Shown here: positions 1 through 64,000 of the stretch, piece by piece
How positions within the stretch are numbered: position 1 is the stretch's first letter
How the letters are laid out: each line of letters begins with the position of its first letter
From: Sphingorhabdus sp.
Lineage (GTDB): Bacteria; Pseudomonadota; Alphaproteobacteria; Sphingomonadales; Sphingomonadaceae
Assembly (NCBI RefSeq): GCF_023910635.1
Contig: NZ_JAAVVZ010000006.1
Span: 62,001 to 126,000, forward strand
Direction of reading: 5' to 3'
Length of the DNA stretch: 64,000 nt
Made by a program: the position numbers and the translations under genes
Notes under the pieces: generated by a model
Database searches by the model: none
What the model saw: the letters and a program-made list of their open reading frames with translations, nothing else
Told to the model about the DNA's origin: nothing

Positions 1-174
1 ATCTTCCTGCCATTCCTGATCATTGACTTGATCGTGGCGTCTGCATTGATGTCGCTGGGCATGGTGATGCTGTCGCCGACGATTATTTCGATGCCGTTCA
101 AGCTGTTATTATTTGTCCTGGTGGACGGTTGGGCATTGACCATGGGGTCATTGGCCAGCTCATTTGTGATGTAG
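1..174 (+). CDS. fliP: FliP C-terminal fragment, flagellar export gate
   Basis: Only the last 57 codons lie in the window; the reading frame is open from base 1 and stops with TAG at 172-174. The fragment carries two hydrophobic membrane segments and the conserved FliP end (residues such as [20 protein letters not shown]). FliP forms the core of the type III flagellar export gate in the inner membrane together with FliQ and FliR, whose genes follow directly. Identity rests on this sequence and on the canonical fliP-fliQ-fliR-flhB order. Confidence 0.9.
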
Positions 175-177
175 CCT

Positions 178-447
178 GTGGACCAGGATTTTTTCATCGA
201 CGTGGCGCAACGCGCGCTTTGGATATTGGCGCTTGGGGCGGCCCCCATTCTTATTCCCGCGCTGATCGCTGGCGTGGTTTTGGGTATGGTCCAGGCCGCG
301 ACATCGATTAATGAGCAGACTTTAAGTTTCGTACCAAAGCTTATCATCGTCGCAATTGCGCTGGCGGTTTGCGGGTCAAGCATCATGATCCTGCTGGCCG
401 ATTTTACACGCGACATATTCGCGCAAATCCCCATGTTGGTGCGATGA
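178..447 (+). CDS. fliQ: FliQ, flagellar export gate subunit
   Basis: This 89-aa protein has the usual FliQ length and two transmembrane helices (about residues 15-40 and 50-75) separated by a short loop containing the QAATSINEQTLSF motif typical of the family. It is part of the helical FliPQR export gate. The start is a GTG three bases after the fliP stop, and the stop overlaps the fliR start as ATGA, which indicates translational coupling in one operon. Confidence 0.95.
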   Translation: MDQDFFIDVAQRALWILALGAAPILIPALIAGVVLGMVQAATSINEQTLSFVPKLIIVAIALAVCGSSIMILLADFTRDIFAQIPMLVR

Positions 448-1229
448 TACCCGCTGGCCTGCAAAATGTGGAAGGACAATTGCTGGTCTGGATGGTGGCC
501 ATGATCCGTCCGGGCGCAGCTTTTGTTGCGGCCCCCATGTTTGGGGCGCAAGCCGTGCCCGTGCAGCTTCGCCTCGTGCTGGCACTGGCTATCGGTATTC
601 CATCGGCGTCGATGGCCAATATGACATTACCGGCGGCCGGCATCATCTCGGTCCCCGGCTTTTTCATGATCGCCGCAGAGGTGCTGGCGGGTCTGGCGAT
701 GGGATTTGTTATCCAGATCGCCTTTGCCGCATCCTTAGTGGCTGGTGAGGCGATTAGCAACGCCATGGGCCTTGGCTTTGCCTCAATGGCGGACCCGGCA
801 AGTGGCCAATCAAGCCCTGCCGTCGGGCAGTTTCTGTCCATGCTCACCATGTTTCTGTTCCTTGCCGCAGACGGCCATTTGGCGTTGATTGCGATTATCG
901 CCGAAAGTTACCGCACGCTGCCTCCGGGGCAAGCATGGCTATCTTTTTCGGCCATAGGCAGCGTTGTTGAATTTGGCCGCCTGGCCTTTTCCGCTGGCCT
1001 GTCCATTGCCCTGCCTGTCGGATTTGCCTTGGTGCTGGTGCAATTGATCATGGCCATGATTGCGCGATCTGCGCCGACATTAAACCTGTTTGCCGTCGGC
1101 ATGCCTGCCGCATTGCTTGCGGGTATATTATTATTGGGCGTTTCTCTGCCGGTGATGGCCGACATGCTCAGCAATGCACTTCGCCTTGGGCTCGATCAGG
1201 CACAGAGCCTTGGCGGTGGCCGTGGCTGA
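444..1229 (+). CDS. fliR: FliR, flagellar export gate subunit
   Basis: The protein is 261 aa from the ATG at 444, which overlaps the fliQ stop by four bases. This start gives MIPAGLQN, in line with FliR N-termini, and is preferred over an upstream in-frame start inside fliQ. It is hydrophobic throughout with about six membrane segments and contains the family pattern around GEAISNAMGLGFASMADP. FliR completes the FliPQR gate. The gene overlaps the flhB start. Confidence 0.93.
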   Translation: MIPAGLQNVEGQLLVWMVAMIRPGAAFVAAPMFGAQAVPVQLRLVLALAIGIPSASMANMTLPAAGIISVPGFFMIAAEVLAGLAMGFVIQIAFAASLVAGEAISNAMGLGFASMADPASGQSSPAVGQFLSMLTMFLFLAADGHLALIAIIAESYRTLPPGQAWLSFSAIGSVVEFGRLAFSAGLSIALPVGFALVLVQLIMAMIARSAPTLNLFAVGMPAALLAGILLLGVSLPVMADMLSNALRLGLDQAQSLGGGRG

Positions 1230-2361
1230 CGCACCCGATAAAGACCAGCAAACCGAAGCGCCAACCCAAAAGCGCAAGGACGATGCAGTCAAAGAAGGCG
1301 ATGTGCTGGCGTCACGGGAACTGGCCACTGCATTGATGATGATCGCGGGCGCCGCATGGGTGATGGGCCTTGGCACGTGGTTTTTCAGCGCGAGCAAGAC
1401 TTTGTTGAAAGGCGGCTTGTCGCTTGACCTTTCTGACCCCGACCATTTCGAGCCACTTGATGCATTGAATGTGGCCGTGGCGCAAATTGCCGTCCCATTT
1501 GCCGCGTTGCTGACACTGACACTGGTCGCTGCCTTTGCCGCGCCTGCGATGCTGGGGTCGCTTGGCATGCGGGGTAAGGCGATGGCACCAAAGGCCAGCC
1601 GCATTAACCCGCTGGCTGGGCTTAAGCGTATGTTCGGAACGCAGGGGCTTATTGAATTGTTCAAGGCAACCGCCAAAGTATGCGTCCTTGGATATGCCGG
1701 TTATTGGATCATTTCGGGCGAGATCGCATCCCTGCCCGGCCTTGCCGCCGCCGATCCGGCTGTCGCGGTCGGCATCATCGGGCAGAAGATGTTATTCACC
1801 ATAGCGATTCTGGCCGCTGGCCTGACGCTGATTGCCTTAGTCGATGTCCCGATCCAATGGTTCCAGCGCAACCGCAAGCTGCGCATGACAAAGCAGCAGT
1901 TGAAGGAAGAAATGCGCCAAAGCGACGGCGCGCCTGAACTGAAGCAAGCGATACGCTTGCGCCAGCAAGAGGTGATGATGTCATCGGCGCGTAAGGGCAT
2001 GGCTGACGCCAATGTCGTCCTGACCAACCCGACACATTTTGCGGTTGCCCTGCGTTACCGGCCAGGTTCAGATGCCGCGCCCATATTGGTCGCGCGCGGA
2101 CGCGGGGATGTGGCGCTGGCGATCAGAGCCATGGCAGCGGAAAAGAATGTGCCAACGCTCGAATATCCCCAATTGGCCCGCGCAATCTATTTCACCACGC
2201 GCACGGGCAAGGCCATATCCGAAGATTTATATGCCGCGGTCGCCGCCATATTGGCCTTCGTCTTCCGGTTGGAATCCAGTTTCGGTCAGCAGATTCCCAA
2301 GCCGTCTGTTGCAGTGCCGGTCACGATGCATTTCGATCAGGACGGACGCCGGGCCGCCTAA
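1222..2361 (+). CDS. flhB: FlhB, export switch protein
   Basis: A 379-aa FlhB from a GTG start at 1222 that overlaps the fliR stop. The N-terminus (KDQQTEAPTQKRKDDAVKEG) is the conserved FlhB leader, followed by four membrane segments and the cytoplasmic domain with the autocleavage motif NPTH (near residue 270). Cleavage at Asn-Pro switches export from rod/hook to filament substrates. The length matches the family (350-380 aa). Confidence 0.95.
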   Translation: MADAPDKDQQTEAPTQKRKDDAVKEGDVLASRELATALMMIAGAAWVMGLGTWFFSASKTLLKGGLSLDLSDPDHFEPLDALNVAVAQIAVPFAALLTLTLVAAFAAPAMLGSLGMRGKAMAPKASRINPLAGLKRMFGTQGLIELFKATAKVCVLGYAGYWIISGEIASLPGLAAADPAVAVGIIGQKMLFTIAILAAGLTLIALVDVPIQWFQRNRKLRMTKQQLKEEMRQSDGAPELKQAIRLRQQEVMMSSARKGMADANVVLTNPTHFAVALRYRPGSDAAPILVARGRGDVALAIRAMAAEKNVPTLEYPQLARAIYFTTRTGKAISEDLYAAVAAILAFVFRLESSFGQQIPKPSVAVPVTMHFDQDGRRAA

Positions 2362-2404
2362 ATCCTGCGGCAATATGGCCGTATAAGCCAGCAAGGAAAT
2401 TCAT

Positions 2405-3769
2405 ATGGTCACGTCAATTGCAAACAGCCTGGGTTTTGGCTCCGGCATTGATACCGCAGCGTTGGTCGCGGATCTTGCGGCTGCATCGCGCGCGCCGAAG
2501 GCGGCACGTTTGGATGCATTATCGCGGGCCAATCAAGCAAAAGTCAGCACGCTTGCACAAGCACGCAGCGATCTGGACAGCTTTGCCAATTCACTGGAAT
2601 CGCTCGCTTCGGGCGGGACCTTGCGCAGCCAAGCCGTCACGTCGGACCCGACAGCATTATCCATCACCGCCCAATCCGGGAACCGGCTGGGCAGCTTTAG
2701 CGCACAGTTGGTCATTCAAACGCTTGCCAAGGCGCAAAGCAGCTTTTCGGAAAATGTCGCCTCGCGCACGGCATCGGTTGGCCAAGGCGATATGACACTT
2801 ACCGTTGGGACCAATAGCTATGCCATTGCCATTGATAGCGCAAATGACAGCCTCGACGGACTGGCCACCGCCATCAACGCGGCCGCGAGCGGCGTCACCG
2901 CAAGCGTCATCAACGATGCAGGTGCATATCGCCTAGTGCTCAAGGGCCAGAGTGGCGCTGCCAACGCGTTTACGTTAACCGCTGACGCTGGAGCGCCGAC
3001 AAGCCTGCAACAGTTTACGACCGAAGCCATGACCACGGGCCAATCGGCCAGCGATGCCGCATTCACCATTGATGGCGTTGCCTATCGCCGCACGTCGAAC
3101 TCTATTGACGACGTGGTTTCAGGCATGAGCCTGATTCTGAAAAAAGCAGACCCGCTCACCGCCATTGCGATCAGCACGGCGCGCCCATCCGAAACAATCA
3201 AACAAACGCTGGCTGATTTCGTCACTGTGTTCAATGGCTTGAAAAAAGACATGGAGGCGGCGCGTAAAGCCAATAATGGCAGCCCTGCGCTGCGGGCGTT
3301 TGAACGGCAATTGACCGGATTTGCCGCAAAGCCGCTGACATCGCATGCCAGCATCAGCCGTTTGTCCGACATTGGCATTTCCACAACGCGTGACGGAACG
3401 CTTACGCTGAATATGGCACGCCTCGATGCTGTTTTGCGGGATAATCCCGATGCTGTTGAAGCGATGTTCAACCCGCCGCGCGATGCAGGACAGTCAGATA
3501 CCACTGACCCCGGCATCGCCTTCGCGCTCGATAGCCTGCGTGATGCCGCCGTTGCGAGCGATGGTCCGTTGGAACTGGTGCAAACCGCCTTAAAACGGGA
3601 TGCCGACACGATTGCGCAAAACCGCAGCAGAATGGAAGCACGCGAGCTTGCCTATCGCAGCCGCCTTGAAAAACAATTCGCCGGCATGGACGCACGCATC
3701 GGCGCGCTAAAAGCAACGCAGAGCTATCTGGAACAGCAGATTAAGCTTTGGAACAATGGAAACGATTAA
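2405..3769 (+). CDS. fliD: FliD, filament cap protein
   Basis: This 454-aa protein begins with a FliD signature (SLGFGSGIDTAALV) and ends with a coiled-coil segment rich in Arg and Gln followed by LKATQSYLEQQIKLWN. FliD caps the growing filament and folds exported flagellin. An AAGGAA Shine-Dalgarno lies eight bases before the ATG. It follows flhB after 43 bases and precedes fliS by five, the usual cap/chaperone pairing. No flagellin gene is in the window. Confidence 0.93.
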   Translation: MVTSIANSLGFGSGIDTAALVADLAAASRAPKAARLDALSRANQAKVSTLAQARSDLDSFANSLESLASGGTLRSQAVTSDPTALSITAQSGNRLGSFSAQLVIQTLAKAQSSFSENVASRTASVGQGDMTLTVGTNSYAIAIDSANDSLDGLATAINAAASGVTASVINDAGAYRLVLKGQSGAANAFTLTADAGAPTSLQQFTTEAMTTGQSASDAAFTIDGVAYRRTSNSIDDVVSGMSLILKKADPLTAIAISTARPSETIKQTLADFVTVFNGLKKDMEAARKANNGSPALRAFERQLTGFAAKPLTSHASISRLSDIGISTTRDGTLTLNMARLDAVLRDNPDAVEAMFNPPRDAGQSDTTDPGIAFALDSLRDAAVASDGPLELVQTALKRDADTIAQNRSRMEARELAYRSRLEKQFAGMDARIGALKATQSYLEQQIKLWNNGND

Positions 3770-3774
3770 ACCCT

Positions 3775-4167
3775 ATGCTTGTTCGCACACATCCAGCTTT
3801 TGCCAACCAGCATTACCGGGACATGGAACTACAAAGCCGTGTTGCCAGCGCAAGCCCGCACGGCCTTGTCAGCCTGTTATATGAAGAATTGCTGCGCGCG
3901 CTGGACCTATTAACGGCTACCGCAAAACGGGGCTCGGCCATTTCCGGAAATCCCCATCAGGTCAAAGCGCTGTCGATTATCATTGCGCTGGATTCGAGCA
4001 TCGACCTTGCCAATGGTGGTGACCTTGCAGGCGTGCTGCAGCGGATATACCGATCTGCCGTGCACAGGTTGAACGAGGCCGCGCGGACCAATGATGTTGC
4101 GGGTATAACAGAATTAAGGGACGCCATTAGCGAAATCGCTTATGCTTGGGCCGCGCTCGCCAATTAG
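3775..4167 (+). CDS. fliS: FliS, flagellin export chaperone
   Basis: A 130-aa helical protein starting at ATG 3775. It has the FliS features: a DMELQSRVASASPHGLVSLLYEELL-like first helix, then further helices with the SSIDLANGGDLAGVL segment. FliS binds the C-terminus of flagellin in the cytosol and keeps it unpolymerised. It lies five bases after fliD. A longer reading from 3748 would start inside fliD and is not favoured. Confidence 0.88.
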   Translation: MLVRTHPAFANQHYRDMELQSRVASASPHGLVSLLYEELLRALDLLTATAKRGSAISGNPHQVKALSIIIALDSSIDLANGGDLAGVLQRIYRSAVHRLNEAARTNDVAGITELRDAISEIAYAWAALAN

Positions 4168-4188
4168 GCGGAGTTTAAAGTCAGGACG

Positions 4189-4206
4189 TAGGGTCAGAAC
4201 CACTAG
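4189..4206 (+). repeat. Partial end of the TAGGGTCAG repeat family
   Basis: TAGGGTCAGAACCACT is shared with the left end of the full elements at 5179-5360 and 19864-19947, but no matching right end follows. It overlaps the 3' end of the minus-strand MJ0042 gene and lies 21 bases after fliS. I read it as a degenerate remnant. Confidence 0.55.
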
Positions 4207-5090
4207 TCACCCGAACGCACCCAGCCGACTACGGCATCCGTGGCCGACAATGGCACGTCAAGCCGTGCCTCGCTAAAATCGACCTTTGCGCCCGGTGCCA
4301 GCGTGCTTGCCTTTGCTTTCATTTTCCAACTGTAGACCGGTCTGCCGCTCGCATCCACTAGCGTTACCAGCATGTCGGGCACATTTTGCTTCACCCCGGT
4401 CGGGTTCACAATGCTGCCGCTGGCGATAAAATAGGGCGTGCCGTCTTCGCGCTGGTTCAGTTCCTGATTTTCGTTGAGCACGATAATCAGGTCGGGTTCT
4501 TCCGCCACGCTGGAAAGGCCAATATCTGGCATACCGAAATAGGAAATAGCAGTTCCAATAAGGGTGACCGTCAGTGCAAAGATAATGGCCACCAAAGTCC
4601 AAATTTTTGCAGGGCTGCGGCGTTGGTTGAACGGTGGCTCATGCGCAAAGCGGCTTTGCGTTGGTTCCTTATCCGCCCAGTTGCCAGCGCCTAACGACGG
4701 ATCGGCATACACCGGAGCCGAATCGGGCGCGACCGCATGCTCAGTAGCAAATCGTGGGAAGGCCGGCTGCGCGTCATCCGCATCCGGTTCTGCGACCATG
4801 AACCGGGGGACGGGGTCAGGGGAAACCAAGGGATTGGTCACAGGCGTTGGGGTGCCTCCTGAAGGCGCATCATCCACTGGCGGGGTTATACCGGGCGCGG
4901 GGCCGCTCTGTTCGGCGGGCGCTGCAATTGAGGGGGCTGCGACTGAGTGTGCTGGCGCTGCCGGGGCAACTGCCCCCTCTTGAAACCATCCATGCTTGCA
5001 ATTGGCGCACCGCACTTGGCGGCCATCAACACCAACGGCATTGTCAGGAACGATATAGCGTGTGCGGCAGGAGGGGCAAACAAGCAGCAT
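4203..5090 (-). CDS. MJ0042-type zinc-ribbon membrane protein (DUF3426-like)
   Basis: The protein is 295 aa from the ATG at 5090 and opens directly with the MJ0042 zinc ribbon: CPSC near residue 4 and CANC near residue 28 flank a short insert. A long Pro/Ala-rich, low-complexity linker follows (about residues 45-140), then one transmembrane helix (about 165-190) and a C-terminal periplasmic domain resembling DUF3426. Such proteins are common in Alphaproteobacteria and often lie beside ftsE or metX; their role is unknown. An upstream in-frame start would add 12 Cys-rich residues and is less likely. Confidence 0.75.
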   Translation of the reverse strand: MLLVCPSCRTRYIVPDNAVGVDGRQVRCANCKHGWFQEGAVAPAAPAHSVAAPSIAAPAEQSGPAPGITPPVDDAPSGGTPTPVTNPLVSPDPVPRFMVAEPDADDAQPAFPRFATEHAVAPDSAPVYADPSLGAGNWADKEPTQSRFAHEPPFNQRRSPAKIWTLVAIIFALTVTLIGTAISYFGMPDIGLSSVAEEPDLIIVLNENQELNQREDGTPYFIASGSIVNPTGVKQNVPDMLVTLVDASGRPVYSWKMKAKASTLAPGAKVDFSEARLDVPLSATDAVVGWVRSGD

Positions 5091-5178
5091 GGCAAAGGTT
5101 AAACAGCAGCATCTTGTGACTTGCAACCCTACTGTTATAAAATGCTGTGGACGACGCCTTTTCGGGCCGCGACTTGAC

Positions 5179-5360
5179 TAGGGTCAGGACCACTTAAATC
5201 CACCTTCGCGGCGTCAAGACGTCCTTTGGATTTGACCCATACTGTCCATTGCCGCGTTGGCAAGCTTGGACTTAGAACCACTAAGTCCTACGCTTTGCCG
5301 CCTTGCACTGAACAGTATGGCCTCAAACCGCGAAGGTGGATTTAAGTGGTCCTGACCCTA
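5179..5360. repeat. Miniature inverted-repeat element A (182 bp)
   Basis: The ends are perfect 33-bp inverted repeats, 5179-5211 and 5328-5360, beginning TAGGGTCAGGACC. The inner part is the reverse complement of most of the inner part of element C at 57170-57434. No coding potential is visible. A further short end copy (CCTGACCCTAGG) follows at 5364-5375. The element separates the MJ0042 gene from ftsE. Confidence 0.85.
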
Positions 5361-5420
5361 GTTCCTGACCCTAGGAATAGCCTTTGCCCCGTCATGCCGT
5401 TTGTGCCATTTATCTCTGTA

Positions 5421-6134
5421 ATGCAGAGCGTGGTGGAATTCGACAATGTGGGGCTTCGATATGGGACAGGCGCGGAAACGCTGACTGATCTCACCTTCAC
5501 CCTGTACGCTGGTAGCTTTTATTTTATGACGGGCGCATCAGGTGCGGGCAAAACGTCGCTGCTGAAATTATTATATCTGGCGCATCGGCCAAGCCGTGGC
5601 ACAATCCGCATGTTTGGACATGACGCGGTAACTTTGCCGCGCAATCTCCTTCCGGGTTTTCGCCGTCGCATCGGCGTGGTGTTTCAAGATTTCCGCTTGG
5701 TTCCGCATTTGTCCGCCTTCGACAATATCGCCTTGCCCATGCGCATTGCAGGTATGTCGGAACGCGAATTGCGCGGCCCCGTTACCGACATGCTGGTATC
5801 GATTGGCCTGAATGAACGGTCGGACGCCCGGCCCGCGATGCTGTCGGGTGGCGAGCAACAGCGCGTCGCCATTGCACGTGCTGTCATTGGTCGTCCTGAA
5901 ATCCTTATTGCGGATGAACCGACAGGAAATGTTGATCCCGATATGGCACGCCGACTGCTTCAGCTTTTTGCTGCACTGAACAAGCTTGGCACGACTGTCG
6001 TGGTGGCCACGCACGATCTTCATTTGCTGAAGGAAGTCGAAGGCGCGCAGATAATGCAGCTCGACAAAGGGCGGTTGTCGGACCCAACCGGATCGCTACG
6101 GCACCCGCCAAAGCCGCTGATTTTGAACAACTGA
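5421..6134 (+). CDS. ftsE: FtsE, cell-division ABC ATPase
   Basis: A 237-aa ABC ATPase with Walker A GASGAGKTS, signature LSGGEQQRVAIARA and Walker B ILIADEPTGNVD. FtsE pairs with FtsX to control peptidoglycan hydrolases at the divisome. The start is placed at ATG 5421 (MQSVVEFDNV), which fits FtsE N-termini; ATG 5394 is possible, and a GTG at 5346 inside element A is rejected. ftsX begins at the last base of ftsE. Confidence 0.93.
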   Translation: MQSVVEFDNVGLRYGTGAETLTDLTFTLYAGSFYFMTGASGAGKTSLLKLLYLAHRPSRGTIRMFGHDAVTLPRNLLPGFRRRIGVVFQDFRLVPHLSAFDNIALPMRIAGMSERELRGPVTDMLVSIGLNERSDARPAMLSGGEQQRVAIARAVIGRPEILIADEPTGNVDPDMARRLLQLFAALNKLGTTVVVATHDLHLLKEVEGAQIMQLDKGRLSDPTGSLRHPPKPLILNN

Positions 6135-7030
6135 TGCTGTTGGACTTTGCCCTGCCGGCGCATGACCGCAAGATTATTCCGGAGGGTCGGTTGTCCGGCC
6201 CCATGCCTTGGATTATTGCAATAATGCTGTTCCTCACCTCGCTCGTAGCGGCGGCGGGGCTTACGCTCGCACAAGCCGCGCAACAGGGCGGGCAAGATTT
6301 GTCCCGCCAGATCACTGTCCAGATCATCGAGGCAGATCCTACCCAACGCGCCGCCAGCCGTGCGGCGGTGGTCCGCAATCTGCGCAAATTCAAGGGGGTG
6401 ATATCGGTTGATCCGGTTACGGACTCCGACGTGCGTCAATTGCTCGAGCCAGTCCTAGGCGCAGACATATTGAACGGTGATATTCCGATTCCCGCGCTCA
6501 TTGATGTCCGCTTCGACACCCCGCCTACACCCGCCACGCTGGGTCGTCTTCGCAATGTTCTTGGCCCCGTTGCACCCGACATCCGGTTGGATCCACACAG
6601 CAATTGGATGGCGCCCTTTTATCAATTGATGAACATGCTGCTGTTGCTTGCCGGGGCGATGTTCCTGTTGCTATTGGTGGCAACCTGCGCGGTTGTTGTC
6701 TTGGCGGTGCGCAGCACTTTGAATACGCACCGCGCCACGATTGAAATCATGCACCTCATGGGCGGGACGGATGTGCAAGCAGCGCGTCTATTTCAGCGCA
6801 GGGTTGCGCTGGATGCTTTGCTGGGCGGCTGTGTCGGCTTTGGCGCAGCAGCCATAACAATCGTTACGCTCGATAAAGGATTTGTGGCCGCTCAGCCCGG
6901 TTTGCTCTCCGGCGATGCTTTATCCGTTTCGGGCTGGGTCATCCTCGCGCTCATTCCGCTTGCCGTGACGGCGCTTGCTATGCTTATGGCGCGCTTCACG
7001 GTGATTTCTGCGTTAAAGAAGATGTTATGA
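6134..7030 (+). CDS. ftsX: FtsX, cell-division ABC permease
   Basis: This 298-aa protein has the FtsX plan: a cytoplasmic N-terminus, a first membrane helix (about residues 25-45), a periplasmic domain, then three membrane helices (about 165-195, 220-245, 265-290) with the HRATIEIMHLMGGTD motif between them. It transmits the FtsE ATPase cycle to periplasmic hydrolase activators. It overlaps ftsE and, by four bases, the following YdcF-like gene. Confidence 0.9.
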   Translation: MLLDFALPAHDRKIIPEGRLSGPMPWIIAIMLFLTSLVAAAGLTLAQAAQQGGQDLSRQITVQIIEADPTQRAASRAAVVRNLRKFKGVISVDPVTDSDVRQLLEPVLGADILNGDIPIPALIDVRFDTPPTPATLGRLRNVLGPVAPDIRLDPHSNWMAPFYQLMNMLLLLAGAMFLLLLVATCAVVVLAVRSTLNTHRATIEIMHLMGGTDVQAARLFQRRVALDALLGGCVGFGAAAITIVTLDKGFVAAQPGLLSGDALSVSGWVILALIPLAVTALAMLMARFTVISALKKML

Positions 7031-7557
7031 TCAGTCGCTTCCTCGCTTTCATATTGTTGCTCTGGATGCTGGGCTTTGCTTGGTTTGCGTTGCTGTTGCC
7101 GCAGCCGGCGCCCATTGCGCCAACCGATGGCGTTGTTGTGCTGACCGGTGGGGCAAACAGAATTGATCGCGGGCTCGAAATATTGGAATCGGGCAAGTCC
7201 AAAAAATTGCTGATTTCCGGTGTGGACCGCGATGTGAAGCCGCCCGAGCTTCAAGCGCAATATCCAAAATCTGCCCAATATTTCCAATGCTGCATCGCGC
7301 TGGGTTTCCAATCGGTAGATACGCGTTCCAATGCGTTGGAAACGGCAGCATGGGCGAAACGGAACAATATGCGCAGTATTCGACTTGTTACGCATGATTG
7401 GCACATGCGACGCGCGCGCTTTGAACTTGATCGGGCCTTGCCCAACGGTATCACCGTCACCGATGACGCGGTGTCGACCCAACCGTCGCTCGGCGCGCTG
7501 TTTAAGGAATATAACAAATATTGGTTGCGCGCGGTCGCGTCGCTTCTTGGACTTTAA
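7027..7557 (+). CDS. YdcF/ElyC-family protein (DUF218)
   Basis: A 176-aa protein with an N-terminal membrane anchor (about residues 5-25) and a DUF218 domain: VVLTGG, a SNALETAAWAKR segment and LVTHDWHMRRARF. The family is linked to envelope or polysaccharide metabolism, but the reaction is not established. Overlap with ftsX and a three-base gap to the acyltransferase suggest one operon for envelope functions. Confidence 0.85.
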   Translation: MISRFLAFILLLWMLGFAWFALLLPQPAPIAPTDGVVVLTGGANRIDRGLEILESGKSKKLLISGVDRDVKPPELQAQYPKSAQYFQCCIALGFQSVDTRSNALETAAWAKRNNMRSIRLVTHDWHMRRARFELDRALPNGITVTDDAVSTQPSLGALFKEYNKYWLRAVASLLGL

Positions 7558-7560
7558 ACC

Positions 7561-8250
7561 ATGATCGCAGTGATCCGGTCTGCTATCTACATCGTGATAT
7601 TTTACACTGGGTCGGTGTTTTTCGTCGTCACCGCATTTTTGGCGCAATGGTTCTCCATCCCGCTCATGCAATGGGCCGTGCGCGGCTGGTCGCGCTGGCA
7701 ATATGCCTGCTACCGCCGGATATTGGGCATCAACATCAAGATTGAGGGCGAATTGCCCCAAAAACCGGTGCTTTACGCCATCAAACATGAAAGCATGTTT
7801 GAAACCATCGACATGCCCCGCATGTTTCCCAAACCTGCGGTGGTGACGAAGAAAGAGCTGTTCGATATCCCCTTATGGGGACCGGCCGCGCGGGCATATG
7901 GCATGATCCCTGTTGACCGCAATGGCGGCGCGGCGGCGCTTCGGGCCATGCTGGTTTTGGCCAAAAAAATGATCGCCGACGGACGGCCAATCGTGATCTT
8001 CCCCGAAGGTACGCGCGTTGCACCCGGCAGTCAGCCGCCATTGCAGTCGGGCTTTGCGGGCCTGTATAAGCTCATCAACCTCCCCGTCGTACCGATTGCG
8101 GTAGACAGCGGCACTTTGAGCCCGCGCAAAGCGGGTATCTGGAAATCAGGGACGATTACGTACAAGGTCGGGGAAGAGCTTCCCACTGGCCTGCCACGCG
8201 CGGAAATTGAGGCGCGCGTGCATGCCGCCATTAATGCGCTGAACGTTTAA
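7561..8250 (+). CDS. plsC: 1-acylglycerol-3-phosphate acyltransferase (PlsC-like)
   Basis: This 229-aa protein has an N-terminal hydrophobic stretch and the acyltransferase motifs KHESMFET (the HX4D/E catalytic block, near residue 80) and FPEGTR (near residue 150). PlsC enzymes acylate lysophosphatidate at the inner membrane in phospholipid synthesis. Co-orientation with ftsEX and the YdcF-like gene suggests co-transcription. Which acyl-acceptor it uses cannot be read from sequence, so a close paralogue is possible. Confidence 0.85.
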   Translation: MIAVIRSAIYIVIFYTGSVFFVVTAFLAQWFSIPLMQWAVRGWSRWQYACYRRILGINIKIEGELPQKPVLYAIKHESMFETIDMPRMFPKPAVVTKKELFDIPLWGPAARAYGMIPVDRNGGAAALRAMLVLAKKMIADGRPIVIFPEGTRVAPGSQPPLQSGFAGLYKLINLPVVPIAVDSGTLSPRKAGIWKSGTITYKVGEELPTGLPRAEIEARVHAAINALNV

Positions 8251-8260
8251 CGGTCGGGCC

Positions 8261-9166
8261 CTAATGCTTGCGCCCGAAATCGGGTGCGTCATCGTCCTGG
8301 CCCTGTTCAACAATCGACCGTCGGATATTGCGGGTGCGGGCAAACAATGCCTCCAACTCGTCGCCTTTGTCGTACCGGATCGCGCGTTGCAGCACGCTTA
8401 AGTCTTCGGAAAAACGTTGAAGCATTTCAAGGACGGCGTCCTTGTTGGACAAAAACACATCGCGCCACATGACAGGGTCAGATGCGGCGATACGGGTGAA
8501 ATCGCGAAAACCGCCGGCCGAATATTTGATAACCTCGCTTTGCGTTACGCCTTCCAAATCATCAGCCGTGCCAACGATGGTATAGGCAATCAAGTGCGGC
8601 AAATGGCTGGTGACGGCAAGGACCATGTCATGATGCCGCGCATCCATAATCTCGACATCCGCGCCAAGCCGCTGCCAAAAAATGCGCAGGCGTTCAACGG
8701 CGGCCTCAGGTGCATTGTCCGGCGGCGTTAATATGCACCAGCGGCCCTTGAACAAGGTCGCAAAACCAGCGTCGGGCCCGCTTTTTTCGGTACCAGCCAC
8801 CGGATGGGCAGGAATAATGATCGCGTCAGGAAGCACCGCCGAAAGCGCCTCTGCGACGCTTTGCTTGCACGAACCCACATCGCTGACAATCGCATCGCAA
8901 GGCAAATCAGCAGCGAATTCCGCCGCCACCGCGCCCATCGCGCCAACGGGCACACACAAGATGACAAGGTCGGCATCCATTACCGCCGCGCCAACCGTGT
9001 CGGTCACATCATCGCAGATGCCAAGCGCAACCGTGCGTTCACGCACAGCCCGGTCGGCGTCATGCCCGGTTATGCGCACTAAGGGCATCTGTGCCCTTAC
9101 CGCGCGCGCGACCGATGAACCGATGAGACCCAGGCCAATGATCGTCAGGCGCGCGAAGGGCAACAT
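8261..9166 (-). CDS. tyrA: Prephenate/cyclohexadienyl dehydrogenase
   Basis: A 301-aa NAD(P)-dependent enzyme of tyrosine synthesis. It begins with the Rossmann motif GLGLIGSS (about residues 11-18) and contains the family segments HPVAGTEKSG and HLPHLIAYTIV, which carry substrate-binding residues. It starts at the last base of the hisC stop (TAATG), so the two aminoacid genes are translationally coupled. It converges on the plsC gene with a 10-base gap. Confidence 0.9.
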   Translation of the reverse strand: MLPFARLTIIGLGLIGSSVARAVRAQMPLVRITGHDADRAVRERTVALGICDDVTDTVGAAVMDADLVILCVPVGAMGAVAAEFAADLPCDAIVSDVGSCKQSVAEALSAVLPDAIIIPAHPVAGTEKSGPDAGFATLFKGRWCILTPPDNAPEAAVERLRIFWQRLGADVEIMDARHHDMVLAVTSHLPHLIAYTIVGTADDLEGVTQSEVIKYSAGGFRDFTRIAASDPVMWRDVFLSNKDAVLEMLQRFSEDLSVLQRAIRYDKGDELEALFARTRNIRRSIVEQGQDDDAPDFGRKH

Positions 9167-10263
9167 TAAGCGTTCGCGTCCAGAATCTTGCGTAAGGCCA
9201 ACATAATGCCCCGATTTTCATCTTCGGTGCCGATGGTAATCCGCAGGCCAGTGCCAAGCCCCTGCCCCGGCAACCAGCGGACGATATAGCCTTCGGCCAT
9301 CAACGCATGATAAGCGGTTTCTGCGCTGCAAGTGCCTTCAAACAAAACCATCAGGAAGTTGCCCCAGGATGGGATGACCTTCAATCCGTGGTTGGACAAT
9401 GACGCAAACTCGCCCGCCATCCAGTCGCGCCATTCGGCATTATGCCGACGGCTACGCGTCACAAAATCCGTATCCGCAAGCGCAGCGATGGCCGCCGCCT
9501 GTCCTGCAGCCGTAACATTGAACGGCGCGCGCACACGGTTGAGCGTCGCGATAAGGCCGGCATGGCCATAGCCCCAACCAATGCGTTCTGCCGCAAGGCC
9601 GTAAATTTTAGAGAAAGTCCGCGTGATCAGGACATTGTCATGGCGGCGCGCCAGTTCCAATGCGGCGGGACCGTCATCCTCAAGATATTCGCCATAAGCT
9701 TGGTCCAGCACAAGCACACAATTTCCGGGCAAGCCCGCATGCAGCCGCGCAATTTCGCCGTCGTCGGTATATGTGCCCGTCGGATTATTGGGGTTCGCCA
9801 CAAAAACTACCCTAGTCTTGTCGGTCACGAGCGCCAGCAAAGCATCGACATCAGTGCCATAATCCTTGTCCGGCGCGACAATCACATTGGCCGCCGCTTT
9901 GCGGGCCGCAATGTCATAGACCGAGAAACCATAACGTACGTAAATGATGTCATCGCCTGCGCCAGCATAGCCCATGGCGATAAGGTTCAGTAGCTCATCC
10001 GAACCCGTGCCGCAGACGATCTGGTCGCTGTCAACGTCATACGCCGCGCCCAATGCTTCGCGCAAAGCGGTGCAGGCCGGATCAGGATAGCGGGCCAAAG
10101 AAGCGCTTTTGTCCACCAGCGCCGCCGAAGCGTCCGGACTGCACCCCAAAGGATTTTCGTTCGCGGATAGTTTGATCAGCACGCGGCCATCGTCCGACTT
10201 TGCCTTGCCGGGTGTGTAGGCGCTGATAGCTTCAATCCATGGTTTGGCTATAGGTGTGTTCAT
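9166..10263 (-). CDS. hisC: Histidinol-phosphate / aromatic aminotransferase
   Basis: A 365-aa fold-type I PLP aminotransferase with [10 protein letters not shown] at the N-terminus, NPNNPTGTY in the PLP-binding region, and TFSKIYGLA with the PLP lysine. The start is placed at ATG 10263 (MNTPIAKPW); an open frame upstream runs into the divergent metX promoter and is not credible. HisC homologues next to tyrA often act as the aromatic aminotransferase in Phe/Tyr synthesis, so it may serve that role, histidine synthesis, or both. Confidence 0.88.
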
Positions 10264-10362
10264 GCCCGCGGCCATAGCGTCGGCAGCGGCGAAGCGCAAC
10301 GTGTCGCCATCGCATCCGCCCTTCTTTTGCGAGTTTGGGTTGTTTCGTACGAAACCGCTGAT

Positions 10363-11496
10363 ATGGCGGTAGATATGCATGAGGATACGCGTTTCGGTCT
10401 GGATAAAAAGACACAGTTGCTTGGGCCAGTGCAGCTCGACAGCGGCGTGGAGTTTGCGCCTGTTGAATTTGCCTATGAAACCTATGGTGAATTGAACGCC
10501 GACAAATCCAACGCCATCCTGATTTGCCACGCGCTAACCGGCGACCAATATGTGGCGTCGAACCACCCCGTGACGGGCAAGGCAGGCTGGTGGACGCGGA
10601 TGGTTGGCCCCGGCAAGCCAATTGACCCCACGCGCCATTGCATCATCAGCATCAACGTGATGGGCAGTTGCATGGGATCATCTGGCCCCGCCAGCATCGA
10701 TCCGACGACGGGCGCGCCTTATGCCATGGCTTTTCCGGTCATCACCATCGCCGACATGGTACGTGCGCAGGCCCTATTGCTGAACCATCTGGGCATAGAC
10801 ATATTGGAAGCCGTAGTTGGCGGGTCGATGGGCGGGATGCAGGCATTAAGCTGGGCCGCCTTATACCCCGACCGCGTGCGCTCTGCGGTTATCATTGCAT
10901 CGACCGCGCGGCATTCGGCGCAGAATATCGCCTTTCACGAGGTTGGGCGTCAGGCGATTATGGCTGACCCAAGCTGGAATAATGGCGCTTATTATGGGCA
11001 TGAGGCGCCGACGGCTGGCCTTGCCGTCGCCCGCATGGCGGCGCACATCACCTATCTGTCCGAAGCGGGCCTTACCGAAAAATTCGGTCGCCGTTTGCAA
11101 AATCGCGATGCCAAAAGCTTTGGCTTTGACGCCGATTTTCAAGTCGAGAGCTATTTGCGCCATCAGGGCCTGAGCTTTGTCGACCGGTTTGATGCCAACA
11201 GCTATCTCTACATCACCCGTGCGATGGACTATTTCGACTTGGCCGAGCCGCATGACGGCGTGCTAGCGAAAACTTTTGCGGGCACCAAAACGCGTTTCTG
11301 CCTGATCAGTTTTGACAGCGACTGGTTATATCCAACGGCGGAATCGCGGCGTATCGTGCATGCCCTGAACGCAGCGGGCGCGGCGGCCAGTTTTGTTGAA
11401 CTATCGAGCCCCTTTGGCCATGACGCTTTCTTGTTGGAGGCACCCGAAATGAACCGCATCGTCGATGGCTTTTTGCGCGCAGGCGAAAGCCGGTGA
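10363..11496 (+). CDS. metX: Homoserine O-acyltransferase
   Basis: A 377-aa alpha/beta-hydrolase-fold enzyme with the nucleophile motif GGSMGGMQ, the acid in FDSDWLYP and the catalytic His in GHDAFLLE. It acylates homoserine in methionine synthesis; acetyl is the family default, though succinyl-using members exist. The start could also be ATG 10375. It diverges from hisC across about 100 bases in which I see no SAM riboswitch. The metW start overlaps its stop as GTGA. Confidence 0.92.
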
Positions 11497-12086
11497 CAGC
11501 GCTGCGCCCCGACCTTGCGATTATCGCCCGCGAAGTAAGCGCCCACGCGCGCATCTTGGATGTTGGCTGCGGCGATGGCCTGTTGATGGCGGCATTGCGC
11601 GATACCAAAGATGCCGACGCACGCGGAATGGAGCTTGATGCCCGCGATGTTGCCACGGCGGTCGCGCGCGGGCTCTCGGTGGTTCAGGGCGACGCAGATA
11701 CCGACTTGGCAGATTATCCCGATGGTAGCTTTGACTATGCGATTTTAAGCCAGACGTTGCAGACCACCAAAAGGCCTGATCTGGTGTTGGACCATCTGGT
11801 GCGGATCGGACGTCAGGCCTTTGTCTCCTTCCCCAATTTTGCGCAATGGCGCATTCGTTTTGCCCATATGTTTGGCGGGCGCATGCCCGTGACGGAGCAG
11901 CTTCCCCACCGCTGGTATGACACGCCCAACATCCACCATGTGACCATCGACGACTTTCGCAGTTTCCTCGACGAACGGAATATCAGGATAGAAGGTCAAT
12001 GGTTTTTGTCGGGCGATAAACCGCGCGATGAACGACTTGCCAATCTGTTGGCGGAACATGCAGTATTCCTGCTGCGACGCGATTAG
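11493..12086 (+). CDS. metW: MetW, methyltransferase-like partner of MetX
   Basis: A 197-aa protein with a SAM-binding motif ILDVGCGDG near residue 20 and the MetW-specific [13 protein letters not shown] and [18 protein letters not shown] segments. In Alphaproteobacteria metX and metW form an operon, and MetW is needed for or stimulates MetX activity. The GTG start overlaps the metX stop by four bases. Confidence 0.92.
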
Positions 12087-12169
12087 GCGGCGTCGGAATT
12101 TTGACATGCGCCTGTCAGGCAACTGTCGGTTGGTGATAATATACTGATTTTATGTAATTCTTCAAAAAC

Positions 12170-12184
12170 TGGCACAGCAATTGC
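12170..12184 (+). promoter_or_regulatory. Sigma-54 (-24/-12) promoter of the flg operon
   Basis: TGGCAC and TTGC are separated by five bases, which reproduces the -24/-12 consensus with its conserved GG and GC. The site is 54 bases before the flgB ATG and points towards it. The sigma-54 activator encoded at 21901-22950 is the obvious regulator. An AAGGAA ribosome site stands just before the ATG. Confidence 0.85.
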
Positions 12185-12238
12185 AAAACCCCTTTCGTTC
12201 GCGCCCCCAGGCGTGATGCAACGACGAAAGGAACGGCC

Positions 12239-12580
12239 ATGCCGGCTTTGGATAACATATTCGGAATTCATGCCACCGCGCTGAAGCTGCGCGAGCAACG
12301 CATGTCTATTCTCGGCTCGAACATCGCCAACGCATCGACGCCGGGATATAAAGCGCGCGACATCGAATTTTCCTCGGCGCTCAAGCTCGCCGAAAATGGC
12401 CAGTCGACCGAAAGCGCGATGCGCTATCGCGTGCCGCTTCAGGCATCGCTGGATGGCAACACCGTTGAAATGGCGACAGAGCAAACCGCCTTTGCCGAAA
12501 ACGCGCTGGCCTATCGTTCAAGCCTGTCATTTCTGCAGGGCCGTATCGGCACCCTTACCCGCGCGCTGAAAGGCGAATGA
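12239..12580 (+). CDS. flgB: FlgB, proximal rod protein
   Basis: A 113-aa rod protein with the flagellar N-terminal rod motif ILGSNIANASTPGYKARD (about residues 23-40) and a C-terminal amphipathic helix. FlgB forms the proximal rod above the MS ring. It is the first gene behind the sigma-54 promoter. flgC starts four bases before its stop. Confidence 0.93.
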   Translation: MPALDNIFGIHATALKLREQRMSILGSNIANASTPGYKARDIEFSSALKLAENGQSTESAMRYRVPLQASLDGNTVEMATEQTAFAENALAYRSSLSFLQGRIGTLTRALKGE

Positions 12581-12987
12581 ACATGGCCGACGGTCTTTCT
12601 ATTTTTGACATTAGTGGCCGCGCCATGGCGGCGCAGCTTATCCGCCTGAACACGTCGGCCACCAATCTTGCCAATGCAGGCACGGTATCGGGCAGCGAGG
12701 ACAAGGCCTTTCGTGCGATGAAGCCTGTGTTCCGCACTGTCATGGGCGAAGCAGGTCAGGCGACCGTTCAGGTTGACCGCATCGACACCAGTAAGGCGAC
12801 GCCCGTCAAGCGCAACGACCCCAATCATCCGTTGGCCGACCAAGATGGCAACGTCTGGGAAGCCGCCGTCGATAGCACCGCCGAAATGGTCGAGATGCTT
12901 GAGATATCCCGCCAATATCAAAATAATGTGCAGGTCCTTGCCACGGCAAAAGGCCTGATCAGCGAAACCTTACGCCTCGGCCAATGA
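12577..12987 (+). CDS. flgC: FlgC, proximal rod protein
   Basis: A 136-aa rod protein overlapping flgB by four bases. The N-terminus has the rod-family pattern around TSATNLANAGTVSG, and the C-terminus has EMVEMLEISRQYQNNVQVL, the conserved rod/hook C-terminal helix. The length matches FlgC (about 135 aa). Confidence 0.93.
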   Translation: MNMADGLSIFDISGRAMAAQLIRLNTSATNLANAGTVSGSEDKAFRAMKPVFRTVMGEAGQATVQVDRIDTSKATPVKRNDPNHPLADQDGNVWEAAVDSTAEMVEMLEISRQYQNNVQVLATAKGLISETLRLGQ

Positions 12988-12996
12988 AAGGCATGA

Positions 12997-13299
12997 ATGA
13001 TGACAAGCATAACCCCTGTTAACTCCAAAAACCTACCCGTCCTGTCAAAGGACATGGCCGAAAAGAAATTGGGCCAAACCGATTTCCTGCGGCTGATGAC
13101 GACGCAGCTTAAGGAGCAAGATCCTTTCAGCCCCGTCGATAACCAAGCGATGGTTGCGCAAATGGCGCAATTTTCAAGCGTTGCAGGCATTTCGGAAATG
13201 AACGTCGCGCTGAAATCCATCGCTGAGCAAATGGGCGCGCAGACCGCATTACTTGCGGACATCAAAGCTGCGTCGACACTTAAAACTGCGGGAGCATAA
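12997..13299 (+). CDS. flgD: FlgD, minimal hook-cap protein
   Basis: Only 100 aa, against about 220 for typical FlgD. The N-terminal FlgD region is intact (GQTDFLRLMTTQLKEQDPFSPVDNQAMVAQMAQFSSV), but the FlgD Ig-like and Tudor-like C-terminal domains are absent. The stop is two bases before flgE with no leftover coding sequence, so this is not a frameshift remnant visible here. FlgD caps the growing hook and is later replaced by FlgK. The partner FlgE is also short. Confidence 0.88.
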   Translation: MMTSITPVNSKNLPVLSKDMAEKKLGQTDFLRLMTTQLKEQDPFSPVDNQAMVAQMAQFSSVAGISEMNVALKSIAEQMGAQTALLADIKAASTLKTAGA

Positions 13300-13301
13300 G
13301 C

Positions 13302-14129
13302 ATGTCATTTTACACCTCTTTGTCGGGCCTTAAGGGCGCACAAACCGATTTGTCGGTCATCTCCAACAACCTGGCCAATGTCGGTTCAACGGGCTTCAAA
13401 AAAAGCCGCGCCCAATTCAGCGACCTTTTTGCAAGATCGCCCACGCAAAGCACCAAAATGCACGCAGGGCAAGGCACCCGCCTGAACGCGGTGGTGCAGC
13501 AATTCACGCAAGGCACGCTGGAGGCAACCGACAAGACGCTTGATCTTGCCATTGCCGGCGAAGGATTTTTTGTAACACGCGGTGATCCGCCGCGCGAAGC
13601 TATCACCTACACACGCAATGGCGCGTTTCAGGTCAATGCCAATCGCCAGGTCGTCGACACGATTGGGTCGACGCTTCAATTGCTGCCTGTGGATGCCAGT
13701 GGAAATGTAACCTCGGCGACACTTGCCAGTGCGACCGATTTCGTTCTGCCTTCCGTTTCGACAACAGACGCCAGTGTTTCCTTGGTCAACGTATCTATCG
13801 GCATTGATGGGCTTGTAACCGCAACCTATTCCGATGGCTCCGACGAGATGCTTGGCAAGATTGCTATGGCAAGCTTCACCGCGCAAGAGGCGCTTCGCCC
13901 TATTGGCGACGCGCACTGGCAATCTACGGGTGAAAGCGGCCAGCCCGCGATTGAGTCCGCCACCAATGGGACCTTGGGCTCCGTCCGTTCCGGCGCGCTG
14001 GAACGCGCCAATGTCGACGTGACAGAGGAATTGGTCGCGCTGATTTCCGCGCAACGCAATTTTCAGGCCAATGCAAAGGCCATCGAAACCGCGTCGAACA
14101 TGACTCAAGCCATTGTGTCTATTCGTTAA
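13302..14129 (+). CDS. flgE: FlgE, short hook protein
   Basis: A 275-aa hook protein, shorter than the 400-aa enteric form. It keeps both assembly ends: SLSGLKGAQTDLSVISNNLANVGSTGFKK at the N-terminus and a C-terminal NVDVTEELVALISAQRNFQANAKAIETASN-type helix. The central surface domain is reduced. Position between flgD and flgF and the SxFYTSLSGL start favour FlgE over a rod protein. Confidence 0.85.
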   Translation: MSFYTSLSGLKGAQTDLSVISNNLANVGSTGFKKSRAQFSDLFARSPTQSTKMHAGQGTRLNAVVQQFTQGTLEATDKTLDLAIAGEGFFVTRGDPPREAITYTRNGAFQVNANRQVVDTIGSTLQLLPVDASGNVTSATLASATDFVLPSVSTTDASVSLVNVSIGIDGLVTATYSDGSDEMLGKIAMASFTAQEALRPIGDAHWQSTGESGQPAIESATNGTLGSVRSGALERANVDVTEELVALISAQRNFQANAKAIETASNMTQAIVSIR

Positions 14130-14139
14130 GGGCTGACCC

Positions 14140-14883
14140 ATGGACCGTCTGATATATACCAGCCTTACCGCCATGCGCGGTTCGATGGCCCGTCAGACGG
14201 CCATTGCCAACAATCTGGCCAATGCCAACACTCCGGGGTTCCGCGCCGATCTGGCAGAGGCGCAAACCGTGTGGCTCGAAAGCCAGCAACTCAATACCCG
14301 CGCCTTTTCATCCGAAGAGGTGCAGGCAGCCGACATGAAAGCGGGCACCGTCGTCGCCACGGGCCGCGATTTGGACATCGCGCTGTCGGGTGACAGCATG
14401 CTGGCGGTGCAAGCTGAAAATGGCGAGATTGGGTATACGCGGCGGGGTGACCTGATGTTGTCCTCCACGGGATTGCTGACCACGGGCGATGGTCGTCCGG
14501 TGCAGGGCGCGCAAGGTCCACTCACCTTGCCGCCGTCGGACGCCATCAACATTGACGATCAAGGCCGCGTCTGGATCGTGCCCGTAGGTGGCGATGCAAC
14601 ACAGCCGCAGCAATTGGATCAATTATTGCTGGTTAGCCCGGCTGGTTCCGACGTGGTCAAGGGCGTCGACGGGCTATTTCGTGTGCGTGGCGGCGGCACT
14701 TTGCCTGCCGACCCCGATGCGCGTGTCGTCACGCGAAGCCTTGAAAGTTCAAACGTCAGTGCGACCGAAGCTTTGGTCGAAATGATTGAGGCCAGCCGGT
14801 CGTGGGACACGCAATTGAAAATGCTGAACGACGCACGCGACATGGATGCGGCGACCGCCGACCTCATGTCGCTTACACAATAA
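14140..14883 (+). CDS. flgF: FlgF, rod protein
   Basis: A 247-aa rod protein starting MDRLIYTSLTAM with the rod motif AIANNLANANTPGFRADL and a C-terminal NVSATEALVEMIEASRSWDTQLKML helix. FlgF lies between proximal and distal rod. It follows flgE after 10 bases and precedes flgG after 24. Confidence 0.92.
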   Translation: MDRLIYTSLTAMRGSMARQTAIANNLANANTPGFRADLAEAQTVWLESQQLNTRAFSSEEVQAADMKAGTVVATGRDLDIALSGDSMLAVQAENGEIGYTRRGDLMLSSTGLLTTGDGRPVQGAQGPLTLPPSDAINIDDQGRVWIVPVGGDATQPQQLDQLLLVSPAGSDVVKGVDGLFRVRGGGTLPADPDARVVTRSLESSNVSATEALVEMIEASRSWDTQLKMLNDARDMDAATADLMSLTQ

Positions 14884-14907
14884 GCCTGCCAAAAAGGATG
14901 AAGTCTG

Positions 14908-15696
14908 ATGTCTAATGGAGCACTCCACGTCGCCCGCACTGGCCTTGATGCGCAGAATATGCGGATGCAGGTCATCGCCAACAATCTGGCCAACGTGAAC
15001 ACCGTTGGTTTCAAGCGCGACCGCGCGAGTTTTGAAACCCTGGCCTATCAGGCCATGACGGTGGCGGGTGCCGCGTCTTCGGCGGAAAACAAATATGCCA
15101 TTGGCACCAATCTTGGCACCGGCGTTCAAATTAACGGCACCGCACGTATCGATACGCAAGGGACGCTGACCAATACGGGCAACAGCCTTGATCTCGCGAT
15201 CGAAGGCGCTGGCTATTTTCAGGTGCAAATGCCCGATGGCCGAAACGCGTTTACCCGGGCCGGGGACTTTAACCTGTCCGCCGAAGGCACATTGGTCACC
15301 AGTGACGGTATGCCTGTGCAGCCGCAAATCCAAATCCCGCAAGACGCAACCGCCGTATCGGTTGGCGCCGATGGCACCATTTCCGTGCAAGTGGCGGGTC
15401 AGTCAGAACAGACCCAGGTCGGACGGCTTGAACTTGCGCGGTTCGCAAATGCGGCAGGGCTGCAATCTGTTGGCAACAATCTGTTGCTCGAAACCCCTGC
15501 GTCAGGTGCACCACAAATTGGCGCAGCCGGCGAAGAAGGTCGCGGCGGCCTGCGTTCTGGCGCGCTGGAATCCAGCAACGTCAATGTCGTCGAAGAATTG
15601 GTCGACATGATCGAAACCCAGCGCGCCTATGAGGTCAATTCCAAGATGATCCAAGCGACAGATGAGATGATGCGCAATGCCACGCAGACTCTATAA
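14908..15696 (+). CDS. flgG: FlgG, distal rod protein
   Basis: A 262-aa protein with the canonical FlgG N-terminus (MRMQVIANNLANVNTVGFKRDRA) and the C-terminal NVNVVEELVDMIETQRAYEVNSKMI. It builds the distal rod that crosses the periplasm. The flgH start at 15677 lies inside its last codons. Confidence 0.95.
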   Translation: MSNGALHVARTGLDAQNMRMQVIANNLANVNTVGFKRDRASFETLAYQAMTVAGAASSAENKYAIGTNLGTGVQINGTARIDTQGTLTNTGNSLDLAIEGAGYFQVQMPDGRNAFTRAGDFNLSAEGTLVTSDGMPVQPQIQIPQDATAVSVGADGTISVQVAGQSEQTQVGRLELARFANAAGLQSVGNNLLLETPASGAPQIGAAGEEGRGGLRSGALESSNVNVVEELVDMIETQRAYEVNSKMIQATDEMMRNATQTL

Positions 15697-16342
15697 ACTT
15701 ATTCTGCTGTCCTTGCTTGCGTTCCCCGTCGGCGCGCAGGCCAAAAAGGATAAGTCCGCCAATCCGGATTACGGCCCGAGTTTGCCCATCGCGCCACCGC
15801 CTGCGTCCGCCAATGGTGCGATATTCCAGATCGGGCATTATAGCCCGCTCACATCCGGCGCACGGGCCAGCCGGGTAGGCGACATCATCACAATCAATTT
15901 GGTCGAGCGCACCAGCGCCTCAAAAAGCACCAGCGCGACCACTGGCCGCAATGGCAGTTTCGGCCTTAGTCCCCCGTTAAGCGGCCCATTGAACCTCATC
16001 AGTGCAGGCGATGTAAACATGAGCGGCGATCAGTCGTTTACCGGAAAGGGCGAAACTGCCCAGTCCAATGCCCTGTCCGGAGAATTGAGCGTGACCGTCG
16101 CGGCCGTCTATCCCAATGGCAATATGCTCGTGCAAGGCGAAAAGGCTTTGACGCTCAACCGGGGCGATGAAAAAGTCCAGTTCACCGGAATCGTGCGCGC
16201 CGCCGATATCAGCGTCGACAACCGCGTGCTCTCCACACGCGTTGCCGCTGCACGCATAGTTTACACCGGTAAGGGGGAGATTGCCCGTGCGAGCCAGCAA
16301 GGATGGCTGCAACGTTTCTTCACCAGGGTAAGCCCCTTCTGA
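15677..16342 (+). CDS. flgH: FlgH, L-ring protein without visible lipobox
   Basis: A 221-aa L-ring protein with the FlgH core (ARASRVGDIITINLVE, GEKALTLNRGDEKVQFTGIVR and a C-terminal GWLQRFFTRVSPF). The N-terminus is a signal-like hydrophobic stretch ending AFPVGAQA with no cysteine, so the lipoprotein processing site usual in FlgH is missing. It overlaps flgG by 20 bases, and its TGA overlaps the flgI ATG by one. Confidence 0.9.
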   Translation: MPRRLYKLILLSLLAFPVGAQAKKDKSANPDYGPSLPIAPPPASANGAIFQIGHYSPLTSGARASRVGDIITINLVERTSASKSTSATTGRNGSFGLSPPLSGPLNLISAGDVNMSGDQSFTGKGETAQSNALSGELSVTVAAVYPNGNMLVQGEKALTLNRGDEKVQFTGIVRAADISVDNRVLSTRVAAARIVYTGKGEIARASQQGWLQRFFTRVSPF

Positions 16343-17430
16343 TGCGCGCGATCTTGCTTTGCCTTGCCTTGCTGTTCGCGCCCCCTGCTTATGCGGAGCG
16401 CATAAAGGATATTGGCCAGTTCCAGGGACTGCGCGCCAACCAGTTGACGGGCTATGGTGTTGTCGTTGGCCTTGCAGGTACCGGCGATGACAGCCTTGAT
16501 TACGCCACCCAAGGGGTCAAAGGCGCCGTATCGCGCTTCGGCATCAGCCTTCCGGCTGGCATTAACCCCGCGCTTAAAAACGCAGCCGCCGTGATGATTA
16601 CGGCAGAGCTTCCTCCCTTCGCTAAACCCGGGCAGCGGTTGGACATCACCGTGTCCGCCTTGGGTAAGGCCAAATCCTTGCGTGGCGGGACGCTTATCAT
16701 GGCACCGCTCTATGGCGCGGATGGCGAGATTTACGCCATGGCGCAGGGCAATCTGGTCGTCGGCGGGCTCGGCGTCGATGCGGCGGACGGTTCACAGTTG
16801 TCGGTCAACATCCCGTCGGCTGGTCGGATCAGCGGCGGTGCGTCGGTGGAACGCGCCGTCGACACAGGCTTTGCGCAGTCCGAAAGCCTAACCTTCAATC
16901 TAACGCAATATGACATCAGCAATGCGGGTTTGGTCGCGGACGCGATCAACAAAAAATTGGGTGCAGATATGGCAGCAGCCGTCGATGGCGCATCAATCCG
17001 TATCAGCACACCAGTGGGCGGCGAAGCGCGCATTCGTTTGATGGGCTTAATCGAAAATATCGAGATCAAACGTGCAGCGCCGCCTGCGCGCGTTATCGTC
17101 AATGCGCGAACTGGCACCGTCGTCATCAACGGTGCGGTTCGTGTTGGCCCTGCCGCCGTCACCCATGGCAAATTGACTGTCCGTGTCGACGAAAACCCGA
17201 TGGTGGTGCAACCTGCGCCGTTCAGCGCTGGCCAGACCACCATTGAACAATCCAGCACCATTACCGTCGAAGAAACCCGAAATCCCGCATTCCTATGGGA
17301 AAAGGGTGCCTCGCTTTCCGAAATAGTTAAAGCCATCAACCGGCTAAATATTTCACCCGGCGATCTGGTCGCTATATTGGAGGCCTTGTCACAGGCAGGC
17401 GCGTTGAGCGCGGAGCTGGTGGTCATATGA
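16342..17430 (+). CDS. flgI: FlgI, P-ring protein
   Basis: A 362-aa periplasmic P-ring subunit. From ATG 16342 it has a signal peptide (ALLFAPPAYA|ER) and the family hallmarks RIKDIGQFQGLRANQLTGYG, VGLAGTGDD and the C-terminal SPGDLVAILEALSQAGAL. A longer frame beginning at 16303 lies inside flgH and would hide the signal peptide. flgJ starts four bases before its stop. Confidence 0.95.
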   Translation: MRAILLCLALLFAPPAYAERIKDIGQFQGLRANQLTGYGVVVGLAGTGDDSLDYATQGVKGAVSRFGISLPAGINPALKNAAAVMITAELPPFAKPGQRLDITVSALGKAKSLRGGTLIMAPLYGADGEIYAMAQGNLVVGGLGVDAADGSQLSVNIPSAGRISGGASVERAVDTGFAQSESLTFNLTQYDISNAGLVADAINKKLGADMAAAVDGASIRISTPVGGEARIRLMGLIENIEIKRAAPPARVIVNARTGTVVINGAVRVGPAAVTHGKLTVRVDENPMVVQPAPFSAGQTTIEQSSTITVEETRNPAFLWEKGASLSEIVKAINRLNISPGDLVAILEALSQAGALSAELVVI

Positions 17431-17699
17431 TGACGCTTAAACCGATAAGCGCACCGGCTACCGCCGCGCCAAAGCCTGACCCAGAATTGCGCAAGGCTGC
17501 CGAAGCTTTCGAGGCCGTCATGCTGCGGCAGATGATGGCGAGCATGCGCAAGGCAAAGCTTGGCGACGACATCATGGGTTCAAGCGCCACCGACAATTTC
17601 CGTGAAATGGCCGACGCGCGCGTGGCCGACAGCATATCCGCATTGCGGCAGTTCGGCATTGCCGACCTGGTAGAAAAACAACTTAAAGGTTCAAGATGA
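17427..17699 (+). CDS. flgJ: FlgJ rod-binding protein, no muramidase domain
   Basis: A 90-aa protein holding only the FlgJ N-terminal rod-binding domain (AEAFEAVMLRQMMASMRKAKLGDD). The peptidoglycan-hydrolase domain of enteric FlgJ is absent, as is common in Alphaproteobacteria, where a separate hydrolase opens the wall. Overlaps of four bases at both ends show tight coupling. Confidence 0.9.
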   Translation: MMTLKPISAPATAAPKPDPELRKAAEAFEAVMLRQMMASMRKAKLGDDIMGSSATDNFREMADARVADSISALRQFGIADLVEKQLKGSR

Positions 17700-19024
17700 G
17701 CGACTTGCTCGCCATCGGTGCATCGGGCGTGAAGGCATATGGCCGCGCGCTGTCGGTTGTGGGCGATAACATCGCCAATGCCCAAACCGATGGCTATGTC
17801 CGGCGCACGGTTCGGCTGGAGGAAGCTCCTGCCGCAGGCGACGTCGTTCTGTCGCGCAACAGTATCCGCCCGGGTGGGGTCAGCGCCGCTGGCGTCACAC
17901 GCGAGCTGGACCAATGGTTGGTGGATGACGCGCGCACGGCCTCCGGCGAAGCCGCACGACAGTCGGCGCGTCTGAACTGGATATCTGCGACCGAAAACGC
18001 GCTTGGCAATGGCGGCAATGATATCGGCGCCACCGTAACCGAGATTTTTGCGACCGCTGATCAACTGAGCGCCAATCCGAATGATGCAACTTTGCGGCGT
18101 CAGTTTCTCAACAATGTCGATGAAAGCGCCAGCGCATTCCGGCGGACATCCAATGCATTGGGTTCCGCCGCAAATGGTGTTGCTATGGAAGCGCGCAGCG
18201 CAGTGGAGCAATTGAACACCGACTTATCAGCGATTTCCCGCGTCAATGACGGCTTGCGCCGCGCACGCGCCGGGTCAACCAATGAAGCGACCTTGCTTGA
18301 CGAACGGGATCGCCTTGTCGGCAACATCGCAACCGCGATAGACATTGATGTCAGTTATGACGCGAACAACGCTGCCATTATCCGCACCCCGGCTGGCGAT
18401 TCATTGGTCGAAGGTGATAGCGTCGCCACCGTGACGCTTGGCGTGTCCGCAGGCGGCCTTTTGTCGTTCGGCGTTGCGCCTACAACTTCACTTGCGCCCG
18501 CGTCGGGTCGACTGGCCGGCCTTGCCGATGGCGCAGCACATATATCCACCCAACGTGCGGCACTGGATGCGCTTGCGGCACAATTAAGCACTACGCTCAA
18601 TAGCGCACATCAGGCAGGCGTCGATGCCAATGCTTCTGCTGGAAAGCCATTGTTGAATTTCAATGGCTCTGCCGCCGAGTTGACCGCAACTGCGCTTGCC
18701 ATAGCAGAAGTTGCGACTGCAAACGCAGCGGGCAACAACGGCAATATTCTGGCCTTCAACGCCGTCCGCACGAGCAGCGGCATTGAACAGGATATCAGCG
18801 CCTTCATCACGCAGCAGGCGCAGATAACATCCGCAGTCCGCGCGCAAGAGGCCGCGGCCAGTGGGCGGCGCGACGGCGCATTTGCCGCACGCGACGCCGT
18901 TGGCGCAGTCGACCTCGACCGCGAAGCTGCGGATCTGTTGCGGTTTCAGCAGGCCTATGAAGCTGCCGCCCGCACGATTCAGGTCGCGCGGGAAACCATG
19001 CAGACCATGCTCAACATCTTCTGA
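17696..19024 (+). CDS. flgK: FlgK, hook-filament junction protein 1
   Basis: A 442-aa junction protein. The N-terminus has AYGRALSVVGDNIANAQTDGYVRR and the C-terminus ends with LDREAADLLRFQQAYEAAARTIQVARETMQTML, both diagnostic of FlgK. It joins the hook to the filament and replaces FlgD at hook completion. It starts inside the flgJ stop region and is followed by flgL after 11 bases. Confidence 0.93.
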   Translation: MSDLLAIGASGVKAYGRALSVVGDNIANAQTDGYVRRTVRLEEAPAAGDVVLSRNSIRPGGVSAAGVTRELDQWLVDDARTASGEAARQSARLNWISATENALGNGGNDIGATVTEIFATADQLSANPNDATLRRQFLNNVDESASAFRRTSNALGSAANGVAMEARSAVEQLNTDLSAISRVNDGLRRARAGSTNEATLLDERDRLVGNIATAIDIDVSYDANNAAIIRTPAGDSLVEGDSVATVTLGVSAGGLLSFGVAPTTSLAPASGRLAGLADGAAHISTQRAALDALAAQLSTTLNSAHQAGVDANASAGKPLLNFNGSAAELTATALAIAEVATANAAGNNGNILAFNAVRTSSGIEQDISAFITQQAQITSAVRAQEAAASGRRDGAFAARDAVGAVDLDREAADLLRFQQAYEAAARTIQVARETMQTMLNIF

Positions 19025-19035
19025 AAGCCCATGCG

Positions 19036-19866
19036 ATGATTAACGGAACCGGAAGCCGCATGACGCAGGAAGCCACACGCCAAGCGCGTCTGGCGACGCA
19101 AATTGCGGCAAAGCAAACGCAAATATCCACCGGTAAGCGTCTTCAGCGCGCATCGGATGATCCAACGGCGACAGCGCGTATTGCGGACCTGAGCCGCATG
19201 CAAACCAATGACAGCGCGCGCGCGCGAAATATTAGCTTGGGGATCAGCATGACGGCGCAAGCCGACGGGCAGTTGCGCAATATGTCCCACCTTCTGGCGC
19301 GTACGCGGGAGTTGACCATTTCGGGCGCAAGCGTCGGCCTTACCCCGTCTGACCGCGCAACCATATCACTCGAAGTACGCGCCATGGCGGACGAAATTGA
19401 TGCCATGGCATCCGTAAATTCCCCCACAGGCGAGGCGCTGTTCGCAAATAACAATGCGAACCCAATCCGTTTTGACGACACCATCGCCTTCGCGCCAGTG
19501 CCCGCACGTCAGGACATTTTTGAAACGGGCGGCATTGCGATTACGCAAATCATGCGGGATGCTGCCTCTGCTATCGCGGCAGGCGACCTGCCGTTAATAG
19601 GCGCGGCGTTAACGGCGCTGAACGGGGCAGTAAATCATGCCGCCGATGCGCAGGCGGAAATCGGTGTTAATGCAGCGCGGCTCGACAGGTTGCAGGAATT
19701 TTCCACACAGCGCGCAATCACGCTCAGCGAGGAGCTTTCTAAGCTTGCCGATACGGATTTGAGCGCAGCTATTTCGGAACTTAAAGCAATGACATTAACG
19801 CTTGAGGCTGCACAGGGTGCTTTTGCGCGCATTAACCGCCGCACTTTAATGGATTTTCTTGCTTAG
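19036..19866 (+). CDS. flgL: FlgL, hook-filament junction protein 3
   Basis: A 276-aa flagellin-like protein with an N-terminal coiled segment ending QISTGKRLQRASDDPTATARI and a C-terminal helix. It is the second junction protein. Its TAG stop is formed by the first three bases of repeat element B (19864-19947), so the element's insertion point defines the present C-terminus (MDFLA). Confidence 0.9.
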   Translation: MINGTGSRMTQEATRQARLATQIAAKQTQISTGKRLQRASDDPTATARIADLSRMQTNDSARARNISLGISMTAQADGQLRNMSHLLARTRELTISGASVGLTPSDRATISLEVRAMADEIDAMASVNSPTGEALFANNNANPIRFDDTIAFAPVPARQDIFETGGIAITQIMRDAASAIAAGDLPLIGAALTALNGAVNHAADAQAEIGVNAARLDRLQEFSTQRAITLSEELSKLADTDLSAAISELKAMTLTLEAAQGAFARINRRTLMDFLA

Positions 19867-19947
19867 GGTCAGAACCACTTAAATCCACCTTCGCGGTTTG
19901 AGGCCATTTTGACGCCGCGAAAGTGAATTTAAGTGGTCCTGACCCTA
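19864..19947. repeat. Miniature inverted-repeat element B (84 bp)
   Basis: A short relative of element A. The left end (TAGGGTCAGAACC) and right end (GGTCCTGACCCTA) are inverted repeats of 33 bases with a few mismatches; the inner part is reduced to about 18 bases. It could form a long hairpin in the flgL-motA transcript. Confidence 0.85.
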
Positions 19948-20019
19948 AAAACAGGCGCAATAATCGCCGGACCCAGCCGTTTAACCAGCGGACAGTTCCA
20001 CGCAGAGGCCAGATTTTCC

Positions 20020-20883
20020 ATGTTAGCCATTATCGGTATCGTTGTTTTGCTTGTCATGGTGTTTGGCGGCTTTGCGATTACCGGCGGCAATCTGGTACCC
20101 GTGATGAAAGCCTTGCCAGCCGAAATGCTCATCATCGGCGGCGCCTGTGCTGGCGCATTAATCATCGGCAACTCGGTCAACGACCTAAAGTCGCTTTGGG
20201 GCAGCCTGCAGAAGGTGTTTAAAGGCCCGCAATATGGAAAGCAGGATTATCTGGACTGCATCTTCCTGATCGCCAAGTTGATGAAAATGATGAAAATCGA
20301 CGGCCCGGTTGCAATTGAATCGCATATCGAAGATCCCGACAATTCTGCAATCTTCAGCGAATATCCAAAATTGCTAAAGGATAAGACGCTCATTCACTTA
20401 ATCTGCGACACCTTGCGGCTTGTCGTGGTGTCCTCCGGCACGCTTGACCCGCATGCCGTCGAAGAAGTGATGGATAACGCCATCAAGAACCATCATCACC
20501 ATTGTATCAAGCCCGCAGACGGCTTGCAGGGCCTTGCCGATGCGCTTCCTGCGCTGGGTATTGTGGCGGCGGTGTTGGGCGTGGTGAAAACCATGGGCTC
20601 GATCGACAAGCCGCCTGCGATCCTTGGCGCTATGATCGGATCAGCTTTGGTTGGCACATTCTTGGGCGTGCTGCTGGCATATGGTCTGGTCGGCCCCTTT
20701 GCCAACCGCGCGCGCCAAGTCATTGAGGGCGATGCCGCCATTTACCATGTCGTCAAACAAATGATCATTGCCTCTCTGCACGGCCATCCGCAGCCATTGG
20801 TCATCGAGGCGGCACGTTCGGGTATCGAGCATTCCAACCAACCCAGCTTTGCTGAGGTCTTTGACGGGATGCGAGGCCGGTAA
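20020..20883 (+). CDS. motA: MotA, flagellar stator proton channel subunit
   Basis: A 287-aa stator protein with four membrane segments: two N-terminal (about residues 3-20 and 33-50) and two central (about 180-200 and 205-230, around PALGIVAAVLGVVKTMG). The ATG at 20020 gives the expected MLAIIGIVVLL start; a GTG at 19933 inside element B would add unrelated residues. It is followed directly by motB, whose ATG overlaps its stop. Confidence 0.92.
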   Translation: MLAIIGIVVLLVMVFGGFAITGGNLVPVMKALPAEMLIIGGACAGALIIGNSVNDLKSLWGSLQKVFKGPQYGKQDYLDCIFLIAKLMKMMKIDGPVAIESHIEDPDNSAIFSEYPKLLKDKTLIHLICDTLRLVVVSSGTLDPHAVEEVMDNAIKNHHHHCIKPADGLQGLADALPALGIVAAVLGVVKTMGSIDKPPAILGAMIGSALVGTFLGVLLAYGLVGPFANRARQVIEGDAAIYHVVKQMIIASLHGHPQPLVIEAARSGIEHSNQPSFAEVFDGMRGR

Positions 20884-21743
20884 TGCCTAAGCCAATTGCG
20901 CCGGTCCGTCCGGTCATTGTCAAGAAAATCTATGAAGCGCCGCATTCTGCGCATCATGGCGGCGCATGGAAGGTTGCTTATGCCGACTTTGTCACGGCGA
21001 TGATGGCATTCTTCCTTTTAATGTGGCTTTTAGGCGCAACGACGGAAAAACAACGCAAGGCGTTGGCAGACTATTTCGCGCCGACATTGGTTGCGAGCAA
21101 ACAGGATGCGGCCGGTTCTACGAGCTTTTTTGGCGGCGAGTCGATTACTTCGGTTGACAATTTTCCAAATCGCGCCGGCCAGACAGGTACGCGCAGCATC
21201 ACAATCCCTAGAGAAGCGACGGGTGGTCCAAAAGAAGCAGCGGGACTTGGACAGGATAAAGCCAATTTCCAACAGGTCCGCGAAAAACTGGCGAAGAAGG
21301 TGAATTCAGACAAATCGATGAAGCGATTTGCCCGAAGCGTTCGCATTACCGAAACGCGCGAAGGCATGCGGATCGACCTGATCGACGACGCCAATTTTGC
21401 CATGTTCATATCCGGAACCGACATCTTGACCCCCGATGCCGTTAATCTTTTGACTCAAGTCGCCGATACCCTGCGCGGTCTGCCGAACGGCCTGATCATC
21501 CGGGGGCATACCGATGCGAAACCTGTGTCCGCACGCTTAGGCACCAACAACTGGCAAATATCTTCCGCCCGCGCAGAAGCAACCAGAGCCCATTTGGTCC
21601 GGTCAGGTATTCCCGATTCGCAATTCTTGCGCATTGAAGGCGTAGCAGACCGGGAACCCTATTTTAGAGACAATCCCGACGATTCGCGAAACCGGCGCAT
21701 GTCCCTCACGCTTGGCTGGCGGACGGTCTCAGATGGCAGATAG
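20883..21743 (+). CDS. motB: MotB, stator peptidoglycan anchor
   Basis: A 286-aa protein with one N-terminal membrane helix (WKVAYADFVTAMMAFFLLMWLLG, containing the proton-carrying Asp) and a C-terminal OmpA-like peptidoglycan-binding domain (LIIRGHTDAKP, SSARAEATRAHLV, DSRNRRMSLTL). It anchors the MotA ring to the wall. The pair is the last structural part of the flg-mot unit. Confidence 0.94.
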   Translation: MPKPIAPVRPVIVKKIYEAPHSAHHGGAWKVAYADFVTAMMAFFLLMWLLGATTEKQRKALADYFAPTLVASKQDAAGSTSFFGGESITSVDNFPNRAGQTGTRSITIPREATGGPKEAAGLGQDKANFQQVREKLAKKVNSDKSMKRFARSVRITETREGMRIDLIDDANFAMFISGTDILTPDAVNLLTQVADTLRGLPNGLIIRGHTDAKPVSARLGTNNWQISSARAEATRAHLVRSGIPDSQFLRIEGVADREPYFRDNPDDSRNRRMSLTLGWRTVSDGR

Positions 21744-21757
21744 CATCCCAAATTGGA

Positions 21758-21851
21758 TGTAACATTTTGTAACATAAATCAATCGGATAACAACTGCATT
21801 CCATATCGGAACGGAATCGAATTTCTGCGCAGTTTGTTAACCTTCTGTTTA
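21758..21851 (+). promoter_or_regulatory. Regulatory region of the sigma-54 activator
   Basis: Two direct copies of TGTAACAT begin at 21758 and 21768, ten bases apart and so on the same helical face. Further on, TTAA (21837) and TTTA (21848) are separated by seven bases, close to the CtrA box TTAA-N7-TTAA. Both lie before the ATG at 21901. The binding proteins are inferred. Confidence 0.4.
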
Positions 21852-21900
21852 CTTTCTTATCTAATTTAGATCCCAACGCCTTATTTTGCTGGGAAAATTA

Positions 21901-22950
21901 ATGAGCTCAAATATCTGTGCCGCCGAGACGGCAGCCGCAAAGCCGATCGCGATCGAAGAATATTTGATTGGTGATAGCGCGCCAATGCTTCTGTTGCGTA
22001 ACATGGTTCGACGCGTGGCAAACTCCTCGGCCTCCGTCATGATCTGCGGCGCGTCCGGTTCGGGCAAAGAGGTCGTCGCGCGTGCCATTCATGTAGCCGG
22101 CCTGCGCGCGTCCAAACCTTATGTCGCGTTGAACTGTGGCGCTATTCCGGCGGAATTGATTGAATCCGAATTATTTGGACATGAACGCGGCGCGTTTACG
22201 GGCGCACAAGCGCGCCGCACCGGCCATTTCGAAAATGCCCATAAGGGCACGCTGTTTTTGGACGAGATTGGCGACATGCGTTTCGACATGCAGGTTAAAC
22301 TTCTGCGCGTTCTTGAAGATGGTTTGGTGTCGCGCGTGGGCGGCAACAGTGCGTTGCCTGTTGATGTCCGCATCATTTCTGCGACGCATCAAAATCTTGA
22401 ACAGGCCATTACAAACGGACGTTTCCGGCAGGATTTATATTTCCGCTTGGGCGTCGTCCTGCTGCATGTGCCGACGCTCGCCGAACGTGTCGAGGACATA
22501 CCCCAATTGATTGCCCATTTTCAGCGCGGCAAAAATAGCGCTGACAATTGCCATTTTGACCATTCCGCAATTGCGCAACTGCAGGCGCATGATTGGCCCG
22601 GCAATGTCCGCGAACTGCGCAATATTGTTGAGCGCGCGAATGTGTTGTTCCATGGCGAGACGATTGACGCCTTTGGTGTTGACCAATTGCTTGGTCGCAT
22701 GGCACCCCGGATGAACGTAGCACCACGCGCCGCAACATTGCCCGACCCTATCCCGACCAAGCCGCAAACATGGGACGCGCCCATCGACCTCAAGGCGCAA
22801 ATTGAGGGGATTGAGCTGGAGCGGATTCAAATCGCCCTTGGCCGCGCCGATGGCGTCATATCCGAGGCCGCGCGCTTGTTAACGCTAAAGCGCACCACCC
22901 TGATTGAGAAAATGCGCAAATACGGCGTCGACCGCGTCGTGCTTCAGTAG
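21901..22950 (+). CDS. Sigma-54 transcriptional activator, no receiver domain
   Basis: A 349-aa activator made of an AAA+ domain and a C-terminal Fis-type helix-turn-helix. Walker A is GASGSGKE (near residue 50), the sigma-54-contacting motif is ERGAFTGAQ, Walker B is GTLFLDEIGDM, and the C-terminus has EAARLLTLKRTTLIEKMRKYG. No CheY-like receiver or other sensor precedes the AAA+ domain. The start is ATG 21901 with GGGA six bases upstream. Its position next to motAB suggests a FleQ/FlbD-type flagellar role. The TAG stop coincides with the TAGGGTCAGG repeat end. Confidence 0.9.
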   Translation: MSSNICAAETAAAKPIAIEEYLIGDSAPMLLLRNMVRRVANSSASVMICGASGSGKEVVARAIHVAGLRASKPYVALNCGAIPAELIESELFGHERGAFTGAQARRTGHFENAHKGTLFLDEIGDMRFDMQVKLLRVLEDGLVSRVGGNSALPVDVRIISATHQNLEQAITNGRFRQDLYFRLGVVLLHVPTLAERVEDIPQLIAHFQRGKNSADNCHFDHSAIAQLQAHDWPGNVRELRNIVERANVLFHGETIDAFGVDQLLGRMAPRMNVAPRAATLPDPIPTKPQTWDAPIDLKAQIEGIELERIQIALGRADGVISEAARLLTLKRTTLIEKMRKYGVDRVVLQ

Positions 22951-22980
22951 GGTCAGGCATTGCCGAAACGATAATGCCTG
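22948..22980 (+). repeat. Repeat-end remnant with hairpin after the activator
   Basis: TAGGGTCAGG at 22948-22957 matches the outer ten bases of the miniature elements and supplies the activator's stop codon. It overlaps a hairpin, CAGGCATT (22954-22961) pairing with AATGCCTG (22973-22980). No U-run follows, so a terminator role is uncertain. Confidence 0.45.
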
Positions 22981-23034
22981 TTGCGCCTGCCTACACGCTT
23001 TGCTAGGGGCCGCCTCCTACCTGTCTAGGCGCGT

Positions 23035-23121
23035 GCGGCCATGGCGGAATTGGTAGACGCGCAACGTTGAGGTCGTTGTGGGCGAAAGCCCGTGGAAGTT
23101 CGAGTCTTCTTGGCCGCACCA
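23035..23121 (+). tRNA. tRNA-Leu (anticodon GAG)
   Basis: The acceptor arms GCGGCCA and TGGCCGC pair and are followed by an encoded ACCA end. The anticodon stem CAACG/CGTTG encloses loop TTGAGGT with anticodon GAG, a long class II variable arm (TGGGCGAAAGCCCG) is present, and the T arm reads GTTCGAGTC. It stands between the flagellar block and the catabolic island. Confidence 0.93.
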
Positions 23122-23518
23122 TTTTTTATGTTTCTCAGTATCCTACAAACAGTTTGGTGCAGAGGGTTTACTGTACGCCGTGCCGAAACAGCGACCAACG
23201 GTTGACGGAGCATTGTCGGTGTCGGCTTCCGCTAACGTTTCAGGCGTGCGTTAAGCGCTTTGCATTTTGCAAAAGCTGCCATTCTTTCAACTTACAATTT
23301 GTGGCTGCCGACGACTGCTTCTGCGGACTAGTTTACCGGGTGCCGGTGGCTGCAATGTTGTGGGTTCCGGAATGGCGGCCATGAGCCCAAAAAGGCGGTA
23401 AGCGGCCCTTCGTGCAATTTCCCTTATTTGACCGCTCAGTCTTACGATTCCGAAATTCCGTCAACGTTGATACGGCGACCTTATGGAGACTTTCCTTCAT
23501 CGCTCCCCACGCCTCTCT
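23122..23518. other. Non-coding stretch after tRNA-Leu
   Basis: About 400 bases without a credible gene. A T-run directly after the tRNA could end its transcript. I see no integrase, no clear second copy of the tRNA 3' end and no recognisable fragment; short open frames here have no ribosome site or family features. Confidence 0.5.
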
Positions 23519-25342
23519 CTAGAAACGCGCCTGAATGGAGGTCCCGGGCGAGTTCGCGACAAAACACTGGACTAGCTTCTCAAGCCAGTGACGCGAGAAC
23601 GCGTCGAGACGTGGTCCTACGTCCGCCAACACCACTGTATGATAATCGGCGAGCCATTGCCTCTCGGCAGGCAACAACATGGAAAAATCGACCAGCTTCG
23701 GATCAATCGGCAAGCGAGAGATAGTTGCGAATGCTAGAAAACCGCCATGATCCGCCGGAACCACGAGCATGTGGCTTTCGATCCTCATTCCGAAATCCCC
23801 CGCTGCATAGAAGCCCGGTTCATTCGACATTATAACACCTGCTTCGATTGGAACCGCGCTGAGCGGCGACGGATCGCGGCTAATGGTTGGTCCTTCGTGA
23901 ATATTCAGGAAGTTTCCAACGCCATGTCCTGTTCCATGGCCAAAATCCAGTCCCTGATTCCACAGGGGATGCCGAGCCGTCGCGTAGAGATGACATCCCG
24001 TCATCCCCATTGGAAAGCAACTCGTCGTCAACGCGATAAAGCCGCGCATCACAAGCGTATGGGTCTCGACATGCACTCGGGACGGCGCTCCAAGCGCAAG
24101 TGTGACGGTATTGTCGGTCGTTCCACCGAAATATTGGCCGCCGGAGTCGAGCCAATAAATTGGATGATCCGACAGCTTTCGAGAGCCGGCGCGTTTCGGC
24201 ACATAGTGGGCCTGCGCTCCGCTAAGGCCGGCCGCCGACATTGCGGGCATGGACGGTCCGACATAGAGTGGATTCTCCCGGCGATAACTCTCGATGCACA
24301 TCGCCACGTCGAATTCGTTGGCTGACGCGAATTTACCGGTCGCAAGCTCAGCCATGAGGCGAATAACCGCCACGGCGTCCTCGATATGCGCTCTACGTGC
24401 GCCTTCAATTTCAACGCTGTTCTTCACCCAGCGCAACCGAGCGACCAATTCGCTATCGCGCAGGCGCGATTGATGTGGAACGGCATCGCCAAGAATCGCC
24501 GGAGTTGTCCTGAGGTTAGCGGCAACCGGGCCGTCTGCTTCGCAACTGGCCAATCGTTCCGGCAGCCGCGATGGACGGCAGATCGAGACATGATCAGGAA
24601 GAGCGGTTCTCAACTCGGAATCTACGCGTTCTTCGTCGACAAACCATTCCGCAGTTCCATCAGCATAAACGAGGAGCCGGCTCCTTGCGGCAGGGACTAT
24701 GTGCCACTCGCCCGCATCTACAACGACTGACTCCCGGGAGCCGCGTACATTGAGCAGCCATGACACGTCCTCTGGGTCGGCGACGAGCAGACCTGCCCAG
24801 GCCTCGATCTTGAGATCATGTGCGACCCTGTCGAGCTTGGCTTCACGCGAAGTGCCTGCAAAGCGGGTAGGATAGTCCTGAATATCGGGATCAAAACGGG
24901 GCGGGCGCGCCGCACACCACAGATCGTCAATCGGATGTTTATCGACGAATTTCGCTCGAACGCCCGCGCGGGCGCATTGGTCAAACCACTGGCGCGAGTC
25001 GAGGATTGAATGGAGCCGTCGGTCGATATGAAGCTGTTCGCCTGCTTGGAGATGGTTCTGCAACCAATTGCGACGCTGATCCCATCCGACCGGATGGACT
25101 TCAAACGCGGAGCCATTTGTTTCGTCGAGCCCTTGATTAAAATAGCGACCGTCAAGGAAAAGGGCCGCCTTACTCGGCGTAACAATTGCAATTCCGGTCG
25201 AACCTGTAAAGCCGCTGAGCCATTCAAGTCGTCGCTCGGACGGCGGCGCGAACTCGCTTAGAAAGATATCTGTGGACGGGACGACAATCCCGTCACAACC
25301 CTCTGTACGCAACCAAATTTGAAGATTTTTCAATGGTGTCAT
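23519..25342 (-). CDS. M24B Xaa-Pro aminopeptidase
   Basis: A 607-aa aminopeptidase P of the long three-domain type: two creatinase-like N-terminal domains (about 1-300) and a pita-bread catalytic domain. Metal ligands are visible in DSGGQYFGGTTDNT (two Asp), GHGTGHGVG (His), NEPGFY (Glu) and GMRIESH (Glu). It removes an N-terminal residue before proline, or before an N-substituted residue by extension. It is the last gene of the long minus-strand series, 59 bases after the SnoaL-like pair. No signal peptide is evident, so it is probably cytosolic. Confidence 0.9.
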   Translation of the reverse strand: MTPLKNLQIWLRTEGCDGIVVPSTDIFLSEFAPPSERRLEWLSGFTGSTGIAIVTPSKAALFLDGRYFNQGLDETNGSAFEVHPVGWDQRRNWLQNHLQAGEQLHIDRRLHSILDSRQWFDQCARAGVRAKFVDKHPIDDLWCAARPPRFDPDIQDYPTRFAGTSREAKLDRVAHDLKIEAWAGLLVADPEDVSWLLNVRGSRESVVVDAGEWHIVPAARSRLLVYADGTAEWFVDEERVDSELRTALPDHVSICRPSRLPERLASCEADGPVAANLRTTPAILGDAVPHQSRLRDSELVARLRWVKNSVEIEGARRAHIEDAVAVIRLMAELATGKFASANEFDVAMCIESYRRENPLYVGPSMPAMSAAGLSGAQAHYVPKRAGSRKLSDHPIYWLDSGGQYFGGTTDNTVTLALGAPSRVHVETHTLVMRGFIALTTSCFPMGMTGCHLYATARHPLWNQGLDFGHGTGHGVGNFLNIHEGPTISRDPSPLSAVPIEAGVIMSNEPGFYAAGDFGMRIESHMLVVPADHGGFLAFATISRLPIDPKLVDFSMLLPAERQWLADYHTVVLADVGPRLDAFSRHWLEKLVQCFVANSPGTSIQARF

Positions 25343-25401
25343 AAAGCATTCTCTCGGTGATTGGCGCCCAGTAAATGGTCCTATATTCGCGGGACAGTGC
25401 C

Positions 25402-25888
25402 CTATCGTTGAACAACTAAGTGGCCGGTTGCCAAAAAGGTTCGTCTTTTTTTCACAAGATCCGTGTCGTCAAAATCCAAAATATCGACAAACCCAACCGA
25501 ACGTTGATAGCCTTTCTCGCCAACGCCTTCAAAGCGACCCATTGCGAGTAGGCGGCGTCCCAGCGGCAGTATCTGCTCGATTTTGTGGATGCCCCTAATC
25601 AAGCGCTGTTCACGAAAAAATTTCAATGGCCGCCTTATCCGCAAAGACTGCGTCGGCTCGCTCATAGCAAGCGTCGGCCGCGAAAAGCATGAGAACTGAA
25701 TCTAGGTCATTCGCATCGATTTGCTGATAATATTTTTCAACTACGGAACCAAGAAGCGCGTGAGTCATCCTTAGCGCCCTCTGAAACGAGCTTCGGCGAG
25801 TGAAGTCGCAAATCGAGTCGTCCTGACGCCTCCAACAGCCCGGCGGTGCATCACCAGACTGCGCGACTGCTTGAGAAAGATAGTCCAT
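25402..25888 (-). pseudogene. SnoaL/NTF2-like protein, frameshifted
   Basis: Two adjacent frames together make one SnoaL-like domain. The first half reads VVEKYYQQIDANDLDSVLMLFAADACY and DKAAIEIF; the second continues FFREQRLIRGIHKIEQILPLGRR and ends RRTFLATGHLVVQ. The break lies at a run of six A followed by TTT (25615-25623). It may be an inactivating frameshift, a sequencing error or slippage. SnoaL-fold proteins are small cyclases, isomerases or binding proteins, so the role here is unknown. Start uncertain (25888 or 25768). Confidence 0.6.
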
Positions 25889-25959
25889 TGTCGAACGACG
25901 CCTTTGGTTAAAGTATGAGCACAAGAAAGCTAAGCTCGGATGCAAGCTGAGTCGCGATA

Positions 25960-27327
25960 TCAGGCATCAAACATCTTCCCGGGATTCATGATGCCAATTG
26001 GATCAAGCGCGCGCTTGATGGTGGCCATCACGTCCACTGCATCGCCATGTTCCTCGCGCAGCAGTTGTTTTTTGTGCAAGCCAATACCGTGTTCTCCTGT
26101 GCAGGTTCCGCCGCGAGCGATGGCTTCACGGGCGACAGCGAGCGAAAGCGCCTCTGCCCGCGCGAGCTCTGCCGGATCGTTCGCGTCATGCAGTACCAGC
26201 ATATGAAAATTGCCATCGCCGACATGGCCGACGATCGGTGTAAGCAGCCCGCTGTCTTGCGCCAGCGCCTGACAGGCGTCGATACAGTCGGCAAGACGTG
26301 AAATCGGGACGCAGGCATCGGTGGCAAAACTCTCCTTGCCTGGTGCCAGCGCGCGCGCTGCCCAATAGCCATTGTGCCGCGCTGTCCATAGCGCCGTCCG
26401 ATCCTCGGTTGCCGTTGCCCAGCGAAACGGCAAAGCATCAAACTCGCGCACAATCGCCTCGACCTGCGCAACCTGATCGGCAACGCTTGCCGGGCTGCCA
26501 TGGAACTCCAGGAACAGACTTGCACGCTCGCTATAATCGGACAATTTGGAATAGGCGATACACGCCTTCATCTGGAGTGCGTCGAGCAGCTCGATACGAG
26601 CCAGCGGAATGCCCAATTGCAGGATAATCTGCACCGCGGCGGTGGCATGCGACAGTTCCTGAAACTGCACGCTGGCAGCTGCAATGGTTTCGGGAATGCC
26701 GAACAACCGCAGTTGCACCTCGGTGATGATCCCAAGCGTGCCTTCGCTCCCCACATAAAGGCGGGTGAGGTCATAACCTGCCGACGATTTTCGGGCCCGC
26801 CCCCCCGTTTTGATCACTGTGGCTTGCGCCGTCACCACGGTCAAACCAAGCGCAACGTCGCGCATGGTGCCATAGCGGACGGCATTCGTGCCTGATGCGC
26901 GGGTGGCCGCCATGCCGCCCAGCGTAGCATTGGCGCCAGGGTCCAGAGGGAAGAAGAGCCCCTGTCCCTTGATTTCTGCGTTGAGCTGTTCACGGGTTAC
27001 GCCTGCTTCCACGCGGCAATCAAGATCATCCGCGCTGACAGTCAGCACCTTGTCCATACGTGAAAGGTCAATGCATAGGCCGCCGTGGATCGCTTCAACC
27101 TGGCCTTCTAGAGATGTGCCGACACCGAATGGAATGACGGGTAAGCGATGGTTGGCACAATGATGGACCGCCAGCGCCACATCCTCAGTGCTCTCGGCAT
27201 AAAGTACGGCATCGGGCGCATGGTTGCCACGAAAGCCTTCGCCACCGCCATGCTGCTGCCGGATCGCCGCCGTTTCCACATAGCGGTCGCCGAACAGCGT
27301 TCGCAAATGTGCCAAGCCCATATTCAT
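25960..27327 (-). CDS. FAD-linked D-2-hydroxyacid (D-lactate-type) dehydrogenase
   Basis: A 455-aa enzyme with an N-terminal PCMH FAD-binding domain (PVIPFGVGTSLEGQ, PLDPGANATLGGMAATRASG) and a C-terminal FAD-oxidase domain with HVGDGNFH and TGEHGIGLHK, the metal/substrate motifs of D-lactate and D-2-hydroxyglutarate dehydrogenases, ending NPGKMF. It oxidises a D-2-hydroxyacid to the 2-oxoacid. In this island the substrate may be a hydroxyacid released from a depsipeptide, which is inference. It overlaps the preceding gene by four bases. Confidence 0.85.
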   Translation of the reverse strand: MNMGLAHLRTLFGDRYVETAAIRQQHGGGEGFRGNHAPDAVLYAESTEDVALAVHHCANHRLPVIPFGVGTSLEGQVEAIHGGLCIDLSRMDKVLTVSADDLDCRVEAGVTREQLNAEIKGQGLFFPLDPGANATLGGMAATRASGTNAVRYGTMRDVALGLTVVTAQATVIKTGGRARKSSAGYDLTRLYVGSEGTLGIITEVQLRLFGIPETIAAASVQFQELSHATAAVQIILQLGIPLARIELLDALQMKACIAYSKLSDYSERASLFLEFHGSPASVADQVAQVEAIVREFDALPFRWATATEDRTALWTARHNGYWAARALAPGKESFATDACVPISRLADCIDACQALAQDSGLLTPIVGHVGDGNFHMLVLHDANDPAELARAEALSLAVAREAIARGGTCTGEHGIGLHKKQLLREEHGDAVDVMATIKRALDPIGIMNPGKMFDA

Positions 27328-28667
27328 GATCCGGCATCACTTGCGTTGGCCAAATATGCGCGCGGATCAAGCTTGCGTAAGACGCTGTCAATGCCCTCAC
27401 GGTTGAAGCCCTTATAGCCATCATTGCGCTCAATGTTTTCCAGATGCGTGACTATGGATCCTTCAAGCCGCAACCGTTCTGCTTCATCCGCCCCGATATG
27501 CCCACCCGCCTCCAGCCGATCGACCCGTGCGGGATCGACTGCGCACCAGTCTCCTTCGGTCAGCGCCTGGTAGAGATGCGGCCAGTCGGTAAACGGGGCC
27601 ATCATGCTGATGTTCTGCTGCACCAACTGACCGTGCAAAAGGACGTGATCGTAAAGGGCCGCCACATGGTTGAGGCCAGCTTCCAATATGGACTCGCCCA
27701 GCAGCTCGGTCAGCAGTCCGGCGCGCCGATGCTTGGGCAGCTCTGGTAAAATTTCGTGCGCAAAGTCGACCGTCAATTCATGCGGTGCCAAATCGACATC
27801 GGCAAAGATGGTGGAACCAATCACAGGCTGCTCAAGCACCTGGCTGCCCCATCCCGCCAGTTCGCCCGCATAGAGCATTTCGCGCCGTTCATAGCCCAGC
27901 TTTTCGAAGATTCGAATGGAGTGCCGGTAATGCGCGCGCGACCCGTCGTAGGTGTGATGATCAATGTTGCACCAGCCAATTCCGATGGCATCTTGCCGCG
28001 CCTTTTGCACCCGCCCGGTGGGGCAGCGTGTCATCCAAAAGTCGCGTTCTGCCCTCAGCCATAAATCGCAGGCCCAGTTCGGGCCGATGTCCGCGACCGC
28101 TGCATCAACCAGTGCCTCGGTATGCATGAGGCCCTGCGCAACCGTATCGAACTGACGCCGCCGCGCCTTGAATGCCTGCAGGTGCAGGCGCGCTGAACGA
28201 ATGGTGGCGGCGGCGACAGCGGGAACATCATAACCGGCGTGACCATTGCGTTCGAGCACGCCGACACGGACTGCATCATTTGCAATGATTGCCCTGCGCA
28301 ATGGGCCATGGAGGTCGCCTTCAATGATCGCGCTGATATTGTTCGCCGCCAGAAAGTCTTCCACTGCCTCTACGCGCAGCCAGACGGTCTCGGGCCCGCG
28401 TGCAACAATCGCGGGAAATAGACCGCTCATGTTCTTCCAGACATTGTCCGCCACTACTGACCATCCAGCGGCGCTGAACTGTTCAAGCTCCGTTGTGTTG
28501 CTTATGTCGATATGATCAACGATATCGTGAAGGCGCACTCCTGCCGCTTCCAGCAAGCGGCTATGCAATGCGGTCAGCGCCGGCGAGCGCGTACAAGCAT
28601 CAGCAAGCCATCCAGAAAGTGCCGCTGCAGCTTCGGGCTGCCGTTCCCAACGATAGTCCTTTTGCAT
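27324..28667 (-). CDS. Unrecognised 447-aa protein, possibly VOC/DUF1338-like
   Basis: I do not recognise this gene. It has no signal peptide or membrane helix. The centre holds a His-rich stretch, CNIDHHTYDGSR, followed about 30 residues on by GWGSQVLEQPVIGSTIFADVDL; this is vaguely like the metal-binding pattern of DUF1338 (2-oxoadipate decarboxylase-type VOC fold) but too weak to assign. A very strong ribosome site (AAAGGAGGGTGAT) within the end of the dehydrogenase gene precedes its ATG, and it overlaps the FAD dehydrogenase by four bases. Placement between an amino-acid dehydrogenase and a hydroxyacid dehydrogenase suggests action on a 2-oxo- or amino acid. Confidence 0.7.
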   Translation of the reverse strand: MQKDYRWERQPEAAAALSGWLADACTRSPALTALHSRLLEAAGVRLHDIVDHIDISNTTELEQFSAAGWSVVADNVWKNMSGLFPAIVARGPETVWLRVEAVEDFLAANNISAIIEGDLHGPLRRAIIANDAVRVGVLERNGHAGYDVPAVAAATIRSARLHLQAFKARRRQFDTVAQGLMHTEALVDAAVADIGPNWACDLWLRAERDFWMTRCPTGRVQKARQDAIGIGWCNIDHHTYDGSRAHYRHSIRIFEKLGYERREMLYAGELAGWGSQVLEQPVIGSTIFADVDLAPHELTVDFAHEILPELPKHRRAGLLTELLGESILEAGLNHVAALYDHVLLHGQLVQQNISMMAPFTDWPHLYQALTEGDWCAVDPARVDRLEAGGHIGADEAERLRLEGSIVTHLENIERNDGYKGFNREGIDSVLRKLDPRAYLANASDAGS

Positions 28668-28668
28668 A

Positions 28669-29706
28669 TCACCCTCCTTTGGTGCGTTGCGTCCGCGCGT
28701 CGTCGATACGGCTACGGGCGATGAGTTTTGCGATCTCTACTGTCGAAAGGCCTTTATCTTGCGACTGCTCGAGCACTTGGCGGGCAGTCACTTCTACCGC
28801 TGCCAGAAAAGGCTGCGGATCAACCTTCATGATATTGCGACAGGCACCTAAAATCACAGCGCCACTTGAAGCCAAAAAATCGGGCACATAGCCTATGTCG
28901 CGGGCTGCCAGTTGATCGGCAACAGAGGCATCACCCAACTGATTATTGGCGCCGCCACAGACCGCCCAGGCCTTCAATCCTGCAACAACCTCTGGAGTCA
29001 GCACGCCGCCAATGGCGCAGGGTGAGACAATATCCACGTCCTGCATCAACACAGAGTCTGCGGGCACTGCCTCGCCGCCGATGTCTGCAGCAAGCTTGGC
29101 TGCGCGCACCGCATCGACATCGGCGACCCTTATGTGAGCACCATGCGCCGCCATGGCCCGCGCCACACTCTCCCCAATAAGTCCTGCGCCCTGCACAGCA
29201 ATCTTGAGGCTTGCCAAATCCGTGATACCGCGCAGCGCGGCGCAGGCGCGGATGCCATTGACAACGGACACGCCGGTTGCCGCGCCAAGGTCTTCACCAG
29301 AGAGATCGCAAAACGAGGTCTTCTCTGCGACATGAGTAAGGTCTTCAAAGCTGGTGCCCAAATCCCCAGCGCAGTGGTAAAGCCCACCAAGTTCCTGAAC
29401 ATATGCGCCCAACGCCCGGAATGCATCGGCGCGATTCATCCCGGGATGATCAATCACAACGGTTTTGCCACCGCCTGCATCGAGCCCCGCAATGGCGCAT
29501 TTCAAGGTCATGGCTTGCGACAGTTTGGCAACGTCCGTGAGCGCCAGTTCGAAGCTCTCATAGGGCTGAGAGCGAATACCGCCACAGGCCGGTCCCAGCG
29601 TCACATCATCAAGGGCTATGATCGCTTTCAAACCGCTGCGCGTATCATTGAGCATCAAGATGCGATGCGCGCCCTGCGCGGCCATGGCGTCAAAAACATC
29701 GTTCAC
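28669..29706 (-). CDS. Leu/Val/Phe-type amino acid dehydrogenase
   Basis: A 345-aa enzyme of the Glu/Leu/Phe/Val dehydrogenase family. The catalytic lysines are in MTLKCAIAG and GGGKTVV, the Rossmann motif is VQGAGLIGESVARAM, and CGGANNQL is typical of leucine dehydrogenases. It deaminates a branched-chain or aromatic L-amino acid to the 2-oxoacid with NAD. It overlaps the M20 gene by four bases, which puts it in a peptide-to-oxoacid pathway. Exact side-chain preference cannot be read. Confidence 0.87.
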   Translation of the reverse strand: MNDVFDAMAAQGAHRILMLNDTRSGLKAIIALDDVTLGPACGGIRSQPYESFELALTDVAKLSQAMTLKCAIAGLDAGGGKTVVIDHPGMNRADAFRALGAYVQELGGLYHCAGDLGTSFEDLTHVAEKTSFCDLSGEDLGAATGVSVVNGIRACAALRGITDLASLKIAVQGAGLIGESVARAMAAHGAHIRVADVDAVRAAKLAADIGGEAVPADSVLMQDVDIVSPCAIGGVLTPEVVAGLKAWAVCGGANNQLGDASVADQLAARDIGYVPDFLASSGAVILGACRNIMKVDPQPFLAAVEVTARQVLEQSQDKGLSTVEIAKLIARSRIDDARTQRTKGG

Positions 29707-30845
29707 TTGAGTGTCTCCATCAGTCGCATCAGAAGAAGCGTGCGCGGAACAATGCTGGATATGTACAGCCGCTCTTCCAGGGTGTGCCCGCCATCGCCAT
29801 CGACCCCCAGACCATCCAGCGTCGGCGCGAAGGCGGCGGTGAAATTTCCGTCGCTGCCGCCGCCCGTCTTCAGGTCTTGCAAGTCAAAGCCGATGTCGGC
29901 GGCCAGTTTCCTTGCATGCTCGAACAGCGCTGCGATACCGGGCGTCTTTTCATAGCCCGGCCGATTGATGCCGCCTTCGATCGTCAGGCGCACCTTGGGA
30001 TTGTGCGGCTGGAGACCGCGAATCCGCGCCAGTATCTCCTCACCGATGGCGGGGCTGGGAAAGCGCACATCGAAATGCACTTGCGCCATATCGGGAACGA
30101 CATTGATGCGGGTGCCACCGGTCACCAGGCCGACATTCACGGTCAGGTCGCGGGCATAGTCCGTCATCGCCTCCAGCGCCAAAATCTGATGCGCGATTTC
30201 GCGGATCGCATTCTGCCCGAGATGATGTTCCACCCCGGCATGGGCCGCCTCGCCATGCGCGGTGATTGTGAAATCGGCCATGCCCTTGCGTGCCGTCACG
30301 ATCTTGCCGCCTGATCGCGCCGGTTCGGTAACCAGGACATATTTGGCCCGCTGTGCTTCGCGTTCGATATGTTCGCGCGAAGTCCCGCTGCCGACTTCCT
30401 CGTCGCTTACCAGAAGATGGCGGACCGGCAAGTTGGTCTTGCGGCCCTCACGCGCCAGTTGGCGCAGCGCGGCAAGCGCCAGATAGGTGCCGCCCTTCAT
30501 GTCTTCGGCGCCCGGCCCATAGGCCCGGTCGCCTTCGATGCGAAACGGCAGGGGACCCGCCAGCGTTCCCATCGGGTGGACGGTATCCATGTGGCTGAGC
30601 AGCAGGATACCGGGACCCTGCACGGCTTCCGGCGGGCAGTGCCGGTTGTCGGTGACCAGCAGATGTTCGCCAAAGCCGTCACGGCCCGGGATGCGTTCGA
30701 CCAGCGCCCCGATTGCTTCATAATCCGCAGTCACCTTGTCGGCCATGCGCGCCAAGGCGGCTACATCATCGGACGGGCTTTCAATTTCGATCCACTGACG
30801 GATCCCGTCAAGAATCTCATCGGTTGAGAGGTTGGGTAAAACCAT
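29703..30845 (-). CDS. M20 metallocarboxypeptidase (glutamate carboxypeptidase-like)
   Basis: A 380-aa M20 peptidase of the CPG2 type. Metal ligands are seen in LLSHMDTVHPMG, PGAEDMKGG and the catalytic SDEEVGS, with a dimerisation domain between. Such enzymes cut a C-terminal residue, often Glu, from small peptides or N-acyl compounds. ATG 30845 is preferred, giving MVLPNLSTDEIL; an upstream frame start lies in the MFS gene. No signal peptide, so cytosolic. It could also remove the acetyl group from N-acetylglutamate, which the neighbouring DgcN/DgcA pair would make; that is inference. Confidence 0.88.
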   Translation of the reverse strand: MVLPNLSTDEILDGIRQWIEIESPSDDVAALARMADKVTADYEAIGALVERIPGRDGFGEHLLVTDNRHCPPEAVQGPGILLLSHMDTVHPMGTLAGPLPFRIEGDRAYGPGAEDMKGGTYLALAALRQLAREGRKTNLPVRHLLVSDEEVGSGTSREHIEREAQRAKYVLVTEPARSGGKIVTARKGMADFTITAHGEAAHAGVEHHLGQNAIREIAHQILALEAMTDYARDLTVNVGLVTGGTRINVVPDMAQVHFDVRFPSPAIGEEILARIRGLQPHNPKVRLTIEGGINRPGYEKTPGIAALFEHARKLAADIGFDLQDLKTGGGSDGNFTAAFAPTLDGLGVDGDGGHTLEERLYISSIVPRTLLLMRLMETLK

Positions 30846-30847
30846 TT

Positions 30848-32152
30848 TCACTCCTTCAACGCGGCATAATGACGCGAGCAATAAACAAAACTGAGGGACG
30901 CAAGAAAAAGCGCAACGGCTGCAACAGTCACCGCCGCAGTCATCAGTTGACCACCGCTTTTGTCGAGCGTGTCGGACAGCAATCCTGTTATCGGCTGCGC
31001 CACCGCCGTCATGCCAAAATTGCCCATGATGACGAGCGCTATCAGGCGCGCTCGTCCCTCAACCGGTGTCAATTCCTGCAATCCTGTGGGGAAGCTCATC
31101 GCGCCAATGCTGAAACTGAAAAAAATCCCGCCGAGCACGCTAAAAAGTTGTAATGGCGCGGATACCAGCGGGACCACCAATACAAACAGCAAGCAGCCTC
31201 CAGCCGATATAAGGAGCAGCACAATCGGCTCGCGACCTGGCACGCGTCGCTTGAGCACTGCGGCAAGGCTCATCACCATGAGAAATGCCAAGCCCATGCC
31301 GCTGATCGTCGTCAGCGCCATCGCATTGGCCACATAGGCTTGGCTGGCACCCATTTGACGCATCGCCACTACGGGCAGGAAAGCCATCAGTGCAGTAATG
31401 GCAAGCACCAGCAACCCGACACCAACAGCATAGCTGCCAAAGCTATGCCAATGGACACGGAGATAGGGCAGAATTATCGCCTTTTCCGTTGTCGGGCTCA
31501 CGTCTTGAACACGCCTGCGGATCGGCAACGCCAGTGCCGTAATGGCAAGCAGGGGACCAGGCACTGCTAGCAGTACAAGCGCAATGCGCCAGTCTTCGAG
31601 AGAGGCCAGGTCTGTCGGCAACCAGGCACCAGCCGCCCCTGCATGCGTTGCAATCAAACCGACGACCGCAAAAACAGCACCTGAACCAACGCGGCCGAAC
31701 AGAATAACCAGCGAATTGGCCAGCACGCGCGCCTGCCCTTTGAAGAGCTCAGAGATCACGGCATAGGTAATCGGCAACAGCCCGGCTTCGCCAATTCCTA
31801 CCAATGCGCTCGCCAGGAAAAGCTGCGTGAAGGAGTCGGCAAGCGCACAGAGAAAAATCGCCAAGGCCCAGACCAATAGCGAAGCCGCAATCACCAATCG
31901 ACGATCAAGACGGTCGGCGGCCCACGCAATGGGATAGGTGGCGATCGCTGCCAGCAGTGCGAAGCTGAAACCCTGCACCAATCCGATCTGAAAGTCCGAC
32001 ATGTCGAGGCTGCGCCGCATGTCCTCGGTCAGCAGCGTCATCAATGGCCGATCCATATAGGTATAAAGCCCCATGAGCAGCAAGAGCAGCAAGGTTACCC
32101 ATGCTGCCAACGAGGCCCATGCGGAGGGCGAACGAGGCGCATCCACCTTCAC
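30848..32152 (-). CDS. MFS transporter, inner membrane
   Basis: A 434-aa permease with about 12 membrane helices. The MFS loop 2-3 signature appears as AWAADRLDRR (near residue 80). It resembles the second MFS protein of the island (49317-50657) in plan and in this motif, so the two are probably paralogues. It is embedded between an M32 and an M20 peptidase with overlapping ends, so uptake of a peptide or a breakdown product is likely. Substrate unknown. Confidence 0.85.
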   Translation of the reverse strand: MKVDAPRSPSAWASLAAWVTLLLLLLMGLYTYMDRPLMTLLTEDMRRSLDMSDFQIGLVQGFSFALLAAIATYPIAWAADRLDRRLVIAASLLVWALAIFLCALADSFTQLFLASALVGIGEAGLLPITYAVISELFKGQARVLANSLVILFGRVGSGAVFAVVGLIATHAGAAGAWLPTDLASLEDWRIALVLLAVPGPLLAITALALPIRRRVQDVSPTTEKAIILPYLRVHWHSFGSYAVGVGLLVLAITALMAFLPVVAMRQMGASQAYVANAMALTTISGMGLAFLMVMSLAAVLKRRVPGREPIVLLLISAGGCLLFVLVVPLVSAPLQLFSVLGGIFFSFSIGAMSFPTGLQELTPVEGRARLIALVIMGNFGMTAVAQPITGLLSDTLDKSGGQLMTAAVTVAAVALFLASLSFVYCSRHYAALKE

Positions 32153-33627
32153 AGATATCGCTCCTCAAAATGCGCCTTCAGCGCGCTCGACGACAAAGGC
32201 TTTCCTGTGATGCGTGCGACAAGATCGCCGGTGGAAAATTGCGCGCCCGCAAGCCAGACATTGTCCTGCAGCCAGTTGGGATAGCCGCTCAAATCTCCGG
32301 CCATCGCGCGGGATTCATGATCCGGCGTTGCGACTTTATAGGCAGCTTTCAACTGTGCCGCGATCATGGCTCCCATCAAATAGGAGGGGAAATACCCAAA
32401 CATCCCCTGGCACCAGTGAACGTCCTGCAAGGCACCGCCCCCGTGATCGCCGCGTGTATCGACATCGAGCAGCCGCGCCATGCGCTCGTCCCACCAGGCA
32501 GGAATATCATCGACACCAACATCGCCAGCAATCAGGGCTGGCTCGATTTCCGAGCGCAACAATACATGGGCGGGATAGGTGACTTCGTCAGCATCTACCC
32601 TGATTTTGCCGCGATTCACGCGCGTCATAAGCATCAACAGATTATCGGGCTCGAAGGCGGCCTGCGATCCAAACGCTTCAACCAGCAGCGGAGACAGCAG
32701 CCTCGCAAAAGCAGGCGTGAGCGCAAGCTGCTTCTCGAACGAGAGCGACTGGCCTTCATGCATTGACGTCGAACAGGCAACGCCAATGGGTTGCCCTCGC
32801 CAGGGCATCGGCAACCCTCCTTGATAGCGGGCATGACCCGTCTCATGGATAATACCAAGCAGAGAGGGAAGAAACTGATCCTCCCGATAGCGCGTTGTTA
32901 TGCGTAAATCCTCGCTGGTGCCGCCGGAAAACGGATGCTGGCTGACATCTAGCCGCCCACGGTCAAAATCAAAGCCGAAGATTGTCATCGCGGCAATGCC
33001 GACCTTTTTCTGAGCATCGATGGAAAACGGACCGACGGGCCGAATGAAGGTCTCTTCAGCTTGTTTCGCAATAACGGCATCAATCATTTCCGGCAGCCAT
33101 TCGACGACCGGAGCAAACAGCGCCTGCACATCCTTGAGCGTCAGGCCACGATCATATTCATCGAGCAAGGCATCGTAAGGTGACAGGCCCAGTGCATCGC
33201 CCAGTCGCTCGGCGCGCTCGCGTACACAGACCAGCAGCGGTTTCAGAGTTTTGGCAAAGGCGGCCCAATCATTCTGCCCCTTCGCCTTGACCCAAGCCTG
33301 ATAAGCCGCGCTGATCGCTTCTGCCCTGCGCCGCAGCAGCGCCTCGGGCACTGCCGATGCAACCAGCCGCTGGCGGCTCATCAGCGCCAGATTGGCGGCC
33401 TCCTCCGGTGCGAGTTCCGCGTCATGGGCAGCGCGCAGTAGAGTTTCAAGCGCCGGGTCCATTTGCATCTTTTGAATAAGGGCTTCAAATTCGCCCTGAG
33501 CTTCGGCTCGTGCCTTGGCGCTGCCCGAGGGCATGTTGACCATCCGGTCCCAAGTCGCAATCGACTGGAGATGTTCTAGCCTGTAAATTGTGTCGTAGTG
33601 AGCTTTCAGATCAGCATAAGCGGTCAT
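32149..33627 (-). CDS. M32 carboxypeptidase (Taq family)
   Basis: A 492-aa metallocarboxypeptidase with the zinc motif HETGH (in GIIHETGHARYQGG) and the M32 signature HEGQS about 30 residues later. M32 enzymes trim C-terminal residues from peptides in the cytosol. The start is taken as ATG 33627, five bases after the esterase stop; ATG 33672 would overlap that gene by 41 bases. Its stop overlaps the MFS start by four. Confidence 0.9.
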   Translation of the reverse strand: MTAYADLKAHYDTIYRLEHLQSIATWDRMVNMPSGSAKARAEAQGEFEALIQKMQMDPALETLLRAAHDAELAPEEAANLALMSRQRLVASAVPEALLRRRAEAISAAYQAWVKAKGQNDWAAFAKTLKPLLVCVRERAERLGDALGLSPYDALLDEYDRGLTLKDVQALFAPVVEWLPEMIDAVIAKQAEETFIRPVGPFSIDAQKKVGIAAMTIFGFDFDRGRLDVSQHPFSGGTSEDLRITTRYREDQFLPSLLGIIHETGHARYQGGLPMPWRGQPIGVACSTSMHEGQSLSFEKQLALTPAFARLLSPLLVEAFGSQAAFEPDNLLMLMTRVNRGKIRVDADEVTYPAHVLLRSEIEPALIAGDVGVDDIPAWWDERMARLLDVDTRGDHGGGALQDVHWCQGMFGYFPSYLMGAMIAAQLKAAYKVATPDHESRAMAGDLSGYPNWLQDNVWLAGAQFSTGDLVARITGKPLSSSALKAHFEERYL

Positions 33628-33631
33628 TGGA

Positions 33632-34519
33632 TCAATCCGGTCGATATTGGGAAAAATAGATGCCGCCAGCAATTCCGGCGGGTACGACCGAACGATGATC
33701 CTCCTCCCGATGGATCACAAATTTCATGTCGAAATTCGGCCCACACAGGGGCTTCAGCCTTTCGGTCAATTGCGAGGGCAGCGTGACCATTGCGCACTCG
33801 TTCCACATTGCTTGAAACGTGCTTTCAGGCACCGGCACGCCTTTGGCGGGATAACGCGGCCGCATTGGCGATATCTCTTCATATTCACCGGTTGAGAGAA
33901 AAAGCCGAACCTTTGCATCCCCCGTTTTCATCGTCGCTTCAAACCCTTCCACATAGGAAAGCACCGAGCGGTTGTTGAACCAGATCGACGGGCTGATCGC
34001 AGCATAATGCTGAAAATTGGCGGGAGCCGTGAACATTGACGTAAGGCAGGTGAGCCCGCCGAGCGAGTGCCCTATCAATGTCTGATCTGCAGCATTGATC
34101 GGCCAGTGCTTTGCCACCAACGGCTTCACCTCTTCCTCAATCATGCGCAGATAGGCCGACTGGCCGCCGAAATCGTCGAGCGACCCCATGGCGCGCATCC
34201 AATGATCTTCCGCCAGCGATGAATCATGAGGCGGTGTCAGGTCGAAATTGCGCAGCGCCAGCGCCGTTTGCAAGCTATCGGTTGGGTAACCGATACCAAC
34301 AACAACCGCATTTTGTGTTTCTGGCCAGCAGGCCTGGATGCGCAGCGTATCAACGGTAATGCCAAAATGCAGGTTGCCGTCCATCAGATAGACAACAGGC
34401 CAACCTGCGACAGGCGCATCCCCGGGCGGCACCGACACGAACAGCCAATAGTCCCTATTGCTGATGCTTGAAGTAAACTCAAGGCGTGCCGCATTCACTG
34501 CCATTTCAGTTGATGTCAT
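33632..34519 (-). CDS. Alpha/beta-hydrolase esterase (IroE/esterase D-like)
   Basis: A 295-aa serine hydrolase of the enterochelin-esterase-like family. The nucleophile elbow is GHSLGG (near residue 155), preceded by VVYLMDGNLHF, typical of the family. IroE-type enzymes hydrolyse ester bonds of macrolactone siderophores and similar molecules; here an ester (depsipeptide) bond is a plausible target. The start ATG 34519 overlaps the epimerase stop by four bases. No clear signal peptide. Confidence 0.82.
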   Translation of the reverse strand: MTSTEMAVNAARLEFTSSISNRDYWLFVSVPPGDAPVAGWPVVYLMDGNLHFGITVDTLRIQACWPETQNAVVVGIGYPTDSLQTALALRNFDLTPPHDSSLAEDHWMRAMGSLDDFGGQSAYLRMIEEEVKPLVAKHWPINAADQTLIGHSLGGLTCLTSMFTAPANFQHYAAISPSIWFNNRSVLSYVEGFEATMKTGDAKVRLFLSTGEYEEISPMRPRYPAKGVPVPESTFQAMWNECAMVTLPSQLTERLKPLCGPNFDMKFVIHREEDHRSVVPAGIAGGIYFSQYRPD

Positions 34520-35505
34520 TCTGCTTCTCCCCAAAGTGCTGGCGGTGGTGATTGAACAATTCCTAGGTGGAATTGCATCGCGTGGAGTCGGTCCCCAGCC
34601 AACAAAAGCGGACCGTCAAGGTCTGCCCAGCGCGCTTGCTGTGCGACCAGAAAAGCCGGTGCCATGCCGAGCGAAGTACCCAGCATGTTGCCGACCATGA
34701 TTTCCATCCCTGCGGCGCGCGCCGCGCTTGCAAGGCGCAATGCTTCTGTAAGCCCGCCGCATTTATCGAGCTTGATGTTGATGACCTGATAGAAGGGCGC
34801 AATTGCTGCAAATGAGGCCATATCTGTCAGGCTTTCATCCGCCCCTACCGGGATTGGCGACTCAAGCCCGGCAAGATCGGCATCGCGCCCTGTCTCAAGC
34901 GGCTGCTCGATCAAGGTCACGCCTTCGGCTTCCAGACGCGGCAACAACTTTTCGAGCAGTGCGCGGTCCCATGCCTGATTGGCATCAACGATCAATTCGG
35001 CCTGCGGTGCGGCATCGCGCACGCATTTTACCCGATCAATATGTCGTGTCGCATCAAGCTTGATCTTGATCAGCGGAAAATCCTGCACGCGGCGCGCCCG
35101 CTCCGCAGTTTGCGCAAGCGAACCCAACCCGATGGTAAAGGCCGTCACCAGCGGCTTGAGGGGTGGCAGCCCGGCAAGGTCAGCAACGGCCCGGCCCGCT
35201 CGCTTGCTCGCCAAATCCCATAAGGCACAATCGAGTGCATTGCGCGCACCACCTTTGGGTAAAAGCGACTGCACATCATCAAAGGTCAAGCTATCGCTGA
35301 GCGCCGGACGTGCAGCCTCCAGCTGCACCATCATGCTTTCACCAGTTTCCCCGTCATAATCAACGCCGGCGGCCTCGCCGCGACCAACGCGGCCCTGACT
35401 GTCAGTCAGGGTCACCTCGACCAACTCCACATCAAACTCAACACCGCGCGCAATTTCAAACGGTTCGTTGAGCGGCCAACGGTGCGAGGCAATGTCGATC
35501 TTCAT
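34516..35505 (-). CDS. dgcA: Enolase-superfamily racemase: DgcA-type N-acetyl-Glu racemase or Ala-Glu epimerase
   Basis: A 329-aa member of the muconate-lactonising group. Catalytic lysine pairs and metal ligands are in KIKLD, VDANQAW, IEQPL, GADES and INIKLDKCGG. Members annotated as L-Ala-D/L-Glu epimerase include DgcA, which racemises N-acetyl-D-Glu in a described bacterial D-glutamate pathway. Direct overlap with the DUF1611 gene (the DgcN partner) favours DgcA, but dipeptide epimerase stays possible. Do not confuse with dgcA of dimethylglycine catabolism. Confidence 0.75.
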   Translation of the reverse strand: MKIDIASHRWPLNEPFEIARGVEFDVELVEVTLTDSQGRVGRGEAAGVDYDGETGESMMVQLEAARPALSDSLTFDDVQSLLPKGGARNALDCALWDLASKRAGRAVADLAGLPPLKPLVTAFTIGLGSLAQTAERARRVQDFPLIKIKLDATRHIDRVKCVRDAAPQAELIVDANQAWDRALLEKLLPRLEAEGVTLIEQPLETGRDADLAGLESPIPVGADESLTDMASFAAIAPFYQVINIKLDKCGGLTEALRLASAARAAGMEIMVGNMLGTSLGMAPAFLVAQQARWADLDGPLLLAGDRLHAMQFHLGIVQSPPPALWGEAE

Positions 35506-36533
35506 GGCACCAATTCAGCCAGACGATCGACCACAGCCTCAACACCAAAACGCAGCGGATCAAAGCAACGCGCATCATGGGATTTGGCCAACACTGTCAG
35601 GACTTCGCGGGCCTCGTCTTCAGATAGATGCGCCGTGTTGATAGCAATGCCGGCAAGGCGCACGTCCGGATTGGTCAGCTGTGCTGCTTCAATATTTCGG
35701 GCGATACCTTTGGCCAGATCTGGCAGTCGATAGCCAGGAACGCCATCAATCTCCTCGCGAGTCAGCGAATGGCAGTATATCAGCGCATCGGGCTGTGACC
35801 CGTGGATCAGCCCGAGTGTTACCCCGGCGTAGGCCGGGTGGAACAATGAACCTTGCCCTTCGATGACGTCCCAATGATCTGGATCAGCATCAGGTGACAA
35901 AACCTCTGCGGCGCCAGCAAGAAAATCGGAGACCACGGAATCCATTGGAATACCGCCGCCCGATATCATGATGCCCGTTTGACCTGTGGCCCGAAAATGG
36001 TGATCCCATCCGCGTCGCGCCATTTCCCGGGCAATCGACAAAGTCGCGTATTTCTTGCCGATGGCGCTATCTGCGCCTACTGCCAGCACCCTTTTGCCGC
36101 TGCGCCGAATTCCCGTTCCGACGGGCAGGTCTTGCGGCGGTGTGCGGACGTCAATCAGGGCAACGCCGCTCTTGCGCGCCGCGGCCACCAGCTCGGCGTT
36201 GCTGGATAACTTGCTATGCAGACCGCACACAATATCCAGACCCGCATTCGCCGCCTCGACCAAAGACGCCACCCAATGGCTCGGCAGTGCACCGCCCGGC
36301 GGAGCGGCGCCCACGACGACCGAGCGCGCCCCTTGAACAACAGCAGCTTCAGGGTCGAATTCTGGAAGACCCAAATCCACGGCCTGGGGCGATGTTCGCC
36401 ACTGCCCAACAACACTATCGCGCGCCCAGTCACGAATGCCGCACGCGGTCTTCGCCGTCACCATATCATCCACATCGGCCAAGAAGAGCAGATAAGGCTT
36501 TTGCAGGACTACGGAGGTGATCTTTTCAGTCAT
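35502..36533 (-). CDS. dgcN: DUF1611 protein, DgcN-type D-glutamate N-acetyltransferase
   Basis: A 343-aa DUF1611 protein. It shows the family start QKPYLLFLADVDDMVTAKTA, a P-loop-like GADSAIGKKYAT (near residue 150), HFRATGQTGIMISGGGI and DHWDVIEGQGSLFHPA. DgcN acetylates D-Glu, after which DgcA racemises the product, giving entry to L-Glu metabolism. The ATG at 36533 overlaps the hydrolase stop by four bases, and its stop overlaps dgcA by four. Function is transferred from the DgcN family and the gene pairing. Confidence 0.8.
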   Translation of the reverse strand: MTEKITSVVLQKPYLLFLADVDDMVTAKTACGIRDWARDSVVGQWRTSPQAVDLGLPEFDPEAAVVQGARSVVVGAAPPGGALPSHWVASLVEAANAGLDIVCGLHSKLSSNAELVAAARKSGVALIDVRTPPQDLPVGTGIRRSGKRVLAVGADSAIGKKYATLSIAREMARRGWDHHFRATGQTGIMISGGGIPMDSVVSDFLAGAAEVLSPDADPDHWDVIEGQGSLFHPAYAGVTLGLIHGSQPDALIYCHSLTREEIDGVPGYRLPDLAKGIARNIEAAQLTNPDVRLAGIAINTAHLSEDEAREVLTVLAKSHDARCFDPLRFGVEAVVDRLAELVP

Positions 36534-37813
36534 AATGGCCAGCACCAATAAATCTTGTTCTCGTCGGTCAGGCCGACGAGGACATGTTCAACACGATCAG
36601 CATAAACGAGCCGATACCGAAGCATTCGCATGGATCCGCTGGGCTGCTCCTCCACCAGCTCAAAAGCTGACGGTTCTTCACCAGACCAAAGATCAATGAC
36701 CCCGCGCACCGGTCCGCCCTTATCGATGGCCGTCTGCAATTCGGGTGCGAAAAAGGCCCGATCGGCAGCGGCACCGCGCCGGATCAACTGCCCGCGGATC
36801 GTTGCAGTCAACTGTGCGTTGCTATCTGCCACCGGATGCAACCCAAGCGGCGTTGAGCCAGGTGCAAACGCCTCAAGGGCAGTCAGCGCCACAGCACGAA
36901 TGGCCCTTGTGGTGCGTGGCGCCAGATTACACAGGGCGATTGCGCCTGTCTTTTGTGAGCGATTGAGAAACGCCATGGCGGTCCAGCCATCATAATGGCC
37001 GGCATGATGGGCGATATGATCCTCGCCCATTGTCTCGACGAACCAGCCGCAGCCATAGGGCGACAAGCGCCCACTCGCGAGCAGAGGGGTGTCAAACAGG
37101 CGTGTATCCGCACCTTCGATCAGATGACGCAGCCAGGCTTGTGCGCCATCAACAGTGAACGCGATATCACCGTCACCGATGACCTCTCGGTCTGCACTGT
37201 CCAGGTCCCCCTTTATTGCCAATGCTGGATCGGCGTTTGCTTGACGGACCCAGTCCGGGCTGGCGACAGCGGAGCCGATCACACCAGTTTTTTGGAATAG
37301 CCGATGCACAGCAGCGCTATAGCTGTCACCCGCTACGGCGGCGATGATGAAACCAAGAAGGATATAATTGGTATTGGAATAGCCCCAGGTTGCCCCCGCT
37401 TCTGCTATTGGCGCGAGCCGAGCATAGTGCGCCATGAAATCAGCGCGGCTTGCGGGAACCACTTCATCATCGGCATAGGCAAGATATTCGGGCAAACCGC
37501 TAGTGTGATTGAGCAACGCCGAAATAGTGCGGCTGTGCCAGGGCTGCGGAGCATCGGGCAGGTAACGACCGAGTGGATAATCAAGGCTCAGCAAGCCTGC
37601 GCGTTCAAGATCAAGTATAACGGCAGCCGTCACATGTTTTCCGGTGGACGCGGCCTGAAACCAGGTCTTAGAGGTCACGGGCAGTTCAGAACCTTGAGCA
37701 TCTTCTCCAAACAGAATCTGCTCTTGTCTGCCGTTGGCGTAAAGTGCCACGCACAGGCCAGGAATGCCAAATGTTTGCGCCATGCGGGCGACAAGGGCAT
37801 GGCTGTCAGACAT
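36530..37813 (-). CDS. Class C beta-lactamase-like serine hydrolase (S12 type)
   Basis: A 427-aa S12-family hydrolase. The active-site SxxK is STGK (near residue 56), the YxN motif is YSN, and the KTG-box position is HHAGH. A C-terminal extension (about 330-427) follows the catalytic domain. The family includes D-aminopeptidases, esterases and the microcystin-pathway peptidase MlrB, all acting on D-residues or unusual amides. No signal peptide is visible, which argues against a resistance beta-lactamase. The ATG at 37813 overlaps soxG by eight bases. Confidence 0.83.
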   Translation of the reverse strand: MSDSHALVARMAQTFGIPGLCVALYANGRQEQILFGEDAQGSELPVTSKTWFQAASTGKHVTAAVILDLERAGLLSLDYPLGRYLPDAPQPWHSRTISALLNHTSGLPEYLAYADDEVVPASRADFMAHYARLAPIAEAGATWGYSNTNYILLGFIIAAVAGDSYSAAVHRLFQKTGVIGSAVASPDWVRQANADPALAIKGDLDSADREVIGDGDIAFTVDGAQAWLRHLIEGADTRLFDTPLLASGRLSPYGCGWFVETMGEDHIAHHAGHYDGWTAMAFLNRSQKTGAIALCNLAPRTTRAIRAVALTALEAFAPGSTPLGLHPVADSNAQLTATIRGQLIRRGAAADRAFFAPELQTAIDKGGPVRGVIDLWSGEEPSAFELVEEQPSGSMRMLRYRLVYADRVEHVLVGLTDENKIYWCWPL

Positions 37814-38261
37814 GGTGCGCCAGCCATTCTGCCAAGTAACGTGCAAAAGGCGCTCCGAAGATGAGCCGAAATTGCTGCTCTTCCCGCCGATGCAACACGA
37901 CCGCAGTTTCGCCCAGTCGCATACGCGCGCAAGTGCCGACAGAAAAGCGCTGCCAGTCGATTGCGATGCCTGCGCTCAGCAGATCAAATACGTTTTCGCC
38001 GGATATGGATAGAGCAACCAGTGCATCCGACATGTCGATTGCATCGGGCCTCGGGCAATGGTTACCGCAAAAGAGCCACTCGCAAGGGCCCATATTTAGC
38101 CACCTGTTCTGTGCTTGTCGGGGACCAGGCAAGCCGGTGAAGTCCGCACCAGGGAGCAATCGCAATCGGGCAAAGCTCAATGCTTCCGCCACGATGACTA
38201 TCCCGTCGCACATGGGAATATCTATGCCCGTCCATGGGGAGGTGGGTTGCCAATCAATCAT
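37806..38261 (-). CDS. soxG: Sarcosine oxidase gamma subunit, short
   Basis: A 151-aa protein overlapping the soxA stop by eight bases and showing SoxG-like traits: a GcvT-like half fold with ARLRLLPGADFTGLPG-type sequence, DMSDALVALSISGENVFDLLSAG and FSVGTCARMRLGETAVVLHRRE. It is shorter than usual SoxG (about 190-210 aa). SoxG forms part of the tetramer interface and the folate site. Confidence 0.8.
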   Translation of the reverse strand: MIDWQPTSPWTGIDIPMCDGIVIVAEALSFARLRLLPGADFTGLPGPRQAQNRWLNMGPCEWLFCGNHCPRPDAIDMSDALVALSISGENVFDLLSAGIAIDWQRFSVGTCARMRLGETAVVLHRREEQQFRLIFGAPFARYLAEWLAHHV

Positions 38262-40926
38262 GGAGCCGCCTGCCGTCCGGATCAAGGAAACAGGGCGCAA
38301 CGATCTTGGCTTCGAATATTTGACCGAGATCGAACAATTTCACTGTTTCGCCAAGGCGCGCGCGGCCCTCGCGAATTCGCGCTAATGCAATGGGTCGTCC
38401 GAGTGTCGGGCTGATGCACGTGCTGGTTACAAAACCACCCGAAGGACAGGGGGCATTGCTGCCCTCCATGATGTGGGCACCGATCGGCAGCGCGTTTGCA
38501 CTTTCCAATCCCACAAGCTGGAGGCGATCCTCCCTGGCGCACGCTGGTCTTAACAATGACCGCCGCCCGACAAAATCTGACGTCTTTTTGGCAATAGCCC
38601 GGCCCAGGCCAATGTCGCCAGGCGTTGTCATGCCATCAGTATCGGCGCCAACATGGACATAGCCCTTCTCGGTGCGCAGCAAGTCCAAGGCCAAAACGCC
38701 AAAGGGTGTGACACCAGCAATGGCCGCCGCCGTTTCCAGCAGGGACTTGACGTATCGCGCTGGCACACTGATTTCGAGTGTTGCCTCGCCTGTATAGCTG
38801 ACCCGCGCCACGCGAACGGGCACGTTACCCAATTGGTCGGCACGAAAATGCATATGTGGCAAGGCTTCAACCGGCAGACCTAGCGCAGTGGCGACCTCGA
38901 TCGCATTCGGTCCACTGAGCGTAACGGTTCCCCATTGCAGTGTGCAATCGAGAACGCGCACATCCCAGCCAGAAAATTCGCATTGCAGCCACTCATCAAG
39001 CATGGCTGCGATCCGCTCTGCGCCGCCGCTTGTCGTATGTAACAGGAAGCGATCTTCGGCCAGACGGATCGCCACGCCATCATCGATTATGACCCCATTC
39101 TCGTCGAGCATCAGGCCATAGCGGATACGGCCAGGATTTAAGGTCGACATCGTGCCTACATAGATAAAGTCGAGAAAGCGGGCCGCGTCCGAGCCCCAGA
39201 CCTCGATCTTGCCCAGTGGTGAAGCGTCGAATAGACCTGCGCTGGTGCGTACTGCTCGTGCTTCACGGATGGCGGCCTCGCCCAAACTCTCACCCGCCTG
39301 CGGATAGGCATCGGGTCGCTGCCAACCATAATCTTCAAAGACAGCGCCGAGCGTCTGGTGCCAGCCATGGGCAGGCAAGAATTTGCGGGGGCGCATCAAA
39401 TTACCGACCCGTGCACCCGAAATCACACCGAAACTGATCGGCGTATAAGGTGGACGAAAGCGCGTCGTGCCGACCGCATCAGGTGTGCGCCCGGTGGCAT
39501 CACCCATCAGCATCAGCCCATTGACGTTGGAAGTCTTGCCCTGGTCAGGACCCATGCCCAGCGTGGTATAGCGTTTCAGATGCTCGACGGACGCATAATT
39601 TTCGCGCGCCGCCAGCATGACATCCGCCGCCGTCACATCATTGGCGAGATCTACGAACGCCTTGCCCTTGGCCCGGCTCTGCCATGGCTGAGTGTTGAGA
39701 TCGAAATCGCCATTGGCGGCCCCAACGCAGCGCACTTGCTGCACCGCTTTGTCAGGCACGAACATCTGGCGCTTGTCACAAAAGCTGATTGATCCACCCG
39801 ATTGTGAGAACAGATGCACCACCGGGCTCCAGCCGCCCGACACAGCGAGCAGGTCACACGCAATTTCGCCCCGGCTGGTCTGCACGGCACGGACCCGCTT
39901 GCGCCCTTTGACGCCGATCACTTCCTCGCCGCGGCGGGTGTCGAGAATAGCCGCTATTTCGATTCCGGCAGCTTCGAATGCAGTGGCATAATCGAAAAGC
40001 CCGTCATTATTGCCGAATAAAGCCACCCTCTTGCCTGCAGCAACCCCAAAGCCATGAGCATAACGTTGCACAGCAGAGGCCAGCATGACCCCAGGAACGT
40101 CATTACCTGGAAATACCAATGGTCGCTCAATAGCGCCTGTTGCGATCACGACTTGCTTGGCCCTGATCTTCCAGAGTCGTTCCTTGGCAACCCCGGATGA
40201 ACAGTCTTCAACCGCAGCGACCAAATTATGATCGTAATAGCCAAATGCCGTTGTTCTTGTGAGGATCGTTAGATTTTCAGTCTGATCGACGTTGATCGCA
40301 TCACCGGCCCACAATGCCCGCCCGCCCAGCTCCGACGACGCCTCAACAAGCATGACGCGCGCACCGCTCTGCGCGGCGTCACGGGCTGCACTGATGCCAG
40401 CCTGGCCGCCGCCAATCACCAACACATCGCAATGGGCATGGCGGTGCTCGTATCGGTCTGGATCGGGCTGCGTGGGTGCCGCGCCGAGCCCTGCTGCCTT
40501 GCGGATCGTGCCTTCAAACAGATGCCAGTGGGGCCACATGAAGGTCTTGTAATAAAATCCTGCCGGCAACAGCCGCGACAGCCTGTCATTGATGGCATAG
40601 AGATCAAAGCCGAGTGATGGCCAGGCATTAACACTGTGCGCCACCAGCCCCTCATAAAGCTCAATCTCGGTCGCCACCCGGTTGGGTGAAAGGTACGCAC
40701 CGATTTCAAGCTGAACGACGGCATTTGGTTCTTCGGCACCGGCTGCAAAAACGCCACGCGGCCGATGATATTTGAAGCTGCGGCCCACCACATCGACACC
40801 ATTGGCAAGCAGGGCCGAGGCGAGCGTGTCGCCAGCAAAGCCCGAAAGGGTGCGGCCATCAAAGCTGAAGCAGAGCGGACGGTTTCGATCAATCCGACCG
40901 CCGCCGGGACGCCGGGCGCCACTCAT
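38254..40926 (-). CDS. soxA: Sarcosine oxidase alpha subunit
   Basis: An 890-aa subunit, somewhat shorter than the usual 965-1000 aa. Order: an N-terminal ferredoxin-like fold (about 1-100, YHRPRGVFAAGAEEPNA), an NAD-binding flavoprotein region (VIGGGQAGISAARDAA near 170), and a C-terminal GcvT-type folate domain (about 490-800, RTSAGLFDASPLGKIEVWG). The tetramer oxidises sarcosine to glycine and transfers the methyl carbon to folate, giving H2O2. The frame is intact. Related secondary N-methyl amines could be the true substrate. Confidence 0.9.
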   Translation of the reverse strand: MSGARRPGGGRIDRNRPLCFSFDGRTLSGFAGDTLASALLANGVDVVGRSFKYHRPRGVFAAGAEEPNAVVQLEIGAYLSPNRVATEIELYEGLVAHSVNAWPSLGFDLYAINDRLSRLLPAGFYYKTFMWPHWHLFEGTIRKAAGLGAAPTQPDPDRYEHRHAHCDVLVIGGGQAGISAARDAAQSGARVMLVEASSELGGRALWAGDAINVDQTENLTILTRTTAFGYYDHNLVAAVEDCSSGVAKERLWKIRAKQVVIATGAIERPLVFPGNDVPGVMLASAVQRYAHGFGVAAGKRVALFGNNDGLFDYATAFEAAGIEIAAILDTRRGEEVIGVKGRKRVRAVQTSRGEIACDLLAVSGGWSPVVHLFSQSGGSISFCDKRQMFVPDKAVQQVRCVGAANGDFDLNTQPWQSRAKGKAFVDLANDVTAADVMLAARENYASVEHLKRYTTLGMGPDQGKTSNVNGLMLMGDATGRTPDAVGTTRFRPPYTPISFGVISGARVGNLMRPRKFLPAHGWHQTLGAVFEDYGWQRPDAYPQAGESLGEAAIREARAVRTSAGLFDASPLGKIEVWGSDAARFLDFIYVGTMSTLNPGRIRYGLMLDENGVIIDDGVAIRLAEDRFLLHTTSGGAERIAAMLDEWLQCEFSGWDVRVLDCTLQWGTVTLSGPNAIEVATALGLPVEALPHMHFRADQLGNVPVRVARVSYTGEATLEISVPARYVKSLLETAAAIAGVTPFGVLALDLLRTEKGYVHVGADTDGMTTPGDIGLGRAIAKKTSDFVGRRSLLRPACAREDRLQLVGLESANALPIGAHIMEGSNAPCPSGGFVTSTCISPTLGRPIALARIREGRARLGETVKLFDLGQIFEAKIVAPCFLDPDGRRLHD

Positions 40927-41198
40927 GCCGCTTGCTCCGGTCTTTGCGCCGTGATTGGATAAACCGCGCGGATCTCATGAGACACCGTATCGCGGATCAC
41001 ATTGAACCAAAGACCGCAACCAAAGCTGTGGCACCATCGCTCGGTCTGGTCACCCTTGGGATTGTCATGACCGAAAAGATACTCCGCCCAGGTCTCACCG
41101 CTGGCGCTTAACGGCGGACGCACGACATGAGCGTCGCCACCGCAGCGAAACTCATGCTCCGGACGAGCTCCACAATGGGGGCACTCAATGTTCAGCAT
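40923..41198 (-). CDS. soxD: Sarcosine oxidase delta subunit
   Basis: A 91-aa zinc protein with the SoxD pattern CPHCGARPEHEF at the start and WAEYLFGHDNPKG, ERWCHSFGCGLWFNVIRDT in the second half; Cys and His residues form the zinc site. Length and sequence are diagnostic. It lies seven bases after soxB and overlaps soxA by four, the usual B-D-A-G order. Confidence 0.93.
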   Translation of the reverse strand: MLNIECPHCGARPEHEFRCGGDAHVVRPPLSASGETWAEYLFGHDNPKGDQTERWCHSFGCGLWFNVIRDTVSHEIRAVYPITAQRPEQAA

Positions 41199-41205
41199 GA
41201 CTTGC

Positions 41206-42456
41206 TCAATGGGGAATACTCGCCGCCGCAGCCTCGTCGATCAGCGCCCCTGTGTCGAAACGATCAAGCCCAAAGGCCGCATTAAGCTCGTGCGGCTCGC
41301 CGGTCGCCATAGTGTGGGCAAGGCAATAGCCGCCGGCGGGGATGGCCTTGAAACCACCCGTACCCCAGCCACAGCTAAGATAGAGGCCCTGTACCGGCGT
41401 TTTGCCAATAATCGGACTTGAATCGTGCACAACATCGCAGACGCCGCCCCAGTGGCGCAGCATCCGCACCCGCGAGAATGTCGGAAACATGGCGAGCATG
41501 CCAGTAATGGTATTTTCGTTAACGGGCAGATTGCCACGCTGGGCATAGCTTGCATAAAGATCAAGCCCGCCGCCGATCACCAGCTCACCCTTGTCAGACT
41601 GACTGAGATAAGTGCCCGTTGCCGGTGAAAGTACAACGGTATCCAATACCGGCTTTAGCGGCTCAGACACCATAGCCTGAAGCGCATAGCTTTTGACCGG
41701 CAGCCGAAAGCCCGCTTTTGCAGCCAGAATCGAACTATGCCCCGCAACGGCAATCCCGATCCGGTTCGATTTGATCGCGCCGCGCGTGGTCTCGACTCCA
41801 GTCACCTGGCCCTGATGGATGGTGAAACCGGTTACTTCGCAATTCTGGATGATATCAACGCCGCGCGCATCCGCCGCGCGGGCATAGCCCCAGGCGACAG
41901 CATCATGCCGCGCCGTCCCACCACGCCGCTGGATCATGCCGCCCCAGATTGGGAAGCGGGCCTGTGGCGAACAGTCGAGTGCCGGCACAAGTTTTGCCAC
42001 CTCGTCGCGGCTCAAGATATCGGCATCAATGCCATTTAATCGCATGGCATTTGCGGAGCGCCGATGCATTTCCATGTCGTGCCGCGAATGCCCAAGGACG
42101 AGCACGCCGCGCTGGCTGAACATGATGTTGAAATTCAGCTCGCTGGACAGTCTTTCATACTGCTTAAGCGAAAATTCGTAAAAGGCCGCGCTTTCAGGAT
42201 AAAAATAGTTGGATCGGATAATGGTCGTGTTGCGCCCGGTATTACCGCCGCCGATCCAGCCTTTTTCAAGCACTGCCACTTTTACAAGGCCATGCACGCG
42301 AACGAGATAATAGGCTGTAGCAAGACCATGCCCTCCGCCTCCGATCACAATCGCGTCATAGGCCGCTGCAGGTTCGGGTGATCGCCAGGCTGGGTCCCAG
42401 TTGCTATGACCTGACAGCGCATTGCGTGCTATGGACAAGGCAGAATAGTGACTCAT
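41206..42456 (-). CDS. soxB: Sarcosine oxidase beta subunit
   Basis: A 416-aa DAO-family flavoprotein with the dinucleotide motif VIGGGGHGLATAYYL (about residues 37-51) and GGTARHDAVAWG (about 179-190), whose His184 fits the position of covalent FMN attachment in heterotetrameric sarcosine oxidases. It holds the amine-oxidising active site. It is the first gene of the long minus-strand operon; the start codon lies four bases from the 36-bp palindromic operator, so the leader is very short. Confidence 0.93.
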   Translation of the reverse strand: MSHYSALSIARNALSGHSNWDPAWRSPEPAAAYDAIVIGGGGHGLATAYYLVRVHGLVKVAVLEKGWIGGGNTGRNTTIIRSNYFYPESAAFYEFSLKQYERLSSELNFNIMFSQRGVLVLGHSRHDMEMHRRSANAMRLNGIDADILSRDEVAKLVPALDCSPQARFPIWGGMIQRRGGTARHDAVAWGYARAADARGVDIIQNCEVTGFTIHQGQVTGVETTRGAIKSNRIGIAVAGHSSILAAKAGFRLPVKSYALQAMVSEPLKPVLDTVVLSPATGTYLSQSDKGELVIGGGLDLYASYAQRGNLPVNENTITGMLAMFPTFSRVRMLRHWGGVCDVVHDSSPIIGKTPVQGLYLSCGWGTGGFKAIPAGGYCLAHTMATGEPHELNAAFGLDRFDTGALIDEAAAASIPH

Positions 42457-42459
42457 GCA

Positions 42460-42495
42460 GGCTTGCTACCATACATATATGTATGGTAGCAAGCC
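42460..42495. promoter_or_regulatory. TetR-type operator 1: perfect 36-bp palindrome
   Basis: The 36 bases are exactly self-complementary, with core CCATACATATATGTATGG in the centre and GCTTGCTA arms outside it. It lies between the divergent soxB and M19 genes and must cover both promoters. The core recurs near 43561, 46475 and 50680. Confidence 0.85.
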
Positions 42496-42514
42496 ATTGA
42501 TGGAGGAACCGGCT

Positions 42515-43519
42515 TTGAAACCAGAAATGCTAGATATCGCACGAGAAATTGTCAGGACCTCATTGGTCTGGGACAATCATGCCTGCATGCCACTGCGCCC
42601 AGAAGATCACAGCTTTCTGCCACAACTGGAGGACGTCCGTGCGTCGGGCGTTAATGTCATCAGCTTGAATGTGGGCTTCGGCCCACAAGGACCCGACGAA
42701 CATCTAGCGATGCTCGACAGTTTCTCCAATTGGGTATCATCGCACTCGGACGACTATCTGTTGATCCAGTCGATTGCGGATGTTGAGACCGCGCAGAAGT
42801 CCAAACGGTTAGGCGTGATATTTGATGTCGAGGGTATGGTGCCGCTGGACAATGGTCGGATCGATCTGGTCGAAGCTTTCCGTACCAGAGGTGTGGGCTG
42901 GATGCTCGTTGCATACAACCGCAATAATGACGCCGGCGGCGGCTGCGCTGAGGAAGAGGATGTTGGGCTGACCGTCTATGGACGCAAAGTCATTGCGGAG
43001 ATGAACCGGGTGGGCATGATTGTCTGTTGTTCCCACACCGGGCACCGGACGGCGATGGAAGTGATGGAGGCATCCTGCGATCCTGTCATTTTCTCGCACT
43101 CCAATGCAAAGGCCATTTGGGACCATTATCGCAATATTCCTGACGAACTAATTAAGGCCTGCGCAGCAACAGGAGGGGTTGTCGGCGTTAACGGGCTGAG
43201 TAGTTTCCTCGGCAATCGCGATGCCTCACCGGGCCGGGTTGCCGAACATATAGACCATATGGTGCAACTCGTTGGTCCAGCGCATGTAGGCATTGGCCTC
43301 GATTATGTCTTTGATCGCAAGGAACTGGAAGAATATCTGGCGACAATGAAAGAGACCTTCCCCAATGATGCATCTTTGCAGGAACCCATGGATTTTGCAC
43401 ATCCGTCCCAAATGGCCGAAATCGCGGCGCATCTGCTTGAGCGTGGCTATTCCGACTCAGATGTTCGTCTGATCCTTGGCGGCAACTGGTTGCGTGTGGC
43501 CGCTGCGGTCTGGCGATAA
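42515..43519 (+). CDS. M19 membrane-dipeptidase family enzyme
   Basis: A 334-aa M19 amidohydrolase from TTG 42515, chosen because GGAGG stands eight bases upstream; the longer reading from ATG 42455 would translate the operator palindrome. Metal and active-site residues are seen in WDNHACMP, DVEGM, CCSHTGHRT, SHSNAKAIWDH and GIGLDYVFD. The usual HxD metal motif is HAC, a variant. M19 enzymes split dipeptides, including those with a C-terminal D-residue. No signal peptide is visible, so it is probably cytosolic. Confidence 0.85.
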   Translation: MKPEMLDIAREIVRTSLVWDNHACMPLRPEDHSFLPQLEDVRASGVNVISLNVGFGPQGPDEHLAMLDSFSNWVSSHSDDYLLIQSIADVETAQKSKRLGVIFDVEGMVPLDNGRIDLVEAFRTRGVGWMLVAYNRNNDAGGGCAEEEDVGLTVYGRKVIAEMNRVGMIVCCSHTGHRTAMEVMEASCDPVIFSHSNAKAIWDHYRNIPDELIKACAATGGVVGVNGLSSFLGNRDASPGRVAEHIDHMVQLVGPAHVGIGLDYVFDRKELEEYLATMKETFPNDASLQEPMDFAHPSQMAEIAAHLLERGYSDSDVRLILGGNWLRVAAAVWR

Positions 43520-43550
43520 ACGGGCCAAGTTTTCCCTTTGGATTATTGCC

Positions 43551-43579
43551 TTGCCCTCGGCCATGCACATATGTATGGA
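43551..43579 (+). promoter_or_regulatory. Promoter and operator 2 before the TonB receptor
   Basis: The operator CCATGCACATATGTATGG (43561-43578) matches the consensus with two changes in the left arm. A candidate -35, TTGCCC (43551-43556), is 17 bases from TATGGA (43574-43579), so the operator would cover the spacer and -10. The same TTGCC-operator layout recurs at 50672. Confidence 0.65.
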
Positions 43580-43628
43580 ATAAACGTACAGGAGTGTATT
43601 GAACAAAATCATCTGATTGGAGGCAGTT

Positions 43629-45767
43629 ATGGGTGGGGAGAAATTTCGTTCAGCGTTTGGAGTGTCAATCATTGCAGTCTGCAGTGCGATGACGGCAGCA
43701 ATGCCTGCTTCCGCGCAAGAAGCAGATGAAGAGCTCAAGGACCGGACCGAGATCGTCGTCACGGCGCAGCGCCGTGAAGAGCGTTTGCAGGATGTACCGA
43801 TCGCGATCAGCGCTGTAACAGCCGAGGACTTTGAGCAGCGCGGCGCGCGGCGGCTTCAGGATTTGCAGTTCAGCATTCCGGGACTCAACATCGTTGAAAC
43901 CAGCCCCGGTTCGGAGCGGCTTCAGATCCGTGGAATCTCCCAGCAGGCTGGCCTGCCGACCGTCGCGACCTATATCGACGAAATGAACATGAACCCGAAC
44001 GCGGTGACCGGCGGCGTCGATATCCGTTCGGTCGACCTTGAGCGGGTGGAAGTGCTGAAAGGTCCGCAGCCGACGCTTTACGGCGAAGGATCAATGGGCG
44101 GGACAATCCGCTATATTACCGCCAATCCCGATCTCGACGATCTGGCAGTGCGCGGCTCCGCTGAAATCGGCACTATCAAGAACGGCAACACCGCCTATCG
44201 CGCTGAAGGCGCGGCTAGTGTGCCGATTGCGCCGGGAACATTCGCGGTGCGTGTGGCTGGTGCTTATGAATATTCCGGCGGCTATATCGACACACCCCGT
44301 GGTGATGACCAGAACGGCACGCGTTACAAAACGGCGCGTATCAAGGCGCTTTTCAAGCCATCAGAGACATTTAACCTTTCAGCGATGTTCATGCACCATG
44401 AATGGGACCAGAAGGACGCGAGCTATGGGTTCGCCGATGGAACCTATAATGTTGCCGGCATCTTCGCGCAGCCGGCGAAAGGTCAATATGATGTGGCGAA
44501 TCTGGTGGGAACGATCGATCTTGGCTTTGCCGACTTCACAAGTTCGACCGGCTACCTGAGCTCCAAGAGTCGGCTCGATGTTTCCTTTCCATTCGCCTTT
44601 CCACTGCCCGGCGGCGTCCTTTTGCCCTTAGGCAGCAGCTCACGTTCCGCCGGCGAGTTCGAACGGTGGACCCAAGAGTTCCGTCTGACGTCTTCCGGTA
44701 CAGGCCCGTTCAAGTGGCTGCTGGGGGCAACATACACGGACGACAAGAGTAAATCCGGTTTTTCAGTTCTGCCTGTGACTACCCCGATCGTGCTGGCACC
44801 CGGCCAGACATCGAAAGCTTGGGCCGTCTATGGCGAAGGTTCATACACCTTGGGCGTCGCCACACTTACTTTGGGCGGTCGTTACTATAGCGACAAGCGG
44901 AGCGATGCGGCGCGAACCACTACGAACACGTTCAATACATTTAATCCGCGCGTCAACCTGTCAGTGGAGACAGGAGACAATGGCCTTATCTATCTAAACG
45001 CCTCGAAAGGCTTTCGAAGTGGTGGCTTCAATACACCTGGGCTATTTGCGCCCGGCGAAGGAACATACGCTCCCGAGAAGTTGTGGACCTATGAGGCCGG
45101 CTTCAAGCAGCAATTCCTGGATCGCGCTCTAAGCCTTGAAGGCGCAGTTTTCTATCACGACTACAATGATATCCAGTCAATCCTGCTGCCAATCGACAAC
45201 TCACCCCGCATCGGGCGAACCATAAACAGCGGCGTTGCTCGGGGCTGGGGCCAGGAACTGTCAATCGTCGCGCGCCCAGACCGCGCGTTTACGGCCACCT
45301 TCGCCGTCGGTCACAATGACCTGTCCTATCGGTCGACCAGTCTTGCAGTCCGGCCCGGAGACAGGCTTGACAACGTGCCCACTTGGACGTGGTCAGCGGC
45401 AGTCGATTATCGCAAGCCCGTAAACGACAAGGTGACACTGTTTGCAAATGCCAGTCTTGCATCAACTTCCGGGTTCACCAGTACCCTGCGTCTCTTCGGT
45501 GATCAGACATTAAATGGAGTGTTTGTACCGGGCCTCAGCATCGTTCAGCGCGATGGAACCCGCTTCCCGACCGTTGTCAGGGCATTGTCGCGTGAGATCG
45601 TCAATGCTAGGATTGGTGCGGATTTTGGCGCAATTACGGCCTATGTATATGGTCAGAATCTGACCAACAATTTTGACTCGGTCTATGCAGGTGGCGTGAT
45701 TCAGGCGAGCCAAGGCGCAAGGCCGCGACCAAGAACATTTGGCGCGGGCTTGTCCTTCAATTTCTGA
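43629..45767 (+). CDS. TonB-dependent outer-membrane receptor
   Basis: A 712-aa receptor with a signal peptide ending near PASAQ, a TonB-box-like EIVVTAQRREERLQDVPIAIS, a plug domain (about 50-160, with VEVLKGPQPTLYGEGSMGGTIRYIT) and a 22-strand barrel ending in LSFNF with a terminal Phe. Such receptors take up ligands too large for porins. GGAGG lies five bases before the ATG. Placement among peptidases makes a peptide-like ligand likely. A clear terminator follows. Confidence 0.92.
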   Translation: MGGEKFRSAFGVSIIAVCSAMTAAMPASAQEADEELKDRTEIVVTAQRREERLQDVPIAISAVTAEDFEQRGARRLQDLQFSIPGLNIVETSPGSERLQIRGISQQAGLPTVATYIDEMNMNPNAVTGGVDIRSVDLERVEVLKGPQPTLYGEGSMGGTIRYITANPDLDDLAVRGSAEIGTIKNGNTAYRAEGAASVPIAPGTFAVRVAGAYEYSGGYIDTPRGDDQNGTRYKTARIKALFKPSETFNLSAMFMHHEWDQKDASYGFADGTYNVAGIFAQPAKGQYDVANLVGTIDLGFADFTSSTGYLSSKSRLDVSFPFAFPLPGGVLLPLGSSSRSAGEFERWTQEFRLTSSGTGPFKWLLGATYTDDKSKSGFSVLPVTTPIVLAPGQTSKAWAVYGEGSYTLGVATLTLGGRYYSDKRSDAARTTTNTFNTFNPRVNLSVETGDNGLIYLNASKGFRSGGFNTPGLFAPGEGTYAPEKLWTYEAGFKQQFLDRALSLEGAVFYHDYNDIQSILLPIDNSPRIGRTINSGVARGWGQELSIVARPDRAFTATFAVGHNDLSYRSTSLAVRPGDRLDNVPTWTWSAAVDYRKPVNDKVTLFANASLASTSGFTSTLRLFGDQTLNGVFVPGLSIVQRDGTRFPTVVRALSREIVNARIGADFGAITAYVYGQNLTNNFDSVYAGGVIQASQGARPRPRTFGAGLSFNF

Positions 45768-45782
45768 CGAAACGGCTATTCT

Positions 45783-46430
45783 TTATTGAGACAGCGCGTC
45801 CTTCGGGGCGCGCTGTTTTTTTGTCGACTGGCGCTGCTCCAAATCCGCCACCACGGCCTCAAGCGCGCTACCGCCTTCGTTGCCTAACATGATCGCGTTA
45901 TAATATGGCAGGAAGGCCAAACGTTCTTGCATTGGCTCATCAAATGCAGTCGCATAATAACCTACTTGTTGGAGATATATTATGCGAGCGCGGGCAACGC
46001 TTTCGCGTTCTCTTTGGCCTTCCATGCGAAATCGTTCGGCTAGGAAATTAATCCAGCGATGATCGATTGCACGCACGATCTTGGCTACGGCAGGCGATTT
46101 CCAGGCCCAGAAACGAATTGCCATATCAAATGCGGGATAGGTTGCATCTTCGCTCAACCAGATCCGAGCAATCTCAAACGCGCCCATTGATGCCCAACGG
46201 GTGTCGGCTTGCTGCAGCTCGCTCTCCTTATGCTCCTGCCAAAGCTGGAGCACCGCATCGAGCAAGTCTTTCCTATTCTTGAAGTGCCAGTAAAAACTGC
46301 CGCGCGTGACCTTCATCTTGCGGGCAAGGCGATCAACTTTGAGCTCGTCAACGCCTGAGATAATCAGTTGCCTGCGTGCAGCTTCGATCCAGTCGACACG
46401 CGAAAGCTGCCTTGGCGTTTTATTTTGCAT
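45783..46430 (-). CDS. TetR-family regulator of the island
   Basis: A 215-aa TetR protein with an N-terminal helix-turn-helix (RKMKVTRGSFYWHFKNRKDLLDAVL, about residues 35-60) and a C-terminal ligand domain. The start at ATG 46430 is supported by AGGA nine bases upstream. An inverted repeat of the island's operator type lies 45 bases upstream, suggesting autoregulation. It sits downstream of, and could be read through from, the MFS-DUF885-hydrolase operon. The inducer is probably a substrate or breakdown product. Confidence 0.9.
   Translation of the reverse strand: MQNKTPRQLSRVDWIEAARRQLIISGVDELKVDRLARKMKVTRGSFYWHFKNRKDLLDAVLQLWQEHKESELQQADTRWASMGAFEIARIWLSEDATYPAFDMAIRFWAWKSPAVAKIVRAIDHRWINFLAERFRMEGQRERESVARARIIYLQQVGYYATAFDEPMQERLAFLPYYNAIMLGNEGGSALEAVVADLEQRQSTKKQRAPKDALSQ
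45791..45822 (+). terminator. Rho-independent terminator of the TonB receptor gene
   Basis: An 11-bp stem (ACAGCGCGTCC with GGGCGCGCTGT, one G-T pair) closes a TTCG loop and is followed by seven T. It lies inside the 3' end of the converging tetR gene and works only for the plus strand, as no T-run follows on the other strand. Confidence 0.85.
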
Positions 46431-46474
46431 TAATGCGTTTCCTAAAGAGACACTGTCGCCATTGCCGCATTTGC

Positions 46475-46501
46475 GACCATACATCAATGCACTGTATGGT
46501 C
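46475..46501. promoter_or_regulatory. Operator 3 before tetR, wider half-site spacing
   Basis: GACCATAC (46475-46482) and GTATGGTC (46494-46501) are perfect inverted repeats 11 bases apart, against 6 at the other sites. The left half also continues as CCATACAT. It is 45 bases before the tetR ATG and overlaps the stop of the hydrolase gene. Confidence 0.65.
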
Positions 46502-47633
46502 AGCCGCTCGGCTGGCTTGCCCGTTCCAGAACATCACCCACAAAATCCGCTTCTTCGTATACGAACTGGTGCGTTGATCCTTCTGGAGCGTAGATGCGTT
46601 TTGATCGCGACGATATCGCTAAATAGCGTTCCCGGCTGCGGGCGAAGAAATTGATCATGCGCGCTTGCTCTCGGCAGGATGCGGCGCCGACCTCTTCATT
46701 GTCTGCCACTTCTGCCGCATTGGGCGGAGCCACAAGCCAGACCTCCATATCCCCCAGATCGCCATCATAGACAACAGTTTCCCAACCACATGTGCCGACA
46801 TGGGGGCCAAGAAGCTCATGATAGATTGAGTAATGGGAAAATTGCGAACCCGCGGAGACATCGATCGCATTCAGCTTTTTATAGGCTTCCGCACCCAGCT
46901 GCTGTTCAAAGCGCTGCGCCATTGCGGCAAAGGCCGGGTTGCGACGCGCTTGGCGCGCCTCAAGATTGATATGGATGCCAAACAAGCGCGACAGACCTGC
47001 CCACAGGGCATTGCGCAGCATGCCGCGAATGGTGCCTAGCCTTGGACCAAACACGATGGTCTCGAGCGGAGTCGGATCAAGCAGGACAAGTCGTGCCACC
47101 TTTTCAGGATAACGGCGCGCAATATTGGCTGCCAGCAATCCACCAAAGGAATATCCAACAAGAACAAAGGGACCCAACTCTCCTGCGAGTTCAAGCACTC
47201 GCATCATTTCATCGGCTTCGCGAGCTGTGGTTCGCGGGAATGGACCGGTGTCGCTCCAACCCGTGCCGGGGCGATCGATCAGGATCGAACGACACTTATG
47301 CTTAAGCCTTTCATGGAGATGGGACATCGCCAACCCTGGGGCATGGCCTCCCCCGAACATGACAAGCGGGACTCGATCCTTACGTTCCCCTTCAGCGAGA
47401 ATGTGAACGCAATAGCCCCCCAGATCGATCCGCCGTCCAGGTGCTGGATGGAGACGGCCAATATGCGCACGAAAAATCAGATGCCAGACATTGCCGAACC
47501 CCAGCACCAGCGCAATGCCGATCATGACCACACCCAGCCAGCCACCGACGAGCCAGCCGCCCGGCGCTAAGATAGCCGCGATCGCAAGGCCTGACCATTC
47601 GCGTGCCAGGCAAGACAAAAGCCAGTTAGGCAT
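46500..47633 (-). CDS. Alpha/beta-hydrolase with N-terminal membrane segments
   Basis: A 377-aa serine hydrolase with two hydrophobic segments (about residues 13-55) before a catalytic domain carrying GYSFGG (nucleophile) and LLDPTPLET. Oxyanion-type GGGH precedes it. The ATG at 47633 overlaps the DUF885 stop by eight bases, so it is third in the MFS-DUF885-hydrolase operon. Membrane tethering suggests work at the inner membrane near the carrier. Its bond type (ester or amide) is unknown. Confidence 0.8.
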   Translation of the reverse strand: MPNWLLSCLAREWSGLAIAAILAPGGWLVGGWLGVVMIGIALVLGFGNVWHLIFRAHIGRLHPAPGRRIDLGGYCVHILAEGERKDRVPLVMFGGGHAPGLAMSHLHERLKHKCRSILIDRPGTGWSDTGPFPRTTAREADEMMRVLELAGELGPFVLVGYSFGGLLAANIARRYPEKVARLVLLDPTPLETIVFGPRLGTIRGMLRNALWAGLSRLFGIHINLEARQARRNPAFAAMAQRFEQQLGAEAYKKLNAIDVSAGSQFSHYSIYHELLGPHVGTCGWETVVYDGDLGDMEVWLVAPPNAAEVADNEEVGAASCREQARMINFFARSRERYLAISSRSKRIYAPEGSTHQFVYEEADFVGDVLERASQPSG

Positions 47634-49320
47634 TGTGCGCACCCTCAATTGCCAAGTCGATCCGTTCGGCCAGCAGCGCGAAGGGCATGGCCCCACCACT
47701 CAGCACCAAATCATGGAATGCGCTGACGTGAAACTTTTCGCCAAGTGCGGACGCCATGCGCGCACGCAGGCGCATCATTTCCTCATGCCCCGACATATAA
47801 GCCAGTGCTTGCCCAGGCACATCGCAGGCATAACGCAGCGTTTCGCTTCCAATCTCGGTTTCCGGGAAAAAACTGTTGTCGCGCATATAGGCCCGCGCCT
47901 TTTCAAGACTCCAGCCCAGCGCGTTCATGCCCGTGTCAACCACCATTCGACAAGCCAGGAAAGCCTGGCTAACCAGTCGCCCAAACCGCTCGGCGGGATC
48001 TGCATACATGCCCATTTCGCCCGCCAGGGTCGCCGCATATTCAGCCCAGCCTTCGGTAAAGGCGGTAGGGAAGGACGCGCCGCGAAGCGCGGGCAGCGCG
48101 AGATTGTCGCCTTGCAGGGCGAGATGCAAATGATGGCCTGGTACCAGCTCGTGATAGTTGAGCGCTGCGAGATGGAACAGGCCTGCCTTTGACAGATTTC
48201 GGCCGTTGAACACATAGTCCCCGTGGCGCTTGTCAGGCCTTGGGCCATCATAAAAGCCAAACGTCATCGACGCTGTGAGAGCTTCGGGGAGTGGCCGCAC
48301 GCCATAGGTGGCATCCGGCCGCACCGGAAACAACGTTTCAACATGCGGTTCAAACCGTTCTACATAGCGTTCAAAACGCGCCTGAATGGCCGCGTCACTG
48401 TCGTCGCGCCAGACAGAATCTGCATCAAGATGTGCACGATATTCGGCGTCGCTTCCGGCAAAACCTGCATCCTTGCGTGCCCCCGCCATTTCGCCGCGAA
48501 TTCGAGCGACGGCGTCCAGTCCGATATCATGCAGTTCCTGCGGCGAGAGCCGGGTTGAGGTGTGCAGCCTCGCAAGTTCGGCGTAGATGTCTGCCCCATT
48601 GGGAAAGTGCATCATGCCGACAGTATCGCCTGCCTTACCGAAGTAAGCGGTGTCGAACACACCACGACAGCGCTCCAGTGCCGCGACCAAGGTGTTGGAG
48701 ATAGTCTGTGCAACCTCACTGCGAAAAGCTTCATGCCCCACCAGTCGCGCTTCATCGACGTGCAAGGTGTCCGGCTGCGTTGCAATCAGGCGATCAAGCA
48801 AACTGAGTGCCGCCTCAGCTTGTGCACGCGGAAGATATATGCCGCGATCTGCCTGACCGCGCGTGCGGTCTCCCATGGCTTCGACAAAGCTCGCAATATC
48901 AGCTATGCCTGCCAGGTAGCGAAAGCGATCCCCTTCCGTATCGAGCGGTGCCCGTGCAAGTCGCCCTGCCATCGCCGAAATCGCATATCCCATGCAATAA
49001 GCCGTTGGCCCGAACATGTTGAACAGGCCTGAGAGCGGGTCAAACACGGTCCAATACCAGTCCGCTCGAACCGAGCAGATATGCGCATGTTCGCGCGCCA
49101 GCTTCAGCGTTAAGGCAAGCTCCGATGGCAACCCGCAAGGATCAAGTGCATCCATACGCCGCAGCAACGAAGCGCCCCAAGTCGCGGACCGCTGCGCGGC
49201 CTCGAAGGTCGGCAACCGCAGCGCCGCCTTCTCAGGCCATAATTTTTCTTGCTCGATTTCATCGCGGACATCGTCGATAATCCGCACTGCAAGACCAATT
49301 TTGTCTGGAACCATGTTCAT
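47626..49320 (-). CDS. DUF885 metallopeptidase-like protein (first copy)
   Basis: A 564-aa DUF885 protein with the zinc-type motif HELVPGHH and the downstream FTEGWAEYA segment that carries the third ligand. DUF885 enzymes are predicted metallopeptidases with few characterised members. No signal peptide is visible. It overlaps the MFS gene by four bases and the hydrolase by eight. A second, divergent copy lies at 51413-53086. Confidence 0.85.
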   Translation of the reverse strand: MNMVPDKIGLAVRIIDDVRDEIEQEKLWPEKAALRLPTFEAAQRSATWGASLLRRMDALDPCGLPSELALTLKLAREHAHICSVRADWYWTVFDPLSGLFNMFGPTAYCMGYAISAMAGRLARAPLDTEGDRFRYLAGIADIASFVEAMGDRTRGQADRGIYLPRAQAEAALSLLDRLIATQPDTLHVDEARLVGHEAFRSEVAQTISNTLVAALERCRGVFDTAYFGKAGDTVGMMHFPNGADIYAELARLHTSTRLSPQELHDIGLDAVARIRGEMAGARKDAGFAGSDAEYRAHLDADSVWRDDSDAAIQARFERYVERFEPHVETLFPVRPDATYGVRPLPEALTASMTFGFYDGPRPDKRHGDYVFNGRNLSKAGLFHLAALNYHELVPGHHLHLALQGDNLALPALRGASFPTAFTEGWAEYAATLAGEMGMYADPAERFGRLVSQAFLACRMVVDTGMNALGWSLEKARAYMRDNSFFPETEIGSETLRYACDVPGQALAYMSGHEEMMRLRARMASALGEKFHVSAFHDLVLSGGAMPFALLAERIDLAIEGAHNA

Positions 49321-50657
49321 GCCTGTTGGCCGCCATTCGCCCGCATGATAGTTTGAGGTAGGCCCTTAAGACCCCAGGCCAGGAACAAGATACCGCCAAG
49401 CAAACCGGGTATCACGATTATCGCCACCGCCAGCAAAATACCCCTGTGGCCCGGGAAAAACTGGTCTGATAACAAGCCGACAACCCATGGCATGAACGAT
49501 GCAAAAATGATTGTCACCATGCCGCCGACGGCGACGACCCGACCGCGCAAATGGGCCGGTGCCATCAACTGCAATACCGTTGGCGCAAGCGAATTGGCCA
49601 TGAAGGTGAAACAGATTTTGGCAAGAATGGTGGCGTAGAATTGTTCCGCTGTCACCACAAGGGGGATAGGCAGCGACACGATAAGAGAAGCGGTCAGCGC
49701 CGCCACGGCTACCCGCATCGGGGTGTTGTCACCATAACGCGGACGCAGCAGCTTTACGACAATCCACGCCATGCCAACACCGGCCAACGCGGCAACACCG
49801 CCGGCCACTCCCAGCGTTTGCCCAATCTGCATCGGCGTTTGACCAAAGACACGCTGCAATATCACAGCGTTCCATTGCCCCTGTGCACCCATCGCCGCAT
49901 AGCTCAAGCCGAAACCAAAGAAGATACCCGCTGTCGTTCGGGCATTGGTACGAAAATAGTCGACCACGCCTTCGACCGCTTCGCCCGCCTTGGATGGCGG
50001 CGTTATACGCTTTAAGCGCATGAGCAGGATTAGCATCGCCAGGATTGGCCCCGTCAGGGCAGCAAGGATCAGGGTAATGCGCCACGGCTCCAGTCCTGCC
50101 AACCAAACCGGCAGGCTTTGCGCGTTGGCAGCCGCCACGCCAAACAAGGTTCCTCCCAGCGCCATCCCAAGATAGGTGCCCAGCAGCGTCGCCGAGACGA
50201 AAATCAGATTGGCCGTGACCCAGCGGTCTTTGGGAAAGAGATCCGGAATCATTGAATTGGTGACCGGCCCAAGTACCGCCTCCCCAAAGGCGATGCCCAT
50301 GGCGAAGAACACAAGACCAGTGAAGGTGTCGGAGAGGCCAAAACCCACCGTTGCCGCAGACCAGATCATCACGCAGCCCGCCAGTAACCAGCGCCGGTCT
50401 ACCCGGTCAGCAAGCCAGCCTATGGGATAGCTGGCGATCGCGACCACAAAAGTAAGCGCAAGCCCGGTAATGATACCCAATTCCCCGTCAGTCAGCTTGA
50501 GCGATTGCTTCATCGACTCCGCAACCAGCGAGATCAGACCCTTTCCGATGAGCGAGCCAATGACCGATGCCAGCACAACAACCGCAAGGCCATACCAAGC
50601 CCAACCAAGCGGCTGTTCAGGCTGCTGCTGGTCTGCTGCGGTCGCATCTATGCTCAT
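49317..50657 (-). CDS. MFS transporter, inner membrane (second copy)
   Basis: A 446-aa, 12-helix permease with the loop motif GWLADRVDRRW. The ATG at 50657 is backed by GGTGGGAG eight bases upstream; the longer frame reading from 50753 would pass through the operator. It begins the minus-strand half of the second divergent unit and probably imports a peptide or product. Similar in plan to the carrier at 30848-32152. Confidence 0.86.
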   Translation of the reverse strand: MSIDATAADQQQPEQPLGWAWYGLAVVVLASVIGSLIGKGLISLVAESMKQSLKLTDGELGIITGLALTFVVAIASYPIGWLADRVDRRWLLAGCVMIWSAATVGFGLSDTFTGLVFFAMGIAFGEAVLGPVTNSMIPDLFPKDRWVTANLIFVSATLLGTYLGMALGGTLFGVAAANAQSLPVWLAGLEPWRITLILAALTGPILAMLILLMRLKRITPPSKAGEAVEGVVDYFRTNARTTAGIFFGFGLSYAAMGAQGQWNAVILQRVFGQTPMQIGQTLGVAGGVAALAGVGMAWIVVKLLRPRYGDNTPMRVAVAALTASLIVSLPIPLVVTAEQFYATILAKICFTFMANSLAPTVLQLMAPAHLRGRVVAVGGMVTIIFASFMPWVVGLLSDQFFPGHRGILLAVAIIVIPGLLGGILFLAWGLKGLPQTIMRANGGQQA

Positions 50658-50671
50658 ACCTAACTCCCACC

Positions 50672-50699
50672 TTGCCTGAACCATACATTTATGTATGGT
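50672..50699. promoter_or_regulatory. Operator 4 with promoter between MFS and IYD-like genes
   Basis: ACCATACATTTATGTATGGT (50680-50699) is a perfect inverted repeat with a TT centre. TTGCCT (50672-50677) stands where a -35 would be for the plus strand, with TATGGT 16 bases on. The layout copies that before the TonB receptor. The site can serve both divergent units. Confidence 0.78.
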
Positions 50700-50741
50700 G
50701 TTGTCCAGCAACAATGCCGTTATCGAAAGAATGCCCCGCCG

Positions 50742-51416
50742 ATGAAGCCGCATGATACAATCCCCTGGATCGCCTATCCAGACATGTCCGTCGAAGAGCG
50801 CATCGCTGCAACCAAAGACTTTTACGACTCAATCAAAACGCGGCGCACCTGTCGCTTCATCGGTGGTGGGCCCCTGGCCCGCGAAGCTATCGAAACGGCA
50901 ATCATGGCGGCGGGGACGGCACCTTCGGGCGCCAATCACCAGCCTTGGCATTTTGCACTGGTGACTTCGCCCGAGGCCCGACACCGTATCCGGATTGCGG
51001 CAGAGGAAGAAGAGCGCATTTTCTATTCAGGCAAGGCCGGGAAAGAATGGCTTGAAGCATTGGCCCCTCTCGGTACCGATGATGACAAGGCTTATCTGGA
51101 CGCAGCGCCGCTCATCATTGCGGTCTTTGGGCAACGCAAAGGCGGTCTTTACCCAGGCGAGATGCGCCAGAATTATTATATGCACGAAAGCGTCGGCATT
51201 GCCTGCGGTTTCCTTTTGGCGGCGCTTCATGCTGCCAAGTTTGCCACCCTCACACATACGCCCAATCCGATGAATTTCCTCAACGAAATCTGCGGTAGAC
51301 CGGCCAACGAGAAGCCGGTGATGCTGATCGTGGTCGGCCATGCAGAAGCGGATGCCTCCATCCCTGTCCATGCAACCATCAAGAAACCCTTTGACCAAAT
51401 CGCCAGCTGGATATGA
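50742..51416 (+). CDS. Iodotyrosine deiodinase-like flavoprotein (nitroreductase fold)
   Basis: A 224-aa nitroreductase-fold protein that matches the iodotyrosine deiodinase (IYD) group along its length: FYDSIKTRRTCRF, AGTAPSGANHQPW, EEEERIFY, KAYLDAAP, THTPNPMNFL, RPANEKPVML and KKPFDQI. The three residues that hold the halotyrosine zwitterion in human IYD (Glu157, Tyr161, Lys182) have counterparts: Glu and Tyr in EEEERIFY and Lys in DDKAYLD. IYD removes halide from halotyrosine with FMN. Other substrates remain possible. The ATG 50742 start lies behind operator 4; its stop overlaps the DUF885 gene by four bases. Confidence 0.82.
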   Translation: MKPHDTIPWIAYPDMSVEERIAATKDFYDSIKTRRTCRFIGGGPLAREAIETAIMAAGTAPSGANHQPWHFALVTSPEARHRIRIAAEEEERIFYSGKAGKEWLEALAPLGTDDDKAYLDAAPLIIAVFGQRKGGLYPGEMRQNYYMHESVGIACGFLLAALHAAKFATLTHTPNPMNFLNEICGRPANEKPVMLIVVGHAEADASIPVHATIKKPFDQIASWI

Positions 51417-53086
51417 ATGCATCTGCCTCTCTTGCCGCGCTGACGGATCGCTATTGGGCATTTGAGCGCATTGAAAACGGCCTGAGTGCATTTCTCGCAG
51501 GGGATGATACGGGCGAACCGATCCTGTTGCGTGAGAGCGCAAACGATTATGCCCGCCGCGATCAGGCGGCGGCCGACTTTCTGGACCAGCTTGCGGCCAT
51601 TCCCCTTGCGGAGCTTGAGGCAACCGAAGCCGCTACCCACATTTTGTTGGAGCGCGAGCTGCGGTTGATTCGCGATAACTACGCGCTCGGCACCCATCTG
51701 CGCCCATCGCTGCTGCCGGTTGGCCCCGATTTCAGTACCGTATTTTTTGCCAATGCCGTAACGCTCAGCGATGTGGCGGCAGCCGAACTCTATGTCGAAC
51801 GCCTAGCCCAATTCCCTGCGTTTCTGGCCGATGTGCGCTATTGCCTCTTGATGGGCCACGCACAGGGCGTGCGCTATCCCCGTCTGGTGCTGGAGGCGGC
51901 GGCTCGTAATTCTGTCGGTATTGCCAGCATCAAAGCCGAAACATCACCTTGGTACGCCCCTTTTGCAAAGAGCCCGCTGGCCGGAACAGCAAAAATGGAA
52001 ACTCAAGCCGAGAGAGCAAAGGCGTTGATTGCCGATGCGCTGCTCCCGGCACTGAGCGCTTACGCCGACACTATAGCTGGCCCCCTGATGGAGGGCGCAC
52101 GCGATACCCTGTCGTGCGGCGATATGCATTATGCGCTGATGATCCGGCAGTTTACCTCCACCGACATGTCGGCACAGGCGATTCATGATCTTGGCATGGC
52201 TGAAACCACCCGGATCGAAGCCGATATGGCCGTGCTGGCAAAGGATGCGGGATTTGGTGCAGATGTGTCTGGATACCGTCGCTTTCTGGCCACAGACGGG
52301 CAGTTCATTGCCGCAGACGCCAACAAATTGCGCGAGCGCGTCGAGATATTGTGCAAGCGGATCGATGCCAAAATTCCTGCCTATTTCAGGCGCATTCCCC
52401 GCATCACCTATGGCGTGGACGTTGCGCCTGCCGCCATGTCTGCCAATCTACCGCCCGCTTATGCGCAGCCCGCGCCATCAGGCGGGAACAGCCCCGGCAT
52501 TTTCTGGGTCAATGGCCTGCCGGAAAAATGCCCGACATATATTCTACCGGCGATGGCCGTGCATGAAGCATGGCCCGGCCATCTGATGCACATTGGCATG
52601 ATGGCGGAGTTGGAGCATCTGCCCGCTTTTCGCCGCAACGGCGCCATCAAATACACTGCCTGTATCGAAGGCTGGGCGCTCTATTGCGAACAGCTTGGGA
52701 TCGAACTTGGCGTTTATACGACGCCGCATGAACATTTCGGGCGGCTGGAGATGGAAATGTGGCGCGCCTGTCGGCTGGTTGTCGATACCGGGATTCACGC
52801 CTTCAACTGGTCGCGCGAGCAGGCGATTGCATTTTTATCCGATCGTCTTTCGCTGTCGCCCGAAACGATTGCAGCAGAAGTGGACCGCTACATCGCGCTG
52901 CCCGGTCAGGCGCTGGCCTATCATATCGGCGGGATCAGGGTCCGGGCGATGCGCGGGCGGGCGGAGGCAGCGCTGGGTGATGCGTTCGATCTGCGCCATT
53001 TCCATGAGGTCTTCATGAGCGCGGGCCCAGCCACATTGCCTGTACTCGATCATGTGATCGATGCCTGGATTGCGGAAGCGGCCTGA
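51413..53086 (+). CDS. DUF885 metallopeptidase-like protein (second copy)
   Basis: A 557-aa DUF885 protein with the zinc-type motif HEAWPGHLMH and EGWALYCEQLG downstream. It is clearly related in plan to the first copy (47626-49320) but distinct in sequence, so the two may cut different bonds. No signal peptide. It overlaps the IYD-like gene by four bases and precedes the hydrolase by three. Confidence 0.85.
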   Translation: MNASASLAALTDRYWAFERIENGLSAFLAGDDTGEPILLRESANDYARRDQAAADFLDQLAAIPLAELEATEAATHILLERELRLIRDNYALGTHLRPSLLPVGPDFSTVFFANAVTLSDVAAAELYVERLAQFPAFLADVRYCLLMGHAQGVRYPRLVLEAAARNSVGIASIKAETSPWYAPFAKSPLAGTAKMETQAERAKALIADALLPALSAYADTIAGPLMEGARDTLSCGDMHYALMIRQFTSTDMSAQAIHDLGMAETTRIEADMAVLAKDAGFGADVSGYRRFLATDGQFIAADANKLRERVEILCKRIDAKIPAYFRRIPRITYGVDVAPAAMSANLPPAYAQPAPSGGNSPGIFWVNGLPEKCPTYILPAMAVHEAWPGHLMHIGMMAELEHLPAFRRNGAIKYTACIEGWALYCEQLGIELGVYTTPHEHFGRLEMEMWRACRLVVDTGIHAFNWSREQAIAFLSDRLSLSPETIAAEVDRYIALPGQALAYHIGGIRVRAMRGRAEAALGDAFDLRHFHEVFMSAGPATLPVLDHVIDAWIAEAA

Positions 53087-53089
53087 GAC

Positions 53090-53857
53090 ATGCCATTCGC
53101 TGCAGACACGGGGATATGGTTTGAAAAACATGGGTCTGGCCCTGCGGTGTTCATTGGCCTGCCGCTCATGGCCTCGCACAGCGAGATATTCGGGGCGGCC
53201 GCGCAAACTATGCTTGATGCTTGGCTCGATGCATTGACTCCGCACTGTACCGTTTTGCTCGCGGATTATCCTGGCATCGGCAAGAGCAAGGATCATGACC
53301 CGCTGACGATGACGGCGACCCGCGTCTGCGACGATTTGCTGAACGTGGCGACCGCAGCGGGGATAGAACGGTTCGGTTGGATCGGTTATTCTTGGAGCGG
53401 AGCGGTGGGCTTGCAATTGGCAACACGAAGCGATCGTGTTGCTGCGTTGGCCATTGGCGGTTGGCCACCGCTTGGCGCGCCCTATGCCAATATATTGGCG
53501 GCGAGCCAGGCGAAGATCGGTGATGTGCCTGATTATGCGATGATCATGCTGCGCAGCGCCGATCAGTATCAGCAATGGTCGGCCTTTTATGAAAGCGTGC
53601 TTGATTGGCCGGAGACAGATGCGGTAGGCGCGCTCTTGTGCCCCCGCATGCTCTTCTTCGGCAGCGACGGCGATCTCGTGGAAGCTGGATTTCCAGTGCC
53701 CATTGCCACAGCCTGCCGCACCCACCGTGCAACGCTTGAACACCAAGGCTGGCAGGTGAACGAGATTCCAGGTTACGGGCATGATGTCATCGGCCAGAGC
53801 GCGCTTGTTCTGCCAAAATTAAAGACCTTTGTTGAAACGAATTTGGACCTTTGGTGA
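53090..53857 (+). CDS. Alpha/beta-hydrolase
   Basis: A 255-aa cytosolic-type hydrolase with the nucleophile in GYSWSG (near residue 102), the acid near FFGSDGD and His in GYGHDVIG. The substrate cannot be read; an ester or amide of the island's substrate is a reasonable guess. Its TGA overlaps the ATG of the M3 gene by one base. Confidence 0.82.
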   Translation: MPFAADTGIWFEKHGSGPAVFIGLPLMASHSEIFGAAAQTMLDAWLDALTPHCTVLLADYPGIGKSKDHDPLTMTATRVCDDLLNVATAAGIERFGWIGYSWSGAVGLQLATRSDRVAALAIGGWPPLGAPYANILAASQAKIGDVPDYAMIMLRSADQYQQWSAFYESVLDWPETDAVGALLCPRMLFFGSDGDLVEAGFPVPIATACRTHRATLEHQGWQVNEIPGYGHDVIGQSALVLPKLKTFVETNLDLW

Positions 53858-55890
53858 TGACAGAATCGGGCAATTCATTGACAGACTGGACAGGCCCCTA
53901 TGGCGGACTGCCGCCATTTGACGCTGCGACACCTGCTGCAATTGAAGATGCGACGCTGGCCGCCCTTGCGGAGAAGCGCGCTGAAGTGGCCGCAATTGTA
54001 GACAATCCCGCACCAGCGACATTCAATAATTGCGTCGCCGCACTTGAAGATGCGGGCCGTGCTCTGCGCCGGGTTGCCGCGCTGACAGCAGCCTTGTTCT
54101 CGACCCGCAATTTGGACGGCATGGCCGAAGTTGACCGGCGTCTCGCGCCACTGCACGAGAAGCTTGAAGACGAAATCGCCCACCACCCCCAATTGTTTGC
54201 CCGCATTGATGCGGTTTGCCGGGATACCACACTCACCGCTGAGCAGGCACGCCTTGCTGAGGTTATTCGTGCCCGATTTGTGCGGCGCGGTGCTCTGCTA
54301 TCACCAGACACGCGATCGGCAATCGCAACGCTGAACGGACGCATCTCCGAGATCCAGTCGCAAGCCCATGCCAATTTGGGCGCCGATGCCGCCGCCCGCT
54401 TTGTGTTGATAGAAAGCGAAGCCGAACTCGTCGGTTTGCCGGAAGCAGCGCTTGCGGCGGCGCGCAAGCTGGCAATCGAAAAAGGGCATCCGGGCAAGTT
54501 CGCAATCGCCAATGCCCGACCCGCCGTCTGGGCGGTGCTTCAGCTGTGTCACAATCGGGATGTTCGCAGGCAAGTTCGCGACATGTGGATGACACGCAGC
54601 GCGACCGATGGCCCGAACGACAATCGGCGACTGTTGGCAGAGCTGGTGACTTTGCGCGGCGAAAAGGCTCGTCTGCTGGGCTATGAAAGCTATGCCCATT
54701 ACGCCATCGACGGGAAAATGGCGGGCTCGCCAGATATCGTGCGGGCACAGTTGATGGAGGTCTTTCGACCTGTGCGGCGCGATAGTGTCGCACGTATCAA
54801 TATGCTGCAGGCCTTGGCCGACACCGACGGTCTGGATGACAAGGTGCGCGCCTGGGACTGGCTCTATTATCTCGACAAGCATCGCAAGGCCCAGTTCGGG
54901 CTCGATAGCGAAGCGATGAAGGCCTATCTCTCCATCGATAATGTGCTGGCAATGATCTTCTCGACCGCCCAGCGTCTGCATGGTGTGACCTTCACCGCAC
55001 TACCCGAAGCGCCGCGCGTCCATCCTGATGTGCAGGTCTATGAAGTGGCGCGCGGTGATGACGTGATTGGCGTCCTATGGATGGACCTGCTAACGCGAGA
55101 AGGCAAAATGCGTGGGTCGTGGCAAGCGGAAATACAGGCAGCGGAAGATTTCACCGGGCGGCGGCTGTGTTTTTCCAATGTCTGCTCCAACATCGACAAG
55201 CCTGCGGATGGCCCGATTCTGATGGGTTGGGAATATGCCAATGTGCTGTTCCATGAATTTGGTCATGCCATGCATATGCTCATGAGCCGTGCGCGCTACC
55301 CTTCGCTCGGGTCGATGGGGGTCGAATGGGATCTTGTCGAGCTGCCGTCACAGCTCAATGAACGTTGGCTCTATGACCGCGATCTCCTTCGCCAGTATGC
55401 GCGCCACTGGCAGACGGGCGAAGCGATTCCGGATGCAATGGTCGATGCCATCGAGGCTGGATTCCGCTTTGACGGCGTTTTCAGCGTCAGGTTGGAATAT
55501 CTTATGCCAACGCTGGTTGATCTGAACATGCATCTTGCCGCGCGCGGCGATCCCGTGGACCCGCTTGCTATCGAACGCCAGGTCTATGAAGAACTGGCAG
55601 CGCCGGATGCAATTGACCCGATCTTCTTCCTACCACAACAATATCACAGCTTTACCGAAGCTTATGCCGGCGCGCTGTATTCCTATCTGTGGGCCGATGT
55701 CATGGTCGCCGATGTGATTGAGGCATTTGAGAACGCACCCGAAAAGCTTTACGATGCCCAAGTCGCAGCCAAATGGCGCGATGCAATCCTTTGTGTTGGC
55801 ACTTCAGTGGGCGGCGCACAGGCGTTCCGCAACTTCCGCGGACGCGATCCTGATCCCGGAGCCTTGCTTCGGCGGTTTGCTCTGGCGTAA
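53857..55890 (+). CDS. M3-family oligoendopeptidase
   Basis: A 677-aa M3 metallopeptidase with the zinc motif HEFGH in LFHEFGHAMHML and the long helical N-terminal half usual for thimet-like oligopeptidases. M3 enzymes cut peptides up to about 20 residues in the cytosol. The ATG at 53857 overlaps the previous stop; it ends the plus-strand operon of the IYD-like gene. The C-terminal YSYLWADVMVADVIEAFE segment is typical of the family. Confidence 0.9.
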   Translation: MTESGNSLTDWTGPYGGLPPFDAATPAAIEDATLAALAEKRAEVAAIVDNPAPATFNNCVAALEDAGRALRRVAALTAALFSTRNLDGMAEVDRRLAPLHEKLEDEIAHHPQLFARIDAVCRDTTLTAEQARLAEVIRARFVRRGALLSPDTRSAIATLNGRISEIQSQAHANLGADAAARFVLIESEAELVGLPEAALAAARKLAIEKGHPGKFAIANARPAVWAVLQLCHNRDVRRQVRDMWMTRSATDGPNDNRRLLAELVTLRGEKARLLGYESYAHYAIDGKMAGSPDIVRAQLMEVFRPVRRDSVARINMLQALADTDGLDDKVRAWDWLYYLDKHRKAQFGLDSEAMKAYLSIDNVLAMIFSTAQRLHGVTFTALPEAPRVHPDVQVYEVARGDDVIGVLWMDLLTREGKMRGSWQAEIQAAEDFTGRRLCFSNVCSNIDKPADGPILMGWEYANVLFHEFGHAMHMLMSRARYPSLGSMGVEWDLVELPSQLNERWLYDRDLLRQYARHWQTGEAIPDAMVDAIEAGFRFDGVFSVRLEYLMPTLVDLNMHLAARGDPVDPLAIERQVYEELAAPDAIDPIFFLPQQYHSFTEAYAGALYSYLWADVMVADVIEAFENAPEKLYDAQVAAKWRDAILCVGTSVGGAQAFRNFRGRDPDPGALLRRFALA

Positions 55891-56148
55891 ACAGTCAGTT
55901 CGAAGTTTGCCTGGGGCAACAATCGAAGCAGTCACCGACGAAGACATAATGCGCTTTCATTACTCATCCACGCCCCTGACCGGACCAGCTTAGGTCTGCA
56001 ACCCGCTCTCATACGGACCGTGTTGCTGCGCTTTGCTCATCCGGCCCGACTAGCAGCGCACCTGAGGATCGGCCATCGCTTTGACATCGCTTTTTGGTGC
56101 TTTTTCCGATCCGCGCGGTTATTCTACCACGCTTGAAAAAGCCCTAGG
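55891..56148. other. Non-coding stretch between M3 gene and IS481
   Basis: No gene, RNA or repeat is recognisable. A pyrimidine-rich, T-run stretch occurs near 56090-56105, but I cannot pair a clear terminator stem with it. The CCTAGG at 56143-56148 is the left target duplication of the IS. Confidence 0.4.
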
Positions 56149-57167
56149 TGTTTAGTCCCGGCATTTGATGGTGTATTATTCAGCCATCAATGGAAGGACT
56201 CGCTATGGGACAAATTCTACACGGGAGCGCCCGCACGACAGCGGCGGTCCGTCGAGCAATACAACATAGTCAAGAGAGCCTGATTGTGCTTTCGAAGCGT
56301 TACAGCATTAACCCCAAGACGGTAGCCAAATGGAAGCGGCGCACGTCTGTCACCGATCATCCTACTGGCCCCAAGGATGCCAAGTCCACCGTCCTGACTA
56401 TCGAGGAAGAAGCCATCGTCGTCGCCTTTCGTCGGCACACGCTGCTGCCGCTGGATGATTGCCTCTACGCCTTGCAGGCAACGATCCCGAACCTGACGCG
56501 CTCATCTCTGCACCGCTGTTTGCAGCGCCACGGGATCAGCCGATTGCCCGAAGTGACGGGAGACAAGGAACCGAAGAAGAAGTTCAAGACATACCCCATT
56601 GGCTACTTCCACATCGACATCGCCGAAGTGCGGACTGCCGAAGGCAAGCTGTACTTGTATGTGGGAATCGACCGCACCAGCAAGTTCGTCTTCGTCCAAC
56701 TCGTCGCCAAGGCAAATAGGATGACAGCCTCAGCCTTCCTGGTCGCCCTGATCAAAGCCGTGCCCTACAAAATCCACACCGTGCTGACCGACAATGGCAT
56801 CCAGTTCACCTTCCCGCCGCGATACGCCAAGGGCCCGACTGCGACCTGTATGTCGCACATGTTCGATCTGCGCTGCGATGAGAACGGGATCGAGCACCGG
56901 CTTACCAAAATCAAGCATCCCTGGACCAATGGCCAGGTCGAACGGATGAACCGGACAATCAAGGAGGCCACCGTCAAACGCTATCACTATGACAGCCATG
57001 CCCAGCTGACTACCCACCTCCAAGACTTCATTGATGCCTACAATTACGGGCGGCGACTGAAAACACTCAAGGGCCTAACACCCTTCGAATACATCTGCAA
57101 AATATGGACAAGCGAACCAGAAAGATTTAGCCTAAACCCAACCCATCAAATGCCGGGACTAAACACC
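56149..57167 (+). mobile_element. IS481-family insertion sequence, complete (1019 bp)
   Basis: Both ends are inverted repeats (TGTTTAGTCCCGGCATTTGA and its complement), flanked by a direct 6-bp duplication CCTAGG (56143-56148 and 57168-57173). This agrees with the NCTAGN target preference known for IS481. The right duplication coincides with the outer border of repeat element C. Ends, duplication and transposase are all intact, so the insertion may be recent. Confidence 0.9.
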
Positions 57168-57170
57168 TAG
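56205..57170 (+). CDS. IS481-family transposase
   Basis: A 321-aa DDE transposase with an N-terminal helix-turn-helix (residues about 10-45, LIVLSKRYSINPKTVAKWKRR) and a catalytic core: first Asp in FHIDIAEVRT, second in VLTDNGIQF, Glu in WTNGQVERMN. The ATG at 56205 has GGAAGGA seven bases before it. The TAG stop is made with the first bases of element C just outside the IS. Confidence 0.93.
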   Translation: MGQILHGSARTTAAVRRAIQHSQESLIVLSKRYSINPKTVAKWKRRTSVTDHPTGPKDAKSTVLTIEEEAIVVAFRRHTLLPLDDCLYALQATIPNLTRSSLHRCLQRHGISRLPEVTGDKEPKKKFKTYPIGYFHIDIAEVRTAEGKLYLYVGIDRTSKFVFVQLVAKANRMTASAFLVALIKAVPYKIHTVLTDNGIQFTFPPRYAKGPTATCMSHMFDLRCDENGIEHRLTKIKHPWTNGQVERMNRTIKEATVKRYHYDSHAQLTTHLQDFIDAYNYGRRLKTLKGLTPFEYICKIWTSEPERFSLNPTHQMPGLNT

Positions 57171-57434
57171 GGTCAGGACCTATTAAATCCACCTTCGCGG
57201 TTTGAGGCCATACTGTTCAGTGCAAGGCGGCAAAGCGCAGGCTTAGTGGTTCTAAGTCTAGCTTTGCCAACGCGGCAATGGACAAAATGGGTCAAATCCG
57301 AAGGACGCCAAAATGGCTTTGATCTCGAAACAAAATGCCCTTGCAGGCAGAATTACTGCCTGCGGCGGCCATTTTCCTTCGATATCTTGGCCATTTTGAC
57401 GCCGCGAAGGTGGATTTAATAGGTCCTGACCCTA
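57170..57434. repeat. Miniature inverted-repeat element C (265 bp)
   Basis: Perfect 33-bp inverted ends at 57170-57202 and 57402-57434, beginning TAGGGTCAGGACC. The inner part matches element A in inverse orientation, with about 80 extra bases near the right end that include a TGCAGGCAG/CTGCCTGC hairpin. An IS481 abuts the left end. Confidence 0.87.
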
Positions 57435-57677
57435 ATGTCCGGCGGCTTGCCAGGTTAAATGCAAGGCAAGTGGCTGGCGGAATTCATGTCCGACGGGCGT
57501 GGCAGGTTGCGCAAGGACCAACCGAAGCGCTCGTTGAAGTAGGGAAGTAATTGCGGCCCTCGCTTCCATATGTGCCAACCATTCAGCAAAGCCAACCGGA
57601 CGACCGATGGTTTCTGCCTTGCGTAATGCGGCATAGGTGAAGGCTTCGGCGAAGGTAATTTCGGGGATGGCGCACAT
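57432..57677 (-). CDS. Small hypothetical protein (81 aa)
   Basis: I do not recognise it. The ATG at 57677 has a good ribosome site (GAGG, four bases upstream), which is why I keep it. The product is helical, with no membrane segment. Its stop TAG is the terminal TAG of element C, so the insertion may have cut a longer gene short. Confidence 0.4.
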   Translation of the reverse strand: MCAIPEITFAEAFTYAALRKAETIGRPVGFAEWLAHMEARAAITSLLQRALRLVLAQPATPVGHEFRQPLALHLTWQAAGH

Positions 57678-57700
57678 TTTACCTCAATTCTGCAGCACCC

Positions 57701-57784
57701 GTCGCCCCAGCGCAGGCTGGGGCCTATCACGCCTGTCGGCCTGCCCATACACACGTGATGGGCACCAGCCTGCGCTGGTGCGAC
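57701..57784. repeat. REP-like palindrome pair
   Basis: GTCGCCCCAGCGCAGGCTGG at 57701 is the near complement of CCAGCCTGCGCTGGTGCGAC ending at 57784, about 36 bases apart, and each arm is itself palindromic (CCAGCGCAGGCTGG). This is the form of sphingomonad REP/BIME repeats. No coding role. Confidence 0.65.
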
Positions 57785-57980
57785 GGTGGTTTTTGCTGGA
57801 TGGGTTGGTTTAGGGGAATGATGCATTTGTTACTGGAATGCCTAAGTTTACAAACATATACCAAAAACGCGGCATTTCTGTAAACTTACCTCAACTTTTC
57901 GGCGTTGGCTTACCGGGTCCGAAAGCCGGGCTGGGGTTCAACACATTCAAAGAGCCGGTCGCGCAACACATGCGGGACTA
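57785..57980. other. Non-coding stretch before IS630
   Basis: No gene is seen. AAGTTTACA near 57845 pairs with TGTAAACTT about 50 bases on, which would make a weak hairpin. Nothing else is recognisable up to the IS630 end. Confidence 0.35.
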
Positions 57981-59152
57981 ATACCAAGCTGCGGTGAGGC
58001 TGACTCAGATTTGGGATTCCCAAACGGTGGAAAGTCTGATTCTATGTTGTTCTTCATTTGGAGGACGTGACATGGGATCAGCGATTAGCTTGCGGGATGA
58101 TTTTGACGGCACTGCCTTGAGGCGACTGGCGCGGAAGTCGAAAAGTGCGAACCAGGCCCGCCGGCTTTTGGCATTGGCCGAGATCTACGACGGTGGCAGC
58201 CGGACAAGGGCGGCGCGGATCGGCGGGGTGGGCTTACAGATCGTGCGTGACTGGGTGGTGAGGTTCAACGCCCGAGGTCCCGATGGGCTGCTCGATGGCA
58301 AGGCCCCGGGAAGACAGTCGCTGCTCAATGATGCCCAGCGCCGCGCGCTTGTCGAAATGGTCGAGTGCGGCCCGATCCCGGCGATCCATGGCGTCGTTCG
58401 CTGGCGGCTGGTCGACTTGGTCCAGTGGCTTCATTACGAATTTGCTGTCTCGCTTGATGCAACGACCGTGGGGCGTGAGCTAAAGAGACTGGGCTATGTC
58501 AAGCTGACGGCGCGGCCTCGCCACTACGCCCAGAACGAGCTTGCGATGGAGGCCTTTAAAAAGGGGGCTTTGCCGCCGAGCTTGCAAAGGTCAGAGCAAC
58601 TCTCCCGAAGGGCACGCCGATAGAGATTTGGTTCCAGGACGAAGCGCGGATTGGCCAGAAGAACAAGATCACGCGGCGTTGGGCCAGACGCGGGACGCGG
58701 CCATCGGCACCCAAAGACCAGCGGACCAAATCGGCCTATATCTTCGGCGCAATCTGCCCGGAGCACGGCAAGGGCGCGGGGCTGGTGCTGCCGTTCTGCA
58801 ATACCGAAACCATGACACTCCATCTGACAGAAATAGCGCTCGCCGTCGCTCCTGGCGCTCACGCTGTTATACTGATGGATCAAGCCGGTTGGCATATGAC
58901 TGACAAGCTGGATGTTCCCGGCAATATCAGCATCATCGCGCTTCCGGCCAAATGTCCTGAACTCAACCCGGTTGAGAATATCTGGCAGTTCATGCGCGAC
59001 AACTGGCTCTCCAACCGGGTGTTCACTTCCCACGACAATATCGTCGACCTCTGCTGCGAGGCGTGGAACAAACTCATAGATCAGCCTTGGCGCATTATGA
59101 CCATCGGGCACCGCAAATGGGCCAGTGGGTTATGATCATTGCAGGTTGGTAT
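57981..59152 (+). mobile_element. IS630-family insertion sequence
   Basis: The ends carry short imperfect inverted repeats (ATACCAAGCTGCGG on the left; ATACCAACCTGCAA read inward from the right). A TA target duplication is expected but I cannot place it uniquely. The interior holds one transposase split between two frames. Boundaries could be off by a few bases. Confidence 0.7.
58072..59135 (+). CDS. IS630-family transposase in two frames (-1 shift)
   Basis: The first frame (58072-58623) encodes the helix-turn-helix half (NQARRLLALAEIYDGGSRTRAARIGGV, then WRLVDLVQWL). The second, in the -1 frame from about 58560 to the stop at 59135, encodes the DDE half: IEIWFQDEARIGQ, HAVILMDQAGWH and LNPVENIWQFMRD. 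The switch falls at AAAAAGGGGG (58558-58567). Several IS families use slippage at such runs to make the fused enzyme; a disabling mutation is the alternative. Confidence 0.75.
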
Positions 59153-59352
59153 AACGCACAGAATCTCAAAACAAATCCTACATTGCAAGCGAAACCTATT
59201 TCGGGGTTATCGCAGTTGTTACCGGAATTCCCTACATCACCCCTCCCCTTTAGGGGAGGGGAAGGGGTGGGGCCTGTCGGCGTTGCGCAAACCTATATGC
59301 CCCACCCCAACCCCGTGGAGCCTCTCGGACCAGTCCGGGGGACTGGTCCCTC

Positions 59353-59623
59353 CACGCCTAAAGGGGAGGGGCTCAATTTCGCATATGCAACGCAGCAAGA
59401 TTATTTCGGGGGATGACGCACCTTTCACCGGAATTCGCACCGTAACTCCCAGCGTGCAATAATTTAGTGCACTGTCACCGTAATTCCCACGCCTAAAGGG
59501 GAGGGGCTCAATTTCGCAATATGCAACGCAGCAAGATTATTTCGGGGGATGACGCACCTTTCACCGGAATTCGCACCGTAACTCCCAGCGTGCAATAATT
59601 TAGTGCACTGTCACCGTAATTCC
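59353..59623. repeat. Tandem duplication of a 135-bp unit
   Basis: Two head-to-tail copies, 59353-59487 and 59488-59623, are identical except for one extra A in the second. The unit carries CCGGAATTC and GTGCACTG and an AGGGGAGGGG stretch. The distal end of copy 2 overlaps the last codons of the hypothetical gene that ends at 59600. Upstream, 59230-59340 holds related G/C-rich inverted sequences. Confidence 0.88.
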
Positions 59624-60064
59624 TGTTGTCGCTAAGTTGTCATAATTGATGATGCCAGTTACTTTATCGATATTCCTTGTTAATGACACGTACGCGTTCA
59701 GCTCAAATGGCACTTCCGGTCTATCAACGAATACACCCGCGCCAACGTTATAACCATTGTAAATTGCAAAGCCGCCCGCAAGTCTCGGATTTACCCGTAA
59801 AACGGGATTTGGGTGGGAACTAGAATAACTTACTTTCTTATTATATGTAACGCCATGTAAAGTTATACCTTCCGTTGCCGCCCAAGAAAGTTGGTCGGCG
59901 TAAGTTGGCGAGGTAGCAATCAGGCGGTTCATAGCATCGGCCAAGCTCTGAAGGTTGACACCGGACAAACCTCCACCAATCTTGATGACCGGAAGCCCAC
60001 TTCCGGGCGAAGGAGTGAGCCTCAGATCCTTTCCGGAACCAGTGACCGAATATGTTCTTGGCAT
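59600..60064 (-). CDS. Hypothetical protein (154 aa)
   Basis: I do not recognise it. There is no signal peptide. The C-terminal two thirds look like alternating beta strands (GGFAIYNGYNVGAGVFVDRPEVPFELNAYVSLTRNI). It starts two bases after the stop of the lipoprotein gene, so the two are probably co-transcribed. Its last eight codons and stop lie in the tandem repeat. Confidence 0.6.
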   Translation of the reverse strand: MPRTYSVTGSGKDLRLTPSPGSGLPVIKIGGGLSGVNLQSLADAMNRLIATSPTYADQLSWAATEGITLHGVTYNKKVSYSSSHPNPVLRVNPRLAGGFAIYNGYNVGAGVFVDRPEVPFELNAYVSLTRNIDKVTGIINYDNLATTGITVTVH

Positions 60065-60066
60065 AT

Positions 60067-61017
60067 CTACTTCTCCTTCTCCGAGTTCGCGATATGAGCT
60101 CGAATAGCGCGTCTAACGTCTTCCTGAATGACTGGGTCACGATAAATATCGAAGTTAACGATGCCCTGCCTACCAGCTAATGAGTACCGACTAATTGCAG
60201 CGGAGCGCTTCCCAAGACTTAAAAGATAGTTGCCATAAACAATCGACGCCGGTCCAAACCCTTTATTGCTCAAGTGCCGAACAACTTGAATTGCGTAGTC
60301 AAAATTAGGGTCTTTGATTTCGAGCACTAAAGTCGCGAGAGCCAACTGCGCGGATGGATTGCCCTTATCTGCAAGTTTGACGAGTTCATTTACCCGTGCT
60401 GGACTTATGCACGCAAAAGGCAGAGCGAGAATGGCACCGCCTACATATTCTCCCATCATATATTCTAGAGGGTCCCAAGATGAATAGGGGCATTCGTCAT
60501 CTCCTCCGGGATAAAACCGCCGGTTTCCAGAAGATTTTGCAGAATATCTTGCAGAAGATATCTCGGAAAATCGGTCGGTAACAATTTGACCAAGTCTTGC
60601 GTTTGTTAACCGGATATCTCTGGCCCGTTCGTAATGAAAGTTTTGCAATACCGCCAGACGTTCTTTGGCTAGGACATGGGCTTCAATCTTTGGCCCCGAA
60701 CTCACGACGCTGGTGGTTACACCCGAAGGTCCAGGTGTAAACATAAGTTGCGACCCACCGCGAGGGGTGGCAGCGATCTGATACAGCTTGATGGCGTTCT
60801 TCAACCCATTTGGTTCAGTTGAATCTTCAAGCCGGATAGCAAGCTCATATTGCGCCTGCTTATCCCCACTTTGCGCCTTTACCGCCATCGCCTGAAAAGA
60901 CCCTCCCGGCTGCAACGACACACCCATATATTGCTGACTCGCACATGCGCTCGTCAACAGCGCCGCTGCCATAAGCGCCGAGAGGCAAGGCAAGTTGGCA
61001 TTGATCTTCATCCGCAT
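60067..61017 (-). CDS. Predicted lipoprotein with Sel1-like helical repeats
   Basis: A 316-aa protein with a lipoprotein signal peptide (LLTSAC lipobox, Cys near residue 25) followed by helical hairpins of Sel1/TPR character (KAQSGDKQAQYELAIRLEDS, LADKGNPSAQLALATLVLE). Sel1 repeats mediate protein contacts. The function is unknown. It is exported and probably anchored at the outer or inner membrane. A 2-base gap links it to the next gene. Confidence 0.7.
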   Translation of the reverse strand: MRMKINANLPCLSALMAAALLTSACASQQYMGVSLQPGGSFQAMAVKAQSGDKQAQYELAIRLEDSTEPNGLKNAIKLYQIAATPRGGSQLMFTPGPSGVTTSVVSSGPKIEAHVLAKERLAVLQNFHYERARDIRLTNARLGQIVTDRFSEISSARYSAKSSGNRRFYPGGDDECPYSSWDPLEYMMGEYVGGAILALPFACISPARVNELVKLADKGNPSAQLALATLVLEIKDPNFDYAIQVVRHLSNKGFGPASIVYGNYLLSLGKRSAAISRYSLAGRQGIVNFDIYRDPVIQEDVRRAIRAHIANSEKEK

Positions 61018-61300
61018 CGCCCCCTCCCCGACTCAATATACATCCACTTTGCGTAGCATAATGGACCAATCCGCCAGATTGGCAAGTAACGTGATGTAGT
61101 TACGATACATTTTACACGTCGGCACCCGCCCTAGGCCGCAAAGCGCGCCCTATATTCTGGCGGGTCATGGTCATTTGCGCACATGGCATAATTGCCAATG
61201 CCGATCTGGCGGCTGATTTGGCCGCCGAACCAATCCGAACGACGTAAGGCAAAACATGGAACCCGGGCGGGGCTATTGGGGGTCGTGACCGCCCCATAAC
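61018..61300. other. Non-coding stretch upstream of the lipoprotein gene
   Basis: About 280 bases with no convincing gene. It should contain the promoter of the minus-strand lipoprotein pair, but no distinct motif stands out. Confidence 0.4.
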
Positions 61301-62551
61301 TCAATCCCATTTCGGCGTCTTGGCAAATTCAGCTTCGCGAAAGGGCGTTTCGTTGAACAGATAGGGGTAATAAAAGCGCCGCAGCCGTTCGTGATAGAAG
61401 CGAATGCGATCCTGGTAGGCAAGGCCTGCGCGCATATCCGTTTTTGCCACGCGATGGAGAAGCGTCTGGACGCCCACGGCAGGCAGGAGGACGCCGGTAC
61501 GAACGGTCAAGCTATCGCGCCTTTCCAAGCCGGCACGATAGGCCTTTGCTTGGCCGCCAGCGGCAAGGTCGCCCAGATGCTGGAATGCATAATACCATTT
61601 CCAGTGGAAGCCGCCTTCGACCGGTTTGGTGTCTTTCCATTCGGGATGGACCTTGAAAAAGGCCTGCATTGTTTCCGCCTTGGGCCGGTCCCAACCACCA
61701 TGGATTTTCTCACGCTGCGCAAGCGTGAGCTCTACACCCTGACGCACCGGCACTACCATGTTGATAGCGAGATGCGCCATAGCAGGAAGGATTAACGTGA
61801 GGACCAGCCAGCTTGCCGCCAATGTCGCGGCATTGGTAACCGAGCTCCAGCCCCGACTACCGATCCACAGGCAGAGCAGGGTCCAGAAGACAAGATACGC
61901 TGCGGAGACCAAAAAGAACATGGCCATGCCGCCAAAATGCGCACCCGAAATTATGGCGCCAACGGCAAAGGGTAGCACCAGCATCAGCCACAACGCACCC
62001 AGCCGCAGGACAATGCGCCGTCGCCATAAACCGCGCTCGCTTCGCGCCATGGCAGCGAGCAGATTGAAACGGCCAGCCTCGCGCTCACCAGACTTGAGAT
62101 CATGGAGCAATATGATCACGAGCAAAGGCGCAATATATGTCAGCACAAACGCCCAGTCGAAGCGGCCCGGCAGCGCCAGCTCCGCATTGTAATTTTCGCT
62201 TTCATAGAGTTGCGCCTCTAGTCCCAGCGCCCGGACGCGCAGGATATAAGGGGCAACATCGCGTTGGCCGATGGCGGCAAAGGCGAGCGGAGATGGCGCG
62301 TCCCATGTTGCATGGAAAGTGTAATAAGCGGCATTTCCGGCATCCCCTTCCTTGGACACCCATTTGGCAATGGCCGCGACATCGGCTGCCTGTTGCGGCT
62401 GGATACGCGCGATAATGTCCCGCTGACGTGACATCTCGGTCATGCCCGCCCAGACACTAAAGATGGATAGAATTGCCATTAACAAAAGTGCGGGCAGCGC
62501 CAGACGTTGCCGCAGGAAAAGCCGAGCTTCGAGTGTCCATAAAGGGCTCAT
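61301..62551 (-). CDS. ABC transporter permease, DUF3526 type (second)
   Basis: A 416-aa membrane protein with one N-terminal helix (about 15-38), a periplasmic domain, then about five helices, as in DUF3526/ABC-2 permeases. The ATG overlaps the previous gene's stop by four bases. The partner ATPase is not in the window and probably lies beyond base 64000. Such systems in sphingomonads often sit near TonB receptors; the substrate is unknown. Confidence 0.8.
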   Translation of the reverse strand: MSPLWTLEARLFLRQRLALPALLLMAILSIFSVWAGMTEMSRQRDIIARIQPQQAADVAAIAKWVSKEGDAGNAAYYTFHATWDAPSPLAFAAIGQRDVAPYILRVRALGLEAQLYESENYNAELALPGRFDWAFVLTYIAPLLVIILLHDLKSGEREAGRFNLLAAMARSERGLWRRRIVLRLGALWLMLVLPFAVGAIISGAHFGGMAMFFLVSAAYLVFWTLLCLWIGSRGWSSVTNAATLAASWLVLTLILPAMAHLAINMVVPVRQGVELTLAQREKIHGGWDRPKAETMQAFFKVHPEWKDTKPVEGGFHWKWYYAFQHLGDLAAGGQAKAYRAGLERRDSLTVRTGVLLPAVGVQTLLHRVAKTDMRAGLAYQDRIRFYHERLRRFYYPYLFNETPFREAEFAKTPKWD

Positions 62552-63993
62552 GCCGTTGCCTCCAGCCGCCTAACCGTAAAGTGCACGCCCAGGAGTAAGG
62601 CGACAAGCCACGTCAGGAGCATTGCAAGACCTGGCAAGGCGGCCTTCACTTTTTCCGGTGTCGAGGCACCGCGATAATTGAAATCGGGCACGTCTTGCCA
62701 ATTCTTCGGATCGATCCGCACACGGCGCGCAGCCTCCGGATCCTTGTTGCGATTGCTGTCGTCGGTATAAGCAATGGATTTTGCCTGCAATTCATTAAGC
62801 TGCTGCACAATATCGAAGCGATAGGCCTCCGATTGCGAGAGGAAGCGTCGATGTCCCTCAAGATCGGTCCCAGCAATCGCCATCGAGGCACGGCGCAGCG
62901 CGATGGCTGGGCTGAATAGACCTACCAAATCGGTTTGCTGGCTTTGCGCTTTTTGCGCTTTGAACTGACGCGTTGCATAATCATCGAACAGTTTTGATGT
63001 CAGTTTTTCGCCTTCTAAAGCCAGCAGTCCACGATAGTTGACGGGCAGGTCTTCAACCTTGCCCACGCCATATTGTTGAAGCGTGCGTGCCTTGAAGGCG
63101 TTGAAAAAGGGATCGTCCGGATTATGGCTATCGCCCATCGCCCGTAAATCCCTCTGGATTGCAATATCGGTTTCCAATCGCGTTAGCGCTGGGTTGGCGG
63201 CGAGCGCCAAGTCCGGCGCAATGCGCGGCAGCAGGATCACCGCAAAGGCCCATATCCCGATCAGCGCCATCAGAGCGGTGCGCGCCTGCGCGGCAAGCGC
63301 TGACGCTAATGTTATCAATAACACCCAGATCGCAAGGTAGAGCGCATAGCCGCCGAGCATTAAGAGGCCGGGAAGGCGCGGCGCACCCTCGACCGTAATC
63401 AGCCAGCCCAATGCGAGCGCAGCCGGCGCGAGCATCAGCGCGGCTATCGTCGCCAGCCCCCATGCCTTTCCCAACAAAAGGCTGCGTGCAGATACGCCGT
63501 GCGCAAACATCTGCCGGATCGTCCCGCGTTCCCGTTCGCGCGCGACTGCGCCAAAGCCGATAAAGATAAGCATCAATGGCGCTAGCACTTGTAAGACGAA
63601 TGCCGGGGTGAGTTGGCCGAAACGGACGAGTAGCGAGCTTTGTCGTACATCGCCAAAATTGGCGCTGTTTTGCCTATGGCCCTCAAGGTAGATCGTATTG
63701 CCCGTAAACGCGTCAACGCCCGGATCGAACGCGGCCAGCACCGGCAGCGGTCGGAAGACGAAATGGCCATAATGCACCATACGGTGCGGGTGGCGCGCAG
63801 GGGCACCATCAAACGCCGCATCGGCCTGTTGCTGAAAACGGGCGCGGATGGCATCGCTGTTATCGCGGCTACTGATCGACGTCAGCGCAGCCAGAATCGA
63901 CAACGCAATCAACATCAAAAGCCCAAGCATAGCGACGCGGTTGCGTCGCAGCAGCCGCCATTCATCGCGTGCAATCAGCCGTATCGCATTCAT
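62548..63993 (-). CDS. ABC transporter permease, DUF3526 type (first)
   Basis: A 481-aa membrane protein with one N-terminal helix (about 20-42), a large periplasmic domain, and a set of helices in the middle (about 130-260) around VARERERGTIRQMFAHGVSARSLLLGKA, the ABC-2 coupling region, plus a final C-terminal helix. It is a paralogue of the next gene. Together they would form a heterodimeric ABC-2 exporter with an ATPase encoded upstream of the window end. Confidence 0.82.
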   Translation of the reverse strand: MNAIRLIARDEWRLLRRNRVAMLGLLMLIALSILAALTSISSRDNSDAIRARFQQQADAAFDGAPARHPHRMVHYGHFVFRPLPVLAAFDPGVDAFTGNTIYLEGHRQNSANFGDVRQSSLLVRFGQLTPAFVLQVLAPLMLIFIGFGAVARERERGTIRQMFAHGVSARSLLLGKAWGLATIAALMLAPAALALGWLITVEGAPRLPGLLMLGGYALYLAIWVLLITLASALAAQARTALMALIGIWAFAVILLPRIAPDLALAANPALTRLETDIAIQRDLRAMGDSHNPDDPFFNAFKARTLQQYGVGKVEDLPVNYRGLLALEGEKLTSKLFDDYATRQFKAQKAQSQQTDLVGLFSPAIALRRASMAIAGTDLEGHRRFLSQSEAYRFDIVQQLNELQAKSIAYTDDSNRNKDPEAARRVRIDPKNWQDVPDFNYRGASTPEKVKAALPGLAMLLTWLVALLLGVHFTVRRLEATA

Positions 63994-64000
63994 GCGGCGA

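What the first reader, a model, noticed from the sequence alone, without database searches (positions are those of the whole stretch)
42460..50699. One TetR regulon defined by four copies of a new operator
An inverted repeat with consensus CCATACATNNATGTATGG occurs at 42460-42495, 43561-43578, 46475-46501 and 50680-50699. These are the promoter regions of the sox operon/M19, the TonB receptor, tetR itself, and the MFS/IYD-like divergent pair. I noticed no other copy in the window. Before the receptor and the IYD-like gene the site has the same arrangement behind a TTGCC -35. So a single local TetR protein would control roughly 27 genes over more than 30 kb, covering uptake, hydrolysis and oxidation.
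Basis: partly seen in the sequence, partly recalled or inferred. Interest (0 to 1): 0.85.

Follow-up and report, generated by a model that had tools for sequence, protein, structure and literature searches.

The report
TetR operators across peptide-breakdown gene cluster
A repressor gene and five copies of its likely DNA-binding site sit at the promoters of one gene cluster that seems to import, cut up and oxidise unusual (perhaps N-methylated) peptides, and the same pairing of repressor and site recurs beside N-demethylation genes in many other bacteria.

Summary
Genome-wide the palindrome occurs three times at up to 2 mismatches, all in this cluster. The tetR-proximal copy has a 9-bp spacer, not 4, and is the only exact match of that form in the genome. 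Relative G044 has a site at the same four promoters, again with the 9-bp spacer at tetR.

The local TetR is very probably the binder. In 32 genomes carrying its subfamily, 50 of 64 exact ATACA-N4-TGTAT palindromes lie within 20 kb of it, 0.97 expected. In 80 named loci 57 of 76 lie within 300 bp upstream of tetR, 2.4 expected. Sarcosine-oxidase-, MttB- or DAO-like genes flank it in 70 of 80 loci.

Best reading: an autoregulated repressor of N-methyl amine or amino-acid catabolism, here controlling 24-25 genes, about 30 kb, for peptide uptake, hydrolysis and oxidation. Binding, repression, ligand and substrate are inferred. The operator belongs to a widespread TetR group, not only to this locus.

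The parts
42460..42495 (.). Operator 1, perfect 36-bp palindrome (core CCATACATATATGTATGG 42469-42486), between divergent soxB (-) and M19 (+)
   Evidence: a site with 1 half-site mismatch at the same place in G044
43561..43578 (.). Operator 2a, CCATGCACATATGTATGG, 5' of the TonB receptor
   Evidence: G044 has a site there
43584..43601 (.).
   Evidence: third-best window position with a matrix from other genomes; 0.003 expected per 64 kb; not evident in G044
46475..46501 (.). Operator 3, GACCATACA-N9-TGTATGGTC, 45-71 bp upstream of the tetR ATG, overlapping the abh1 stop codon
   Evidence: only exact match of this form in the genome; 9-bp spacer also in G044; weak by the n=4 matrix (0.24 expected per 64 kb)
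50680..50699 (.). Operator 4, ACCATACATTTATGTATGGT, between divergent MFS2 (-) and the IYD-like gene (+)
   Evidence: G044 has a site there; a 9-of-12 promoter-like match on the - strand (50707-50680) overlaps it
45783..46430 (-). tetR repressor gene (215 aa, ATG start chosen), last gene of the MFS2 unit
   Evidence: Pfam TetR_N 43 bits, cut-off 24; subfamily
46500..47699 (-). alpha/beta hydrolase (abh1; longest frame)
   Evidence: Pfam
47626..49320 (-). DUF885 protein a
   Evidence: Pfam
49317..50657 (-). MFS transporter 2 (start chosen at ATG 50657)
   Evidence: Pfam; start by sequence, frame checked
50742..51416 (+). iodotyrosine-deiodinase-like nitroreductase (start chosen at ATG 50742)
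   Evidence: Pfam; PDB matches 5ko7 'Nitroreductase' E 6.1e-55 and 'Iodotyrosine dehalogenase 1' 4ttb E 3e-44
51413..53086 (+). DUF885 protein b
   Evidence: Pfam
53090..53857 (+). alpha/beta hydrolase (abh2)
   Evidence: Pfam
53851..55890 (+). M3 oligopeptidase
   Evidence: Pfam
42515..43519 (+). M19 dipeptidase (start put at TTG 42515 by a GGAGGA before it; ATG 42500 also possible)
   Evidence: Pfam; start inferred from sequence and G044
43629..45767 (+). TonB-dependent receptor (start chosen at ATG 43629)
   Evidence: Pfam
41206..42456 (-). soxB, sarcosine oxidase beta
   Evidence: TIGR01373 691 bits, cut-off 529; PDB 1vrq_B E 3.5e-143
40923..41198 (-). soxD, sarcosine oxidase delta, 91 aa
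   Evidence: PF04267 107.6 bits, cut-off 27
38254..40926 (-). soxA, sarcosine oxidase alpha
   Evidence: SO_alpha_A3 and GCV_T domains; TIGR01372 1096 bits, below cut-off 1164
37806..38300 (-). soxG-like frame in the gamma position, 164 aa
   Evidence: PF04268 SoxG only 13.3 bits, cut-off 21; 29-30% identity over 83-113 aa to frames beside soxA in G055 and G093
36530..37846 (-). beta-lactamase-fold serine hydrolase
   Evidence: Pfam
34516..36548 (-). dgcN and dgcA homologues (N-acetyl-D-Glu route)
   Evidence: DgcA 401 bits, cut-off 400; DgcN 445 bits, cut-off 480
25960..34534 (-). rest of the sox unit: esterase, M32, MFS1, M20, ELFV dehydrogenase, 447-aa orphan, GlcD-like FAD dehydrogenase; joins overlap or are 1 bp (longest frames)
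23519..25342 (-). M24 aminopeptidase, membership uncertain (617-bp gap)

Best explanation
The TetR protein is a dimeric repressor that binds ATACA-N4-TGTAT inverted repeats, here in the form CCATACA-N4-TGTATGG. By blocking overlapping promoters it holds down two divergent pairs (soxB/M19 and MFS2/IYD-like), the TonB-receptor promoter (two stacked sites) and its own internal promoter (a variant site with a spacer 5 bp longer). An N-methylated amino acid or amine derived from the imported peptide would be the inducer, since the same TetR group sits next to N-demethylation enzymes elsewhere. Release switches on 24 (or 25) genes for uptake, peptide hydrolysis, and oxidation of N-methyl and D-amino acids. 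Shown: the sites, their rarity, their conservation and their tie to the TetR group. Inferred: binding, repression, ligand, substrate and operon extent.
For: Rarity: 3 places genome-wide at <=2 mismatches, all here; the N9 form at tetR is the only exact one. G044, TetR 72% identical, has a site at the same four promoters. A matrix from 41 sites of other genomes (own and G044 left out; some sites come from near relatives of each other) ranks the five sites first in 64 kb. 50 of 64 exact palindromes in 32 TetR-bearing genomes lie within 20 kb of a subfamily TetR, 0.97 expected. In 80 named loci 57 of 76 lie within 300 bp upstream of tetR, 2.4 expected, 51 of them at -34 to -101. Spacing: n=4 45 times, n=9 5 times, other spacers 0-2 times in 39 neighbourhoods; n=4 76, n=9 7, others 0-2 in the 80 loci. 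Neighbours: sox-, MttB- or DAO-like genes in 70 of 80 loci. Peptide clusters with 2-5 exact sites recur in G321, G362, G345 and G332, and with one in G121.
Against: 16 of 38 subfamily TetRs have no exact palindrome within 20 kb; some have 2-3-mismatch sites nearby, and G055 has CATAGGG-type palindromes instead. 28 of 80 named loci lack an exact site. 4 of 17 loci of more distant TetRs carry the same palindrome with no sox, MttB or DAO hit in their roughly 3.5 kb, so the operator is not unique to the N-methyl subgroup. 10 of 80 loci have no such gene. The tetR site has another spacer, and in three of the five N9 cases the N9 reading comes from an extra half-site beside a normal site. Some sites fall inside the longest frames as I drew them. 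Promoter scans give no more than chance. Operon continuity rests on gene spacing. No ligand or binding data.
Confidence: 0.8

Rival explanations
1. The palindromes are operators of another regulator encoded elsewhere, and the local tetR is only one of its targets.
For: No binding data; the half-site CATACA/TGTATG also resembles the AcrR operator as I recall it (recall, no call). More distant TetRs also have it nearby (4 of 17).
Against: In 80 loci from several classes what recurs is this tetR with the palindrome just upstream (57 of 76 sites within 300 bp), while the other neighbours differ (sox, MttB, DAO). The own genome has one match to this TetR at E<=0.001.
Confidence: 0.1
2. The inverted repeats act as RNA hairpins (terminators, attenuators or stability elements), not protein sites.
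For: The 36-bp perfect palindrome and the tetR repeat could fold as hairpins; the tetR repeat overlaps the abh1 stop codon.
Against: The four centre bases vary between sites while the spacing stays at 4; sites lie between divergent genes or just before start codons; none was called by the terminator scan, which needs a T run and a short loop.
Confidence: 0.05
3. The regulon is real but smaller: TetR controls soxBDAG, M19, the receptor and the MFS2 and IYD units; the distal sox-unit genes (serine hydrolase to glcD, M24) have their own control.
For: G044's contig ends in soxB, so the long downstream part is not confirmed by a relative. The two relatives of the 447-aa orphan that I fetched have no exact site near it. 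Many other sox operons with this TetR show no peptidase homologues in the stretch fetched.
Against: Of the 13 joins from soxB to glcD, 12 overlap or are 1 bp and one is 7 bp (longest frames); the only minus-strand promoter-like hit there is one 9-of-12 match at 35052-35025, 4 found against 7.9 expected on both strands.
Confidence: 0.3

Closest known systems
TetR/AcrR-family local repressors (AcrR, TtgR, MtrR, TetR)
   Same: HTH of the TetR_N family; best PDB profile matches are unnamed TetR-family regulators, TtgR and MtrR; palindromic sites at divergent promoters and near its own gene
   Different: Far below the cut-offs of all nine NCBIfam families listed (best 42 bits against 265); several promoters of a catabolic island instead of one pump operon (the latter recalled)
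PheR regulon of Sphingobium sp. SHPJ-2 (IclR family; PMC13273656, passages read)
   Same: One repressor couples TonB-receptor uptake and a catabolic operon in a sphingomonad
   Different: IclR family, 44-bp GC-rich protected region, phenanthrene substrate
Sox control by SoxR and sigma-54 in Bacillus thuringiensis (PMC4941409, title and start of abstract only)
   Same: Control of sarcosine oxidase genes
   Different: Different host and scheme; I did not read how SoxR is classified
DgcN-DgcA D-glutamate catabolism
   Same: Adjacent dgcN and dgcA homologues in the sox unit
   Different: Embedded in a peptide and N-methyl module; DgcN is below its cut-off

Membership tests
TetR family of repressors | TetR_N helix-turn-helix | tested here: met
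   PF00440 43 bits, cut-off 24
TetR family of repressors | binds a palindrome near its own gene | tested here: inconclusive
   Palindrome present and tied to the subfamily; binding itself cannot be tested here
AcrR/TtgR/MtrR/TetR equivalogs | NCBIfam cut-off | tested here: not met
   TetR 42 of 265, MtrR 39.8 of 280, AcrR 36.6 of 271 bits; no TtgR model was among the families listed
Heterotetrameric sarcosine oxidase (soxBDAG) | SoxB profile | tested here: met
   TIGR01373 691 bits, cut-off 529; 1vrq_B
Heterotetrameric sarcosine oxidase (soxBDAG) | SoxD profile | tested here: met
   PF04267 107.6 bits, cut-off 27
Heterotetrameric sarcosine oxidase (soxBDAG) | SoxA profile | tested here: not met
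   TIGR01372 1096 bits, cut-off 1164; SO_alpha_A3, Fer2_4, GCV_T and GCV_T_C domains over their Pfam cut-offs
Heterotetrameric sarcosine oxidase (soxBDAG) | SoxG profile | tested here: not met
   PF04268 13.3 bits, cut-off 21
Iodotyrosine deiodinase (IYD) | strong sequence match to solved IYDs | tested here: met
   4ttb and 3gb5 'Iodotyrosine dehalogenase 1' E 3e-44; best hit 5ko7 is titled 'Nitroreductase', E 6.1e-55
Iodotyrosine deiodinase (IYD) | active-site lid residues and deiodinase activity | not tested
   no residue-level comparison made
DgcN/DgcA D-Glu catabolism | both equivalog cut-offs | tested here: not met
   DgcA 401 bits, cut-off 400 (met); DgcN 445 bits, cut-off 480 (not met)

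The most novel reading that the evidence does not exclude
A widespread, so far undescribed TetR group senses N-methylated amino acids or amines through ATACA-N4-TGTAT sites, and in sphingomonads it has been recruited to run a whole programme for eating non-ribosomal (for example cyanobacterial) peptides rich in N-methyl, D- and halogenated residues: receptor, transporters, peptidases, N-demethylase, D-Glu route and an IYD-like dehalogenase under one switch.
Probability: 0.22. Interest if true: 0.75.

Novelty: new member of a known kind. Interest (0 to 1): 0.5.

Why it matters
It gives a testable operator and regulon for a TetR group found beside N-demethylation genes in many Proteobacteria. 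It also turns a loose set of peptidases, transporters and oxidases into one co-controlled pathway whose substrate can be sought by asking what releases the repressor.

Tried and rejected
Sigma-70 and terminator scans of the cluster gave no more than chance, so promoter positions stay unproven. Microcystin as substrate: the MlrC_C family is in 5 of 20 genomes searched (G044, G321, G454, G332, G594) and not in the own genome, so it is only a lead; the named TetR loci include Sphingosinicella microcystinivorans and Sphingopyxis microcysteis. A single-sequence fold of the 447-aa orphan was useless (mean pLDDT 35). The orphan is rare: 2 genomes besides the own in the order-level sample of 396 at E<=1e-10, next to a glcD homologue in one of the two; in the family-level sample of 199 only one weak match besides the own. 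Literature: nine searches in all. Six aimed at the regulator or operator, one each at DgcN/DgcA (38), bacterial IYD clusters (50) and microcystin degraders (54). None of the listings showed me a TetR regulator of sarcosine oxidase or this operator; several lists were cut, 'TetR' as a word start also matches 'tetra-' words, and most subscription journals are not held. PMC12478193 (glycine betaine demethylation, searched for four terms) does not contain the word TetR.

An earlier count said 17 of 19 close site pairs are offset by 20 or 22 bp; the recount is 16 of 19.
Full report
What is there. The window lies in a 190,610-base contig of a 3.05-Mb genome in 89 contigs. It is by its relatives a sphingomonad: the same-genus genome G044 carries the 72% TetR on a 12,540-base contig, and names a contig of that length and match as a Sphingomonadales MAG. 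With up to 3 mismatches the 18-mer is found 4 times in the window against 0.14 expected. In the whole genome it is found 3 times at <=2 mismatches, all in this cluster, and 8 times at <=3, four here; the reversed control gives 2. The four others lie in long stop-to-stop frames. The exact core ATACANNNNTGTAT occurs twice in the genome, both here (control also 2).

Anatomy of the sites. 42460-42495 is a perfect 36-bp palindrome between soxB and the M19 dipeptidase. 50680-50699 lies between MFS2 and the IYD-like gene. The receptor promoter has two sites: 43561-43578 and, unreported, 43584-43601, 23 bp further on. The tetR site, 46475-46501, keeps the half-sites but has a 9-bp spacer; CCATACA-N9-TGTATGG matches exactly only there in the genome, the next three places have 2 mismatches, and the total at <=3 (50) is no more than control (48). 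A matrix from 41 exact-core sites of other genomes' TetR neighbourhoods, leaving out this genome and G044, scores 50681, 42469, 43584, 43561 and 46477 as the five best positions of the 64 kb. Numbers found per 64 kb in 300 Markov replicates at or above scores 27, 19.5, 14.3 and 11.5 are 0, 0.003, 0.07 and 0.24. So the tetR copy is weak by this matrix and rests on its exact 9-bp arms and its recurrence in G044. The 41 training sites are not independent, as some genomes are near relatives of each other.

Conservation. G044 carries abh2, DUF885b, IYD-like, MFS2, DUF885a, abh1, tetR, receptor, M19 and soxB in the same order, with best pieces 69-88% identical; M3 was not found at the far end, and DUF885a matched in two pieces. 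It has a site at each of the same four promoters: CCAAACAGTAGTGTATGG, CCATACAGACATGTATGG, CCATACAGAACTGTATGG and, at tetR, AACATACA and TGTATGTT around a 9-bp spacer. The second receptor site is not evident there, and TTGCC in front of the sites is not kept.

Who binds. A profile of six TetR sequences (A1) matches 40 of 397 family-level and 38 of 396 order-level genomes at E<=1e-20, with a gap between about 150 and 121 bits (in most genomes only 8 candidates were scored). I took the 38 TetRs above that gap or, for G044 and G031. In the 32 genomes that carry them the exact core occurs 64 times (reversed control 27); in 32 genomes without a subfamily member it occurs 23 times (control 39). Of the 64, 23 lie within 500 bp, 47 within 10 kb and 50 within 20 kb of a subfamily TetR; 0.04, 0.49 and 0.97 are expected if uniform. 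22 of 38 TetRs have at least one within 20 kb and 16 have none. Some of the 16 have 2-3-mismatch versions near tetR or sox, and G055 has CATAGGG-type palindromes, which looks like a changed specificity.

Wider set. 52 of 80 hold an exact palindrome; spacer counts are n=4 76, n=9 7, all others from 0 to 19 at most 2. 57 of the 76 lie within 300 bp upstream of the tetR match, 2.4 expected. Of 19 close pairs of sites, 16 are offset by 20 or 22 bp, about two turns of DNA, much like the 23-bp pair in this window and in G074 and G068. Against specificity: 4 of 17 loci of more distant TetRs also hold the palindrome.

What the group regulates. At E<=1e-15 tblastn finds a match to soxA, soxB, an MttB-like methyltransferase or a DAO oxidase in 70 of the 80 loci: MttB 35, DAO probe 30, soxA 30, soxB 19 (Pfam identity of the probes). 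soxB and DAO are related families, and some soxA matches are only 27-30% identical, so these are homology classes rather than confirmed functions. At the stricter E<=1e-20, 28 of 80 have soxA or soxB. PurU-, FolD- and Rieske-like neighbours were recognised by eye from translations. The common theme is N-demethylation. In a second set of sphingomonads exact sites stand near the starts of TonB receptors, DUF885, M3, M19 or alpha/beta hydrolase genes: G321 (5 sites), G362 (4), G332 (3), G345 (2), G105 (2), G121 (1) (some sites fall inside the longest frames as drawn). So a multi-site peptide regulon is recurrent and not peculiar to this strain.

The regulon here. Sox unit: soxB, soxD, soxA, soxG-like, serine hydrolase, dgcN, dgcA, esterase, M32, MFS1, M20, ELFV dehydrogenase, 447-aa orphan, GlcD-like dehydrogenase: 14 genes, 12 of 13 joins overlapping or 1 bp and one of 7 bp, by longest frames. 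soxD is confirmed by profile, soxG is not. Then M19 and the receptor; MFS2, DUF885a, abh1, tetR; IYD-like, DUF885b, abh2, M3. Total 24, 25960-55890. The M24 gene follows after 617 bp with what looks, by eye, like a broken small gene between, so its membership is open. tetR is the last gene of the MFS2 unit, so it would answer to its own internal site and to the site at the head of the unit.

Mechanism (inferred). The sites lie just before start codons or between divergent starts, so block of RNA polymerase is the simplest reading, with induction by a pathway compound. The company the TetR group keeps points to an N-methylated amine or amino acid. Unexplained: why the tetR site has a spacer 5 bp longer, half a turn, in both species, and whether it binds one dimer or two offset dimers. 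The 9-bp spacer also appears in G454, G125 and G093, but there through an extra half-site next to a normal site.

Known and new. TetR repressors with several local operators are a known kind (recall). PheR (IclR family) couples TonB-receptor uptake and a catabolic operon in a sphingomonad (PMC13273656, passages). What I did not find in six searches (long lists seen only at the top) is this operator or a TetR regulator of sarcosine oxidase; the library is open-access only. Strain B-9, close to S. microcystinivorans, hydrolyses cyclic and linear peptides (PMC5852478, passages), which fits a peptide regulon in that species but was not linked there to these genes.

Noticed in passing
window 27324-28667: 447-aa orphan with no Pfam or NCBIfam match and no credible PDB match in the middle of the sox unit; 2 genomes besides the own in a sample of 396, beside a glcD homologue in one.
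   Followed up: partly
window 50742-51416: Nitroreductase close to iodotyrosine deiodinases inside a bacterial peptide cluster; recurs with 54-57% identity in the G321 and G362 clusters.
   Followed up: partly
window 25342-25960: Stretch between glcD and M24 reads like a broken small gene (by eye).
   Followed up: no
window 56190-58623: Integrase-core transposase and a frame with transposase-type HTH domains right after the cluster, suggesting a mobile edge.
   Followed up: no
L009, about 1369-1418: G055, TetR 38% identical beside soxBA, has two CATAGGG palindromes instead of the usual site: a possible natural change of TetR specificity.
   Followed up: partly
L156, L169, L174, L179, L190 and 11 other loci: Tandem ATACA-N4-TGTAT sites upstream of tetR offset by 20 or 22 bp, 16 of 19 close pairs.
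   Followed up: partly
G321:C2, G454:C30, G044:C28: MlrC_C-family genes on the same contig as a subfamily TetR in G321 (about 45 kb away) and G454 (about 65 kb), and on another contig of G044; also in G332 and G594, none in the own genome.
   Followed up: partly
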